From: a virus
Strand: one strand, 5' to 3'
Virus record (IMG/VR): IMGVR_UViG_3300046558_000133
Location: 1 to 42,639 of that record
DNA: 42,639 nt
Both the position numbers and the translations under genes were made by a program. Of the stretch, positions 1 to 42,639 are shown piece by piece. The notes under the pieces were generated by a model, which searched no databases, had not been told where the DNA came from, and saw nothing but the letters and a program-made list of their open reading frames with translations. Position 1 is the first letter of the stretch. The number at the start of each line of letters is the position of its first letter.

Positions 1-1
1 T

Positions 2-67
2 AAGGATATGGAACGGATTTTTTCTGCGTGGTTAAAGAAACTTTCGGAACATGAAAAGTTTTTGTGA
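2..67 (+). CDS. C-terminal end of an upstream gene (partial)
   Basis: The open frame from the window edge ends in TGA at 65-67 and encodes a short lysine- and glutamate-rich tail (ending KKLSEHEKFL). The start lies outside the window. An internal ATG at 8 would give only 19 residues, so a truncated longer gene is more likely. No function can be assigned. Confidence 0.45.
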   Translation, partial: KDMERIFSAWLKKLSEHEKFL

Positions 68-76
68 GGTTAAAGC

Positions 77-105
77 TTGACTTCGTTTCGAGTCGGATGT
101 AAGAA
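77..105 (+). promoter_or_regulatory. Sigma70-like promoter
   Basis: TTGACT (77-82), 17-bp spacer, TAAGAA (100-105). The spacer ends in GGATG, which joins the -10 to form the TGTAAG motif seen in many promoters of this window. It would drive the gene starting at 167. Confidence 0.5.
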
Positions 106-166
106 TAAGTCTCTTCCAATGAATTGGAGGAGATTTGGTTTATCAGAAATTACTTGGAGGTTTTAG

Positions 167-547
167 ATGCGCAAGAAAATTTCATATGCTGACGCTTTGG
201 CCCATCTCGGTAGTAAGAATGACGTGCTTGTCGCTGGCGCAACGGGCGAGATTTTGCGTCAGTCGAAGACAATCGAAGTGAGTGACAAAGTTCTGGAACA
301 CTGCGCCGTCAAAGCGGTTCACGTCATGGATATGACGATGGAAGAAATGGGTAACTTGAGCGCTTGGTGCGACTGCCAAGCCTCTGATCTATGGGAAGGC
401 ATGTCTGTTCAAGAAATCCTCAACGTGTACCGCGTCTCGGCGGAATGGAATACTTGGGAAGATTGGGCCATGGAGGATCGAGACGCGGCTTATGATGCAT
501 GGGACGGCGCAGTGATCGATCCAGATAACAAGATGAGGAGGGATTAA
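167..547 (+). CDS. Hypothetical protein, 126 aa, acidic
   Basis: A GGAGG Shine-Dalgarno sits 7 nt before the ATG, so the start is well supported. The soluble, acidic protein is rich in tryptophan in its second half (SAWCDC, SAEWNTWEDW, YDAWDG). No signal peptide, membrane segment or known motif was recognised. It is followed after 3 bases by the next gene, so the two are probably cotranscribed from the promoter at 77-105. Function unknown. Confidence 0.75.
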   Translation: MRKKISYADALAHLGSKNDVLVAGATGEILRQSKTIEVSDKVLEHCAVKAVHVMDMTMEEMGNLSAWCDCQASDLWEGMSVQEILNVYRVSAEWNTWEDWAMEDRDAAYDAWDGAVIDPDNKMRRD

Positions 548-550
548 ATC

Positions 551-775
551 ATGGCGAGTTACAAAATTTGCACCACCCTAACAGGTGATTTTGTCGTGAT
601 GCGGCGGAAGGTCTTGATCTGGCGTATGGTAAAGAATTATAACGACACGCCGATTTATTTCGCGACTCGCGAATACGCCGAGGCGTGGATCGAAACGGAT
701 AAGATGCTGGCCCACGTTCCACGATCTGAGATGGAGGATAACGGGATAGTCTTTAAGGCCGATTCCTCAACATGA
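551..775 (+). CDS. Hypothetical protein, 74 aa
   Basis: The start is preceded by a strong purine-rich Shine-Dalgarno (GAGGAGGG) located in the end of the previous gene, implying coupled translation. The short basic/aromatic protein has no recognised domain. Its last 23 bases overlap, tail to tail, the 3' end of the leftward gene ending at 753, so the two operons converge without an obvious terminator. Confidence 0.7.
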   Translation: MASYKICTTLTGDFVVMRRKVLIWRMVKNYNDTPIYFATREYAEAWIETDKMLAHVPRSEMEDNGIVFKADSST

Positions 776-1337
776 TAATGTCTTGCTCCGTCCTCACAGC
801 TTCGATCCCCAATTCTTTTAAATCTTTAGGGATCGAAGTCTTTTTGAATCGCACTTCTCGTAGCTTGGCGTTATCTAGCTTGATGGCATAGGTCTTGTCG
901 CAGTGCAGGAACATGACGTTGTTTAATTCGGCATGCCTGAGATCGAGAATGTCAATGTCACAGTTGAGGAAGACAACATTGGTCAAGACGCAGCTGTGAA
1001 ACGCGACGTTATTCAATTTACAATTATTGAAAATGATGTGGTTGAATCGAACGTCGTGATACTTCTTCGACGTTAAGTCTTCTCCATCTGTCGTGACATA
1101 TTTAATCGTAGGGCTGAGAAGTTTGTCAATGTTCCACTTGGCATAGAATTTTGACAAACACTCGTAGACAGAATATAAGCCCTGTCCCGGAGCTAACGGC
1201 CTGAGATGACGCATCGTAACAACCTCATCGCAATCTTCGATATACGCGCCACGCTGTGTCACGTTGAACGGGATAACGACTTGAGATGTTTTAAGATACT
1301 CATTACCGCAGAGGACTTGATATTTTTGATTATTCAT
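753..1337 (-). CDS. Pentapeptide-repeat-like protein, 194 aa
   Basis: Residues about 95-170 show the every-fifth-residue Phe/Leu pattern of pentapeptide repeats (for example FNNCKLNNVAF, LTNVVFLNC, AELNNVMFLHC), which in known families builds a right-handed quadrilateral beta-helix. The N-terminal part is not recognised. The gene overlaps the upstream leftward zinc-finger gene by 8 bases, and that neighbour also ends in pentapeptide-like repeats, so the two may share a partner or derive from one another. Some pentapeptide proteins mimic DNA and bind gyrase; that role here is only a possibility. Confidence 0.75.
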   Translation of the reverse strand: MNNQKYQVLCGNEYLKTSQVVIPFNVTQRGAYIEDCDEVVTMRHLRPLAPGQGLYSVYECLSKFYAKWNIDKLLSPTIKYVTTDGEDLTSKKYHDVRFNHIIFNNCKLNNVAFHSCVLTNVVFLNCDIDILDLRHAELNNVMFLHCDKTYAIKLDNAKLREVRFKKTSIPKDLKELGIEAVRTEQDIIMLRNRP

Positions 1338-2250
1338 AGAAACTGATTCTCTTATTTTCTAACTTTTCGCGTTGAACTTTGAGCAACACGCTTCGCTTCA
1401 CCTTTGACTCAATAATACCGCTCAGGTCAAGCACCGTTTCAGACACGAGTGGAAATTTGGTAAATCTTACAAGTGCTCCTCTAAAGGTGTTATAGCCTTC
1501 AAAATCTGTATCAATTAATTCTACCCCGTCGAAGAAAGTTTTGTCGAAGCAGCAATTATTAATGACGCAGTTAATGAATTTTGCCTTGGTCAGGGACTTG
1601 CCGCTGAAATCGAAATTATTGAATTCGCACTCGATAAAAATTTCTCCATCCAACTCGTCATAGAGATGATCATCGGCATTGAATGTCATACGCTTATTGA
1701 CCCATTCCGCCATCCTGTCTTGTTTATTGAACATGACGCGGCAAGACGTGGAACAAAATTGGGCCGAGGAGCGAGCCGCGCCGTACTCTGTGCCGCAATA
1801 ATTGCAGAGGTGGTGAAAATTGACTGGTTTAACATCTTCCACAACGGGATAGTTTTTGACCCTTCTATGCTCTGTACCACATGCCTTGCTACAATAAATT
1901 TGCCTACCGTGATGTTTGACGAAGGAAGGGTTGTGGCACAATGGGTTGGGACAGGTCGCGTCACGCTCTTTCTCGGTCAGGCCGAAATTATTGAGATAGT
2001 GGTGTCGCTTCATATGTTCGTCGCAGCAATATAATTTGGGGCGGCCAAGTTTAACCTTGGCCGAAGTGACAATCTCTTGACAGCTTGGGAGTAGGCATGT
2101 AGGTTGAGCTATGAGGCGTGGTTTAAATCTCTTCCTCATCAGGCGCATGTGGCACGTCGTGCTACACGTCTCTTTACTAGCTTTCGTGGCGAGAAATTTC
2201 TTACCGCAATCCGGGGCTTGACATGTCAATTCGTACTTTAATCTGGTCAT
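1330..2250 (-). CDS. Multi-zinc-finger protein with C-terminal pentapeptide-like repeats, 306 aa
   Basis: The first two thirds carry four cysteine clusters typical of small treble-clef/C4 fingers: C-x4-C..C-x3-C at about residues 10-33, then CLLPSC..CC, CPNPLC..CSKAC and CNYC..CSTSC. Such fingers accompany phage homing endonucleases, but no nuclease motif is visible here. The C-terminal third (FIECEFNNFDFSG, AKFINCVINNCCF, VELIDTDF) is pentapeptide-like, as in the next gene. First gene of a leftward pair; promoter at 2285-2313. Probably nucleic-acid binding; function unknown. Confidence 0.8.
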   Translation of the reverse strand: MTRLKYELTCQAPDCGKKFLATKASKETCSTTCHMRLMRKRFKPRLIAQPTCLLPSCQEIVTSAKVKLGRPKLYCCDEHMKRHHYLNNFGLTEKERDATCPNPLCHNPSFVKHHGRQIYCSKACGTEHRRVKNYPVVEDVKPVNFHHLCNYCGTEYGAARSSAQFCSTSCRVMFNKQDRMAEWVNKRMTFNADDHLYDELDGEIFIECEFNNFDFSGKSLTKAKFINCVINNCCFDKTFFDGVELIDTDFEGYNTFRGALVRFTKFPLVSETVLDLSGIIESKVKRSVLLKVQREKLENKRISFYE

Positions 2251-2284
2251 CGTTATGGTTTACTCTACGTGAATCTAAGAGGCT

Positions 2285-2313
2285 GTTGTAGCACAAAAAT
2301 TCCGCCGTGTCAA
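2285..2313 (-). promoter_or_regulatory. Sigma70-like promoter (leftward)
   Basis: On the minus strand: TTGACA (2313-2308), 17-bp spacer, TACAAC (2290-2285). It lies 35 bp upstream of the leftward zinc-finger gene and would drive both pentapeptide-like genes. Confidence 0.6.
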
Positions 2314-2950
2314 GTCTTATTTACGAGATAATAGCCAAAAATGGGCAAATAGAATTCTATATGTTTTGTTTGAATTTACTCGATGTTAAGATACTATTGT
2401 GTAGTGATTTCAATGTGTTAGTTTTTTAATGGTCGTGTCAATGTGGAGTATATCGTGAAGCAGCGAAACAGGGCTGTGAAAATTCCTTACATTGTTTTTA
2501 CCTTATTTTCCTTGTCTTTTCACCAATCTAGCTAACTTGAGACTCTCTTATTTTTATTATTCTATTGATTTTATTATATAATATACTTTTAAGATCGAGT
2601 AAACACAAACGATTTTTCTATAACTTTTGGTAGTTAATTTTAGAAAAACGAAGCAGGCCTTTCCTCAAGGTTTAAGGTACTGGACCAAGGGGTCTTCATC
2701 ACGTCCAACACAGCGAGAAAATGTCGCGAGTCTGTTGTACGGAGTGTGTTCGGTACGACCTGTAATGCTTACCGGTTCGATCCACGTAACGTTCAACAGT
2801 CATGGATCGCGGTACTTCCCTGAAGAAAGTCAAATGTCCAATGTCGCGGTTCTCCCCTGTCAAGGGGGGGGGGGGTTGCATCGGGAAATGATTTAGGTTA
2901 TAACAGCGGGAGATAAAGTGAGTCACTTAGATTTAAGGGGAGCCGGTTTA
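2314..2950. other. Non-coding region with structured GC-richer core and G12 tract
   Basis: No convincing gene. Positions 2314-2620 are AT-rich. From about 2630 to 2880 the composition changes and stable folds appear: TACCG (2770-2774) and CGATCCA (2778-2784) pair with TGGATCG (2803-2809) and CGGTA (2810-2814), a 12-bp stem with one 3-nt bulge. CCCCTGTCAAGGGG ends in a run of 12 G (2864-2875). The 19 bases CCCCTTGACAGGGGAGAAC (minus strand, from about 2866) recur exactly at the promoter at 18127-18145. It could encode a small RNA or be a regulatory/packaging region. Confidence 0.4.
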
Positions 2951-3301
2951 ATGACTATGAAGCAGGAAGAAGTTGTGGCAGGGGCTTATGTTCGTTGGGT
3001 CGCGGATCGCTACATGGGTGGATGGGATATCCATGGTAGGATTGTGAAGGTGTTTGTGGATGACGAGTACAACGGCCATCATAAGGTGACTGTGCTAGGT
3101 TTCGATGATATGAAGGAAAACACCGTAGCTATGCCTACTATCATGAATGAGTGCACCATAGCTACCGAGGTCGAGGCCCGCCATTATTTTCAGAAGAAAA
3201 TTCTGGTCAAGCGCGAAGCTTATCTCGATGCTCAGCTGAAGGTAGACGAATTGCTGAATCAGATTAGGGTCATGGAAACTGAATGGAGCAAAATGGTATG
3301 A
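2951..3301 (+). CDS. Hypothetical protein, 116 aa
   Basis: I chose the ATG at 2951 because AAGGGGAG lies 8 nt upstream; the frame is open back to a GTG at 2918. The N-terminal half (YVRWVADRYMGGWDIHGRIVKVF) resembles a small SH3/KOW-like barrel, the C-terminal half is helical and probably coiled coil (LKVDELLNQIRVMETEW). Its stop overlaps the start of the HTH gene (ATGA), so the two are translationally coupled. Function unknown. Confidence 0.7.
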   Translation: MTMKQEEVVAGAYVRWVADRYMGGWDIHGRIVKVFVDDEYNGHHKVTVLGFDDMKENTVAMPTIMNECTIATEVEARHYFQKKILVKREAYLDAQLKVDELLNQIRVMETEWSKMV

Positions 3302-3843
3302 ACGCGCCACGAAAGATATCCCGCAATGAAGTTATCCGCCGCTTCAAGGCTGGCGAAAAGGTGACTGACATTGCTAGGTCTTTCAACGTTTCAAAGCAGA
3401 ACATTTCTCAGCTTATCTCAAAATATAAGAATATGGATGATCCTGATTCCTACAAGGCGGAACGTAAGGAACGTACCAGAAAAGTGACTGGTACGACGGA
3501 GCCAATTAAAAAGGCTGTCATTCTCAAACTTGCCGCTGAAGGTAAATCCCCGGCAGAGATTATTGCTGAGACAGGTTATAGAGAATCTTATGTTCGCCTC
3601 ATCTTGACACAGCAAGGAAATCTAAAACCTTATGCTGATACAAAATTGAAACTCATTCTCAAATTAGTGGCTGAAGGTAAATCCCCGGCTCAGATTATGT
3701 TTGAAGCAGGGATTAAATTAGAGTATCTTCGTGTCGTATATAGAAAGAACAAGTTGCCGAGATGGGACGAATCAAGGTATGTGTGGATCGATGAATATGA
3801 AACGCTGGTGGCAGCTGCTAAAAAGAAAAGGAAAAAGAAGTGA
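3298..3843 (+). CDS. Protein with three helix-turn-helix repeats, about 181 aa
   Basis: The N-terminal segment (ISRNEVIRRFKAGEKVTDIA, then NVSKQNISQLI) is a clear resolvase/sigma-region-4-like HTH. Two further similar units follow (LAAEGKSPAEIIAETGYRES and LVAEGKSPAQIMFEAGIKLE). Their DNA is also alike (both contain GCTGAAGGTAAATCCCCGGC), pointing to recent internal duplication. The C-terminus is very lysine-rich. Start at 3298 (ATGA overlap, GGAG upstream); ATG 3283 is an in-frame alternative. Probably a DNA-binding regulator; target unknown. Confidence 0.75.
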   Translation: MNAPRKISRNEVIRRFKAGEKVTDIARSFNVSKQNISQLISKYKNMDDPDSYKAERKERTRKVTGTTEPIKKAVILKLAAEGKSPAEIIAETGYRESYVRLILTQQGNLKPYADTKLKLILKLVAEGKSPAQIMFEAGIKLEYLRVVYRKNKLPRWDESRYVWIDEYETLVAAAKKKRKKK

Positions 3844-3950
3844 TGTTTAAAATTTTTATTATCATTGTGGTTCTAGTAGGTGCTACGGTTTACATCGGCA
3901 GCACTTATTATGCGGAAGAAATTGGTAACTACGTTTGGAATGATCGTTAA
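3843..3950 (+). CDS. Small membrane protein, 35 aa
   Basis: ATG overlaps the stop of the HTH gene (TGATG). The peptide is one hydrophobic helix (KIFIIIVVLVGATVYIG) followed by a short polar tail. The compact overlap with both neighbours' operon supports a real gene. Likely an inner-membrane peptide; function unknown. Confidence 0.55.
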   Translation: MFKIFIIIVVLVGATVYIGSTYYAEEIGNYVWNDR

Positions 3951-3978
3951 CACCTCAACAATTTAAAGGAGACATGAA

Positions 3979-4158
3979 ATGTACGTTCTATTAGTTATTA
4001 TCGCTAGCATGACTGGCGAACCTCCCAAGCTCCACACCTACACCACTGACACGTTGGATCAGTGCCAACGCCAAGAAAATAATATAAAAAGAAATTACGA
4101 CAATCCAGCCGCAGTCATTATTCAAATGGACTGCTATGTCAAGGGAGAAACATATTGA
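3979..4158 (+). CDS. Small exported or membrane-tethered protein with two cysteines, 59 aa
   Basis: AAAGGAG lies 8 nt before the ATG. A hydrophobic N-terminus (MYVLLVIIAS) precedes a polar domain with two cysteines (C29, C52), which could form a disulphide in the periplasm. The same layout appears in the overlapping downstream gene and in the gene at 30561, suggesting a small family. Confidence 0.6.
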   Translation: MYVLLVIIASMTGEPPKLHTYTTDTLDQCQRQENNIKRNYDNPAAVIIQMDCYVKGETY

Positions 4159-4340
4159 TAGTTTACCTCACCCTCATTTGGCTCGTCAATGGTCAGATCG
4201 ATCCACATCACGACGCCTCTCTGTCTCAGTTCGCAACCATGTCAGAGTGCTTGGATTTCGCTGAAGGCTATGCCCGAGATAATAACAAAACCATCGGCGT
4301 CGATCTAGATTATATTTGCGAAGAATACAAACCGAAATAA
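4155..4340 (+). CDS. Small exported or membrane-tethered protein with two cysteines, 61 aa
   Basis: The start is a TTG that overlaps the previous stop (TTGA), implying coupled translation. Hydrophobic N-terminus (IVYLTLIWLV), then a polar domain with cysteines in SECLDFAEGYARDN and LDYICEEYK. Same architecture as the upstream gene and the gene at 30561. Probably periplasmic; role unknown. Confidence 0.65.
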   Translation: MIVYLTLIWLVNGQIDPHHDASLSQFATMSECLDFAEGYARDNNKTIGVDLDYICEEYKPK

Positions 4341-4369
4341 TTATCTTTTGGATCAGCAAAACAAAAAGC

Positions 4370-4398
4370 TTGACAAATGAAAAAAGCTGTGTTATTAT
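4370..4398 (+). promoter_or_regulatory. Strong sigma70-like promoter
   Basis: TTGACA (4370-4375), 17-bp spacer, TATTAT (4393-4398). This near-consensus promoter probably drives the coiled-coil to terminase operon. Confidence 0.7.
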
Positions 4399-4486
4399 GG
4401 TCTTTAAATTATGAAGTATGCACTTAAAAATCTCGTCCATCTAAGTGATGCGGCGGTCCCGAACAGTCGGTGTGATGGAACAAAGT

Positions 4487-4717
4487 ATGAACGATAAAGT
4501 TGGAAATAGTAATTTAGAATTAGAATTAGAAACTTTACGCGAGAAAGTTAGAGACTTAGTAATTGAGAACGTTGAACTACGTCACCAAGTAAATAGTATG
4601 CATGCAAGTATTGAAATAGATCAACTTAGAATTAGAGAACTAAAAGAAGAAATTAGTAAACAAGACAATATTTTAGATCGATATCATCGCGATATGTTCG
4701 AAATAATGAAAGTATAA
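4487..4717 (+). CDS. Coiled-coil protein, about 76 aa
   Basis: Heptad-like leucines run through most of the chain (LELELETLREKVRDLVIENV, LRIRELKEEISKQ), predicting a long coiled coil. The start is uncertain: ATGs at 4448, 4475 and 4487 and a GTG at 4445 share the frame; 4487 has the best upstream purine stretch (GGAAC). An alternative 28-codon frame starting at ATG 4410 ends across this start and could act as a leader peptide. First of three consecutive coiled-coil genes. Confidence 0.6.
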   Translation: MNDKVGNSNLELELETLREKVRDLVIENVELRHQVNSMHASIEIDQLRIRELKEEISKQDNILDRYHRDMFEIMKV

Positions 4718-4720
4718 GTA

Positions 4721-5116
4721 ATGAGCAAGGAACTAGCAAACTATTTAAACAAGCAAATCATTGAATTAGTAAGTGATCTTAAAGAATATGAAGATGCACA
4801 CTTGAAACTATTAAATCGAATTAGTGAACTAGAAGACCAGCAAAAGACTGAACGTGCAAAATTACTAAACGAGCATTATAGAGATAAAGAAAAATTATAT
4901 TCTAAACTTTTACATTATGAAGATAGAGATAAAATTATTAACGGTATGATGGATTTGGTTTACCAAGCCATCGCATCTAGTAAGTTTGAATGGATCGTAA
5001 CTGAGACAGGCATGTCATTACAACAGCCATCCAGCGATCTTTGGTCCGACGAATTGCTTAACAAGATCGATGACCTTTTCGAGCCTTACACCAATGGATA
5101 CAGGAACTACAATTGA
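4721..5116 (+). CDS. Coiled-coil protein, 131 aa
   Basis: Residues about 5-70 are heptad-rich (NKQIIELVSDLKEYEDAHLK, LNRISELEDQQ). The C-terminal half is a compact acidic segment (SKFEWIVTETG, LLNKIDDLFEPYT). It starts 3 bases after the previous gene and its stop overlaps the next start, so it belongs to the same operon. Possibly a structural or scaffold-like protein; no family recognised. Confidence 0.7.
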   Translation: MSKELANYLNKQIIELVSDLKEYEDAHLKLLNRISELEDQQKTERAKLLNEHYRDKEKLYSKLLHYEDRDKIINGMMDLVYQAIASSKFEWIVTETGMSLQQPSSDLWSDELLNKIDDLFEPYTNGYRNYN

Positions 5117-5289
5117 ACTACCAAGAAGAAATTGAAAATTTAGAAAATAAAATTCGGGTGGATCAAAAAAATCTCCTCACGCTGAAACAGTGCGTCGAAG
5201 AGCTTTACCTAAAAGTTGAATTTTTAGAAAAATCAATTTCTGATCTAGCGGCTAAGAAGAATAAAAGAGTTAAGAATAATGGCGGCTAA
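5113..5289 (+). CDS. Small coiled-coil protein, 58 aa
   Basis: A TTG start overlaps the previous stop (TTGA); no ATG is available. The peptide is almost entirely helical (IENLENKIRV, LYLKVEFLEKSISDL) with a basic tail, and its end overlaps the start of the next gene by 11 bases. The double overlap and matching coiled-coil character support it as a real gene. Confidence 0.5.
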   Translation: MNYQEEIENLENKIRVDQKNLLTLKQCVEELYLKVEFLEKSISDLAAKKNKRVKNNGG

Positions 5290-5980
5290 GAAAATCATCC
5301 GAGACATGGATAAGTATTTCGATCTGTATCCCGGATTAGACAAAAAGTACGTGAAGCAAATATTCAAGTACGATGAAGATACTGGCAGAATTTATCGCCT
5401 CTACCGAGACACGTGGAAAGTAACGAAACGTGTCAACATGCATTATGCAGGGCGATATGTCTGTCACGTCAAGAAAGTTCTGGTAGAGATACCTCACATT
5501 GCTTGGCTCTTGCTCCACGGAGATTGGCCCAAGGAACCTATTGTTGCGGTAGACGGCGATTTGTACAACACGCATCGCGACAACCTAGTCCTACTTTCCT
5601 CTGTCAAAAAGGAATTGGGTAACTACCTGATCAAGCCTTATACCGCTGGCACGTTCCAAGTCAAGGTTTGGCATCACCCATATTTCTATCGCGGCTCTAC
5701 GTTCAAGCATCATCTCACGGCTGAGAAGTGGGCCAAGGAACAGTTAAGGCTTTATAATCTATATGCCAACGTGACAGAAGCTTCTGCCGACACAGGTTTG
5801 GATGAAATTAAAGAGACACCTGTACTTGGCGTATATTATCACAAGCCACGTAATCTGTACATGGTCAAAGTTAGACTAAATGGTACTTTCAACCATTATT
5901 CATATGAAAAAAATATTGAAGACGCCATTGAGGCTCAACTCAGAGGCCAAAAAGAAGTAGATGAAATATGGCAGGAATAA
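5279..5980 (+). CDS. HNH/AP2-like DNA-binding protein, 233 aa
   Basis: Residues about 60-115 match the HNH homing-endonuclease pattern (PHIAWLLLHGDWP, then VAVDGDLYNTHRDNLVLLS), but the usual histidine in the 'IDHxNGD' stretch is replaced (VAVDGD), so catalysis may be lost. The C-terminal part (LGVYYHKPRNLYMVKVRLNG) resembles the AP2/ERF-type DNA-binding domain often fused to phage HNH enzymes. It sits between the coiled-coil genes and the resolvase. Either a degenerate homing endonuclease or one domesticated as a DNA-binding protein. Confidence 0.65.
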   Translation: MAAKKIIRDMDKYFDLYPGLDKKYVKQIFKYDEDTGRIYRLYRDTWKVTKRVNMHYAGRYVCHVKKVLVEIPHIAWLLLHGDWPKEPIVAVDGDLYNTHRDNLVLLSSVKKELGNYLIKPYTAGTFQVKVWHHPYFYRGSTFKHHLTAEKWAKEQLRLYNLYANVTEASADTGLDEIKETPVLGVYYHKPRNLYMVKVRLNGTFNHYSYEKNIEDAIEAQLRGQKEVDEIWQE

Positions 5981-6492
5981 TCATTGGCGCTGACCCCGGT
6001 AGCAAAGGCGCATTCACCAAGCTTGATCCAGTGGCACACACTATCGAGCTATTTGATATGCCTACGTTCACGATCAAGCCGGGAGCTAAGGCCAAAACCG
6101 TTATCGACCATGTCGGTATTGGTGATATCCTAGATGATGATAGAATCATTCATCTTTATATTGAGGAAGTAAATGCTCGCCCCGGTGAAGGCGTCGTAAG
6201 TAGCTTCACCTTTGGTAGAAACTTTGGCACGATCCTAGGTGTCTGCGGCGGACTTAAGGTTCCTGTTTCTCAGGTAAGGCCTGCGGTCTGGAAAGCACAA
6301 CTCAAAGTACCTGCTGAAAAAGATGCTGCTCGCTATCGAGCTAATCAGTATTTTCCTAAATGCTCGACGGCTTGGAAAAGGAAAATGGATGACGGTAGAG
6401 CCGAATCCGCGCTCATCGCTTTTTACGGCATGTGCGCCATGGGATACAAGATCGAAAAGCCCTTTACTCTGATTGGCGAGCTATCTGAATAA
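5968..6492 (+). CDS. RuvC-like Holliday-junction resolvase
   Basis: RNase-H-fold features of RuvC-type resolvases are visible: D9 in IIGADPGSKGA, E66/E67 in YIEEVNA, and the C-terminal acidic pair and glutamate in DDGRAESALIA (D141, D142, E146). The length of 174 aa is right for the family. Such enzymes debranch replicating phage DNA before packaging, which fits the position just upstream of the terminase genes. It overlaps the previous gene by 13 bases and ends on the next start. The family is convincing; in vivo role is inferred. Confidence 0.88.
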   Translation: MAGIIIGADPGSKGAFTKLDPVAHTIELFDMPTFTIKPGAKAKTVIDHVGIGDILDDDRIIHLYIEEVNARPGEGVVSSFTFGRNFGTILGVCGGLKVPVSQVRPAVWKAQLKVPAEKDAARYRANQYFPKCSTAWKRKMDDGRAESALIAFYGMCAMGYKIEKPFTLIGELSE

Positions 6493-6761
6493 TGTACATC
6501 TATGATCTAACCGTATTTCCTAGGGAACACCATACCAAACTAAAAGATATGGTACATGACGCGGCAGAAGCTTGTCGTATGCATGACGAGGCATATCAAG
6601 AACTACTCAGTTTTCACGTAATGCATCCAGAACTAAGTAAAAATATGGATGACCAAACCTTCAAAGTAGTTGAACTATATCGCGCTATACTTGATTGCGT
6701 GAACGCTTACAGCAATTACCTAGTAGCAAACGATTTGATTAAGTATCTCAAACATGGCTAG
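6492..6761 (+). CDS. Hypothetical protein, 89 aa
   Basis: All-helical, histidine- and acidic-rich protein (HTKLKDMVHDAAEACRMHDE, VVELYRAILDCVNAYSNYLV). Start and stop both overlap neighbours, placing it firmly in the resolvase-terminase operon. No known motif. Confidence 0.7.
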   Translation: MYIYDLTVFPREHHTKLKDMVHDAAEACRMHDEAYQELLSFHVMHPELSKNMDDQTFKVVELYRAILDCVNAYSNYLVANDLIKYLKHG

Positions 6762-7332
6762 ACTTTCATCCGACAAAAGAGAAAAGTTCGCTAACTACTT
6801 GGTGAATGGTTATACTCAAATCGCGGCTTACAAAGAAGCAGGTTTTACTTGCAAGAACACCACAGCTGCTGCTAATGCTTCGAAGCTTGCCAGCACTCCC
6901 GAAGTCGCGGCAAGAATTCAAGAATTAAAAATGAAAACTGCGGAAAAAGAAATGCTATCCGTCGCACCTCCTCTCCCGCTGCGTAAAACAGACCACGAAG
7001 AAATTGATCTGGACTGGATCAATAAAGAATACGTCAGACTTTTGAACAAGGCTATCGAGATTGACGATCTGAAGAATGGAGCAATCATTCTCAGAGACAT
7101 GGCAGAGCTTAACCGCGTAGGTCGTGAACCAGCACATAATAATAACAACAATAAGATGCTACCATCAAATGACAAACTACCTCAGTTGGAACGACAGATT
7201 AATATACAGGTCATCAATAAAGAATCTTCGCACGATGGAAGAAGCTCTCCAAGACCATTTGCGATTGAAATCCCCGATTCCGACACACTTGTCATCAGCA
7301 ATAGTGAACCTGACGAAGACAGCAGTTCCTGA
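6754..7332 (+). CDS. terS: Terminase small subunit (TerS)
   Basis: The N-terminus has the classic terminase small subunit HTH (KREKFANYLVNGYTQIAAYK, then EAGF and NASKLASTPEVAARIQ), the domain that binds phage packaging sites. The remainder is helical and probably drives oligomerisation. The large subunit follows, and its likely start lies inside the last 98 bases of this gene. 192 aa is typical of the family. Confidence 0.88.
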   Translation: MARLSSDKREKFANYLVNGYTQIAAYKEAGFTCKNTTAAANASKLASTPEVAARIQELKMKTAEKEMLSVAPPLPLRKTDHEEIDLDWINKEYVRLLNKAIEIDDLKNGAIILRDMAELNRVGREPAHNNNNNKMLPSNDKLPQLERQINIQVINKESSHDGRSSPRPFAIEIPDSDTLVISNSEPDEDSSS

Positions 7333-8911
7333 AAATCAGCTTCAAGGTGTACAACAAGTTCTTGAGCATTACGAAGACGAATACAAAGAAAAGCTTCGCG
7401 GCGCAGCGTTTAGTAGTTATTCATGTTTTGCTGAATACTTGAACATGGATGAGCCACCCGCTCCTCACCATCATTTCATCTGCGAAAAGCTGGAAAATGT
7501 TGAGAACGGGAACATCCCTCGATTAGCACTTAGCGTTCCTGCCGGTGGTGGAAAGAGTGAATACTCTTCCCGCCGCTTTGCCGTTTGGTGCATGGGTCGT
7601 AGAAAGACTAAATGGCTTCAGGCTAGCTATGCCGCTGCGTTCGCCACGAATGAACTAGGCAAGAAAACTAAAGCCTATGTCAACAGTGATGCTTTCAAAG
7701 ACGTGTTTGGCGACGTAGCGCTCCAAGCCGACATGAGAGCCGGTGATCGTTGGGCTCTGACCAATAAATCCGAATATGTCGCTAAAGGCGTCGGCGCTGG
7801 TATCATGGGTATCCGCGCCAACATGGGTTGCATCGATGACCTTTATGCAAGTTACTTAGAAGCTCAAAATCCTAAAGTCAGAGACGACGCTTATTCGTGG
7901 TTCCTATCTGACTTCCAGACCCGACTCTTGCCCCGCGCTCCTATTGTTCTCGTCAACACTCGTTATAACTCTGACGACATGATTGGCAGGCTAGAAGTTG
8001 AAGGTAAAAAGGGAAGCATTATCCCTTACGAGATTATCAATCTAAAAGCTTTATCCGAGCTTGGTGATGAAGACGATCCTATGGGCCGCACAGAGCCTGA
8101 CATGCCGTTGTGGGACTTTTACCATCAGGATTACCTAAATAAGCGCGCCACACTCACAGGAGCAATGTGGGGCTCTATGATGCAAGGCGTCCCGGTTGAC
8201 GCTGAAGGCGTTCTACTTAAATCAGATTGGTTCCAACGTTATAAAGGCGATGTAAGGAAAAACCCTGAAATCAAAATTCGACGCATCACTCTCTCAGTCG
8301 ATACGGCGCAGAAGGCTCAAGAACGTCACGACTTTACCGCACTCACTGTTTGGATGGAAACAGAATTTGGCTTGCATTATCTCTTAGATTGTGTTAGAGC
8401 AAAAGTTGAATTCCCCGAGATGTGCAAACTCATTGATGAGACTGCGGAACGTTGGAACGTTTCGTGCATTCTGATCGAAGATAAAGGTTCGGGCACTCAG
8501 TACGTGCAAACCAGAGCCGGTAAAACTAACATCCCGATCATCCCAATTAGCACAAACAATAACTCTAAAGAATTCAGGTTCGATGCCGTCGCTCCATCCT
8601 TCGAAGCTGGCTTGGTTTATCTCCCCGAATCAGCTACGTGGCTGGCCGAGTATGAACGCGAACTAATGGCGTTTCCATATGGCAAGAATGACGACATGGT
8701 CGATAGTACCAGTCAATATTTAGAGTGGGCCAGAGGCCGAACCAGAAAAGTTGGAACTAAAAAACTTCATGGTTCTGGCTCTTCACCCTCTAGCGAAGTC
8801 AAACAAGGTATGGTAGAACGTGCCATCGAAAAGGAAATGGAAGAGAAGAGAAAGATAAGAGAGAAGAGGATGAAAGATGAGCAAGCCCAAGCAGAAAGAG
8901 CTACCAGCTAA
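7235..8911 (+). CDS. terL: Terminase large subunit (TerL), packaging ATPase-nuclease
   Basis: ATP-driven DNA translocase and headful/cos nuclease that docks on the portal. Near residue 100 a Walker A loop (VPAGGGKSEY); near 200 a Walker B-like acidic pair (GCIDDLYAS); the C-terminal nuclease domain begins with LSVDTAQKAQ near 353, continues with LIEDKGSGTQ near 413 and ends with GKNDDMVDS near 485, the usual RNase-H-fold acidic residues. I chose M at 7235 (MEEALQDH); the frame is open upstream but that stretch overlaps TerS and looks non-native. The long overlap suggests coupled translation. The tail is a highly charged helix. Confidence 0.92.
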   Translation: MEEALQDHLRLKSPIPTHLSSAIVNLTKTAVPENQLQGVQQVLEHYEDEYKEKLRGAAFSSYSCFAEYLNMDEPPAPHHHFICEKLENVENGNIPRLALSVPAGGGKSEYSSRRFAVWCMGRRKTKWLQASYAAAFATNELGKKTKAYVNSDAFKDVFGDVALQADMRAGDRWALTNKSEYVAKGVGAGIMGIRANMGCIDDLYASYLEAQNPKVRDDAYSWFLSDFQTRLLPRAPIVLVNTRYNSDDMIGRLEVEGKKGSIIPYEIINLKALSELGDEDDPMGRTEPDMPLWDFYHQDYLNKRATLTGAMWGSMMQGVPVDAEGVLLKSDWFQRYKGDVRKNPEIKIRRITLSVDTAQKAQERHDFTALTVWMETEFGLHYLLDCVRAKVEFPEMCKLIDETAERWNVSCILIEDKGSGTQYVQTRAGKTNIPIIPISTNNNSKEFRFDAVAPSFEAGLVYLPESATWLAEYERELMAFPYGKNDDMVDSTSQYLEWARGRTRKVGTKKLHGSGSSPSSEVKQGMVERAIEKEMEEKRKIREKRMKDEQAQAERATS

Positions 8912-9236
8912 GCGAAGCCCTATGGCGCGCGAATTGGAGCAGCCACAATTTAGGATTAAAATCCTAAAATCTAAAAAGAACTATAATAGAAAAGGCCTTC
9001 AGAAACCAAATCCTGAAGGCCTTTTTGTTATTCAATGTAGTTCGCCTACCAAAGCAAGAATATCATCTGAGGTGCGAATAGCCTTCAGCGTATATCCCTC
9101 CACTAAGAATTTCGCTTGGGATTTCTGTGACTGCTCTTCCAAAGCCTCAATCTCTTGGAAATCGTCTACCAAGAACGTCAGAATTAAGCGTTCTAATTTA
9201 TCATCCGGTGACTGCACGCTTATCCGAACTTCGTAG
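8877..9236 (+). CDS. Possible small basic phage protein reading through a terminator
   Basis: The first 40-45 residues (KRSPMARELEQPQFRIKILK, then SKKNYNRKG) resemble the small basic 'KSKKxYNRK' proteins common after phage structural genes. From about residue 42 the frame runs through the terminator at 8993-9024 and then opposite a leftward gene, where the sequence looks like an antisense shadow. Either a short real gene with an unusual extension, or only the start is meaningful. Confidence 0.35.
   Translation: MSKPKQKELPAKRSPMARELEQPQFRIKILKSKKNYNRKGLQKPNPEGLFVIQCSSPTKARISSEVRIAFSVYPSTKNFAWDFCDCSSKASISWKSSTKNVRIKRSNLSSGDCTLIRTS
8993..9024. terminator. Bidirectional intrinsic terminator
   Basis: AGGCCTTCAG (8993-9002) pairs perfectly with CTGAAGGCCT (9013-9022), followed by TTTTTG on the plus strand and preceded by A's that become T's on the minus strand. 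It separates the convergent terminase operon and the leftward 9-12 kb operon. Confidence 0.88.
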
Positions 9237-9367
9237 CAGTAGTATCGACTTTCTTCTGCCATGTTAATCCTTTCTGGCCAAAACCTTTGCCACACACATG
9301 CAAGAAATCCGAGGGCTACAGCGCCCCCGGAAACCATGTAAACCGCTATCTCTGAACTGGTAATCAA
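9032..9367 (-). CDS. Small membrane-anchored hypothetical protein, 111 aa
   Basis: An N-terminal transmembrane helix (VYMVSGGAVALGFLACVW) is followed by a soluble domain (YYCYEVRISVQSPDDKLERL). The full frame starts at a TTG overlapping the upstream stop. A second in-frame start at 9262 (MAEESRYY) has a better Shine-Dalgarno (AAAGGA), so a shorter soluble form without the helix may also be made. Last gene of the leftward operon before the terminator. Confidence 0.6.
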   Translation of the reverse strand: MITSSEIAVYMVSGGAVALGFLACVWQRFWPERINMAEESRYYCYEVRISVQSPDDKLERLILTFLVDDFQEIEALEEQSQKSQAKFLVEGYTLKAIRTSDDILALVGELH

Positions 9368-9771
9368 AGCTCTGCGATCATCTTCTTAAGTTCAGCCGGA
9401 GTCATTTCTTCCAGCGCAGAATCTTCCTTACGAGCCAAGGCTTCCTGCAACTTAGCCTTCCGGACCTTCTTCTCAGCAGCTTCCTTCTTTGCCGCCTCTT
9501 CTTCCTGCTTCACAGCAATGATGTGCTTCACGATATCAAGCTGAATCTGGAACACCTTCTGTGCACCAGTCGGAGCCGGATTGACCAGAGAGTCTTCATT
9601 GACAGACTTCAGAGCCTTGACGAACTGAATACCAACGGCATTCAGATTAGCCTTAGAACCGATCGAAGTCAGCGGCAAGTCCCAAAGCTGCTCCACCGTG
9701 AGCGAACCAACGGAAGAGTCGAAACGAAGCTTTTCACGTGTAGCGAATTCAAAAATGTTAATGTCAGTCAT
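9364..9771 (-). CDS. Conserved-type phage protein of unknown function, 135 aa
   Basis: The start at 9771 (MTDINIFEFATREKLRF) has AGGAG upstream; the longer open frame to 9906 only overlaps the neighbouring gene. The N-terminal part (VEQLWDLPLTS) looks globular. Residues about 85-135 form a lysine/glutamate-rich helix (KQEEEAAKKEAAEKKVRKAK). Pairs of this type, next to a large cysteine-motif protein, are to my knowledge common in phages but uncharacterised. Confidence 0.75.
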   Translation of the reverse strand: MTDINIFEFATREKLRFDSSVGSLTVEQLWDLPLTSIGSKANLNAVGIQFVKALKSVNEDSLVNPAPTGAQKVFQIQLDIVKHIIAVKQEEEAAKKEAAEKKVRKAKLQEALARKEDSALEEMTPAELKKMIAEL

Positions 9772-9814
9772 ATATTTTCTCCTTTGTGATTTCAATCTTA
9801 GTTGAGAACGAGTG

Positions 9815-11815
9815 TTAAAAGTTAATGTTGTAAAGTTTCTGACCCGTAGAAGCCTTGACCAGTACAGGCAGTTCGGCGCGCTTCGTGGAACTGAAACCAA
9901 TACCACTCAGCTGATCATCAGATGATTCGCACTTGGTCTTTGATCCGAGCACTTCGAACACCTTCCGATGTTGTTCCAGACCTGACCGTAGGAATTCATT
10001 ATAAATACCACGAGTCGGTTCAGGATTCAAGCAGTTCTTCAGAATAAAGAACCAATGCTTGTTACCTGTTGCATTATCATCCCAATAGTTAGGGCTGAGA
10101 ATGATAGTATCGACAGGCACCAAAGTTTCAGTCTTAACACCCCACTTTTCCTGCGGCGTCATACCACCAGTAATACCAGCACCAGCCTCAATATTTACGA
10201 CAACGCCATCCTTGACCGTGATCCTCAACGCATTAACCGTACCAGTGACACGCTTGGTATAGTTGAAATTATGGATCGAACCATTGTTTTCAACTTCAAG
10301 ATCAAAACCAAAATCTTTGTCTTCGCGAACACGAAACTGATTGATCTTGACAGTGTAAACACCATTTTGAATATTAGCTTTTGTGTAGCTAACGTTCTCA
10401 ACCGGCTGGCGCGTATTAGAGCCTCCAGCATTCATATCAACGTCAAGTTTTCCATCCTTGTTACGGAAAGAAATCTGTCTTCCACTAGGCTCAAAGACAT
10501 GGATATCCAGATCGTCAAAGTTGAACCAAGCCAAGCTGATACGAAGCACAGCGTTAGTGACGTTACCACCAGCCTTAGATACCCGCATCTTGATATCAGA
10601 GTCAGCAATATCGCCGTCATAGCTCCAACCGAAATTGTTTTCCCACTTAAACAGTGGTTCAACATTTTCATTAACTGGCGCGGTCAAGCTCATGAAGTTA
10701 CCTACCATTGAATTCTTGACCAGAGCTTCAATCGACTTTGCCTTCGGCACCACGTCAGCCATAAATGCTTCGATACCGATGTTCTCAGCCCTATCAACGT
10801 TCGGAGCCTTTGTCACAGCAGCTTCCATGAGAAGCGATTCGATACCACCCTTCATCTTTCCCTTGACAGAGTTATCGACCCAAAGAACATTATTTACAGT
10901 AACGTCACCAATTCGAGCAAATCGACGTTCCAAGGCCGTTTCAAGGTTAAGAGCCTCGATTGTCTTCATCGCGTCCTTAATCATGCTTGGCGTGATGAGA
11001 GTCTTGGATCGCTTGTAATTGTCACCCGCCATCTTTGTCTCGAAAGAGCTAACAGCCTTTTCCAAATCCTTGCCTTCGGTCAAGTCCTGCACCAATGTTC
11101 CGATTACCGTGTTGCGGAAACCAGCAACAAAGCTATCGATATTAGCCCAAATGAAGATGCTGCGCGCCTCATCAGAATTGAGCTTGTTGTACTCACGCTG
11201 AACCTTAGCGAATGCATCCACAGCCGCCTTGTGCTCCATTCCTCGATACAGCAGATCATCCTTGATCAATTCCTGCACCGTTGTCACGGCACGATTATCA
11301 AGCTCTTCCAGAGCGCGACGGAAGACCTGAGCCGCCGTAGCCTTCTTGCCCTTGATCGTTGCCACTTCGGCGCAGATATGCTTGGAAGCAATCTTAGTGT
11401 TGAAATGGTTCCAGTTGATGTTTGTTCCGTCACCAAATTCCCGCGTCATTTCGGCACCAAAAGAATTCTCCTTGGTGCGGAAAACGTTAGAAACACCGAG
11501 GCTCTTAACCTTCTCAGAAAGAGCTTCGCATACCACGTTGAACGGATGACCCGCATCAGCAATGTCCCAAACCGAGACAAGCTGATTGTCAACGATAGCA
11601 ACAACGTTAGCCACGTTGCGCATGAAATTTTTGCAGCACGAGCAGTCATACTCGCGGCGCTGGCGAAACATTTCGTTCGTACCAGCCGGAAATGAATCGA
11701 GATAAAAATCCCACAGTTCGTCACCTGAAATATTGACGGTGTAAAGCTCACGCTTCGAAAGCTCATCGAAATTGGCACGAATAGCCTTTGCGAATGGTCT
11801 GAAATCTGTTGTCAT
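9815..11815 (-). CDS. Large conserved phage protein with DUF2135-like beta domain, 666 aa
   Basis: Strong Shine-Dalgarno before the ATG. The N-terminus has a YDCSCCK cysteine motif (C58, C60, C61) of metal- or disulphide-binding type. The middle (about 150-330) is helical. Residues about 425-535 (SLAWFNFDDLDIHVFEPSGR, then DVDMNAGGSN, PVENVSYTK) strongly resemble the DUF2135/YfaP beta-sandwich. The end (EVLGSKTKC, LSGIGFSSTKR) is also characteristic of a recurrent uncharacterised phage family. It is not a recognisable capsid or portal. Promoter at 11848-11876. Confidence 0.85.
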   Translation of the reverse strand: MTTDFRPFAKAIRANFDELSKRELYTVNISGDELWDFYLDSFPAGTNEMFRQRREYDCSCCKNFMRNVANVVAIVDNQLVSVWDIADAGHPFNVVCEALSEKVKSLGVSNVFRTKENSFGAEMTREFGDGTNINWNHFNTKIASKHICAEVATIKGKKATAAQVFRRALEELDNRAVTTVQELIKDDLLYRGMEHKAAVDAFAKVQREYNKLNSDEARSIFIWANIDSFVAGFRNTVIGTLVQDLTEGKDLEKAVSSFETKMAGDNYKRSKTLITPSMIKDAMKTIEALNLETALERRFARIGDVTVNNVLWVDNSVKGKMKGGIESLLMEAAVTKAPNVDRAENIGIEAFMADVVPKAKSIEALVKNSMVGNFMSLTAPVNENVEPLFKWENNFGWSYDGDIADSDIKMRVSKAGGNVTNAVLRISLAWFNFDDLDIHVFEPSGRQISFRNKDGKLDVDMNAGGSNTRQPVENVSYTKANIQNGVYTVKINQFRVREDKDFGFDLEVENNGSIHNFNYTKRVTGTVNALRITVKDGVVVNIEAGAGITGGMTPQEKWGVKTETLVPVDTIILSPNYWDDNATGNKHWFFILKNCLNPEPTRGIYNEFLRSGLEQHRKVFEVLGSKTKCESSDDQLSGIGFSSTKRAELPVLVKASTGQKLYNINF

Positions 11816-11847
11816 GTAATCTATCTCCTTTTATTACAATGCTGACC

Positions 11848-11876
11848 TAGATAAACGAATTAATAATCCGTGTCAA
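11848..11876 (-). promoter_or_regulatory. Sigma70-like promoter (leftward)
   Basis: Minus strand TTGACA (11876-11871), 17-bp spacer, TATCTA (11853-11848), 33 bp upstream of the 666-aa gene. Its -35 lies inside the end of the preceding small gene. Confidence 0.65.
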
Positions 11877-12057
11877 ACCTTTTTCGCGTCGATTTAACAA
11901 ATTCTTCGCATGTCTCATTCGATCTTGAACAAGCCTCGCGGCGAAGCATTTTATAATCATTATCGATCCAGAGCTTCAGGCCTGACTTCTCACAATGACC
12001 AAGGGCGTACCCGACAACCGGATACCAATGCCGACAACTATAGCAAGATTTACTCAT
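11860..12057 (-). CDS. Small cysteine-rich protein, 65 aa
   Basis: The start at 12057 overlaps the preceding stop (ATGA). Five cysteines (SCYSCRHWYP, GHCEKSG, EACSRSNETCEEF) suggest a small zinc-binding module. No family recognised. Confidence 0.65.
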   Translation of the reverse strand: MSKSCYSCRHWYPVVGYALGHCEKSGLKLWIDNDYKMLRREACSRSNETCEEFVKSTRKRFDTDY

Positions 12058-12269
12058 GCATCCCACTCAGGATCATTTTGAAAGTACCACAAATCAGCAT
12101 TCAATCTGACCCACGTACCGGCGCAGACTTGAATCTCATCAGCATTAGACAAGAGGAAATTCCCAGCTGAATCTCCCACAGCAATACGTGTAAAAGAATC
12201 ATCCAGTTCCATATCTGCATCGTCCCAACCGATAATTTCAGCAACCTGTGTATTCGTGAATAAATTCAT
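12054..12269 (-). CDS. Hypothetical protein, 71 aa
   Basis: Acidic protein (IIGWDDADMELDDSF, DLWYFQNDPEWDA). Start and stop overlap both neighbours, so it is part of one translationally coupled leftward operon. No known domain. Confidence 0.6.
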   Translation of the reverse strand: MNLFTNTQVAEIIGWDDADMELDDSFTRIAVGDSAGNFLLSNADEIQVCAGTWVRLNADLWYFQNDPEWDA

Positions 12270-12466
12270 GACAGAAGCTCCTCGATCTTATCTTTGGCCC
12301 ACTGCTTATGTTCTTTAGAAGCGTTAGGAGCACAGACAATAGTTGCTAGAGTGCTAATGGAATTCCTAACCGTTTCATGGATTTTCCCACTCTCACAATC
12401 AATAAGATTTCCATTCCACTTACCAATGATAGCGCAATGGTAAATATCTTTCAACATCTTAATCAT
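12266..12466 (-). CDS. Hypothetical protein, 66 aa
   Basis: The start at 12466 (MIKMLKDIYHCAII) has AAAGGAG upstream. The open frame extends further but would run into the tRNA at 12484-12560, so the longer start is rejected. The small protein ends in a lysine/glutamate-rich helix (KEHKQWAKDKIEELL). Confidence 0.6.
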   Translation of the reverse strand: MIKMLKDIYHCAIIGKWNGNLIDCESGKIHETVRNSISTLATIVCAPNASKEHKQWAKDKIEELLS

Positions 12467-12483
12467 TACATCTCCTTTGAATT

Positions 12484-12560
12484 TGGTAGCCATGCTGTGA
12501 TTCGAACACAGGATCAATCGGTTATGAGCCGACGGCTTTGGACCGCTAAGCTACACGGCT
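12484..12560 (-). tRNA. tRNA with CAT anticodon (Met, or Ile2 if lysidine-modified)
   Basis: Full cloverleaf on the minus strand: acceptor AGCCGTG/CATGGCT with one G-T pair, D stem GCTT/AAGC, anticodon arm GTCGG-CTCATAA-CCGAT, T arm CTGTG-TTCGAAT-CACAG, discriminator A and an encoded CCA. It lacks initiator features. Whether it is elongator Met or Ile2 cannot be decided by eye. Confidence 0.88.
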
Positions 12561-12565
12561 GAATT

Positions 12566-12640
12566 TGGCGACTCCTGCTGGATTCAAACCAGCGACCTGC
12601 GGTTTAGAAGACCGCTGCTCTTCCACTGAGCTAAGGAGCC
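12566..12640 (-). tRNA. tRNA-Arg (TCT)
   Basis: Acceptor GGCTCCT/AGGAGTC, anticodon arm GCGGT-CTTCTAA-ACCGC (anticodon TCT), T arm with GGTTTGAATCC-type loop, discriminator G and encoded CCA. It reads the AGA/AGG codons that are rare in GC-rich alphaproteobacteria, a common reason for phages to carry this tRNA. Confidence 0.9.
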
Positions 12641-12647
12641 TTAACTT

Positions 12648-12974
12648 TTAACTGATTAATGCCGTGCCAAAATTAGCACCACGCTTAACGAAAGTGAACG
12701 TGCCAGTCACTGTGCCATTGACAACGTGAGGCATCATATCGCATAAATCTTTCATGAAGACAACAAGTCTTTCACCTGTGGATCGCTTAAAATAGAAATA
12801 TGCAGCGCTCCGACCACGCTCCATAGAATCAAAGATTATTGTATCTTCAAAGGCGTGATTATCACGCATCTCACATTCGAAACGCTTGCCGTCAAACCAA
12901 TGCCAACCGGGATAGTGTAACTGATTCCCAATTTCATCAAACGGAATTTTATAATTTCCAACCTTTTTAGCCAT
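12648..12974 (-). CDS. Hypothetical protein, 108 aa
   Basis: The start at 12974 (MAKKVGNYKIPFDEIG) overlaps the preceding gene's end by 8 bases. Aromatic-rich, probably beta-rich protein (HYPGWHWFDGKRFECEM). It ends 8 bases before the tRNA-Arg gene. Unknown function. Confidence 0.65.
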   Translation of the reverse strand: MAKKVGNYKIPFDEIGNQLHYPGWHWFDGKRFECEMRDNHAFEDTIIFDSMERGRSAAYFYFKRSTGERLVVFMKDLCDMMPHVVNGTVTGTFTFVKRGANFGTALIS

Positions 12975-13176
12975 TGACAAACTCTTTCAGTTTCTCAATG
13001 AAATCTTCAGGGAAGGTTTCTTCCACAATATTACCACCCATGGGAAGACAAAGATCACCATCCCAAACGGCTTTACGCCTGACTATCACACGATACCCAC
13101 CATCAACTTTAGTAATATTAAAATATGGTGGATAACTTTCTCCCGTATTGGGAGTATAACCAAACTGATCTTTCAT
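12967..13176 (-). CDS. Hypothetical protein, 69 aa
   Basis: The start at 13176 (MKDQFGYTPNTG) has GGATTAAT just upstream and follows the previous stop by one base. The longer frame to 13257 overlaps the previous gene and is less likely. Basic, beta-rich stretch (GGYRVIVRRKAVWDGDLCL), acidic helical end. Confidence 0.6.
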   Translation of the reverse strand: MKDQFGYTPNTGESYPPYFNITKVDGGYRVIVRRKAVWDGDLCLPMGGNIVEETFPEDFIEKLKEFVNG

Positions 13177-13177
13177 A

Positions 13178-13378
13178 TTAATCCGATCTAAATCTTTTTC
13201 CGTGATGAATACAATTCTTAGGTACGAAGTTGTCGCGATACACGCACAGATGCTCACCTATCCCGTAACGGACCAGCGTTTCTTTCGCGGTCCAATCCTC
13301 TGGCACGTTCCTGAACGAACCAATAAATCTTGGCCCGCTTTCGTAACGCTCATCATATATAAGAATGGTCTCACCCAT
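13178..13378 (-). CDS. Hypothetical protein, 66 aa
   Basis: GAGGG lies upstream of the ATG. A small protein (MGETILIYDERYESGPRF) with a basic C-terminus (HHGKRFRSD). Member of the leftward small-gene operon between 13643 and 12648. Unknown. Confidence 0.55.
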   Translation of the reverse strand: MGETILIYDERYESGPRFIGSFRNVPEDWTAKETLVRYGIGEHLCVYRDNFVPKNCIHHGKRFRSD

Positions 13379-13382
13379 GATG

Positions 13383-13643
13383 CTAATCCCTCTCTACGAT
13401 CCTAAAATCTGGCTCTGGACCCCACTTCAGGTATCCAGTATTAAGAGCCTCGAATAGCACTTTTCCGTCTCGCGTGTCAACAACTTTCCAGCACGCGCCG
13501 TGTTCGTTGATTCGGTTCTTGCCTTTAAGAGTTACCCCTTCAAAGATGACATTACCAGCCATATAAGCCTTCATCCTCTGCTCTGCTTCTACACCGATTT
13601 GCAGTATTTTATCCCAATTTTCTTCAAGCAGTTTAATAATCAT
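13383..13643 (-). CDS. Hypothetical protein, 86 aa
   Basis: The start is preceded by GAGGGT. N-terminal amphipathic helix (IIKLLEENWDKILQIGVEAE), then a beta-rich part (KVVDTRDGKVLFEALNTGYL). First gene downstream of a non-coding structured region. Unknown function. Confidence 0.6.
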   Translation of the reverse strand: MIIKLLEENWDKILQIGVEAEQRMKAYMAGNVIFEGVTLKGKNRINEHGACWKVVDTRDGKVLFEALNTGYLKWGPEPDFRIVERD

Positions 13644-13664
13644 ACCAAGACCCTCTTAAATTTA

Positions 13665-13920
13665 AGTGCTGGCTAATCCCGCTTCAACAGAACTTTACAA
13701 GCTCCTCCACGATGTTTAGCCTACGCGGGCACACCACGATCCTACCCGGATACAGGAGCGATTTGGTTGTCACCATCACAGCGACTTCTATTCATCGAAG
13801 TGCCACCCTCCGACTAGCTGTTGATTAGACAGCACGTATGAATTGCGCGACTCTCAGGTTGTTACTCTTGAGTCCTCCTACCCGCTAAGGCAGTCTTCCT
13901 GAATTAATTACCGGTTCTAT
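13665..13920 (-). ncRNA. Candidate structured RNA between HNH gene and small-gene operon
   Basis: About 320 bases without a gene but with several perfect stems on the minus strand: TTACCG/CGGTAA near the 5' side, GCTGT-CTAATCA-ACAGC, ACTTC/GAAGT, and at the 3' end CCCGC and GGCTAA that pair with GCGGG and TTAGCC in crossing (pseudoknot-like) order. It lies between tRNA genes and could be a non-canonical tRNA-like or other stable RNA. No known RNA family recognised; exact ends unknown. Confidence 0.4.
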
Positions 13921-13970
13921 AAAACAACAACCAAGAATCGGTAACGCTTTCGATCTACGCAAACTTTTAA

Positions 13971-14528
13971 TTAGTTCCGCTTGAGAGGAAATTGAATGCC
14001 CATCCTCTTCGCGTATTTCTTCAACCCATTATCACTCATACCATATTTCTTGGATAAAGCAACCATGGAATTGTATTTTAATTCCTCTTCCAAAGTTATC
14101 TTATCTGGCTTGTTTAAGTTGGAGCTTTCTGACCGGCAAATCAAACTGCACGTTTGTTTTTGTTTATCTTGCAATGGGTATAGACAAACAACACATCGTG
14201 GTATATAAGTATAAATTCTATCCTTATGTTCTGCACTTTCTTCCTGTAAACCAATAGATTCTAAATATCTATGTAATCTACTATGATGTGAAGAACTTAA
14301 TACAATTAAATTTGAAGGAGTGTTATTGGACCTGTTAAAATCGAGATGATGTACCTCTTCATCACTTACTAAAACGCGCCCCAACTCTTTTTCCATAACA
14401 TAAATATGTTCATAAACATATCCTTCATGCCCGTTTCTACCGGCTTCTCCACTAGTAAAAGATTTAGGATAATCTGGTTCGTATCTCAGAACATAACCAT
14501 TTAATTTTCTTAATTTTTCTTTAGTCAT
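13971..14528 (-). CDS. HNH homing-type endonuclease, 185 aa
   Basis: A clear HNH nuclease motif spans about residues 38-88: YVYEHIYVMEKELGR, then DEEVHHLDFNRSNNTPSNL and SSSHHSRLH, with the usual histidines and asparagine. A cysteine pair (CVVCLYPL, CSLICR) forms a probable zinc knuckle, and the C-terminus (YNSMVALSKKYGMSDNGLKK) is an HTH. It sits directly downstream of tRNA-Lys inside a tRNA/ncRNA cluster, a usual insertion place for free-standing homing endonucleases. The start has no clear Shine-Dalgarno. Confidence 0.85.
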   Translation of the reverse strand: MTKEKLRKLNGYVLRYEPDYPKSFTSGEAGRNGHEGYVYEHIYVMEKELGRVLVSDEEVHHLDFNRSNNTPSNLIVLSSSHHSRLHRYLESIGLQEESAEHKDRIYTYIPRCVVCLYPLQDKQKQTCSLICRSESSNLNKPDKITLEEELKYNSMVALSKKYGMSDNGLKKYAKRMGIQFPLKRN

Positions 14529-14556
14529 TATATAATCAAAGTTTCTAAATTAAATG

Positions 14557-14630
14557 TGGTAGGCCCACTGAGAATTGAACTCAGGTCAATCGGTTAAAAG
14601 CCGATTGCTTTACCATTAAGCTATAGGCCC
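14557..14630 (-). tRNA. tRNA-Lys (TTT)
   Basis: Acceptor GGGCCTA/TGGGCCT with G-T pairs, D stem GCTT/AAGC, anticodon arm ATCGG-CTTTTAA-CCGAT, perfect T arm CTGAG-TTCAATT-CTCAG, discriminator A and encoded CCA. Confidence 0.9.
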
Positions 14631-14640
14631 AAGAAAAAAG

Positions 14641-14790
14641 GCTGGACCGAAGCAATGTTATCTCTGCGTCACTTTGCCATATAGGCGTTCTACGTGAGTT
14701 TCATTTACTTTATCCATTCCGCTCGATCAAGGCTTCGTGCCTCTGTTCCAGCGGTTCAGTACCTGTTAATTCAGGTTGAGCCAAACTTTA
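14641..14790 (-). ncRNA. Candidate structured RNA upstream of tRNA-Lys
   Basis: No ORF. The minus strand holds consecutive perfect hairpins: ACCTG-AATTAA-CAGGT; CCGCT...AGCGG enclosing AGGC-ACGAA-GCCT; TCAC...GTGA enclosing GCC-TATAT-GGC. The outer bases GGCT and AGCC pair and are followed by six T's, like a terminator. The 3' end also reads GGTCCA, the same discriminator-T plus CCA as the neighbouring tRNA-like gene. No known family recognised. Confidence 0.4.
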
Positions 14791-14801
14791 ACATTCAAAA
14801 C

Positions 14802-14917
14802 TGGACTTGCAGGATGGAATCAAACCATCTTCGTTCCCTGAGATAACAACCTCAAAGAAGCCGGAACCTTTATCATAAGGCTGGATACGCCATTCTCCAT
14901 AAACCGGTCCCTGCAAA
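14802..14917 (-). tRNA. tRNA-like gene with non-canonical, oversized body (116 nt)
   Basis: The 3' half is that of a tRNA: T arm GATGG-TTTGATT-CCATC (14829-14813), acceptor strand CTGCAAG, discriminator T and CCA (14802-14804). Its partner TTTGCAG is at 14917-14911. A D-arm-like hairpin (TGGA/TCCA with GG in the loop) and AGCCTT-ATGATA-AAGGTT follow, then an extra arm containing TGAG/CTCA. The anticodon loop is not canonical and 11 extra bases precede the D arm. It could be an intron-bearing or degenerate tRNA, or a tRNA mimic. Confidence 0.4.
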
Positions 14918-15066
14918 CTGTTTAGGAAGGGAACTGAGGGGAATCGAACCAAGTATCCTTATGTTTCTCTGCCAGTCGCAACCGCCTTCGAAACTACTTC
15001 TTTCCTCATTAGACCTTGAAGGAACAAGGTCATCAGCATAACCAGCATTCCCCACCTAAACAGTTT
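14915..15066 (-). ncRNA. Candidate RNA enclosed by a perfect 12-bp stem
   Basis: AAACTGTTTAGG and CCTAAACAGTTT (15066-15055 and 14926-14915) bound about 128 bases. Just inside, GGGGAAT pairs with ATTCCCC, and internally GACCTT-GTTCCTTC-AAGGTC forms a hairpin. It lies directly downstream of tRNA-Leu and the motif GGTTCGATTCC resembles a T loop, but no full cloverleaf folds. An ORF across it exists but has no ribosome-binding site. Identity unknown. Confidence 0.45.
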
Positions 15067-15076
15067 CATAATAAAG

Positions 15077-15159
15077 TGGTACGCCCTACCGGACTCGAAC
15101 CGGTATGCTTTCGCGAGGGATTTTAAGTCCCTTGTGTCTACCAGTTCCACCAAGGGCGC
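15077..15159 (-). tRNA. tRNA-Leu (TAA)
   Basis: Class II tRNA with acceptor GCGCCCT/AGGGCGT, leucine-type D arm (GGTGGAACTGGTAGACAC), anticodon arm AGGGA-CTTAAAA-TCCCT (TAA), short variable arm, T arm ACCGG-TTCGAGT-CCGGT, discriminator A and encoded CCA. Confidence 0.92.
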
Positions 15160-15191
15160 TTAATTCTCCTTAACAACTCTTTGATGATTCT

Positions 15192-15220
15192 AACTTAACA
15201 CCAACTATCTGAAATGTCAA
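15192..15220 (-). promoter_or_regulatory. Sigma70-like promoter for the tRNA/ncRNA cluster
   Basis: Minus strand TTGACA (15220-15215), 17-bp spacer, TAAGTT (15197-15192), about 33 bp upstream of tRNA-Leu. It would transcribe tRNA-Leu, the structured RNAs and tRNA-Lys as one stable-RNA operon. Confidence 0.65.
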
Positions 15221-15399
15221 GAAGATTTTTTATTTCTTTTTGTAGAAAAAACCTCTTTCGTTTCCAGAACAAGCACTTCATCGATTTCGTATTTCTTCGC
15301 GATACTCTTCGCCTTTTCGATCATTTCTTCCAGTGTTGAATTATCACCACCAAATTCCATGACTGTTTGATGGGCACCTGCAACGATTTTGAAAGACAT
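15217..15399 (-). CDS. Hypothetical protein, 60 aa
   Basis: GAGGAGGG precedes the ATG. Short beta strand (SFKIVAGAHQTVMEF), amphipathic helix (LEEMIEKAKSIAKKYEIDEV), a second strand and a basic tail, a small alpha/beta fold. Last protein gene before the tRNA cluster promoter, which overlaps its end. Unknown. Confidence 0.65.
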   Translation of the reverse strand: MSFKIVAGAHQTVMEFGGDNSTLEEMIEKAKSIAKKYEIDEVLVLETKEVFSTKRNKKSS

Positions 15400-15411
15400 T
15401 TTACCCTCCTC

Positions 15412-15612
15412 TCAACCAATCATATTTACTGAGCTAACCTCGTAACCATCCCGCTCGACACGCCGCGCTGCTTGGTTACGATTTGAAGCATGAACCTCAA
15501 AGATTTTCTCTTTGAAATTTTTAGTCACGCGGCACTGCTTATCTTCGTAGGCATAGACTTCGTAAGCGTGACGACCGTTGCCGTTGGTGTAGGTGGTGCG
15601 ATCCGTAGCCAT
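15412..15612 (-). CDS. Hypothetical protein, 66 aa
   Basis: AAGGAGG precedes the ATG. Probably a small alpha/beta protein (YEVYAYEDKQCRVTKNFKEK, then SNRNQAARRVERDGYEV). Same operon as the flanking leftward genes. Unknown function. Confidence 0.65.
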   Translation of the reverse strand: MATDRTTYTNGNGRHAYEVYAYEDKQCRVTKNFKEKIFEVHASNRNQAARRVERDGYEVSSVNMIG

Positions 15613-15624
15613 GTCATATCCTCC

Positions 15625-15753
15625 TTAAAGTTTCCAAGTATTACCGTTTACAGTAAACGCACTTGTCACTGTGCCATCGCTTGCCATAGTAGTGAAGATG
15701 AGAATAAATTCATCAAGCAATCTAATCTTCTTTTCCCATGCAGCGAATGTCAT
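15625..15753 (-). CDS. Small hypothetical protein, 42 aa
   Basis: The frame (MTFAAWEKKIRLLDEFILIF ... TVNGNTWKL) has GGAGAAGAG upstream of its ATG and ends just before the Shine-Dalgarno of the next gene. Spacing fits the operon pattern. It could be a small membrane-associated peptide; unknown. Confidence 0.5.
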   Translation of the reverse strand: MTFAAWEKKIRLLDEFILIFTTMASDGTVTSAFTVNGNTWKL

Positions 15754-15788
15754 AATTCTCTTCTCCTCTTTACCTCTTCGATGATTAA

Positions 15789-15817
15789 GTTTTAGAAGAT
15801 TTAGATCGTTGTGTCAA
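15789..15817 (-). promoter_or_regulatory. Sigma70-like promoter (leftward)
   Basis: Minus strand TTGACA (15817-15812), 17-bp spacer, TAAAAC (15794-15789), upstream of the three small genes at 15753-15217. Confidence 0.6.
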
Positions 15818-15833
15818 CAGCTATTTTATTAAA

Positions 15834-16130
15834 TCACGCGTACCAAACGTAATAACCACTGCCAGAAAGAATCATATCTTCCCACGTCGGCTTGTCAGGA
15901 TCATCATCCATATGCTGATCGTATTCATCTTCCTGAATGAAACGTAGGTCTTCAAGACCTTCAATGCCAAAATCCGTGACGGACTCCCAATTACCGTTCC
16001 AAATGTCTTCATCGAAGACACGAGCGATTTCCTCGCGCCCCGCTGTATAATCTTTATCAAGGTGCGTTTTCATCATCTCAATAACATTATCAGCTTCTTG
16101 ATAGGATTCATCCATATATTCACCAGACAT
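15834..16130 (-). CDS. Hypothetical acidic protein, 98 aa
   Basis: AAAGGAG lies 6 nt before the ATG. Very acidic (DESYQEADNVIEMMKTHLDK, DEYDQHMDDDPDKP), mostly helical; such acidic small phage proteins are often early inhibitors or DNA mimics, but nothing specific is seen. Confidence 0.65.
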   Translation of the reverse strand: MSGEYMDESYQEADNVIEMMKTHLDKDYTAGREEIARVFDEDIWNGNWESVTDFGIEGLEDLRFIQEDEYDQHMDDDPDKPTWEDMILSGSGYYVWYA

Positions 16131-16141
16131 TAATTTCTCCT

Positions 16142-16330
16142 TTAAAACAAATTCCTTCCACCCATGTCACAGTTCTTCAGAACCTCGACACCCTCTCGGT
16201 TCTTAAACTCCCTCGCCGTGATACCGTGCCAATCACTGACGATAACCTTACCATCCGCGACATAAAAATACCCACCGTAAATCGGGTAATCATCTGGCAA
16301 TTCTCTTTCTTCCGGATACTCAATAAGCAT
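16142..16330 (-). CDS. Hypothetical protein, 62 aa
   Basis: GAGGAG lies upstream; the start overlaps the end of the preceding gene by 11 bases. Beta-rich centre (IYGGYFYVADGKVIVSDWHG). Unknown. Confidence 0.6.
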   Translation of the reverse strand: MLIEYPEERELPDDYPIYGGYFYVADGKVIVSDWHGITAREFKNREGVEVLKNCDMGGRNLF

Positions 16331-16529
16331 TTTGTGTCTCCTCTTGATAGACCAGCGTCACACCATTCATCTTGCAAACCTCATCCAAAGTCAATGCGCC
16401 GTTTTGAATTATCGCACCTTCGAAAAAATACCAAATCGAATTAGATGCAAATTCAATCCTGAAATAGCCAACGTCAGCCGCGAAACGCGTCCCGGCTGAG
16501 CCTCCAACTTCTTTTAAGATTCGCATCAT
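16320..16529 (-). CDS. Hypothetical protein, 69 aa
   Basis: Two adjacent ATGs (16529 and 16526) follow GGGAAG; either may serve. Beta-rich core (DVGYFRIEFASNSIWYFFEG). Overlaps both neighbours, so it is cotranslated within the leftward operon from 17049. Confidence 0.6.
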   Translation of the reverse strand: MMRILKEVGGSAGTRFAADVGYFRIEFASNSIWYFFEGAIIQNGALTLDEVCKMNGVTLVYQEETQNAY

Positions 16530-16828
16530 TCACTTCCCTGTATAAACAAAGCGATTTTGTTGTCAATAGGTTCCTTAGCGATATCGGCTTTAAATCTTTT
16601 GATCAAATCAAAATATTCCTGCCGATCATCTTCGTCCCATTTGTCAACATCAGGGCCGTATAGATCAACTACCCAATGTCGCGGAGCACTTTCATCCTCC
16701 ATCAGATAAAGAACGAAATTTCTTTCCGCAATAAGCCGCGCGAATTCTAAATCATGCGCCATGACAATGATATGACCCCAACCGACTCGGCTCAATGCTT
16801 CGCTCATGTTCCAATGAAACAGTTTCAC
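16526..16828 (-). CDS. Hypothetical protein, 100 aa
   Basis: The start is a GTG at 16828 with GGAG 8 nt upstream; ATG in MSEALSR is an alternative. The stretch HIIVMAHDLEFARLIAERNF looks like a small alpha/beta domain, the C-terminal half is acidic. Overlaps the next gene's stop. Unknown. Confidence 0.6.
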   Translation of the reverse strand: MKLFHWNMSEALSRVGWGHIIVMAHDLEFARLIAERNFVLYLMEDESAPRHWVVDLYGPDVDKWDEDDRQEYFDLIKRFKADIAKEPIDNKIALFIQGSE

Positions 16829-16992
16829 GATTGCTTCTCCTTCAACAGCTTATTGATTTCGTCTCGATGTTCCAGAAACCAGACACAAGCGTCCAGATTA
16901 TTTTCAATGAAGTCATTATCGCTTTCCATATAATTTTTACCATAGGTAGTCAAATCATAATACCGGCGCTTTCTGACCTTGGGAACACGCAT
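16825..16992 (-). CDS. Hypothetical protein, 55 aa
   Basis: I chose the ATG at 16992 because AAGGAGG lies at ideal distance; upstream in-frame starts at 17013 and 17022 lack it. Basic N-terminus (RVPKVRKRRYYDL), helical C-terminus (CVWFLEHRDEINKLLKEK). First gene of the leftward 17-15.8 kb operon. Confidence 0.6.
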   Translation of the reverse strand: MRVPKVRKRRYYDLTTYGKNYMESDNDFIENNLDACVWFLEHRDEINKLLKEKQS

Positions 16993-17020
16993 CAAAACCT
17001 CCTTATTGCTCATTTCCTGC

Positions 17021-17049
17021 AATCTAACTCATTATAATATACGTGTCAA
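17021..17049 (-). promoter_or_regulatory. Sigma70-like promoter (leftward)
   Basis: Minus strand TTGACA (17049-17044), 17-bp spacer containing ATTATAAT, TAGATT (17026-17021). Drives the small-gene operon running left from 16992. Confidence 0.65.
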
Positions 17050-17306
17050 ACACTAAAACTGATTGCAAATTGAAACTGGTATAAATATCAATATGGTTCA
17101 TTTAACTGCCGGATTTTAAATTTTTTAAAAGTTAAATATTAATTTTTATAAAATAAATTGAAATTTTATCTCTGATTCTTAGGCTCAAAATTTAAAATCC
17201 TTATTTTTTAACAACTTAGCGGATCACAATTCATAGCTGACCAGCTATATGTCGTAGAAATGTGAATTTTTAAAAAATTAAATTGAAAAAATGGCGCAAC
17301 AAGGGC
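17050..17306. other. AT-rich intergenic divide with 14-bp inverted repeat
   Basis: Non-coding spacer between divergent operons. GGATTTTAAATTTT (17111-17124) is a perfect inverted match of AAAATTTAAAATCC (17187-17200), the latter followed by TTATTTTTT. ATAGCT-GACC-AGCTAT forms a smaller dyad near 17233. The rest is very AT-rich and could melt easily. Confidence 0.5.
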
Positions 17307-17335
17307 TTGACAAGGCTTTTACATTTTCTTACATT
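17307..17335 (+). promoter_or_regulatory. Sigma70-like promoter
   Basis: TTGACA (17307-17312), 17-bp spacer, TACATT (17330-17335). Start of the rightward early region; drives the genes at 17387 and 17654, which end at the terminator at 17880. Confidence 0.7.
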
Positions 17336-17386
17336 CAGGTTATAAAGTTTAAACAACTGATTTCTTACTCGAAAAGGAGAATTTAA

Positions 17387-17599
17387 ATGTCTCACACGGT
17401 TCACATCAACAATTACGTCATGCACTTGGTGAAGCATCAACTTGCCGCCTCTACAGCGGATAATAAGACTCTCACACTCATCTTTTCTCCATACGATAAT
17501 GACTTTATGTATCGTGTCGAGAAGACCGATGCGCACGGCTCCTACACTGGTGGATTCGCTACGCTCGATGAAGCGATCCAGCAGTACAACAGTCTTTAA
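17387..17599 (+). CDS. Hypothetical protein, 70 aa
   Basis: AAAAGGAG precedes the ATG. Short protein with a beta-rich centre (KTLTLIFSPYDNDFMYRV) and a final helix (TLDEAIQQYNSL). Soluble; no family recognised. Confidence 0.65.
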   Translation: MSHTVHINNYVMHLVKHQLAASTADNKTLTLIFSPYDNDFMYRVEKTDAHGSYTGGFATLDEAIQQYNSL

Positions 17600-17653
17600 A
17601 ACTGTAAGCTTCGCACTTCACATCTCTCTAATATGCATCACGAAGGAGACAAA

Positions 17654-17869
17654 ATGGATCAGCACATCAAATTCAAATGGTGGGACTTGGAAGTTAACGC
17701 TGAACAAGAATTCACCATGCAATCATCTGTGATCCCACCCGTTGGATCATCAGTAGCCATCCCCGGTAAGGTAGGCCGAGTCATAGATATGCATTTTATT
17801 CACTCGCGCTTCGATGGATGGAAGGAAATCGTAATCAAGCTTTCACCCACCTCCAAAGGGACCCTCTAA
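17654..17869 (+). CDS. Hypothetical small barrel-like protein, 71 aa
   Basis: The start at 17654 has GAAGGAG 6 nt upstream; the open frame extends to 17633. The segment PPVGSSVAIPGKVGRVIDMH has the glycine/valine pattern of SH3/KOW-like barrels. Followed at once by a strong terminator. Confidence 0.6.
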   Translation: MDQHIKFKWWDLEVNAEQEFTMQSSVIPPVGSSVAIPGKVGRVIDMHFIHSRFDGWKEIVIKLSPTSKGTL

Positions 17870-17879
17870 AAATTTGAAC

Positions 17880-17905
17880 AGGGCCGGATCGTACCGGCCC
17901 TTTTT
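17880..17905 (+). terminator. Intrinsic terminator
   Basis: AGGGCCGG (17880-17887), loop ATCGTA, CCGGCCCT (17894-17901), then TTTT. Ends the 17.4-17.9 kb operon. Confidence 0.92.
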
Positions 17906-18130
17906 CATGTCCGCTGTCCTAGGACCTAGGACACCGATGTAAGGAAAAATCCATCATCACAAACCATGACTTTTTCTGACAAGTGAGCCCTGAAAATATT
18001 CCTATCGTAAGAATACGTATTTTAGAAATCTCTCACTGACCAATGATTCGATATAAAAATCAGTCACTTATCTTTTCTTACTAGTAAGGAAAAAACATGT
18101 AAGATAATGCTTCTTCTATGACATTTCCCC
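17906..18130. other. Non-coding region with two dyads
   Basis: No gene. TGTCCTAGG-A-CCTAGGACA (17915-17933) is a perfect 19-bp dyad, immediately followed by GATGTAAGGAAAAA. CTTACTAGTAAG (18077-18088) is a perfect 12-bp palindrome, also followed by GGAAAA and then ATGTAAGAT. Both dyads therefore neighbour the TGTAAG motif seen in early promoters; likely regulator-binding sites. Confidence 0.5.
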
Positions 18131-18159
18131 TTGACAGGGGAGAACGTTCGGCCTATTGT
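18131..18159 (+). promoter_or_regulatory. Sigma70-like promoter
   Basis: TTGACA (18131-18136), 17-bp spacer, TATTGT (18154-18159). The 19 bases around its -35 recur exactly, on the minus strand, at about 2848-2866. Confidence 0.7.
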
Positions 18160-18196
18160 GAATTTATTAAAGTTTCAAACCACGAAGGAGACAGCG

Positions 18197-18391
18197 ATGA
18201 GACAGTTCAGAAAGATAGGTGATGGAGTTAGAGTCTTGAACCTCAGCGAAGAGCGGTACAAGAATGGCACTGTCTTGCATATCAAGAAGAGCTTTGGCGA
18301 AACGTCTTACTATGTGCAGCAAGACGCCTATCCTCACAGCAAGGCTTGGTACAGCGCTGGCGAAGTTTTGGATCGGGAGGATGAGGAATGA
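18197..18391 (+). CDS. Small SH3/KOW-like protein, 64 aa (tandem paralogue A)
   Basis: GAAGGAG lies upstream of the chosen ATG; the frame extends to 18131 but that contains the promoter. MRQFRKIGDGVRVLNLSEER and the next gene's MKQFREIGDKVRVWNGFEER align residue by residue, and both end in LDREDEE/LDRDEK, so the two genes are a tandem duplication. The 'V-x-V-x(n)-NG-x-V/I' pattern suggests a small beta barrel. Stop overlaps the next start. Confidence 0.7.
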   Translation: MRQFRKIGDGVRVLNLSEERYKNGTVLHIKKSFGETSYYVQQDAYPHSKAWYSAGEVLDREDEE

Positions 18392-18576
18392 AACAGTTTA
18401 GAGAAATCGGTGACAAGGTTCGAGTCTGGAACGGCTTTGAAGAGCGTTTCAACAACGGCCACATCACTGCCACTGGTGGCCATGGTTCCACGCTCTATCA
18501 AGTGCTTCAGTACAATGAAGCCAAGAGCCAATGGTGGCACCACGAAGATAATGTTTTGGATAGGGATGAAAAATAA
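18388..18576 (+). CDS. Small SH3/KOW-like protein, 62 aa (tandem paralogue B)
   Basis: Starts in the ATGA overlap with its paralogue upstream (see 18197). Same layout: basic N-terminal strand, EERFNNGHIT turn, aromatic strand (TLYQVLQYNEA) and an acidic end. Glycine-rich turn GGHG is private to this copy. Perhaps a regulator or nucleic-acid-associated accessory protein; function unknown. Confidence 0.7.
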   Translation: MKQFREIGDKVRVWNGFEERFNNGHITATGGHGSTLYQVLQYNEAKSQWWHHEDNVLDRDEK

Positions 18577-18599
18577 TCTACAAAACTTAAAATAAGGCC

Positions 18600-18628
18600 T
18601 TGACGAAGTAAGAAAAGAATACTAGATT
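18600..18628 (+). promoter_or_regulatory. Sigma70-like promoter
   Basis: TTGACG (18600-18605), 17-bp spacer (containing GTAAGAAAA), TAGATT (18623-18628), upstream of the gene at 18686. Confidence 0.55.
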
Positions 18629-18685
18629 AAGGTCATTGAAAGACGAAATGTAAACCAACCAAATCCAACAGAAGGAGATTTCAAA

Positions 18686-18961
18686 ATGGCACGTAAGGAA
18701 CTTAAGAGCAAGGTCGGCGTCGTGGCTCAGCTGAAGGCTATCGTTAATGGCGACACGTGGGAAAAGGAAGGCGGCACGCTGAAATATGCTGTGGTTCGCG
18801 AGCTTATCGACATGGGTTATGTCGCTGAAGCGGGCCGCGTCACGACTCAGGCTGTCAAGGATCAGGGCCGGGGCCGCAAGAAGATCGTCTACGGTCCCAC
18901 GGCTCGCGGCAAGGCTCTGCTGAACCTGAGCAAGTCTTGGAAGGCTAAGACGGCGGCTTGA
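18686..18961 (+). CDS. Small basic probable winged-helix protein, 91 aa
   Basis: GAAGGAG precedes the ATG. Highly basic; helix-rich N-terminus (GVVAQLKAIVNGD), a recognition-helix-like stretch (YAVVRELIDMGYVAEAG) and a basic wing (KDQGRGRKKIVYGPTARG) resemble a compact wHTH. GC-richer with a different codon bias from neighbours, suggesting high expression. Own promoter and terminator, so a monocistronic unit, fitting an abundant DNA-binding protein. Confidence 0.7.
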   Translation: MARKELKSKVGVVAQLKAIVNGDTWEKEGGTLKYAVVRELIDMGYVAEAGRVTTQAVKDQGRGRKKIVYGPTARGKALLNLSKSWKAKTAA

Positions 18962-18995
18962 TTACGTCTCGCTTTATTAACCATTACTTAAAGTC

Positions 18996-19030
18996 AATAG
19001 TCCGGTAGAGTAATCCACCGGACTATTTTT
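18996..19030 (+). terminator. Intrinsic terminator
   Basis: AATAGTCCGGT (18996-19006) pairs perfectly with ACCGGACTATT (19017-19027), with TTT following. Ends the basic wHTH gene. Confidence 0.9.
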
Positions 19031-19052
19031 ATGATTCCACTTTACCTTACAT

Positions 19053-19080
19053 TTAACATATGTTAAGTTCTGTATATAGT
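19053..19080 (+). promoter_or_regulatory. Promoter with palindromic operator
   Basis: TTAACA (19053-19058), 16-bp spacer, TATAGT (19075-19080). The -35 lies within the perfect 14-bp palindrome TTAACATATGTTAA (19053-19066), a likely repressor site. CCTTACA lies just upstream. Confidence 0.55.
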
Positions 19081-19103
19081 TAGATTCGGGGAGTTGACAT
19101 GAG

Positions 19104-19316
19104 ATGTATACGGTACGTGACAGTGATAACCAAACCATAATCAAGACCAACGATCTTGACCTAGCCGAGCTTGTCGTATTGGCCTGCTCGCTGGCACGCG
19201 GAAGGTTCCACAAGGTTTTAGATGAGGCCGGGACCCTTTTAGAATTTGACATAGGTCAGGGACCCTCAAGAAATTTGGAGGTGCCTCACTTCCATGCCAG
19301 CAAAATCACGATTTAG
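19104..19316 (+). CDS. Hypothetical protein, 70 aa
   Basis: GGGGAG lies 14 nt upstream of the ATG. Starts with a strand-rich segment (MYTVRDSDNQTIIKTND), then a helix (DLAELVVLACSLARGRF). No family recognised. Confidence 0.6.
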   Translation: MYTVRDSDNQTIIKTNDLDLAELVVLACSLARGRFHKVLDEAGTLLEFDIGQGPSRNLEVPHFHASKITI

Positions 19317-19344
19317 AAATCACTAATATAAAGGAGAACATGTC

Positions 19345-19560
19345 ATGAACTACAACAAATATGTCGCATTTGGTATTGCAAGCGGCGCAATCAGAGTAAC
19401 ACGACCCTTTGCCGATATGCGCCGCGCCAGCAACGAATTCTTCAGGGAGTATCCCAGCGCTGATGTTTGCACCATCAGGCGAGTCGCTGTTAAATTCAAT
19501 GGCGAAACGGTAAACGATCCTGATTTCGGTGTGAGACGTGTTTCGAAACAAACGGCTTGA
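19345..19560 (+). CDS. Hypothetical basic protein, 71 aa
   Basis: AAAGGAG precedes the ATG. Basic with a possible helix-strand layout (RPFADMRRASNEFFREYPSA). Last gene before a long non-coding region. Unknown function. Confidence 0.6.
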   Translation: MNYNKYVAFGIASGAIRVTRPFADMRRASNEFFREYPSADVCTIRRVAVKFNGETVNDPDFGVRRVSKQTA

Positions 19561-19786
19561 CAGAATCGTTTTAGTCGTTTAGACAGTAGCACATGGTTGA
19601 TGAAAACCTCTAGCTAATGTTTGCAGCATTAGTGGCCCGCCAGCCGAGAGGCATCCGCGTATTAGGATGATATGGTTCAATTTCCGAAAAGTCGCGAACT
19701 GCAACAAGCGGCTCGTTGGTGGAGAACCTAAGTGAGTAATCGATCATGACTGGTGCGTGGGTTAAAGCCCTGCTATGATGGAGTTG
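19561..19786 (+). other. Non-coding region with RNA-like stems
   Basis: No gene. CTAATG-TTTGCAG-CATTAG (19614-19632) is a perfect 6-bp hairpin with a 7-nt loop, enclosed by CCTCT/AGAGG. ACTGGTGC (19749-19756) pairs perfectly with GCACCAGT (19820-19827) across the promoter at 19787. It could be a 5' part of a longer structured RNA or a regulatory region for the small RNA that follows. Confidence 0.4.
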
Positions 19787-19816
19787 TTGACAAATATCCT
19801 CTCATACACCTAGAAC
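19787..19816 (+). promoter_or_regulatory. Promoter for candidate small RNA
   Basis: TTGACA (19787-19792), 18-bp spacer, TAGAAC (19811-19816). A start near 19823 would give an RNA ending at the terminator near 19955. Confidence 0.5.
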
Positions 19817-19822
19817 GTGGCA

Positions 19823-19955
19823 CCAGTTCTAACACATCGCAGAAACAACGTTTGGTTCAACCTCTTTCCAAACGTTGCTCGAACCGGCTCGTCTCTCCCG
19901 CAGGATTGTGACCCTCCTTATCACAATTTTGAAGGATCGAGACAGCCGGTTTTTC
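19823..19955 (+). ncRNA. Candidate small RNA of about 130 nt with its own terminator
   Basis: No credible ORF. Two strong stems: CAACGTTTGG (19846-19855) with CCAAACGTTG (19868-19877), 10 bp, 12-nt loop; and AACCGGCT-c-GTCTC (19882-19895) with GAGAC-AGCCGGTT (19939-19951), 13 bp with a single bulged C, enclosing ATTGTGA/TCACAAT (19905-19911, 19921-19927). The outer stem is followed by TTTTTC, giving an intrinsic terminator. A promoter fits upstream. Function unknown; it abuts the origin-like repeats, as antisense or priming RNAs often do. Confidence 0.55.
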
Positions 19956-20028
19956 TTTCATCACAAGAGTCCAATTTTTATTTATCACGAACTCTCATTT
20001 TTCATTCATCACAAGAGTCCGTTTTTTC
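19956..20028 (+). repeat. Three direct repeats of about 24 bp (iteron-like)
   Basis: Units at 19956-19979, 19980-20003 and 20004-20028 share the pattern TTCATCACAAGAGTCC followed by a T-run. Units 1 and 3 are nearly identical and unit 2 is diverged (TTTATCACGAACTCTC). Regular tandem spacing with about two helical turns is typical of initiator-binding iterons. Confidence 0.65.
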
Positions 20029-20260
20029 TGGCGCGCTGTGGCGAAATCTGGCGCGCGAGCGTTTCAATTTTATTTAAAAATATTTCAAAATTTTTTAAAA
20101 ATCAAGCGGAACAAACCGTGAACATTGCGGTGTTCTTGGTTTGTTCACGGTTTGTTCCGCCGTTCTCTGTATGTTACAGTTTTGTTCTCCTTATGTTATA
20201 TCTTTGTTCACGTTTTGTTCCTGTTCATGGTTTGTTCCCTGTTTGTTCCGATTTAAAAAG
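20029..20260. other. Candidate replication origin: AT-rich tract, 19-bp inverted repeat, TTTGTTC array
   Basis: Two TGGCGCGC boxes (20029-20036, 20049-20056) precede a very AT-rich stretch (about 20062-20105). GCGGAACAAACCGTGAACA (20106-20124) is a perfect inverted repeat of 20142-20160. TTTGTTC occurs seven times on the plus strand at 20140, 20151, 20181, 20203, 20214, 20231 and 20242. Iterons, melting tract and box array form an origin-like layout; a partition or transcription-control site is the main alternative. Confidence 0.5.
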
Positions 20261-20403
20261 CGGGCAGGTTCGCCGTTCCCATCCTCGGGCCAGCGCTCCG
20301 CGCCTCTCGCCTGTCTTTGAATTGAATTTAGATTATTCGATTCCCGATTTGAAGTCAATAGAAAATCGGCACGAAATAAAATTATTTTTATAAAAGATTT
20401 TTG
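20261..20403. other. Non-coding continuation of the origin-like region
   Basis: No gene. GC-rich pyrimidine stretch (about 20262-20310) followed by an AT-rich stretch with GAAGTCAATAG, which recurs near 20956 upstream of the next promoter. Confidence 0.4.
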
Positions 20404-20431
20404 TTGACACGTTCCACCTTTTCCTTACATT
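20404..20431 (+). promoter_or_regulatory. Sigma70-like promoter with CCTTACAT motif
   Basis: TTGACA (20404-20409), 16-bp spacer, TACATT (20426-20431). TTTTCCTTACAT overlaps the -10; the same set recurs at 20979. Confidence 0.6.
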
Positions 20432-20468
20432 GGACATAACGAAACAACGCAACTAAGGAGTAACGGAA

Positions 20469-20684
20469 ATGATGCTACTTACCGGTTATAAGAGCAAGAA
20501 GGAAATGAAGGAAACCGCGATTGGCAAGCCTTTGAAGTATCGCGAAACGTCCATATTCGGCGCTGAGTTCAAAGCCAATGGAACGTTTGTTGCGGCTCAT
20601 CGCCCCGCCGTTACAGGCCTTGCCGGTCGCGAATTCTTCGCAAAGATCACGATGGAAAACGGGCTGATTAAGAAGGTGGAATGA
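20469..20684 (+). CDS. Hypothetical protein, 71 aa
   Basis: AAGGAG precedes the ATG pair. Basic N-terminus (TGYKSKKEMKETAIGKPLKY) then a beta-rich domain (GAEFKANGTFVAAHRPAVTG). Sits just downstream of the origin-like region, with the next tiny gene overlapping its stop. Unknown. Confidence 0.65.
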   Translation: MMLLTGYKSKKEMKETAIGKPLKYRETSIFGAEFKANGTFVAAHRPAVTGLAGREFFAKITMENGLIKKVE

Positions 20685-20800
20685 TGTTTAAGTATCATCT
20701 AATTGACGGCTATTGGTGGATTTGCCTTTATCTAAATGGCAGGTTCTACCGGCTGAATCAAATCGGCAAGGCTGGCGATTGCTTGCATATGCCACGATAA
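20681..20800 (+). CDS. Small aromatic-rich protein, 39 aa
   Basis: ATG overlaps the previous stop (ATGATG). The peptide (MMFKYHLIDGYWWICLYLNG ... HMPR) is tyrosine/tryptophan-rich, beta-hairpin-like. A hairpin (20807-20831) follows directly. Confidence 0.45.
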   Translation: MMFKYHLIDGYWWICLYLNGRFYRLNQIGKAGDCLHMPR

Positions 20801-20806
20801 TCAATT

Positions 20807-20831
20807 AGCCGCGTCTATATTAGGCGCGGCT
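20807..20831 (+). terminator. Hairpin, probable weak terminator
   Basis: AGCCGCG (20807-20813) pairs with CGCGGCT (20825-20831), followed by TGTTCTTGTTTTG. The T-run is interrupted, so termination may be partial. Confidence 0.55.
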
Positions 20832-20840
20832 TGTTCTTGT

Positions 20841-21007
20841 TTTGTTCCGTTTTAAAAAAAATCCCATCCCTCATTCTCCCCACCTCCGCCCCGCTTCGCA
20901 GCGCTGCATCCTTGATGTACTTTTAATTTAAGCGATTCCGCTATCGAAGTCAATAGGAAAAATAATTTAATTTTTGTGTTGACACGATTTTTCCTTACAT
21001 CTAAGTT
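20841..21007 (+). repeat. Second copy of a TTTGTTCCG-to-promoter regulatory module
   Basis: TTTGTTCCG then TTTAAAAA (20841 onward), a GC-rich pyrimidine stretch, GAAGTCAATAGGAAAA, and TTGACACG with CCTTACAT repeat the same order found at 20242-20431. The two copies are diverged in between. The module precedes a promoter in both cases. Confidence 0.5.
20979..21007 (+). promoter_or_regulatory. Sigma70-like promoter
   Basis: TTGACA (20979-20984), 17-bp spacer containing TTTTTCCTTACAT, TAAGTT (21002-21007). Drives 21046-21907. Confidence 0.65.
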
Positions 21008-21045
21008 GTGCATATCGAAACGCCTTTCACATAGGAGCTAAGGCA

Positions 21046-21639
21046 ATGCCTTCAATCATCGAAACCACGGTTTTCAAGTTTGACGAATTGAACGAATCCG
21101 CGAAAGACACGGCGCGCAATTGGTGGAAAGAGTTGGCGCGCAATGATGATTGGTTTGAATACACTTTTGAAGACGTTACGGAATGCGGCGCGCTGCTAGG
21201 AATAACCGTTGATAAAATCTATTTCAGCGGTTTTTGGTCCCAAGGCGACGGGGCTTGCTTTGAAGGTTCATACCAGTATCGCAAAGGCGCTGGCGCTGCT
21301 ATTGCGGCACATACTGGCGGTTGCGATACGCTTGTGACGCTGGCAAAGGAATTGCAGGATATCCAAAAGAAGGCGCTATATTGCCTAACTGCTACGGTTC
21401 GGCATAGCGGGCGATACTATCACGAACATTCCGCCGATATTGACGTTGAACACAAGAACGGGCATTTTATCAATGAGACGCTTGAAACGAGTATCAAGGA
21501 ATACATGCGCGATTTCATGCGTTGGATATATCGCGAGCTTGAAAAGGCTTACAACGATTACATGAGCAACGAAAACGTTGATGAAAATATTCGTATCAAC
21601 GAATATACGTTTACCGCAAACGGTGAAAGGTTTGGATAA
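21046..21639 (+). CDS. Conserved phage/plasmid protein of the 'FDELNESAKDTARNWW' type, 197 aa
   Basis: The N-terminal VFKFDELNESAKDTARNWWK and the core KIYFSGFWSQGDGACFEGSY are hallmarks of a family common in phages and plasmids, sometimes labelled 'antitoxin of toxin-antitoxin stability system' without solid proof. Helical C-terminus (YMRDFMRWIYRELEKAYNDY). No partner toxin is visible next to it. An early gene from the promoter at 20979; function open. Confidence 0.75.
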   Translation: MPSIIETTVFKFDELNESAKDTARNWWKELARNDDWFEYTFEDVTECGALLGITVDKIYFSGFWSQGDGACFEGSYQYRKGAGAAIAAHTGGCDTLVTLAKELQDIQKKALYCLTATVRHSGRYYHEHSADIDVEHKNGHFINETLETSIKEYMRDFMRWIYRELEKAYNDYMSNENVDENIRINEYTFTANGERFG

Positions 21640-21758
21640 TGAGAATCAAAATCGACAAGGAAGAATGGGTTAGGCTAGGCGGTTTGAAGAATTCCGACTT
21701 GTTCCGAATCCAGCAACGCAATGGCAGATGGTTCTATTACAAAGGCGCAACGCGATGA
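21639..21758 (+). CDS. Small hypothetical protein, 39 aa
   Basis: ATG overlaps the previous stop (TAATG). Basic, with RIQQRNGRWFYYKGATR at its end. Overlap with both neighbours supports a real coupled gene; function unknown. Confidence 0.5.
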   Translation: MRIKIDKEEWVRLGGLKNSDLFRIQQRNGRWFYYKGATR

Positions 21759-21907
21759 TTGTTGAACGCAATCCAGTTTCAGGAGCATGGAACATTTCAG
21801 AGATAGTTGACGGCTATCTAATGCGCCGCTCCTATCTCGACTATACCAAGAAAGAAGCGGTTGCGGCTTTCAAGGCGGAAAAGAAAGAGCAGGAAGAAAA
21901 CAAATAA
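21755..21907 (+). CDS. Small hypothetical protein, 50 aa
   Basis: ATGA overlap with the previous gene. Compact strand-rich start (IVERNPVSGAWNISEIVDGY) and a highly charged helical tail (EAVAAFKAEKKEQEENK). Last gene of its operon. Confidence 0.55.
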   Translation: MIVERNPVSGAWNISEIVDGYLMRRSYLDYTKKEAVAAFKAEKKEQEENK

Positions 21908-21924
21908 AAAATTCAAAAAGCCGC

Positions 21925-21967
21925 TTGACGTGAGACAAATGTAAGATTAAGTTTGTCTCACGTTCAA
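21925..21967 (+). promoter_or_regulatory. Promoter inside an 11-bp inverted repeat
   Basis: TTGACG (21925-21930), 17-bp spacer, TAAGTT (21948-21953). CGTGAGACAAA (21929-21939) and TTTGTCTCACG (21952-21962) are perfect inverted repeats, with TTGA/TCAA outside. The spacer contains ATGTAAGAT. Position matches the early dyads at 24-28 kb but the arm sequence is unrelated. Confidence 0.7.
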
Positions 21968-21987
21968 CGCTTTAAGGAGCAACGTTA

Positions 21988-22206
21988 ATGCGAGTGTTTC
22001 AAATCCCAACTGCCAAGCCGATTGAAGCTTGCGTTAAGTTTGAATATAAAGGCTATGAAATCAGCCTTTCAACTGGCAACGGTTTGCCATGGCTTGCGGT
22101 TTATCTTGGCGCAAGCAATTCGCCTCTTTTCATTTGTGAGCAAACCGATTTGCTTGATGCAATCGATCAAGCCAAAGCCTTCATTGACAACGCTTTAAGG
22201 AGTTAA
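21988..22206 (+). CDS. Hypothetical protein, 72 aa
   Basis: AAGGAG lies upstream. Strand-rich core (VKFEYKGYEISLSTGNGLPW) and a C-terminal helix (DLLDAIDQAKAFIDNAL), a small alpha/beta fold. Unknown. Confidence 0.6.
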   Translation: MRVFQIPTAKPIEACVKFEYKGYEISLSTGNGLPWLAVYLGASNSPLFICEQTDLLDAIDQAKAFIDNALRS

Positions 22207-22210
22207 GGCT

Positions 22211-22417
22211 ATGCCCGGTTACAATGAAAAGACCTATATCCATATCCCAACTCTACACGAGGTTTACGGGCAAGATGGTTATGGCTGGTATTGTGACAAA
22301 GAAACGGCGGATTCGCTCTTTGAAGGCGTCGAATTGACGCAGAGCAAGAATCCATTGTGGTACTATCTCAAAGATATGACCGCAAAGAAAATCCGCAATC
22401 GGGGTTTTGTCAAATGA
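22211..22417 (+). CDS. Hypothetical protein, 68 aa
   Basis: AAGGAG from the previous gene's end serves this start. Tyrosine-rich (YNEKTYIHIPTLHEVYGQDG), basic end (AKKIRNRGFVK). Overlaps the next gene by ATGA. Unknown function. Confidence 0.6.
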   Translation: MPGYNEKTYIHIPTLHEVYGQDGYGWYCDKETADSLFEGVELTQSKNPLWYYLKDMTAKKIRNRGFVK

Positions 22418-22653
22418 TCTATTTCCGACTCTTCGGCATTGATACAAACGGCTTGGCATATACGTTTGCCAATGAAACAATTGAATGGACTCTAAGAGCA
22501 GTCCGCCGCGACTCGCAGTGTTTCGGCCTGTGCGAAATGGGCGCATATGAGGGCGAACATTCATGCCGGTTTGTGACATATGCATGGAATCCTATCGATG
22601 GTTACACTTACGACCCTTGCAAAGAGATAGAAAAAATTTATAAAAACTCTTGA
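22414..22653 (+). CDS. Hypothetical protein, 79 aa
   Basis: Start in the ATGA overlap with the previous gene. Contains four cysteines (QCFGLC, SCRF, DPCKE) and a globular beta-rich look (DTNGLAYTFANETIEWTLR). Its end overlaps the -35 of the next promoter. Confidence 0.6.
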   Translation: MIYFRLFGIDTNGLAYTFANETIEWTLRAVRRDSQCFGLCEMGAYEGEHSCRFVTYAWNPIDGYTYDPCKEIEKIYKNS

Positions 22654-22678
22654 CTTGAATCTTTTTTAGGTTCAATGT
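22650..22678 (+). promoter_or_regulatory. Probable promoter with TGTAAGGAAA motif
   Basis: TTGACT (22650-22655); at 17-bp spacing the -10 would be CAATGT (22673-22678), weak. TTGAA/GGTTCAA forms a small dyad across the spacer, followed by TGTAAGGAAA. Confidence 0.4.
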
Positions 22679-22712
22679 AAGGAAAGATGAAACGCTTTAA
22701 GGAGCAACTGAC

Positions 22713-22952
22713 ATGACACTTTCCACCAAAGCCGCAACGGCGAAAGACGCGCGCAACGCAGGTTCTGAGATGCAGCATAGGCATTTCGCCACGATAGCGG
22801 CTATCATCAAAGATATGACAGTCTTTGACAACTTAGGCGATGGTGACGAATGGCGCAAAGAAATTGCGTATCATTTCGCGGATGAATTGGCGAAAACAAA
22901 TCCGCGTTTCGATCGCGCCCGATTCCTTAAAGCTTGCGGCACAAAGGAGTAG
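22713..22952 (+). CDS. Hypothetical protein, 79 aa
   Basis: AAGGAG lies upstream. All-helical (AKDARNAGSEMQHRHFATIA, WRKEIAYHFADELAKTNP, FDRARFLKACG). The pattern recalls small phage proteins named only as hypothetical; unknown. Confidence 0.6.
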   Translation: MTLSTKAATAKDARNAGSEMQHRHFATIAAIIKDMTVFDNLGDGDEWRKEIAYHFADELAKTNPRFDRARFLKACGTKE

Positions 22953-22957
22953 AGACC

Positions 22958-23299
22958 ATGGTTAATGTCGTCAAACTCGCAAATGGCAATCTTAAAGTGA
23001 CTGCCAATAATGAAGACAGACAAGCCATTAAAGAATGGTCGCAACGTTCTCGTTGGATTATTTGGGCTGATTTGCTTGAATCCTTCTCTTCAAATGGCAG
23101 TTATACAGCGTTTGATGCCAGCGACGGGAATCCGTTTGTAGGGCTTACAAGCGCGCCTTGCATCGCTGAGTGCATAGATACCGAAGATGATGGAACGCAG
23201 ACAGTTCAAGGTGATTTTTGGTTTTTTGATAACTATATGTTTGAGGATGAGCTAGAATTGCTCAAAAATAAAGGCTATGTCATTTTCACGTTGGCTTAA
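22958..23299 (+). CDS. Hypothetical protein, 113 aa
   Basis: Start at 22958 (MVNVVKLANGNLKVTANNED) has AAAGGAG 8 nt upstream; the open frame starts at 22934. Compact alpha/beta protein with an acidic aromatic C-terminus (GDFWFFDNYMFEDELELLKN). Similar unnamed proteins occur in many phages. Unknown role. Confidence 0.65.
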   Translation: MVNVVKLANGNLKVTANNEDRQAIKEWSQRSRWIIWADLLESFSSNGSYTAFDASDGNPFVGLTSAPCIAECIDTEDDGTQTVQGDFWFFDNYMFEDELELLKNKGYVIFTLA

Positions 23300-23364
23300 C
23301 CTTTCCTTCATACCTTCCTGCTATCTTGCTCCTATCGGCAATCAAGCCGCTAGGAGCTAAGACC

Positions 23365-23538
23365 ATGAAAAGAGAAATCAAAGAAATCAATCTTGACGCC
23401 TATGAATTCATTGCGAAGCGCAACTCTGAGATAATGACGGCTTATTGTTTAATTTTTATAACTTTGATTTTTTCGCTTGCCAGCCTGTTTTGCGTTTGCT
23501 ATAGGTTAGAGGCAATCAAAGCAACATTAGGGATTTGA
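23365..23538 (+). CDS. Small membrane protein, 57 aa
   Basis: The start at 23365 (MKREIKEINLDAYEF) has AGGAGC upstream; the open frame extends to 23326. One hydrophobic helix (YCLIFITLIFSLASLFCVCY) flanked by charged ends predicts a single-pass inner-membrane protein, perhaps for superinfection exclusion or lysis control; no specific evidence. Confidence 0.6.
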   Translation: MKREIKEINLDAYEFIAKRNSEIMTAYCLIFITLIFSLASLFCVCYRLEAIKATLGI

Positions 23539-23550
23539 GGAGCTAAGACA

Positions 23551-24093
23551 ATGCCAAAATTCGAAATGACCGGCAAGCATGAAAAGGCTTTCAAAGATTT
23601 GCCTTACATTGTGCAAGGCTTTATCGAAGCTATGTTTTTCACGGATGGCGATAGCGAGGAAATCCCTAGCGATTGCGGCTTTGCTGACCTGCATCCTGAT
23701 TCACTCCTGCAAATCATTGAATTCTGCGAAGCGTTCGAAAAAGCGGCGGGAACGCTTATTGATGAGGCTTGCGACCGTGAAGGATACGACTCCGAACGAC
23801 TCGGAAATGACTTGTGGTACACTTCACAAGGTCACGGCGTGGGCTTTTGGGATAGAACGGAACTAGATTTGCAAGGCGCTGAGAAGGAAGAATATGAACG
23901 CCTTACAAATATCATGGTTGCGGCGGGACATGCGACTCCGGCATGGGATGAAGCTCTAGCAGAACGCAACAAACTTGTTTCGCTTGGCGACAAGCTCGCA
24001 AATCTTTGCCGCTACAAAGAAGCGCAAGTTTGGTTTGGCGACCATGTAACATATGGTGACGCGCCTTTCGTGCATGTCGAAATAAAGTTTTAA
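23551..24093 (+). CDS. Conserved-type phage protein, 180 aa
   Basis: GAGGAGC lies upstream. The core motif NDLWYTSQGHGVGFWDR is, to my knowledge, characteristic of an uncharacterised family found in many phages; histidine and aspartate in it could bind metal. The rest is acidic and helical. Followed at once by the first of the 16-bp dyad promoters. Confidence 0.7.
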   Translation: MPKFEMTGKHEKAFKDLPYIVQGFIEAMFFTDGDSEEIPSDCGFADLHPDSLLQIIEFCEAFEKAAGTLIDEACDREGYDSERLGNDLWYTSQGHGVGFWDRTELDLQGAEKEEYERLTNIMVAAGHATPAWDEALAERNKLVSLGDKLANLCRYKEAQVWFGDHVTYGDAPFVHVEIKF

Positions 24094-24100
24094 AAACCTC

Positions 24101-24143
24101 TTGACCATGTAAGGAAAATCGTTTAACTTCCTTACATGGTCAA
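24101..24143 (+). promoter_or_regulatory. Early promoter embedded in a perfect 16-bp inverted repeat (copy 1)
   Basis: TTGACC (24101-24106), 17-bp spacer, TAACTT (24124-24129). Left arm TTGACCATGTAAGGAA (24101-24116) is a perfect inverse of TTCCTTACATGGTCAA (24128-24143), 11 bases apart. The -35 is part of the left arm and the -10 runs into the right arm. Expected start near 24136, inside the right arm. Confidence 0.8.
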
Positions 24144-24159
24144 CAAAGGGATTAAGCAA

Positions 24160-24321
24160 ATGCAAAAGCTACTTGATAAGTTTATGACAGATTCCAGCCT
24201 TGCCAATGCGCGCAAGCTTGTTGCATATCTTCATAAACATCCTATGGCGGAATGCATGACAAGCGTTAGCGAAAGGTTTGAAATCAATATCGCTCGCAAG
24301 CTTTGCGCCGCCAATCAATAA
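24160..24321 (+). CDS. Hypothetical protein, 53 aa
   Basis: Start at 24160 (MQKLLDKFMTDSSLANARKL); the frame extends into the dyad at 24136, which is not translated if transcription starts there. Helical (RKLVAYLHKHPMAEC, ERFEINIARKLCAANQ). Followed by a terminator. Unknown. Confidence 0.6.
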   Translation: MQKLLDKFMTDSSLANARKLVAYLHKHPMAECMTSVSERFEINIARKLCAANQ

Positions 24322-24332
24322 GCCTTAAAATT

Positions 24333-24360
24333 TCCTGCCCGATCAAGGGCAGGATTCTTT
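24333..24360 (+). terminator. Intrinsic terminator
   Basis: TCCTGCCC (24333-24340), loop GATCAA, GGGCAGGA (24347-24354), then TTCTTT. Confidence 0.85.
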
Positions 24361-24381
24361 AACGCTTTAGGAGCTAAGCCA

Positions 24382-24624
24382 ATGATTTACGCCTTTGATC
24401 GCCGTCGCGAAATGCTAGTTGAATTCAAGTCTGAAAAGGCTTTCAACGCGGCTAACAGGGAAATTCCCGCTAGCGAGGATGAATATGGTAACGGTTATTG
24501 GCTCTACAAGGCCATTCATCGTACCACGGCGCACAAATGGGTTAGAGACGGTTATCAGCATGAAACCGGCTTATTTGTCGATTATGATGGCAGAGTCCGT
24601 TACGCAAAAGAGGATTTGAGCTAA
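24382..24624 (+). CDS. Hypothetical protein, 80 aa
   Basis: AGGAGC precedes the ATG. Alpha/beta with aromatic residues (YGNGYWLYKAIHRTTAHKWV, FVDYDGRVRYAKED). Its stop overlaps the next start (TAATG). Lies between a terminator and the next promoter with no clear promoter of its own, so read-through is likely. Unknown. Confidence 0.6.
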   Translation: MIYAFDRRREMLVEFKSEKAFNAANREIPASEDEYGNGYWLYKAIHRTTAHKWVRDGYQHETGLFVDYDGRVRYAKEDLS

Positions 24625-24812
24625 TGGCCAAAACAACAGTCTATGCAGTGCGCGCCGCTGAGACAAAGGAACGCGTTTCGTATCGCTATCGTGATAGGAG
24701 TGATGCAATCGCTGCAATGAAGGTATTGCAACGCGTTTCTGGTAGCGAGCTAGAAGTCTATCGAACTACTCAAGATTTGGTGAAAGTCGCCAAGCGGCGC
24801 AAAGGAGCTTAA
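24624..24812 (+). CDS. Hypothetical basic protein, 62 aa
   Basis: Overlaps the previous stop by one base. Basic, with an internal helix (DRSDAIAAMKVLQRVSGSEL) between strands, resembling a small ferredoxin-like half fold, and a basic end (VAKRRKGA). Unknown. Confidence 0.6.
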   Translation: MAKTTVYAVRAAETKERVSYRYRDRSDAIAAMKVLQRVSGSELEVYRTTQDLVKVAKRRKGA

Positions 24813-24816
24813 AGCT

Positions 24817-25101
24817 ATGACGACTAAGAAACTTTCCCGCGTTGCGCAACTCGCCAAAGACTTGCTGCAATATAAAGCAATGGACGTTATGACTCTTTTC
24901 ATGGCTTATCATGCCATGAAAAAAGTTAACAAAGATAAATACATGGCAAGCGGAGTCATTGTTACGATTCAGAACCTTAGCGGCGAAACGATAGTTGGCC
25001 CGTTCATGGTGCAAGACGGTTTGAGCGCTGAAACAATCGCAGCGATACAAGCCGATATCAAGGCGACATATGATCATCGCTTGGCGATACATAAATTTTA
25101 A
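24817..25101 (+). CDS. Hypothetical protein, 94 aa
   Basis: AAAGGAG precedes the ATG. Helical first half (SRVAQLAKDLLQYKAMDVMT), strand-rich second half (GVIVTIQNLSGETIVGPFMV). No recognised family. Ends just before dyad promoter copy 2. Confidence 0.6.
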   Translation: MTTKKLSRVAQLAKDLLQYKAMDVMTLFMAYHAMKKVNKDKYMASGVIVTIQNLSGETIVGPFMVQDGLSAETIAAIQADIKATYDHRLAIHKF

Positions 25102-25109
25102 AAAGCCTA

Positions 25110-25152
25110 TTGACGTTGTAAGGAAAAGCGTTTAAGTTCCTTACATGGTCAA
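25110..25152 (+). promoter_or_regulatory. Early promoter in an inverted repeat (copy 2)
   Basis: TTGACG (25110-25115), 17-bp spacer, TAAGTT (25133-25138). Arms 25110-25125 and 25137-25152 match at 14 of 16 positions; the two mismatches are in the left arm (GT for CA). Confidence 0.75.
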
Positions 25153-25167
25153 CAAGGGAATACGGAA

Positions 25168-25377
25168 ATGGAAAGAGGAAAGTTTGCAGGGCGCATTGGC
25201 AGGGTTTGCGAATATGCGGTTTACTTTGAAGGGAATACGACCCTTCTATATCGCGGCAAAGAAGTTGAACCATGCTTTGAATCGCAAAGCTATGAAGCGG
25301 CTGAAAAGTTTGCGGGCGTAATTGGTTACAGGCAAACGGCGCGCGGTCCTATGCCGCTATATGCCGATAGTTGGTAA
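25168..25377 (+). CDS. Hypothetical protein, 69 aa
   Basis: GGGAATACGG precedes the ATG, the leader conserved after most dyads. Strand-rich (GRVCEYAVYFEGNTTLLYRG) then helix (QSYEAAEKFAGVIGY). Followed by a terminator, so a monocistronic unit. Unknown. Confidence 0.65.
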   Translation: MERGKFAGRIGRVCEYAVYFEGNTTLLYRGKEVEPCFESQSYEAAEKFAGVIGYRQTARGPMPLYADSW

Positions 25378-25388
25378 GCCTTTAAATT

Positions 25389-25413
25389 TGGCGCTCTAAT
25401 GGAGCGCCATTCT
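25389..25413 (+). terminator. Intrinsic terminator
   Basis: TGGCGCTC (25389-25396), loop TAATG, GAGCGCCA (25402-25409), then TTCTT. Confidence 0.85.
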
Positions 25414-25435
25414 TAAACGCTTAGGAGATAGTGCC

Positions 25436-25657
25436 ATGACAGACAATCAAATTCATGCCGAGATTCGCGACATTATAAGCCGTCTCAAATGGCTTGCGGC
25501 GCGCGACGGTAGTGCATGCCACATGACTCGCGAAACCGCGCTACGCAAGGCGCTAGGCCTTCTTAACAAGGCTAAGAATCAGGAACGTTTCACCTTGTCG
25601 CGTTCCATCCTCTTCACTATGATGAATCAATCCCGCGCCGTGGCGCAAAGGAGCTAA
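25436..25657 (+). CDS. Hypothetical protein, 73 aa
   Basis: AGGAG lies upstream. All-helical basic protein (IHAEIRDIISRLKWLAARDG, ETALRKALGLLNKAKNQERF). Could be a nucleic-acid-binding helical bundle; no family recognised. Lies after a terminator without an obvious promoter. Confidence 0.6.
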   Translation: MTDNQIHAEIRDIISRLKWLAARDGSACHMTRETALRKALGLLNKAKNQERFTLSRSILFTMMNQSRAVAQRS

Positions 25658-25661
25658 GGCA

Positions 25662-26051
25662 ATGAGAATCGAAACCGCGTTGAATCGTCGCAATACTGCT
25701 ATTCAATCCTTGCGTTCATTGTATGAAACCGCAAAGTTTTATGGCCCTCTTTCATCTCAGATGAATGAAGACAAGGCGAAGATTCGCCGGTCAACATTGG
25801 CGAAATGCCCGCATTGGGTTATTGCTTATTTTGATGGTTACGAAAAGGCGTTGATTGACGCTCTTTATCGCGACTCGCTCATGTTTGGCGGTTTCTATGA
25901 AGGCAAATTCTACTCGACTCATAGTAATCGCGCTGATTATTATGGTAACAACGGGATTGAACCGTCAGAATATGCAGACAATGGTAAGGTCTCAAATCGT
26001 GGCCATTATTGGCTAACGACAAAAGAACCTAAGCCTTATTTCATTGGTTAG
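25662..26051 (+). CDS. Hypothetical protein, 129 aa
   Basis: AAAGGAGC precedes the ATG. Helical N-terminus (LNRRNTAIQSLRSLYETAKF), then KCPHWVIAYFDGYEKALIDA, and a tyrosine/asparagine-rich C-terminus (SNRADYYGNNGIEPSEYADN). Coupled with its neighbours by close spacing. Unknown function. Confidence 0.65.
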   Translation: MRIETALNRRNTAIQSLRSLYETAKFYGPLSSQMNEDKAKIRRSTLAKCPHWVIAYFDGYEKALIDALYRDSLMFGGFYEGKFYSTHSNRADYYGNNGIEPSEYADNGKVSNRGHYWLTTKEPKPYFIG

Positions 26052-26062
26052 GAGCTAGGGCA

Positions 26063-26302
26063 ATGTTTATCTCTATCGTTGAAAACAGTACAGGCGAGGA
26101 ATTGCTATTGCGCCGCCTTGCGCCAAACGAGTCGATTGATCCTGCATATCATTGCCACAAATGGGCAAAATGGAACGATTTGACCATTGCCAAAAGTGAT
26201 GGTTACATTCCTAATGGTTGCGCTGATTTCTATGCCGAAACGCGGCACACAAAACAGGCGAGCGGGGTTTGCTGGCAAAGCTTCAACTTTTATTTGGAAT
26301 AG
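26063..26302 (+). CDS. Hypothetical protein, 79 aa
   Basis: AGGAGC lies upstream. Possibly beta-rich (MFISIVENSTGEELLLRRLA) with a histidine/cysteine pair (YHCHKW). Ends 3 bases before dyad promoter copy 3. Unknown. Confidence 0.6.
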   Translation: MFISIVENSTGEELLLRRLAPNESIDPAYHCHKWAKWNDLTIAKSDGYIPNGCADFYAETRHTKQASGVCWQSFNFYLE

Positions 26303-26305
26303 CAC

Positions 26306-26348
26306 TTGACCATGTAAGGAAAATCATTTAGGTTTATTACATGGTCAA
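26306..26348 (+). promoter_or_regulatory. Early promoter in an inverted repeat (copy 3)
   Basis: TTGACC (26306-26311), 17-bp spacer, TAGGTT (26329-26334). Left arm 26306-26321 is the consensus; the right arm (26333-26348, TTTATTACATGGTCAA) differs at two bases near the loop. Confidence 0.75.
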
Positions 26349-26364
26349 CAAAGGGAATACGGAA

Positions 26365-26598
26365 ATGCGTCCTTACAAAATGACTGAGAATCGCGGTTTG
26401 CAGCCTGATATGTCGGCGGAGCTTTACGTAAAGCGCGACACTATGACAGACCTTTGGCGTTTGGCTTGGATGACTCCAAACTCTGATTCCTACTGCTATG
26501 CAGAAGGTGAATGCAGCGCAAAGCTTTTCAAGCGTCGTTATGAAGCCGTTGCCTATGGCGAAAAGGCATATGGCGAAACTGCAAAAAATTGGAAATAA
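26365..26598 (+). CDS. Hypothetical protein, 77 aa
   Basis: Start at 26365 (MRPYKMTENRG) after the conserved leader GGGAATACGGAA; the frame extends into the dyad. Aromatic/basic (LWRLAWMTPNSDSYCYAEGE, KRRYEAVAYGEKAYGE). A monocistronic unit ended by the next dyad. Unknown. Confidence 0.65.
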   Translation: MRPYKMTENRGLQPDMSAELYVKRDTMTDLWRLAWMTPNSDSYCYAEGECSAKLFKRRYEAVAYGEKAYGETAKNWK

Positions 26599-26602
26599 GC
26601 TA

Positions 26603-26645
26603 TTGACTATGTAAGGAAATGATTTTAATATCCTTACATAGTCAA
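26603..26645 (+). promoter_or_regulatory. Early promoter in an inverted repeat (copy 4, compensatory change)
   Basis: TTGACT (26603-26608), 17-bp spacer, TAATAT (26626-26631). The left arm has T where the consensus has C (TTGACTATGTAAGGAA) and the right arm (26630-26645) has the matching A for G (CCTTACATAGTCAA), preserving the dyad. Confidence 0.8.
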
Positions 26646-26660
26646 CAAGGAAACACGGAA

Positions 26661-26882
26661 ATGGCCCGCAAGATTAAAAACGACAAAATCGAAATTGGCG
26701 ATTTCGTCATGATCGTAAAAGGCGTTGAAAACGGTTGGCCTATGAATGAAGGTTTTGTGGGCATTCTTGACAACGAATTCGTTAAGGATGGAATCACTCA
26801 ATATGCAGTCGTTTCTGAGAACTACGAAAACGACGACATTTTCTACTATGCAGCGGAAATTAAATTGTTCCAAAAGGCTTAA
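26661..26882 (+). CDS. Small SH3-like protein, 73 aa
   Basis: Start at 26661 (MARKIKNDKIEIGDFVMIVK) after the conserved leader. The pattern IEIGDFVMIVKGVENGWPMN then FVGILDNEF matches small SH3/KOW-type barrels. Unknown function; possibly an early regulatory or nucleic-acid-associated protein. Confidence 0.6.
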   Translation: MARKIKNDKIEIGDFVMIVKGVENGWPMNEGFVGILDNEFVKDGITQYAVVSENYENDDIFYYAAEIKLFQKA

Positions 26883-26894
26883 GGAGCTAGGGCA

Positions 26895-27215
26895 ATGGCG
26901 AAATACTTCAATATCATGCAAGGCTTGCGTGGCTGTTACATGCCAGATAGCGCCTATGTGATCAAATGTGACACAAGGCGCGAATTGAAAAACGCGATTG
27001 AATGGGAAGCGCGCGACATTCGCGATGCAGGCTTCATTGGCGCAAACAAGAAAGGCGTTGCTGCGCTTGCCGCTCATATGTGGCGCGAAGCAAAGAAGGC
27101 CAAACCTTCTTATTATCCCGATGTTTTGCCCTATGGCACAAGGGATAACAAACATTCCGCAATTCATGTTTCCGTGGCAACGCGGCGGGAATATCTGGAA
27201 CAACAAAACGATTAA
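26895..27215 (+). CDS. Hypothetical protein, 106 aa
   Basis: AAGGAGC lies upstream. Starts MAKYFNIMQGLRGCYMPDSA, then a strand/helix unit (YVIKCDTRRELKNAIEWEAR), a pattern I associate with recurrent unnamed phage proteins, followed by a basic alpha region (HMWREAKKAKPSYYP). Unknown role. Confidence 0.65.
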   Translation: MAKYFNIMQGLRGCYMPDSAYVIKCDTRRELKNAIEWEARDIRDAGFIGANKKGVAALAAHMWREAKKAKPSYYPDVLPYGTRDNKHSAIHVSVATRREYLEQQND

Positions 27216-27277
27216 ACCGCAACAATACCGCTCCAATGGTGGAACGGTATAGCTCTACAACAAAGGAGATTAAGAGC

Positions 27278-27403
27278 ATGTCGCAGAACAAAATGAACAA
27301 GAAGGCAATCCAGAACGCGCGCCGTGATAAGCAGGCAAGACGCAACGTTTTCGCCTTTGTCGCGGCTGATAAGAGGGATGGAGTCGAAAAGCGTTTTTAT
27401 TAA
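27278..27403 (+). CDS. Small very basic protein, 41 aa
   Basis: AAAGGAG lies upstream of the ATG. Lysine/arginine-rich (NKMNKKAIQNARRDKQARRN), probably nucleic-acid binding. Preceded by a short hairpin-prone stretch (ATACCGCTCC / GGAACGGTAT). Small but well spaced in the operon. Confidence 0.5.
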   Translation: MSQNKMNKKAIQNARRDKQARRNVFAFVAADKRDGVEKRFY

Positions 27404-27422
27404 AAATTCTCGGATTTGCCTA

Positions 27423-27465
27423 TTGACCATGTAAGGAAAGAGTCGTATCTTCCTTACATGGTCAA
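27423..27465 (+). promoter_or_regulatory. Early promoter in a perfect 16-bp inverted repeat (copy 5)
   Basis: TTGACC (27423-27428), 17-bp spacer, TATCTT (27446-27451). Arms 27423-27438 and 27450-27465 are perfect, 11 bases apart. Confidence 0.8.
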
Positions 27466-27487
27466 CTGCATTAAAGGGAATACGGAA

Positions 27488-28243
27488 ATGGAAAAGCAGA
27501 CTCGCATTTACTACATTTCGACCGGCGCTAAAAACGCAATGTACACTCTTCGCGTTAATGTAGTAGGCAAGTTTTTCATTGATAACTACATCTGCAATCT
27601 TGCTGCTACGGAAGAAAAGGCAGTAGAGAAGGCAACGGATTATGTTGAACGCCTTAAAAGCCGCGTTTCCCACGATGCAACGCTTGAAATCCTTTTCAAT
27701 GATATGCCTGAGTTTGAAGCTGACAAGAGACGCGGCAAGCTTTCCATCTATGACACTCGCAACATTGAAGAAATTGAAAATGGTGTGTTTCCTTTTGGTA
27801 AGCACAAAGGCGTTAAGATTGTTGACGCGCCCGACTCCTATGTCCTGTATTTTGCCGATCAAGCCCTTAGCGAATCAAACATGGTTTCGAATGCTTTGAT
27901 TGCGGCTTGTCAAGGCGTTGCACTGGAAAAGGGTTTGATTGCCAAGCGTGAGGCAATCCGCGCCGAACGCTTCGCGGTTGACTCCCTTTCTTCTTTCATC
28001 GGCACGATTGGCGAGCGCCGCGAATTCAAAGGCGAAATTTTCGCTTTCATCAAGAAGGAAGAAACGGACTATCAAGCTGGTTACACTATCACTAAGGTTA
28101 GAATCGGAAACGATATCGTTTCTTTCTTCAATAACGAAATGGGCAAAGTTGGCGAAACAATCGCTTTCAAGGCGACGGTTAAGCAGCATAACGATTATAA
28201 AGGCGTCAAGACTACGGTCGTTAATCGCCCAAAGGCGTTGTAA
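27488..28243 (+). CDS. Conserved-type phage DNA-metabolism protein with a 'PFGKHKG' domain and OB-like C-terminus, 251 aa
   Basis: Start at 27488 (MEKQTRIYYISTGAK) after the conserved leader. Residues about 98-120 (FPFGKHKGVKIVDAPDSYVL) match the short 'FGKYKG...D..YL' domain (DUF3820-like) found near exonuclease and recombination proteins. The last third (FKGEIFAFIKKEETDY, KATVKQHNDYKGVKTTVVNR) resembles an OB fold with the 'KHxxYKGVKxTxxNRP' end seen in phage single-strand-binding-type proteins. Largest gene of the early block; probably DNA or RNA binding. Confidence 0.7.
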   Translation: MEKQTRIYYISTGAKNAMYTLRVNVVGKFFIDNYICNLAATEEKAVEKATDYVERLKSRVSHDATLEILFNDMPEFEADKRRGKLSIYDTRNIEEIENGVFPFGKHKGVKIVDAPDSYVLYFADQALSESNMVSNALIAACQGVALEKGLIAKREAIRAERFAVDSLSSFIGTIGERREFKGEIFAFIKKEETDYQAGYTITKVRIGNDIVSFFNNEMGKVGETIAFKATVKQHNDYKGVKTTVVNRPKAL

Positions 28244-28258
28244 TCTTTAAAAAACCGC

Positions 28259-28301
28259 TTGACCATGTAAGGAAAAGGTTCTAAATTCCTTACATGGTCA
28301 A
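28259..28301 (+). promoter_or_regulatory. Early promoter in a perfect 16-bp inverted repeat (copy 6)
   Basis: TTGACC (28259-28264), 17-bp spacer, TAAATT (28282-28287). Arms 28259-28274 and 28286-28301 are perfect, 11 bases apart, identical to copies 1 and 5. Confidence 0.8.
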
Positions 28302-28317
28302 CAAAGGGAATACGGAA

Positions 28318-28539
28318 ATGACTCGCACCGAAACACGCGCCGCCGCTCGCCACGCCCTCAAGCGTTTTGTACAAGAAAATCGCTTGGAAGTAGACACTCG
28401 CGAATATTCGTCAGTAATCTACAAAGACGAGATGAAAATCATTGTCACGTTCCTTAGCGCCACAAAGCGCAATCCTGATAGGCTGATTCAGCATGTTTTC
28501 AACATGGATTGCAGCTTTGATTATATGACGGCTTGCTAA
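28318..28539 (+). CDS. Hypothetical protein, 73 aa
   Basis: Start at 28318 (MTRTETRAAARHALKRFVQE) after the conserved leader. Helix then strand (SSVIYKDEMKIIVTFLSATK). Followed by a hairpin terminator. Unknown. Confidence 0.65.
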   Translation: MTRTETRAAARHALKRFVQENRLEVDTREYSSVIYKDEMKIIVTFLSATKRNPDRLIQHVFNMDCSFDYMTAC

Positions 28540-28550
28540 GCCTTTATATC

Positions 28551-28572
28551 AACGCCTTGCCAGCAAGGCGTT
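28551..28572 (+). terminator. Probable intrinsic terminator
   Basis: AACGCCTTGC (28551-28560) and GCAAGGCGTT (28563-28572) are perfect inverted repeats with a tiny loop; the tail (TAATAAAT) is only partly T-rich, so termination may be incomplete. Confidence 0.6.
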
Positions 28573-28602
28573 TAATAAATGCTTAACAAAGGAGTTTTGA
28601 GC

Positions 28603-29199
28603 ATGGCGACCAAATATGTACACGATACCAAGGCTGGAAAGAGCATTTCCGCCTATGTCGTCTTGAACAAGAAAGGCGAGCATGTCGCCACGGTTAAGGC
28701 GCATTTCAGCGACGGCGGAACATGCCTTGTTAACGTGCATGATTTCCATGGCGAGTTTCAGCATGCCACGGCGGGTGGCTATGGCTACGACAAATTCACT
28801 GCGGCTCTTTCTGGAATGACGATTGACGGTCATGAAATGACGAATCACGCTGAGAGTGTAGGAGCGCCAAAACCGCCAAAAGGTCGTAAGACCTTCCCGC
28901 GTGACTACACGCCCAAAAAGGGTTACAGTCTTGCCAACTATACCAGTATCAGCAAGGCGACCGGTAGAATGGTTTACGCTAATGATTGGTATGAAAAGGC
29001 CTATGCCGCGCTAGGCATTGCCGACTCCGACGCTGACACGAAAAACGCAAGGTGGAATGAAGTCAAAGAAACGGCTTTCAAGCTGCAACGGGAATGGGAA
29101 ATGTCGGACGATTGCGAAACGGGCTATAGCTCATGTTTCCGCGAATCTGGTTTGAACTACCTTAAGGCCATTGGCTATAAAGTTATTCAGGCGATTTGA
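28603..29199 (+). CDS. Conserved-type phage protein, 198 aa
   Basis: Start at 28603 (MATKYVHDTKAGKSISAYVV) after GGAGTTTTGAGC. N-terminal beta-rich domain (VLNKKGEHVATVKAHFSDGG, CLVNVHDFH) resembles a recurrent early phage protein with no known function. The C-terminal half (DDCETGYSSCFRESGLNYLK) has two cysteines. Not identified further. Confidence 0.65.
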   Translation: MATKYVHDTKAGKSISAYVVLNKKGEHVATVKAHFSDGGTCLVNVHDFHGEFQHATAGGYGYDKFTAALSGMTIDGHEMTNHAESVGAPKPPKGRKTFPRDYTPKKGYSLANYTSISKATGRMVYANDWYEKAYAALGIADSDADTKNARWNEVKETAFKLQREWEMSDDCETGYSSCFRESGLNYLKAIGYKVIQAI

Positions 29200-29426
29200 T
29201 CGCAGAAAGGAGCACTATCGATTGTTTCAATTCTATGGATTTTGCGGCTCTTGCCTACTGCTCTATGTCCTAATCGGACTGCATCACTAGGCCATAGGCA
29301 AGCCCAAGGAACGGCTTTTAGGGCTTAGATGGTATTGCCCTAGCCAAATCACTGAATCGCGTTCTGTGAAGCTCTAAAAGGCTTTGCAGGACGCTCGATT
29401 ATTTTTGAGATTTTTAAAAATTCCGC
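29200..29426 (+). other. Short gene-poor stretch with RNA-like stems and a tiny ORF
   Basis: A 22-residue hydrophobic peptide (TTG 29222 to TAG 29290, FQFYGFCGSCLLLYVLIGLH) follows AAAGGAG and may be real. CTTGCCTA (29250-29257) pairs perfectly with TAGGCAAG (29295-29302), enclosing GTCC/GGAC; TAGGGC (29319-29324) pairs with GCCCTA (29337-29342). This could be a small RNA or leader. Confidence 0.35.
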
Positions 29427-29454
29427 TTGCCAAGATGTAAGGAAATGTTATTGT
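29427..29454 (+). promoter_or_regulatory. Probable promoter with GATGTAAGGAAA motif
   Basis: TTGCCA (29427-29432), 16-bp spacer, TATTGT (29449-29454). It keeps TGTAAGGAAA in the spacer and the downstream leader GGAATACGGAA, but has lost the right-hand arm of the dyad. Confidence 0.5.
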
Positions 29455-29483
29455 GTAGATATCGAAACAAGAGGAATACGGAA

Positions 29484-29765
29484 ATGGCTAAAATTCACCT
29501 CCGCGCAAACAAGCTTGTTGACGAAACGACTCGCCCACGCGCTGTTTGTGCAAGCCAAATCGGTTCAAATGGTAAGATCAAAAACAATGGTCGCGACACA
29601 TACCGTTTCATGGCTTCTGAGATTGTCGGGCGTCTTGAATTCGCAAAGGTTGATGCAAAAGACCGTTGCGCCCATTGCTTGGATACCGGCCTTCAAATGC
29701 GCAACGTTTTCCGCAAACAGAATGGCTTGCCGCCTTTGGAAAATCTGTTTGCCGATATAGATTAA
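29484..29765 (+). CDS. Zinc-knuckle type hypothetical protein, 93 aa
   Basis: Start at 29484 (MAKIHLRANKLVDETTRPRA) after GAGGAATACGG. Cysteines in AVCASQI and DRCAHCLDTG could bind zinc, as in small phage proteins of this type ('DxCxHCL'). Ends at a terminator. Unknown role. Confidence 0.65.
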   Translation: MAKIHLRANKLVDETTRPRAVCASQIGSNGKIKNNGRDTYRFMASEIVGRLEFAKVDAKDRCAHCLDTGLQMRNVFRKQNGLPPLENLFADID

Positions 29766-29779
29766 GCCTTTCGATTAGG

Positions 29780-29803
29780 AGCGCCGCGAATGGCGCTTTA
29801 TTT
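29780..29803 (+). terminator. Intrinsic terminator
   Basis: AGCGCC (29780-29785), loop GCGAAT, GGCGCT (29792-29797), then TTATTT. Confidence 0.7.
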
Positions 29804-29840
29804 CGAAATGCTTACATGTCAAACCAAAGGAGAAAATGAC

Positions 29841-30086
29841 ATGACTGGAATCGTTGCTACTGGAACGGGCGTGAATCTTTTTGTTGCGGTTTCGCTGAAA
29901 CACGGTTTGAGCCTTTACGCTAAGACCGGAATGAAGCCGAATCGTATGTGGACGCCAAAGGCCATGATGGCAAAGGCTAGTGAAATCACTGGCAAGAAAT
30001 TCAAGGCAAGGGATTATCAAGGCGCTATTGCCGCCCTACAAGCCCACATAGACGCATCTCCAAAGGATGGAATAACGACTTACTAG
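29841..30086 (+). CDS. Hypothetical protein, 81 aa
   Basis: AAAGGAG precedes the ATG at 29841; the longer frame to 29790 spans the terminator. Strand-rich start (MTGIVATGTGVNLFVAVSLK), then LYAKTGMKPNRMW and a helix (DYQGAIAALQAHIDA). Resembles small unnamed early phage proteins. Followed by long palindromes. Confidence 0.6.
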   Translation: MTGIVATGTGVNLFVAVSLKHGLSLYAKTGMKPNRMWTPKAMMAKASEITGKKFKARDYQGAIAALQAHIDASPKDGITTY

Positions 30087-30095
30087 AACGCCTTC

Positions 30096-30134
30096 CTGCT
30101 ACGCCATGCCTCTATATGGGCCATGGCGTAGCAG
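30096..30134 (+). repeat. 13-bp perfect hairpin
   Basis: CTGCTACGCCATG (30096-30108) and CATGGCGTAGCAG (30122-30134) are perfect inverted repeats around a 13-nt loop. GC-richer than its surroundings and not followed by T's, so more a structural or processing element than a terminator. Confidence 0.7.
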
Positions 30135-30176
30135 CCTACCTAGTAGCATGGCCATGCATGGCAGTGCATACATGCA
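30135..30176. repeat. Stacked short palindromes
   Basis: GCATGGCCATGC is a perfect 12-bp palindrome and GTGCAT-AC-ATGCAC a perfect 14-bp one. Similar GCATGC/GGCCATGC palindromes recur at about 30506-30540 on the far side of the small membrane gene. Confidence 0.55.
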
Positions 30177-30247
30177 CAATCTATTATATATTCATATGTG
30201 CATATAGTGTATGCACTATGTATCATATATGAATATATAATAGATTG
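30177..30247. repeat. 21-bp AT-rich inverted repeat
   Basis: The arms at 30177-30197 and 30227-30247 are perfect inverted repeats of 21 bp; the 29-base loop holds TGCATA-TAGTG-TATGCA, so the whole forms one long hairpin or cruciform. Immediately followed by the promoter at 30253. Confidence 0.75.
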
Positions 30248-30252
30248 AATAG

Positions 30253-30295
30253 ATGTAAGATAATGATTGCATTGTCTTACATTGTTCGATATAGT
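30253..30295 (+). promoter_or_regulatory. Promoter overlapping a TGTAAGA dyad
   Basis: TTGCAT (30267-30272), 17-bp spacer, TATAGT (30290-30295). ATGTAAGA (30253-30260) and TCTTACAT (30275-30282) are perfect inverted repeats, with AATG/CATT inside. The dyad is centred on the -35 instead of the -10. Confidence 0.6.
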
Positions 30296-30328
30296 CTATT
30301 CATACACAACACATAAGGAGTAAGGCGC

Positions 30329-30502
30329 ATGCGTAAACAGATTGGTTATTTCTTCTCCGATATCAGCAACTGCTTTGCCACTGCTATGGCTTGTGGGCTG
30401 GCATACATGATGACTACCGATCATGTCGCGCCTTACATCATACGCGAATTGTTCAAGCTCGCAGCGCATGCCGCATATACTGCAATCATTAATATGTTCT
30501 AA
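30329..30502 (+). CDS. Small membrane-associated protein, 57 aa
   Basis: AAGGAG lies upstream of the ATG. Two moderately hydrophobic helices (SNCFATAMACGLAYMM, FKLAAHAAYTAIINMF) flank a polar turn. Probably membrane-associated. Flanked by palindrome-rich DNA on both sides. Unknown. Confidence 0.6.
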   Translation: MRKQIGYFFSDISNCFATAMACGLAYMMTTDHVAPYIIRELFKLAAHAAYTAIINMF

Positions 30503-30560
30503 TACATGGTGCATGCATAGGCCATGCGCCTAGCAGGCTAGGGATAGAAGGGGAAACGAT

Positions 30561-30755
30561 ATGATTAAGTTGCTGACTCTCTTTGTGCTAGTGCATAACA
30601 CTGCAACGGATATTGATTCGTTGCACGTGTATGGTCAATACACGTATGAAGAATGCAGAATGAAAGAAGATGAAATAAATAAAATAGATTCAGAATTAAA
30701 TAAATCATTAAAACAATTTAAACTTGAGCTAGTCGAGACGAGATGCGATGACTAG
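30561..30755 (+). CDS. Small exported or membrane-tethered protein with two cysteines, 64 aa
   Basis: GAAGGGG precedes the ATG. Hydrophobic start (MIKLLTLFVLVHN), then a polar helical domain with cysteines in YEECRMKEDE and VETRCDD. Same layout as the genes at 3979 and 4155, including the aromatic/polar stretch before the first cysteine. Confidence 0.65.
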   Translation: MIKLLTLFVLVHNTATDIDSLHVYGQYTYEECRMKEDEINKIDSELNKSLKQFKLELVETRCDD

Positions 30756-30997
30756 TGTCGATTGTTGTTGACTCTAATCTATTATTGATTTAAAATCGAG
30801 AGGGACCCAAGGCCGGTATACCCCTCCCCCTCGATTTCCGGCCTTACTACTGTAAAAAATACACAACCCAACTTGTACGCCAACACACCCCCCCCCATGT
30901 TCCAGACCCTTACCCTCAAAAAAATTTTTCACCGCAAGTTAGTGCTCAAAAATTTCAGTAACTTACCATTTTAATTTTTGGACCATTAATTTAAATC
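30756..30997. other. Non-coding junction with crossing inverted repeats
   Basis: No gene between the early and late modules. AAATCGAG (30793-30800) pairs with CTCGATTT (30830-30837), and AAGGCCGG (30809-30816) with CCGGCCTT (30838-30845), in crossing order. A C-tract of nine (about 30888-30896) follows. Could be a regulatory RNA, a replication/packaging signal or a terminator-like element. Confidence 0.45.
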
Positions 30998-31027
30998 TTG
31001 ACATTTCGTTAATTATATGAGATGATA
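30998..31027 (+). promoter_or_regulatory. Sigma70-like promoter
   Basis: TTGACA (30998-31003), 18-bp spacer, ATGATA (31022-31027), upstream of the protease gene. The -10 match is moderate. Confidence 0.5.
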
Positions 31028-31051
31028 AACGAAATAAATGGGAACAGACTA

Positions 31052-31783
31052 ATGATTAAAATTGCATTTATTGCTGCGGTCGCAGTTGCAGGACTTTCGA
31101 GTTTTGCGTATTTTGATAATAAAGCTCCGGATTACGACAAAATGATGGCTTCAGTGGTTAAAATTGAAGCAATTGACGATAAAAACGAAGAAATGGGCCA
31201 TGGGAGTGGCGTTTATATCGAAAATGGCCTGATTTTGTCGGTAAATCACGTTTTTGCGGGCGAAAAAGGCTCAAAAATAGCTAAATTCATCGCAAAAATG
31301 CCTGACGGAACGATTTTTGACCTAAAAATCGTTAAATTAATCCCCGAAAAGGACATAGCGTTCCTTGAGCCAATCAAAGCTGGTAAAGCGTTAAAGAAAT
31401 CAAAACTCAGCTGCACCAGTCCTAAATTGGGTGATGACATTATCTCGATGGGCAACCCAACCTTCCTAGAGTTTATCACAACGTTTGGCAAGGTTGCGGG
31501 ACACAAAGTTTCAAATAGTGTTACCGAATTTAACATTATCCCTACTGATCTAGTCGTAGCCCCCGGCATGAGCGGCGGACCTACCTTTAATGTCAAAGGC
31601 GAAGTGATTGGCCTCAATGACGCGATCCTTACCGGACCAGCCGGTATTGCGCTAGCCCCCAATGATCCAGATGACCCTAGCAAAGGCGTAGAGCCAAGAA
31701 AAATGTCTTCATATACCGGAATCTCAATGCTCATCCCCGGCGATGATATTTGTGAAGAAATGGCAAAACTCGATATTTCTTGA
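31052..31783 (+). CDS. Secreted trypsin-like serine protease, 243 aa
   Basis: Catalytic triad context of the trypsin/DegP fold: H66 in LILSVNHVFAG, D101 in PEKDIAFLE, S174 in APGMSGGPTFN. The N-terminus (MIKIAFIAAVAVAGLSSFAY) is a signal peptide or membrane anchor, so it should act in the periplasm or at the envelope. No PDZ domain follows. I chose 31052 because ATG 31022 coincides with the -10 box. Such proteases could process virion proteins, degrade host surface proteins or assist lysis; neighbours (tailspike, SGNH) favour a surface role. Confidence 0.85.
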   Translation: MIKIAFIAAVAVAGLSSFAYFDNKAPDYDKMMASVVKIEAIDDKNEEMGHGSGVYIENGLILSVNHVFAGEKGSKIAKFIAKMPDGTIFDLKIVKLIPEKDIAFLEPIKAGKALKKSKLSCTSPKLGDDIISMGNPTFLEFITTFGKVAGHKVSNSVTEFNIIPTDLVVAPGMSGGPTFNVKGEVIGLNDAILTGPAGIALAPNDPDDPSKGVEPRKMSSYTGISMLIPGDDICEEMAKLDIS

Positions 31784-31836
31784 CTTTTTAAAAATTAAGT
31801 GCTAATATACCCTCAAAATTGGGATTTTGGGGGTAT
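31780..31836 (+). promoter_or_regulatory. Late promoter overlapping a leader hairpin (SGNH hydrolase 1)
   Basis: TTGACT (31780-31785), 17-bp spacer, TAATAT (31803-31808); the -35 starts in the protease stop codon. ATACCC (31807-31812) and AAAAT pair with ATTTT and GGGTAT (31831-31836), then TTTTTG. The hairpin can terminate read-through and its 3' arm carries the G-rich ribosome-binding stretch. Confidence 0.7.
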
Positions 31837-31846
31837 TTTTGTTACT

Positions 31847-33025
31847 ATGGCATTGGGAAAAAATCAAAAAAGAGCAATTGTAGGCTCTGGCGCGACAATT
31901 GTGCCGGGGCTTTATAATTTTTCTTCGACGCAGTTTCGTAAAACGCGCGATGCATTGGCTCGCGTCACGAGCGGTACAGGTCGTGGTAAAATCATTTGCA
32001 TCGGAGACAGCACCACTTTTGGTGAAGGGTCTGGAACAGGCGGCACTGGTAGAGGTGGATGCATGTCAAAAGCTTGGCCCGCCAAACTCGCTGCATCCCT
32101 CACCACGCTCGGCGTCCCGGCTGTCAATGAAAATAAAATTGGAAGTTCTGGCCTAACCACAACAGTTGTCACTATTACAGAAAACAGAAATTCTGTTAAG
32201 TCGGGCTTTAACCCTGCGTCAGCTGGTTGGGTATTATCTTCTTCTACCACGGCTGGTGGTTGTTTGTTCACCAACACTGCCGACACGACTAGTGTTTTGA
32301 GCTACACTCCCACAATTGCTGTTTCGAAATTTGAATTGATTGATATTATTATTAGCACTGGTGGAGCCATTGCTTATAACGTTGATGGCGGAAGTGACAC
32401 AATCGTTTCTCAAAACGGAACCAATACTCTCAGAAGCACCATTATTGATTGCGGCTCGCTCGGCACTCATACCCTTAATGTCAAACGAGATTCAGGTAAT
32501 GCTTTCGTAGCAGGGGTTAGGGCGTGGGACGATACGTCCAAAGCCATTGATATTTGGAACCTTGGAAACTGCGTCTCGCAAACCTCGGATTGGATCGGCA
32601 CGGCAAACCCTTGGACCTCGCTAAACGCGGTTACTACTTATTGTTCCGATGCCGATCTAGTTATTATTGATTTAACAATTAATAACGGCCTCCTCGCTCC
32701 TACGACTTATAACACGACATATCCCACTCAAATGCAATCCATTATCAACGCCGCGAAAGCTGGTGGAGCCGATGTAATGCTGATGACTGGTAATCCGTCG
32801 CGCATCGATACAATTACCGACACGGTGCAACAACAGTTCAGAGAAGCGTTACGCAAACTGGCGGCTTCCAACAATCTACCGATGGTGGATCAGTTCGGGA
32901 AATACACAGATTGGGTCACGTTAAACAGTAAGGGCTGGATGTTTAACGCCAATCACCCCACAGAATTACTCTATACCGATCTAGGAAATTTCCTCGGCTC
33001 TACGATCAAGAAATGGGCCGTTTAG
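31847..33025 (+). CDS. SGNH-type esterase/hydrolase, 392 aa
   Basis: SGNH block I is clear: GKIICIGDSTTFGEG with nucleophile S55. Block III may be DLVIIDLTINNGL (near 270) where N is expected, and block V is NANHPTELLY with H369. SGNH enzymes remove O-acetyl or similar groups from polysaccharides. Intervening residues 130-240 are beta-rich, as in carbohydrate-binding modules. Start at 31847 (MALGKNQKRAI); the frame extends to 31799 within the leader. Probably a tail-associated deacetylase acting on host surface glycans. Confidence 0.75.
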   Translation: MALGKNQKRAIVGSGATIVPGLYNFSSTQFRKTRDALARVTSGTGRGKIICIGDSTTFGEGSGTGGTGRGGCMSKAWPAKLAASLTTLGVPAVNENKIGSSGLTTTVVTITENRNSVKSGFNPASAGWVLSSSTTAGGCLFTNTADTTSVLSYTPTIAVSKFELIDIIISTGGAIAYNVDGGSDTIVSQNGTNTLRSTIIDCGSLGTHTLNVKRDSGNAFVAGVRAWDDTSKAIDIWNLGNCVSQTSDWIGTANPWTSLNAVTTYCSDADLVIIDLTINNGLLAPTTYNTTYPTQMQSIINAAKAGGADVMLMTGNPSRIDTITDTVQQQFREALRKLAASNNLPMVDQFGKYTDWVTLNSKGWMFNANHPTELLYTDLGNFLGSTIKKWAV

Positions 33026-33052
33026 TTAACTTTTGGACCAAGTAATAAATTC

Positions 33053-33112
33053 TTGACTTTTTAAAAATTTAATGTTATATTAATCCCAAAATAAATATTT
33101 ATTTAGGGATTA
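33053..33112 (+). promoter_or_regulatory. Late promoter overlapping a leader hairpin (33118 gene)
   Basis: TTGACT (33053-33058), 17-bp spacer, TATATT (33076-33081). TAATCCC (33081-33087) pairs with GGGATTA (33106-33112) around the palindrome AAATAAATATTTATTT; AGGGA in the right arm is the likely ribosome-binding site. Spacer bases TTTTTAAAAATT are shared with the 31780 promoter. Confidence 0.7.
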
Positions 33113-33117
33113 TTATT

Positions 33118-33378
33118 ATGGCCGCTTCCAAGGCTTACACCGTTTCTTCGTCATGGGTTCTAGTGGCTTTCAATACCACTGAAGTTTTTCTTTTTGCCAA
33201 TAAGCAATTCGACCTTGAACTTTTTATCGGACCTGACACCCCAGCCGATAACACACTGGACTTTGTGCAGATCGATGCGGATGACAATTTCAGTGCGTCA
33301 AGTCTCACTGCCAATACCGATAAGATTTTTATTCGCTGCCCCGCGCAAGAAGTTATTGTCAAAGTATTGACGGTTTAA
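33118..33378 (+). CDS. Small beta-rich virion-type protein, 86 aa
   Basis: Beta-strand-rich (SKAYTVSSSWVLVAFNTTEV) and ending FIRCPAQEVIVKVLTV. Layout and size match the gene at 38689 (strand-rich start, NP/AP turns, IKL/IKV end), which also precedes a fibre gene, suggesting paralogous small tail-associated proteins. Shine-Dalgarno lies in the leader hairpin. Confidence 0.65.
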   Translation: MAASKAYTVSSSWVLVAFNTTEVFLFANKQFDLELFIGPDTPADNTLDFVQIDADDNFSASSLTANTDKIFIRCPAQEVIVKVLTV

Positions 33379-33384
33379 AAAATT

Positions 33385-33876
33385 ATGTCGATTCGCGGCT
33401 CTTCCCTAAATAACAGATTGCGACGTTCGTTTTTCATTAAGAAGAGCGGGCGTAAAATTCGTTGGTCAATCGGGAAGGTTCACTTCTACATCGGCAATCC
33501 CGATATCGAAGATGAAGCGAAGAAGCAAAATCCTGCCCAAAATCCCGGTGGCGGCACAGGCGATGGCAACGGTGGCGGCGGTCATACCGATGATGGCGAT
33601 AATGGGGATGGTGGCAATAATGGCGGTCCCGGCGGCGGCGGAACTACACCTTCACCGACTGAAGAATTTTCCCTCCTCCTGCTCGATGAAGCGCTGAGCA
33701 ACGTAGCATATTCCGGCGATAGATCAGCCGATGACGTAGGGATTCATACCCTACAAGATAAATTTTTAAATGAATTAAATACCACAGCCACGCTTGTTGG
33801 CTACACTTTCATCGCAACGGCTAGCGGTTCTAGAAAAGTTACCCTTGCCACACTAGTAGACCTTTTGGAGCAATAA
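33385..33876 (+). CDS. Virion-type protein with glycine/aspartate-rich linker, 163 aa
   Basis: Basic N-terminus (RLRRSFFIKKSGRKIRWSIG), then a disordered Gly/Asp/Asn linker at about residues 50-92 (GDGNGGGGHTDDGDNGDGG), then a domain (LDEALSNVAYSGDRSADDVG) that may be adapter-like. Such flexible linkers occur in tail-fibre adaptors. Sits between the small beta protein and the tailspike, 5 bases before the latter. Confidence 0.65.
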   Translation: MSIRGSSLNNRLRRSFFIKKSGRKIRWSIGKVHFYIGNPDIEDEAKKQNPAQNPGGGTGDGNGGGGHTDDGDNGDGGNNGGPGGGGTTPSPTEEFSLLLLDEALSNVAYSGDRSADDVGIHTLQDKFLNELNTTATLVGYTFIATASGSRKVTLATLVDLLEQ

Positions 33877-33881
33877 TATTT

Positions 33882-36800
33882 ATGGCACGCGTTTCAGTAG
33901 AAACTTTACCATCAGCCCCGGTTGACGCTATCGCAACTGGTTCATTACTTCTAGTAGATGATAACGGCGTACCTTATAAGGTTGCAATCTCCGACATTAA
34001 TAGTGGAGGCGGAACCGGCGCTAGTTTGCTTGTTAGAACAGATACGACTCCAGTTGTAACGGGCCGACTCCTGTCTCCCGGCAATCTTGTTGAAGGATTG
34101 AACGTTACGCTCTCCCTAGACGGCGCTGCGGCTAAAACTGCTGTGACTGATGCGAATGGCGACTTCACCTATGACTTTACGCCTTATGGTACTCGCGGAT
34201 TAGATCACACCCTTAAAGTAACGGCTTCGTCTTTCTTAATTAAAAACATCACTGGCTGGCATTGGGACTTGCTCGCGGCTAATACTGTTGCCCCTGTCAC
34301 AACCGGCTCAGCACTTGTTGGCAGCACTTTATCAGTCAATCCCGGAACGTGGGCCAATAATCCAACGACTTTCCTATATCGTTGGCTCCGTGGTTCGTAT
34401 CTCATCCCCGGCGCTAATGCAAGCACTTACGTTCTTCAAGAAGACGATGACTTTGACAATATCACGGCACAAGTTGCAGCGGTTAATACTGCTGGTACAT
34501 CGGCTTGGGTAAGTGCTAATGCCATTGGACCTATTGCTTATCTCGATACAGCTGTAACAACAGCCCCTTCACTATCTGGAACTAGTCTGATCGGCTCTGA
34601 AATTGCCATCGTTCCGGGTGTCTATACTAATTTTGCAAAAGAGACGGCTTTCGAATGGCAAGCCGATGGTGTTAAAATTAACGATACGAGATCATCTAAG
34701 AGATATTACGCTCAAACCGTTGCATCAAATGGGACTTTCCCACAGGGCGATAACTACACCAGAGCTTATGGCACAAGTGCTTATAACGGCAGCAATACAA
34801 ACGCAGCATCACTAGCCGCTTTTGCAACAGAAAACGATTATTACTACTTAGCTGCTACGGCTGCGGGCGGTCAGAACGACGGGGCTCAATTATATTCCGT
34901 CACGTTCAAACAAGGTACGACTAATTCTCAAACCAGTGCGAAAGTCTTTCTAGCTCGTGTCGATTCTACCGGCACAGTAGTTGGCTCTGAAGTTCAGATG
35001 ATCCATGGCACATTGGGCACTGGATTTATTCCATCTGTCGGCAATAGCCCGTACACCGTTACAGTCACTAATGATTTCGGTGCGTGGAACTCTGGTGATT
35101 TTCTCAGAGTTAAGTTGCAGCAGAAAAATACCGGTTCTGGCTCAAACAACTATAACATTGACCCCATCAGTGGCGCAAGTTATATCGACGTTCCTTGGGG
35201 TGCTTATACCGGACTCGCACTAGGTAAGAATAAATTCACGTCACGCTCCGAGCATGCCGGTAAGTCGATTGCTGCTAAGGTTACATATTCTAATTCAAGT
35301 TTCACTCACAATGTAACAACGGCTGGCATTACGTTAGAAGCAAGCGGGGCGCAAACTCTTGCTCCCGCTAATCTAATCATTCCAGCGATTACAGCGACCG
35401 AAACTCGCGTCAACGTGGCACACAACATCACGCTTGGTTCGTGGAATCATCAGCCAACCACTTTTGCGATGCAGGTTCAGCTTGAAGCTACATTGAATGC
35501 GGGCGATTGGGCCAACGTTTCTGGTGCAACCACTTCAACTTACATCCCTGTCACAGGTGACGTGGGTAAGAGAATTCGTGTCGCCGTAACGGCTACAAAC
35601 GGCATTGGTTCAACCACGGCTTATTCTGATCCACTTACTGTTCTAGGTCCAGCAACGTATTACGATCTAGCTGGCGGTAACGATGGTTTTGATGGTCAAA
35701 CTCCTGACACGGCGAAGCAGACCTTAACCGGAACAGGCTCAATCACTTCAAGCGGATCAGCCCTGCTTAAGCGTGGTTCTTCTTGGTCCACGCAGCTAGT
35801 CGTTGGCGCGAGCCGTACCTATGATGCATTTGGCACAGGCGGATATCCGACCATCGGAACTGGCGTGACATTTGGTATTGATCAATACACTGACGGTACT
35901 CAGGGCCTAAGCAATGTAACGATTAAAAATCTAAACATTGCTGGCAACCAACGCGGACTTCAGCAACGCCAAGGCAGCAACTGGCTCGTAGAAGATTGCC
36001 TATTTGATCCTTGCGGTTATGTCGCGAAAAACGAAAACTCGCAAGGCCTGTTCTTCCAGAACTGTAACGACATTACGCTGCGTCGTGTCACGTTGGACCG
36101 AGTTTGGTCCGATGGTATCTACCTCGACAACACTGATCGTGTAATTCTTGAAAACGTAAACACTAAGCCAGTATTTGCGGCTGAAGGTGACGCGGTTCAG
36201 CTTCGCGAAGACCGTTTCACGACTAAGAACCGTGGCTTTATCGCACGTGGTTGCTTCCTCGACATGGCCAGCGTTAAGACCAGTTCGGGCAAGGGTTGCC
36301 TCGTTACGAACATGGCGAGCTACGTCTATAGCCATGATAATAAAATGGATGGAAATAACTTCGTTAAGGGTACGGATGAAGGCGACTTCCAAGTATTCTG
36401 CCGCAACGCTTGCACCCACGCCCTTATGAATAGCTATTCGTTTGGCTACGGCATTGGTGGTTATGATAACCAAGGCGGTTCGTTACAGCACGAAGTTTAC
36501 GATAATACTTGGTACAACATTAACAGAGCCCATTCTTATTCTGGTATTTCTGTTTCTGGTAATACGATCAAGCCATATCGTGCCGATATTGCGGTTCATG
36601 ATGAATTGATTTGGAAGTGCGCCAACGGCATCAGCATTGACAGACCTACTTCTGGTATTTTCCGTGGCATCGTGTTCCACAACGTAACTACTACGCTGCG
36701 TCGTACCGATACTACTGTTCCGCAAGTTGGAACTATGAAGAGTTTCACTTGGTCCGATCACTTCATCTATAAGGGTGTTGTTGTTGCTCCTCCTCCGATT

Positions 36801-37457
36801 CTTACTCGTGCCGTAATTACGGGAACGCGTGCCGTGGGTCAAACCCTAGACGGAACCGATACTGACTTTGACACTTCAGTAATCTTGGCTCAGTTTCCGG
36901 GTGCAACGATTACGCGCTCGTATCAATGGCGTCGTCACCGTCCCGTTGTTCAGCTAGCTAATTGGACCGAGCATTTGGGCTATGACTGCCGCTGGATCGA
37001 TGGTGCAACTGGTCCGAGTTACACGATTCAGACCGAAGATATGGGTTGCTTGGTCAGCCGTGTTGATCGTATCCATATCGTTGTAACGGATGGTACAGTC
37101 ACTAACTTGGCCTATGACGCAACGTATGCCACATCGACTCCAATTGCGCGTACCGGCGAACTAGCAACTCCAATGCCAGTTCTCACAACAACAGGAACTA
37201 TTTCTATTGCTGGTACTGCTTTAGACGCTGTCGTAGTTAATCTACCTCCTCTGTTAAACAATGAAACCCGCACTCTGTTGAATTCTGCAACTGCTCCAAC
37301 GGCTTATACCGGGGCAGCGATTTATATCAACGCAGATGGAGATATTGCTCGTAGCACTGCGACACTAACTAATGGTTCAACCGTTGTATGCATCTTGCGT
37401 CAAACGCGCGGCATCGACATTAAAGATTATTTCTTAGCAATTACGGTAACAGCATAA
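33882..37457 (+). CDS. Large tailspike with Ig-like domains and pectate-lyase-like beta-helix, 1191 aa
   Basis: After a short N-terminal segment, Ig/FN3-like units follow ('NTVAPVTTGSALVGSTLSV' near 133 with GTWANNPTTFLYRW; a similar unit near 500-585, QPTTFAMQVQ). From about 590 to 960 a right-handed parallel beta-helix is evident: YYDLAGGNDGFDG, then rungs LSNVTIKNLNIAGNQRGLQQ, RRVTLDRVWSDGIYLDNTD, NVNTKPVF and SGISVSGNTIKP. This fold is typical of phage polysaccharide depolymerases. A C-terminal Ig-like part (SYQWRRHRPVV) follows. It probably degrades or binds host capsule/exopolysaccharide; catalytic residues cannot be fixed by eye. Confidence 0.85.
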   Translation: MARVSVETLPSAPVDAIATGSLLLVDDNGVPYKVAISDINSGGGTGASLLVRTDTTPVVTGRLLSPGNLVEGLNVTLSLDGAAAKTAVTDANGDFTYDFTPYGTRGLDHTLKVTASSFLIKNITGWHWDLLAANTVAPVTTGSALVGSTLSVNPGTWANNPTTFLYRWLRGSYLIPGANASTYVLQEDDDFDNITAQVAAVNTAGTSAWVSANAIGPIAYLDTAVTTAPSLSGTSLIGSEIAIVPGVYTNFAKETAFEWQADGVKINDTRSSKRYYAQTVASNGTFPQGDNYTRAYGTSAYNGSNTNAASLAAFATENDYYYLAATAAGGQNDGAQLYSVTFKQGTTNSQTSAKVFLARVDSTGTVVGSEVQMIHGTLGTGFIPSVGNSPYTVTVTNDFGAWNSGDFLRVKLQQKNTGSGSNNYNIDPISGASYIDVPWGAYTGLALGKNKFTSRSEHAGKSIAAKVTYSNSSFTHNVTTAGITLEASGAQTLAPANLIIPAITATETRVNVAHNITLGSWNHQPTTFAMQVQLEATLNAGDWANVSGATTSTYIPVTGDVGKRIRVAVTATNGIGSTTAYSDPLTVLGPATYYDLAGGNDGFDGQTPDTAKQTLTGTGSITSSGSALLKRGSSWSTQLVVGASRTYDAFGTGGYPTIGTGVTFGIDQYTDGTQGLSNVTIKNLNIAGNQRGLQQRQGSNWLVEDCLFDPCGYVAKNENSQGLFFQNCNDITLRRVTLDRVWSDGIYLDNTDRVILENVNTKPVFAAEGDAVQLREDRFTTKNRGFIARGCFLDMASVKTSSGKGCLVTNMASYVYSHDNKMDGNNFVKGTDEGDFQVFCRNACTHALMNSYSFGYGIGGYDNQGGSLQHEVYDNTWYNINRAHSYSGISVSGNTIKPYRADIAVHDELIWKCANGISIDRPTSGIFRGIVFHNVTTTLRRTDTTVPQVGTMKSFTWSDHFIYKGVVVAPPPILTRAVITGTRAVGQTLDGTDTDFDTSVILAQFPGATITRSYQWRRHRPVVQLANWTEHLGYDCRWIDGATGPSYTIQTEDMGCLVSRVDRIHIVVTDGTVTNLAYDATYATSTPIARTGELATPMPVLTTTGTISIAGTALDAVVVNLPPLLNNETRTLLNSATAPTAYTGAAIYINADGDIARSTATLTNGSTVVCILRQTRGIDIKDYFLAITVTA

Positions 37458-38665
37458 TGCCTATTTCAAAATTTAAAAAAAGAAACATTGCTCCCGCCAA
37501 TGTATCAACTTCGGGAGCGGTTCGCCCCGCCCCGGTAAACCACCAACTTATTGCAAGCTTTACCGCCGTTCCCAATGGAGCGGTGGTTCAGAAAACAAGC
37601 TCTTATATTGCCAATCAAGGCCGCAACGGGCACGACATAGGCAATGCTAATTGCTCACGCATTAAAATTGTTGATGTACAGTTTAGAATCAATCCCGGCT
37701 CTGGCCAAGAACTTTCTTCACCGGCGGCGACATGTACGTGGCAAAGATCGGTTGAAACCGGAACCATCACTTCGCGTGCCACATGGCTTGCTTCAACAAC
37801 GGCGGACACACCCGCTGGCGGAATGATTATTAGTGATGAAATCAACGTAACGTGGGCCAAAAATACCAGATATTATACTCGTTTCTATAGAACAGTTCCG
37901 GGAGATACAGATAGCTTTAGCGTCATTACTCTAAACGGGCCATCTAGCCAAGGCTTTAGATCTTCCTCTGGCAATCAGTTGATGAGCAACGGCTCTATGA
38001 ACACTAGTGGTACGGGTGGCGGTCCTGCGATTTGGCCCGCCCTTATTCTTGGTATTCCTGATGTTCCTATGCCAGCAGTTTGTATCGTTGGTGATAGCAT
38101 TGCGACTTACTTGAACGATACAAACACCTCAACGACTCAGGGCTTCTTGGCCCGCGCTATGCAAAACGTCAATGGCGTTGTTTTTCCTTGGCATAAACAA
38201 ACTATTGATGCCAATACATTAGGAAATCAGCAATTAGCCGTCGCTCCGTTACAGAGACAGTTATGGCCTTATTGTACCGATCTACTTATTCAATTAGGTA
38301 CTAACGACATTGCCAACAGTGCTTCGCTCGCAACGATGAAAACCAGATTTACCGATCTGGCTAGTTATGCTCGCGGAATAGTTGGACCATACGGTTTCCG
38401 TCTCAGAATTCATGCCACAGCAATTATTCCTCGCGGCACTTATGACGCGTCTAAGAACACGGTCAGAAGTGATTATAATGCTTGGCTCGCGGCTGGCGCT
38501 GATGGTCTTGTTGATCAGTATCACGACACTAATACTGCGGCTGGCGATTTCACCACGTATCCTTCTGATCAGATTCACCCCGGCCCAACAGATCATGCAA
38601 ACATGGCAGCTGTGATAGCGGCTAACATGGTCCCATACCTCGATCCTTATTACAAATTTGTTTAA
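37457..38665 (+). CDS. Second SGNH-type esterase/hydrolase, 402 aa
   Basis: All SGNH blocks are visible: CIVGDSIATY (S near 214), LIQLGTNDIANS (N near 284) and SDQIHPGPTDHANMA (D and H near 371-374). Residues 1-200 are beta-rich and may be a carbohydrate-binding or trimerising domain. It overlaps the tailspike stop by one base, so it is made with the tailspike and likely deacetylates the same polysaccharide. It is not a close copy of the first SGNH gene. Confidence 0.85.
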   Translation: MPISKFKKRNIAPANVSTSGAVRPAPVNHQLIASFTAVPNGAVVQKTSSYIANQGRNGHDIGNANCSRIKIVDVQFRINPGSGQELSSPAATCTWQRSVETGTITSRATWLASTTADTPAGGMIISDEINVTWAKNTRYYTRFYRTVPGDTDSFSVITLNGPSSQGFRSSSGNQLMSNGSMNTSGTGGGPAIWPALILGIPDVPMPAVCIVGDSIATYLNDTNTSTTQGFLARAMQNVNGVVFPWHKQTIDANTLGNQQLAVAPLQRQLWPYCTDLLIQLGTNDIANSASLATMKTRFTDLASYARGIVGPYGFRLRIHATAIIPRGTYDASKNTVRSDYNAWLAAGADGLVDQYHDTNTAAGDFTTYPSDQIHPGPTDHANMAAVIAANMVPYLDPYYKFV

Positions 38666-38688
38666 TCTTTAAAAAGTGAGAAAATATC

Positions 38689-38955
38689 ATGGCAGCTTTA
38701 ACAACTGATTACACCTTGGCAGACTCGGCTTGGACCGCAGTTTCGGCGGCAAAAGGTACAGTCATTATCTATAACCCTTCCACCATCCCTCTGTTTTGGG
38801 GCGTGGCAGCTGCACCTTCCGATCTAGCCAGTGTTGTGGGTCACGAACTTCCAAGTCGTTGCACTATTAAATTAGTATCACTCGGCTCTAACAATGTCTA
38901 TATCCGTTCCGGTAATACTGGCGGCGGTGGCAAAGCAGCAGTGAGTGCTTACTAA
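38689..38955 (+). CDS. Small beta-rich virion-type protein, 88 aa
   Basis: Strand-rich (TDYTLADSAWTAVSAAKGTV, then IYNPSTIPLFWGVA) with a glycine-rich end (RSGNTGGGGKAAVSAY). Similar small beta proteins accompany tail fibres in other phages. Resembles the protein at 33118. AAAAAGTGAG is a weak ribosome site. Confidence 0.65.
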   Translation: MAALTTDYTLADSAWTAVSAAKGTVIIYNPSTIPLFWGVAAAPSDLASVVGHELPSRCTIKLVSLGSNNVYIRSGNTGGGGKAAVSAY

Positions 38956-38978
38956 AATTTGGATCATAAACTTTAAAC

Positions 38979-39026
38979 TTGACTTTTTTAAAAAATAGTG
39001 GTATAGTTCAAAGCTATACCACTATT
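38979..39026 (+). promoter_or_regulatory. Late promoter nested in a perfect 13-bp terminator-like hairpin
   Basis: TTGACT (38979-38984), 17-bp spacer, TATAGT (39002-39007). AATAGTGGTATAG (38994-39006) pairs perfectly with CTATACCACTATT (39014-39026), followed by TTTATTT. The -10 lies within the left arm, so the element is at once a terminator for upstream RNA and the promoter for the fibre gene. Confidence 0.8.
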
Positions 39027-39045
39027 TTTATTTAAGGTACTTTTA

Positions 39046-41220
39046 ATGGCTGCAACTTCCGCTGAGATTCAAGCCAAGCTTGACAAACTAGAAATCAATA
39101 TGGACCGCCTTAACAATATTGTTAACGGCGCATCTACTCTCGACATTGCGATTGATTCTGGTGTTGTTCCTAGCCTTGCAAAATTCTATGCCACGATTGG
39201 CACCACAGCTGGCGGTTATGTCACGCAAGCACAAGCCGCTGCAACATCTGCCAGCGGTTATAGCACTTTAGCCTCGCTATGGGCCGAGAGCCCGAATGAA
39301 ATTGTTCCGGGACAACGCAGTGCGAAATATTGGGCCGGTGTTGCAACGGGTGCTGTTGCTGGTGTCGCTTCGTTTAATGGTAGATCGGGCAACGTTGTTC
39401 CAGTCTCTGGTGATTATACCACAACAACTGTCACTCGTGGCGCTGGCACGTTAGAATCTTCACTAGTGACTATCGAAGGCAATATTACCACGAATGGAAA
39501 TCTTGCCACCGTGAATGCAGCGTCTGTCGATATGGCGCATCGTAATATTTCAATTCTCGCTCTTGACATGGCTGATATCAAAGGTATCCGCAACGGCATG
39601 GCTGGCGGCATTGCTGATCCTTATGATTCCGAAGATGGTATTAATTTAGGAACGGTTAATAACGGGATTGATTTTGATACTATCACTTGCCTTCACTTCG
39701 ATGGAGTTAATGGTAAAAAATCCATCATCGATAGCGGTTTTGGCATCAACCATGGCATAAATATACCTACATGGGAATGTTGGGGCACTGCAACGATTAC
39801 CACTGCTCAATCCAAGTTTGGAGGCTCTTGCCTAAGTGTTGGCGGCAATGGAGGACCATACGCAGCTGATGGAAATTCATGGTTTGCGTTTGGCACTGGT
39901 GATTTCACTATCGATTGTTGGTTCCGTCGCGCCGCTGTTGGTGTTCAAGATACTATTTATGAATCTCGAATCGGTTCCGGCACCCCGAATCCTAATTTTG
40001 CTTGGTATGTAAGTAATGCTAACTTCTTGAGTTACAGCACCAATGCTTCGACAAGCATTGCAGGCACAACCCTTATCACAGCCAATACTTGGTATCACAT
40101 GGCCGTTGTTAGAAGTGGCAACGTGACTAAGATGTACCTCAATGGTGTGCAAGAGGGTTCTACCTTTACGGATAACATGAATGTTATTGCAGTAGCTAAT
40201 AGACCGCTGATTGGCAGAAATTATAATGCTACTGGTTCACAGATGTTCTTGGATGAGTTTAGAATCAGCAGGGTTGCACGTTGGACCTCCAATTTCACCC
40301 CACCCGCTGCTCCGTACGCAGTATATACCGGGACTACCACTGCGAATCAAATCTACGACAGCGCTAATGATTATTATTTTCCAAAAAGCGCTGGAACTAA
40401 AGTATTATCAGTAGCTGCTGGTATATCAAACGCAGCATCTACCAGATACTCACTTAGAACTATTATAGATGGAACCGGTATTTTAAGTATTGGAACAGCT
40501 TTTAGAGTAAAATTAACCACTGGCCCTGCCGGTGCTGGCGTCATAGACAATGTTTTCTTCGGACGTAAAGCTGCTACTGGCAACGTTTGGGACATGGATA
40601 CAGTTAGCTCTACGCCGGTACGTGTGACATTCAATGGCGGCGCGAATAACGTTACAATTCCAGCTAGCTCTTCGGTGTGGAGTGATTGGATAACATTTAG
40701 CATGGGCGCGGATCACGTCATAGCTTTTGACACGCCTGTTTCTAATTATCTACCATCTATTTCTGATATTGGAGCATCTTACGCCAGTTACTTCAAAGCA
40801 AGTGTCACGGAAGCTGGCACGCCTGTCGTAACCGGTTATACCGCAGCGACGGCTAATACAAGGTACTTTGTAACGGAACTGGAAGTCCGCAATAACAATA
40901 TCAACTACGCCGATCTCACCTTAGAATCCGTACCAGTCACTGCGCTCAGCGTTCCTACATCTTCGCGTCTCTCGATTCAAGTCACAGGCAGTGCCACATT
41001 AACGCCAAACACTGATATTATTGGTCAAGTTTCTCGCGACGGCGGCACGACGTGGACCAGCGTCACATTGGCTCTGACCGAGAACTATAATGGGATTCGT
41101 CAGTTCGAAGGCACGGCTAGCATTACGTCTCAACCTTCAGGCACTTCTATGAAATACAGAGTGCAAATCCTAAACGACAAGAACGCCCTTATTTCAGGTG
41201 CGGTTCAGCAGTGGAGTTAA
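39046..41220 (+). CDS. Tail fibre with LamG/concanavalin-A-like domain, 724 aa
   Basis: N-terminal helix (IQAKLDKLEINMDRLNNIVN), then a repeat-rich shaft with phage-fibre motif 'SFNGRSGNVVPVSGDYTT' near 110. Residues about 215-420 are a LamG-like jellyroll: LHFDGVNG, TGDFTIDCWFRRA, TWYHMAVVRSGNVTKMYLNG and FLDEFRISRVARWTSNFTPP, the classic glycan-binding signature. Beta-rich C-terminus. Probably a receptor-binding fibre. Driven by the nested promoter at 38979. Confidence 0.85.
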   Translation: MAATSAEIQAKLDKLEINMDRLNNIVNGASTLDIAIDSGVVPSLAKFYATIGTTAGGYVTQAQAAATSASGYSTLASLWAESPNEIVPGQRSAKYWAGVATGAVAGVASFNGRSGNVVPVSGDYTTTTVTRGAGTLESSLVTIEGNITTNGNLATVNAASVDMAHRNISILALDMADIKGIRNGMAGGIADPYDSEDGINLGTVNNGIDFDTITCLHFDGVNGKKSIIDSGFGINHGINIPTWECWGTATITTAQSKFGGSCLSVGGNGGPYAADGNSWFAFGTGDFTIDCWFRRAAVGVQDTIYESRIGSGTPNPNFAWYVSNANFLSYSTNASTSIAGTTLITANTWYHMAVVRSGNVTKMYLNGVQEGSTFTDNMNVIAVANRPLIGRNYNATGSQMFLDEFRISRVARWTSNFTPPAAPYAVYTGTTTANQIYDSANDYYFPKSAGTKVLSVAAGISNAASTRYSLRTIIDGTGILSIGTAFRVKLTTGPAGAGVIDNVFFGRKAATGNVWDMDTVSSTPVRVTFNGGANNVTIPASSSVWSDWITFSMGADHVIAFDTPVSNYLPSISDIGASYASYFKASVTEAGTPVVTGYTAATANTRYFVTELEVRNNNINYADLTLESVPVTALSVPTSSRLSIQVTGSATLTPNTDIIGQVSRDGGTTWTSVTLALTENYNGIRQFEGTASITSQPSGTSMKYRVQILNDKNALISGAVQQWS

Positions 41221-41226
41221 ACCATA

Positions 41227-41553
41227 ATGGCACCTAGACTTTGGGGCAATGCCGTAACAGAAGATTACGTTCCATCAGAAATCAGTGATCGCCAGTTCTT
41301 TCAGGAGTTGGCGATTATGGGACTTATCTCTAAAGAAGAAGCACTTGGCGCTGTCATGACTGGCACCTTGCCGACGCAATTCCTTAGTTTCATTAGTGCT
41401 CTGCCCGAGGCGGATCAATTCGACGCTAAGATGCAACTCTGCGGCGCGACAACATTTAATCGAGGCAATAAGTTCGTCAGCGTGTTTGGCGCTATTCAAG
41501 GCATGACGGGAGCCGATTTAGACGAATTATGGAAAAGGGCATCAAAACTTTAA
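41227..41553 (+). CDS. Hypothetical tail-module protein, 108 aa
   Basis: Helical (SDRQFFQELAIMGLISKEEA) with ALPEADQFDAKMQLCGATTF; this layout is typical of small proteins after fibre genes in phages. Starts 6 bases after the fibre stop. Role unknown; a fibre assembly or adaptor role is possible. Confidence 0.65.
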   Translation: MAPRLWGNAVTEDYVPSEISDRQFFQELAIMGLISKEEALGAVMTGTLPTQFLSFISALPEADQFDAKMQLCGATTFNRGNKFVSVFGAIQGMTGADLDELWKRASKL

Positions 41554-41561
41554 ATTTCCTA

Positions 41562-41616
41562 TTGACTTTCTAAAATCGTTATGTTAAAAGCTCTTCATAA
41601 TTAAATTTATGGAGAG
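41562..41616 (+). promoter_or_regulatory. Late promoter followed by a leader hairpin (41627 gene)
   Basis: TTGACT (41562-41567), 17-bp spacer, TAAAAG (41585-41590). CTCTTCATAA (41591-41600) pairs with TTATGGAGAG (41607-41616) with one G-T, followed by TTTTTC. GGAGAG in the right arm is the Shine-Dalgarno of the next gene. Confidence 0.7.
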
Positions 41617-41626
41617 TTTTTCATTT

Positions 41627-42040
41627 ATGGTAGGCAATAAATTTGTACCGAAGAAATCAACGGAAGTCGAAGCGCTCAAACTTACTAAAGAGACTTTAGG
41701 CGAACTTTTGATTAAGTTAGAGCCTTATGCGAGGCGGGATACATTCGAGGTCAGTGTCCCAACTGACAACTTCCCCCATTTAGTCATTTCATTTGAAGTA
41801 AACGAATACACTATTGACACGATTAAGGAAGGTGATTATGTCGTATTCGGTGACAACGATTATGATGTTATGAGTGAAGCGCAATTTAACGAAATTTTCG
41901 AACCTGCTCCACCAGAAGTAACGACGCAGGAATGGTACTACCCTCCGGGTCAGACACCTCCCGGCTTTACTCCTTATCAGCCCCGCCCTCTCCCTACTGA
42001 CGGAATTTTCCCATATGAGCGCGCCATTGTCCTCGACTAA
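41627..42040 (+). CDS. Hypothetical protein, 137 aa, proline-rich end
   Basis: Start at 41627 (MVGNKFVPKKSTEVEAL) placed 10 nt after GGAGAG; the ATG at 41609 lies within the hairpin arm. N-terminal alpha/beta domain (EVSVPTDNFPHLVISFEVNE, EGDYVVFGDNDYDV) and a proline-rich tail (YYPPGQTPPGFTPYQPRP). Similar to phage proteins annotated only as hypothetical. Overlaps the next gene by 26 bases. Confidence 0.65.
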   Translation: MVGNKFVPKKSTEVEALKLTKETLGELLIKLEPYARRDTFEVSVPTDNFPHLVISFEVNEYTIDTIKEGDYVVFGDNDYDVMSEAQFNEIFEPAPPEVTTQEWYYPPGQTPPGFTPYQPRPLPTDGIFPYERAIVLD

Positions 42041-42278
42041 TTATTTCATCACAGCTTATGTCACTTCGTGGGACGCACCTTCTCTTGAACTTGTTAAACA
42101 TTTAGACGGATTTCGTCACAAAGTGATTGACATTGATAAAAATCCTGCTATAGCAGAAAAAGAGAAAATCAAAGCCGTACCAACGATGCAAATCTATAAC
42201 GGCGATGGCGTGTTGGTCGGGACGAAGATTGGCGCTGTCACGAAAGCAATTATTGAGGAATGGATTAAGAATGTTTAG
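42015..42278 (+). CDS. Thioredoxin-fold protein lacking the CxxC motif, 87 aa
   Basis: The segment YFITAYVTSWDAPSLELVKH aligns with thioredoxin's active-site region, where WCGPC becomes WDAPS; the cis-proline loop is kept (KIKAVPTMQIYNGDGVLVG) and the final helix (AVTKAIIEEWIKN) fits. Both catalytic cysteines are gone, so it should bind or fold and not do redox work, like the T7 polymerase's recruited thioredoxin role or a structural variant. Overlaps both neighbours. Confidence 0.75.
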   Translation: MSAPLSSTNYFITAYVTSWDAPSLELVKHLDGFRHKVIDIDKNPAIAEKEKIKAVPTMQIYNGDGVLVGTKIGAVTKAIIEEWIKNV

Positions 42279-42576
42279 CAGTTATAAATTGAGAACACCT
42301 GAATATCGAGCCGCGAAGTTTTCTGTCAAAGATGCTGATTCTTTCATTGCAGCCAGTAAATTTATTGTAGGTGCATCGCGTAACCAAGGCCAAGACGTAA
42401 AGGCTTCACTTGACTTCGACACCAGAATTCTAACGCTAACCCTCACCAATAAAGAAAATGTTGGTACGGTTTGGACCATCGCGGAAGGAAATTACCTTGT
42501 TAGTGCTCCTGACGGCGAAGTTAGCGTGGTGGACAATTATACATTTCTAGGAACATTTGTGGAATACAAAGCATGA
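42271..42576 (+). CDS. Hypothetical protein, 101 aa
   Basis: Start at 42271 overlaps the previous stop by 8 bases. Alpha/beta with YRAAKFSVKDADSFIAASKF, then strands (TRILTLTLTNKENVGTVWTI). Its stop overlaps the next start. Unknown function. Confidence 0.65.
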   Translation: MFSSYKLRTPEYRAAKFSVKDADSFIAASKFIVGASRNQGQDVKASLDFDTRILTLTLTNKENVGTVWTIAEGNYLVSAPDGEVSVVDNYTFLGTFVEYKA

Positions 42577-42639
42577 TTAAAACCTACACCAAAATTTCTC
42601 AGAATGTGGGCGCGGCCCAATTTAATTTCACTAACGCAC
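42573..42639 (+). CDS. Partial gene at window edge
   Basis: ATGA overlap with the previous gene opens a frame (MIKTYTKISQNVGAAQF) that runs off the window after 22 codons. No function can be inferred. Confidence 0.5.
   Translation, partial: MIKTYTKISQNVGAAQFNFTNA

Follow-up and report, generated by a model that had tools for sequence, protein, structure and literature searches.

Predicted promoters enclosed in inverted repeats

The window analysed here, 42,639 nucleotides of IMG/VR virus record IMGVR_UViG_3300046558_000133, has a region of many small, putatively early genes in which six long inverted repeats, or dyads, each enclose a sigma-70-type promoter (Table 1). An earlier note had placed six such dyads here, three of them perfect, one with a compensatory double change and most followed by a shared leader, and every part of that description held when the sequences were re-examined. 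Copies 1, 5 and 6 pair at 16 of 16 positions. Copy 2 has two mismatches, at pairs 6 and 7, copy 3 has two as DNA, with pair 14 becoming G-U if RNA, and copy 4 combines its C-to-T and G-to-A changes, which keep the pair, with one inner A-A mismatch. All six begin with TTGAC, and a 17-bp spacer separates this from the -10 hexamers of Table 1. The leader GGGAATACGGAAATG follows copies 2, 3, 5 and 6 exactly, with variants GGGATTAAGCAAATG behind copy 1 and GGAAACACGGAAATG behind copy 4. Every dyad of the window begins 3-19 bp past the stop codon of the preceding gene.

Table 1. Predicted promoters, dyads and hairpins of the window
Feature	Position	Strand	Elements	Gene or context
Promoter-like site outside early region	77..111	+	TTGAC-N15-ATGTAAGAATA, box in -10 region	
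Promoter TTGACA-16-TACATT	20404..20431	+	single core box TTCCTTACAT (20421-20430) overlapping -10	gene 20469-20684
Promoter TTGACA-17-TAAGTT	20979..21007	+	single core box 20991-21000 in spacer	gene 21046-21639
Dyad promoter with other arms	21925..21967	+	arms TTGACGTGAGACAAA / TTTGTCTCACGTTCAA around ATGTAAGAT; -10 TAAGTT	
Promoter-like repeat TTGACTTGAATCTTTTTTAGGTTCAATGTAAGGAA	22650..22684	+	single core box 22675-22684	four copies: window, G001 (2), G003
Dyad promoter 1	24101..24143	+	arms 24101-24116/24128-24143; 16-11-16, perfect; -35 TTGACC, -10 TAACTT	leader, then 53-aa orphan gene 24160-24321
Terminator-like hairpin, conserved flanks	24319..24367	+		behind gene of dyad 1
Dyad promoter 2	25110..25152	+	arms 25110-25125/25137-25152; 14/16 pairs; -10 TAAGTT	69-aa orphan gene 25168-25377
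Hairpin, same flanks	25375..25423	+	different paired stem	behind gene of dyad 2
Dyad promoter 3	26306..26348	+	arms 26306-26321/26333-26348; 14/16 pairs as DNA; -10 TAGGTT	77-aa gene 26365-26598
Dyad promoter 4	26603..26645	+	arms 26603-26618/26630-26645; T/A variant, 15/16 pairs; -10 TAATAT	73-aa gene 26661-26882
Dyad promoter 5	27423..27465	+	arms 27423-27438/27450-27465; perfect; -10 TATCTT	251-aa gene 27488-28243 (phrog_3628)
Dyad promoter 6	28259..28301	+	arms 28259-28274/28286-28301; perfect; -10 TAAATT	73-aa orphan gene 28318-28539
Similar hairpin	28537..28585	+		behind gene of dyad 6
Promoter TTGCCA-16-TATTGT	29427..29454	+	single core box 29435-29444	
Imperfect dyad ATGTAAGA...TCTTACAT	30253..30296	.	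dyad 30253-30282	right half in spacer of possible promoter TTGCAT-17-TATAGT

This arrangement lies far above chance. With up to three mismatches allowed, the window has 14 occurrences of the arm where 0.53 would be expected, and 12 of the 14 are arms of the six dyads. Promoters with a dyad score of at least 10 number six, against 0.03 when the bases outside the hexamers are shuffled; they comprise five of the named dyads and one of other sequence at 21925, copy 2 scoring 9. A general promoter scan of positions 20000-31000 returned 27 sites, three of the six dyads among them, against 19.5 +/- 4.6 in shuffles, so that promoter strength is unremarkable by consensus alone. We infer from the sequence that these sites would act as promoters, that copy 1 would start transcription near 24136, and that the genes behind them are probably early.

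The core of the arms, ATGTAAGGAA, also stands singly, in both orientations and at several distances from the -35, inside other promoters predicted in the early region. Exact copies number 16 in the window (0.08 expected) and 15 each in two related contigs, G001 (0.25) and G003 (0.07). Outside dyads these three hold 20 cores, of which 14 lie at most 35 bp downstream of TTGAC or TTGCC, three fall in the terminase gene and three elsewhere. The early 20.6-kb stretch of a more distant relative, G011, contains six copies of ATGTAAGAAA (0.20 expected) and none of ATGTAAGGAA (0.08), and the rest of that contig has one ATGTAAGGAA and three ATGTAAGAAA. This G011 form of the core is found both alone and in the contig's one dyad, where the same base is changed in the left arm and its partner in the right. 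The right arm ends in GTCAA in 16 of 16 dyads, yet the single boxes do not include GTCAA; the core alone therefore does not account for the whole dyad. Beyond the early region, the -10 of some promoters is occupied by a related box, ATGTAAGR.

Other arrangements accompany the main dyads. Promoters similar to the one at 29427..29454 occur in G003 (44376; 44753 reversed), with 9-bp arms on both sides. The dyad at 21925 belongs to a second family with counterparts in G001, G003 and, probably, G011, whose arms are partly or wholly different, a partly paired stem being kept (predicted at -19.3, -10.2, -16.1 and -19.2 kcal/mol); the G001 member breaks two pairs that G003 keeps.

Conservation of the arms and exchange of the genes

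Sixteen dyads were compared, from the window (part of contig G002) and from G001, G003 and G011. With part of the arms (TTGAC, TGTAAGG, TTACAT, GTCAA) fixed by the script that collected the dyads, pairwise differences per site amount to 0.036 and 0.050 in the two arms and to 0.44 in the loop (10 distinct dyads), and to 0.49 and 0.43 in the 16-bp flanks (all 15 dyads), so that arm variability is about ten times below that of loop or flanks. A search by pairing alone at promoters recovered the same 15 dyads. Among 11 distinct dyads, two of the 16 arm pairs are changed on both sides, a result reached by 12 of 500 shuffles; nine pairs are invariant, four have broken cells only and one varies on one side. 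The MAFFT alignment put the two-base gap of G011 where pairs 6 and 7 are lost, whereas a hand count with the gap placed to keep pairing gives six pairs with one broken or gapped cell each, including pair 6, which has the double change too. Further pair types in the covariation test did not exceed the shuffles (89/500). Because the identical 43-bp dyad of copy 4 precedes a different gene in G003, and the gene behind copy 4 has in G001 a C/G-form dyad with another loop, the T/A variant is not a fresh local event.

Pairing in the dyads is thus favoured, not strict. The earlier note had seen kept pairing, not only kept sequence; the two double-changed pairs agree with it, but cells are broken or gapped elsewhere and the arm sequence is nearly invariant. 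Since the arms are some ten times less variable than their surroundings and the core occurs elsewhere with no partner, the sequence is at least as important as the pairing. Predicted folds of 15 dyads range from -16.0 to -25.4 kcal/mol, while the G011 dyad, whose right half-site has lost two bases, has a bulge and reaches only -10.5 kcal/mol.

Genes have been exchanged behind these promoters. At three places the neighbours are the same and the dyad is present, with unrelated genes behind it. Of the 15 genes that come first after a dyad, nine lack a homologue in the early regions of the other three genomes; for other genes the figure is 20 of 70 (Fisher p = 0.033). Identical dyads stand ahead of unrelated genes, and one loop sequence is common to four dyads of G001 and G003 and to dyad 2 of the window. 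Hairpins resembling terminators, with flanks in common, lie behind the gene of 6 of 15 dyads, and are not joined to the promoter.

The phage is large, with a probable alphaproteobacterial host. By megablast, positions 20000-32000 had no match in 50,697 phage records, a result that leaves room for an old common origin of the element with that of cluster K mycobacteriophages. Distant matches to the terminase protein come from 444 Mycobacterium phage records, none of them among the best 15 listed. In 79 loci with relatives of gene 21046, we found 23 dyads of score at least 9 at 264 promoter-like sites (shuffled, 0/94), 19 of them in G001-G003 and G011 (two being terminators) and four as single cases in loci L076, L095, L096 and L109. 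Looser dyad patterns in viral contigs led to L056, L057 and L267-L270, which look unrelated. The cultured relatives Lacusarx, DSS3P8 and RcXuper had no dyad of score at least 8 at 10, 9 and 9 promoter-like sites, numbers too small to weigh much, and arm-like matches in five cultured-relative records carry two or three mismatches in four, with none in the fifth. An origin as a host element was rejected: the 16-bp arm occurs in at least 119 stretches of 84,980 genomes, where about 120 are expected by chance (257 Gb, both strands), and no dyad appeared among the 80 matches listed (one match each). We found no paper on promoter palindromes in Rhizobium phages or roseophages, which is weak evidence of absence.

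Candidate roles of the dyads

Some roles could be set aside directly. A bidirectional promoter would need a -10 on the opposite strand, and none of the form TA...T occurs there at 15-19 bp in the six dyads. An intrinsic terminator was rejected because no T run follows the right arm in 15 dyads, CAACAAAGG or similar standing there instead. Of 15 dyads, 11 have the right-arm ATG in frame, two have it out of frame and two lack it, so a leaderless start there cannot be general.

The earlier note had proposed a phage-wide regulon and, for the kept pairing, either a symmetric operator or a hairpin in read-through RNA. One promoter design does precede many small genes, and more widely than was then seen, given the single arm cores in other promoters and the dyads in three related contigs; the operator is the option that fits better. 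With moderate confidence, we regard the dyads as symmetric operators laid over host-type sigma-70 promoters and bound by one putative sequence-specific protein. Such a DNA-binding protein, phage-encoded or host-borrowed, would recognise the core ATGTAAGRAA. Two inverted cores and the outer TTGAC/GTCAA clamp would span the promoter between -35 and about +8; a protein bound there would block RNA polymerase and might turn the small-gene units off together, as an early-to-late switch or, if the phage is temperate, in immunity. Other promoters of this region, with a single core, would belong to the regulon as weaker members; the several distances of these cores from the -35 and their two orientations are what blocking, not a fixed contact, would lead one to expect. 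The related -10 box points to a possible action of this protein outside the region as well. Promoter and leader may be a portable cassette, its place kept and the gene behind it swapped.

Between the main dyads and the TTGCCA-type ones of G003, the half-site distance changes by about 5 bp, which is awkward for one rigid dimer. The -10 box of other promoters may be an element of the promoter and not a binding site. The G011 loss from the right half-site also counts against an operator, as does the fact that only three of the six early boxes of G011, dyad included, lie near a TTGAC.

The near-invariant arms, the lone cores and the presence of ATGTAAGAAA both alone and in the G011 dyad favour an operator over a hairpin as the main role. 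A hairpin in read-through RNA, keeping units apart as an element for RNase III or for RNA stability, is unlikely. In this reading, upstream transcripts would hold the full stem before the next leader, and RNA from the internal start would lack the left arm. The predicted folds, the covariation score of the double-changed pairs, the second family's stems with their altered arms and the place of the dyads just past stop codons all suit this idea. Yet arm sequence is kept far beyond what pairing needs, the core stands alone in other promoters, further pair types do not exceed the shuffles, and pairing is broken in copies 2 and 3, in the bulged G011 dyad and in the G001 member of the second family. 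We think it improbable that the symmetry has no present regulatory role, being a strong promoter cassette that was once an inverted duplication and spreads by recombination, with gene conversion among copies and template switching between arms keeping the two arms alike. Whole cassettes do move, as seen in identical dyads ahead of unrelated genes, a loop shared by five dyads and dyad positions kept while genes are swapped; but gene conversion would level the 11-bp loop too, which varies like the flanks, and single cores stand at corresponding non-dyad promoters in three genomes.

A doubtful further idea is that selection acts on the layout itself, keeping the -35 complementary to the transcript start (TTGAC with GTCAA) while other parts of the arms are replaceable, so that each internal promoter would mark every read-through RNA with a hairpin and internally started RNA would have none. 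If so, this layout and the -10 box outside the early region would amount to structure-based insulation and timing of interchangeable gene cassettes. The hairpin promoter of phage N4 has a short stem and a 3-nt loop, and the enzyme that reads it has about 3,500 aa. A cruciform promoter of this kind, read by a virion-carried phage RNA polymerase, would explain inverted repeats at early promoters, but is extremely improbable here, where the stem is 16 bp and the loop 11 nt, every copy has a sigma-70-like promoter, and the largest open frames are of 1,191 aa in the window and 1,063 aa in the rest of G002, on contigs that may be incomplete.

Candidates for a protein that would bind the operators were sought by Pfam scans covering 235 proteins, from the window and from the rest of G002 (there at least 60 aa). 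Among the families listed, these gave one HTH protein in the window (3298-3843), for which G001 and G003 have no homologue, and a single weak match to HTH_Tnp_1; HTH_3 had no match in G001, G002, G003 or G011. The candidate F0 (20469-20684) has the box upstream in all four genomes and a structure model that is beta-rich (mean pLDDT 66.7); its RcTitan homologue has no box in 89 bases upstream. A 194-aa tyrosine recombinase, with the fold of the SPbeta repressor MrpR, was rejected, as PF00589 proteins occur also in Lacusarx, DSS3P8 and RcXuper, which lack such dyads.

Related systems and significance

The PeSL elements of T4-type phages are promoter-stem-loop cassettes, reportedly so described by Arbiol in 2010, and their promoter and terminator are said, by Comeau in 2014, to be one composite motif. 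As repeated early promoter cassettes tied to gene shuffling (PMC4503421, PMC5931544), they resemble the repeated cassettes with exchanged genes found here; unlike them, the window has its promoters inside the dyad and its terminator-like hairpins separate. Cluster K mycobacteriophages carry SAS/ESAS elements in several copies before non-structural genes (Pope 2011, PMC3203893; PMC11373665; PMC12699233). In Adephagia, seven copies of a 46-47 bp element combine SigA-like hexamers, spaced 17-18 bp, with an inverted repeat of 15-17 bp that is imperfect (PMC11373665). Behind the element a short sequence is conserved at the ribosome-binding site, and an unknown repeat-binding regulator has been proposed (PMC3203893; PMC11373665; PMC12699233). 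As described there, these elements share with our dyads a hexamer spacing of about 17 bp and enclosure in an inverted repeat of about 15-17 bp, but their sequence and host group are unrelated, and here the arms are mostly perfect and the core occurs also alone. The start-associated GGGATAGGAGCCC of cluster K is not present here, where the leader is GGGAATACGGAAATG and variants; a leader in the same place with another sequence marks an analogue of SAS/ESAS, not a member.

Microbacterium phages likewise have motifs repeated upstream of start codons: SAS/ESAS-like ones in cluster EF and, in cluster EG, inverted repeats of 18 bp. By the published account the EG repeat, with a centre of 2 bp, forms a compact dyad and the EF upstream motif is weakly conserved, unlike the dyads here (PMC7302621). 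Cluster O mycobacteriophages have over 30 copies per genome of one 17-bp dyad, thought to be bound by a dimeric protein and, in that description, mostly away from predicted promoters, unlike our dyads (PMC4351075). The SPBRE operators of Bacillus phage SPbeta, a 15-bp motif in many promoters under the master repressor MrpR (PMC10516654), offer a parallel for one site in many promoters of a phage. The single cores also resemble the stoperators of cluster A mycobacteriophages, where one repressor has many short asymmetric sites; as described, these include no promoter-embedding dyads.

The layout thus matches the ESAS/SAS of cluster K and recalls PeSL, a known kind of system in another sequence and host group. 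The phage would drive many small, fast-changing genes from copies of one promoter set in a near-perfect palindrome, most likely to let one putative protein switch them together. This is a further, apparently independent case of long-inverted-repeat promoters with a start-associated leader, in a host probably of another bacterial phylum than those of the actinobacterial phages, and such recurrence suggests a common logic for running many small, fast-exchanged genes. The core box is a concrete bait for finding the putative regulator, the related box outside the early region may connect the two gene sets, and the dyads mark entry points of new small genes into these genomes.

Dyads at predicted early promoters and the viruses that carry them

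The earlier note had described six promoters, each embedded in an inverted repeat; all six of these dyads are present, each with a sigma-70-like promoter inside. Matches to the arms number 14 in the window, where 0.53 would be expected by chance. A permutation test that held the hexamers fixed predicted 0.03 promoters in the window whose dyad score reaches 10 or more, against 6 seen, a set that takes in a differently armed dyad at 21925 and omits copy 2 (score 9). The corresponding values are 0.05 against 4 in the dyad-bearing relative 3300046665_000305 (G001, 120 kb) and 0.03 against 5 in 3300046660_000282 (G003, 46 kb). Dyads also occur in the distant relative 3300020045_011333 (G011, 185 kb), with 1 seen at a score of at least 10 (0.2 expected) and 3 at score 9 (0.57 expected). 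The first 42,052 bases of the window match IMG/VR contig 3300046665_000306 (G002, 120 kb) at 99.9% identity on the opposite strand, and a search of 50,697 phage records found no near match to window 20000-32000. A similar dyad, ATGTAAGGAA-N13-TTCCTTACAT, lies at 418-450 of L057, an apparently unrelated viral contig of 6.8 kb.

The host is likely an alphaproteobacterium, as protein matches suggest. The best 15 matches to the terminase (32-42% identity) are from phages of alphaproteobacteria (one without a stated host) except for one Microcystis phage, and a 1,191-aa protein finds matches chiefly in Rhizobium phages; for two further proteins the top matches come from phages infecting Pseudomonas, Bordetella, Klebsiella or Microcoleus. 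A leftward gene cluster contains, at window 12484-15159 on the minus strand, genes for four tRNAs (Met, Arg, Lys, Leu). GTTC-N7-GTTC repeats, 10 in the window against 1.36 expected, include 6 within 20100-20250, clustered at 20106-20245, where a long inverted repeat lies close to the beginning of the early region; the cluster is found also in G003 and partly in G001. It resembles the SOS boxes of alphaproteobacteria, or it may be an origin. An AT-rich inverted repeat at 30177-30247 (24 nt, 96% complementary, 23 nt apart) precedes gene 30329-30502.

Sequence and pairing in the dyad arms

The 15 dyads of the window, G001 and G003 comprise 10 distinct sequences, for which pairwise differences per site come to 0.036 (left arm), 0.050 (right arm) and 0.44 (loop). 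For all 15, the values are 0.49 for the upstream flank and 0.43 for the downstream one. The comparison is biased in that the pattern used to collect dyads fixed part of the arms. Searches at promoters for pairing only recovered the same 15, plus dyads of the TTGCCA type and of the second promoter family described below. With G011 added (11 distinct dyads), 9 of the 16 arm pairs are invariant, 2 carry changes in both partners, 1 varies in a single partner, and the remaining 4 deviate by broken cells only. Shuffles matched the observed covariation score in 12 of 500 cases, the percentage paired in 22 of 500 and further pair types in 89 of 500. Shifting the partner by 1-3 columns left zero double changes and covariation scores of 0.000-0.038, against 0.061 unshifted. 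When the gap in G011 is positioned to preserve pairing, six pairs have one broken or gapped cell each. Taken together, the arm, loop and flank differences and the counts of covariation and broken pairs show pairing to be favoured yet not strictly maintained, with strong conservation of the arm sequence.

The clearest ortholog comparison is between G003 and G011, in which the proteins following the dyad are 67% identical: GG has become GA in the left arm and the partner C has become T in the right arm, which in G011 has lost two bases. The strongest evidence that selection acts on pairing comes from a second promoter family. Its stems are long in the window (-19.3 kcal/mol), G003 (-16.1) and G011 (-19.2, with unrelated arms) and weak in G001 (-10.2); centre and leader make homology of the G011 member likely. 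When the window is compared by eye with G003, one pair has gone from G-C to C-G, one has become a wobble through changes in both partners, another a wobble through a change in one partner, and a fourth is broken.

Coordinates of promoter-like sites and hairpins in the window and its relatives
Feature	Window	G001	G003 (reversed)	G011
Second promoter family (core variant in loop, other arms)	21925	101048	37641	48811
Repeated promoter-like site TTGAC-N15-ATGTAAGR, outside early region	77-111	69280, 72959, 77738, 78951	1822, 10118, 11123, 13960	
Hairpins behind small genes, common flanks (TAAGCCTT...), differing yet paired stems	24319, 25375, 28537, 29763	101355, 104964, 107133	37928, 42045, 44999	

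Genes behind the dyads and related systems

At three places, each flanked by the same conserved neighbours, the dyad is kept and the following gene differs: between early gene families F13 and F14 in the window and G003; ahead of F3 in the window, G003 and G001; and behind F4, where the window and G003 are compared with G001. Of the 15 genes right behind dyads, 9 have no homologue in the early region of any of the other three genomes, compared with 20 of the 70 remaining early genes (p = 0.033); the excess is no more than suggestive, since the gene calls came from a custom script and the copies are not independent. Hairpins with common flanks and differing stems stand behind 6 of the 15 dyad-first genes, by eye.

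This gene exchange behind repeated early promoters recalls the T4-type promoter-stem-loop cassettes (PeSLs), as outlined in PMC4503421, and the regulon logic recalls the SPBRE operators of Bacillus phage SPbeta and their repressor MrpR, as described in PMC10516654. The layout is shared with the ESAS plus SAS elements of cluster K mycobacteriophages, for which PMC3203893 and PMC11373665 raise operator and promoter roles and deem RNA pairing poorly supported. The dyad promoters are classed here as an ESAS analogue rather than as ESAS proper, since arm and leader sequences differ between the two and common descent is only a possibility.

Single boxes and a putative box-reading protein

Exact cores outside dyads number 7 in the window, 7 in G001 and 6 in G003, of which 4, 5 and 5, respectively, lie directly downstream of TTGAC or TTGCC; of the rest, 3 fall within the terminase gene and 3 elsewhere (hand tallies). 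Single cores form classes that differ in the distance of the core from the -35 box, and both orientations occur. Outside the early region of G001, G002 and G003, a search for TTGAC-N(13-18)-ATGTAAG found 11 sites, all 11 with a spacer of exactly 15 bases; the genes behind them are presumed late or structural. In G011 the early stretch contains six copies of ATGTAAGAAA (one in the dyad, two more near TTGAC, three not) and none of ATGTAAGGAA, and its entire contig has 10 ATGTAAGRAA boxes, one of them ATGTAAGGAA, against 2 of the reversed pattern. Since G003 has 7 copies of ATGTAAGAAA, both box forms may be read there.

Candidate searches of the window and relatives for a regulator of the dyads found none, and HTH_3 had no match in G001, G002, G003 or G011. 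The one HTH protein of the window among the matches listed (3298-3843) finds no homologue at E 1e-4 in either G001 or G003. Early gene family F0 (20469-20684 in the window) is no more than a candidate, singled out solely for the box upstream of it in all four genomes. Among the G002 proteins of loci L048-L050, one weakly matches the C-terminal domain of the RNA polymerase alpha subunit (PF03118, 6.4e-6). G002 also encodes a 194-aa tyrosine recombinase that lacks an N-terminal domain (107246-107830; L050:7246-7830), with catalytic residues that appear intact by eye and a homologue in G001; PF00589 matches occur also in G011, Lacusarx, DSS3P8 and RcXuper.

A hairpin would account for the dyad only; a protein that reads the box would account for both the dyad and the single boxes.
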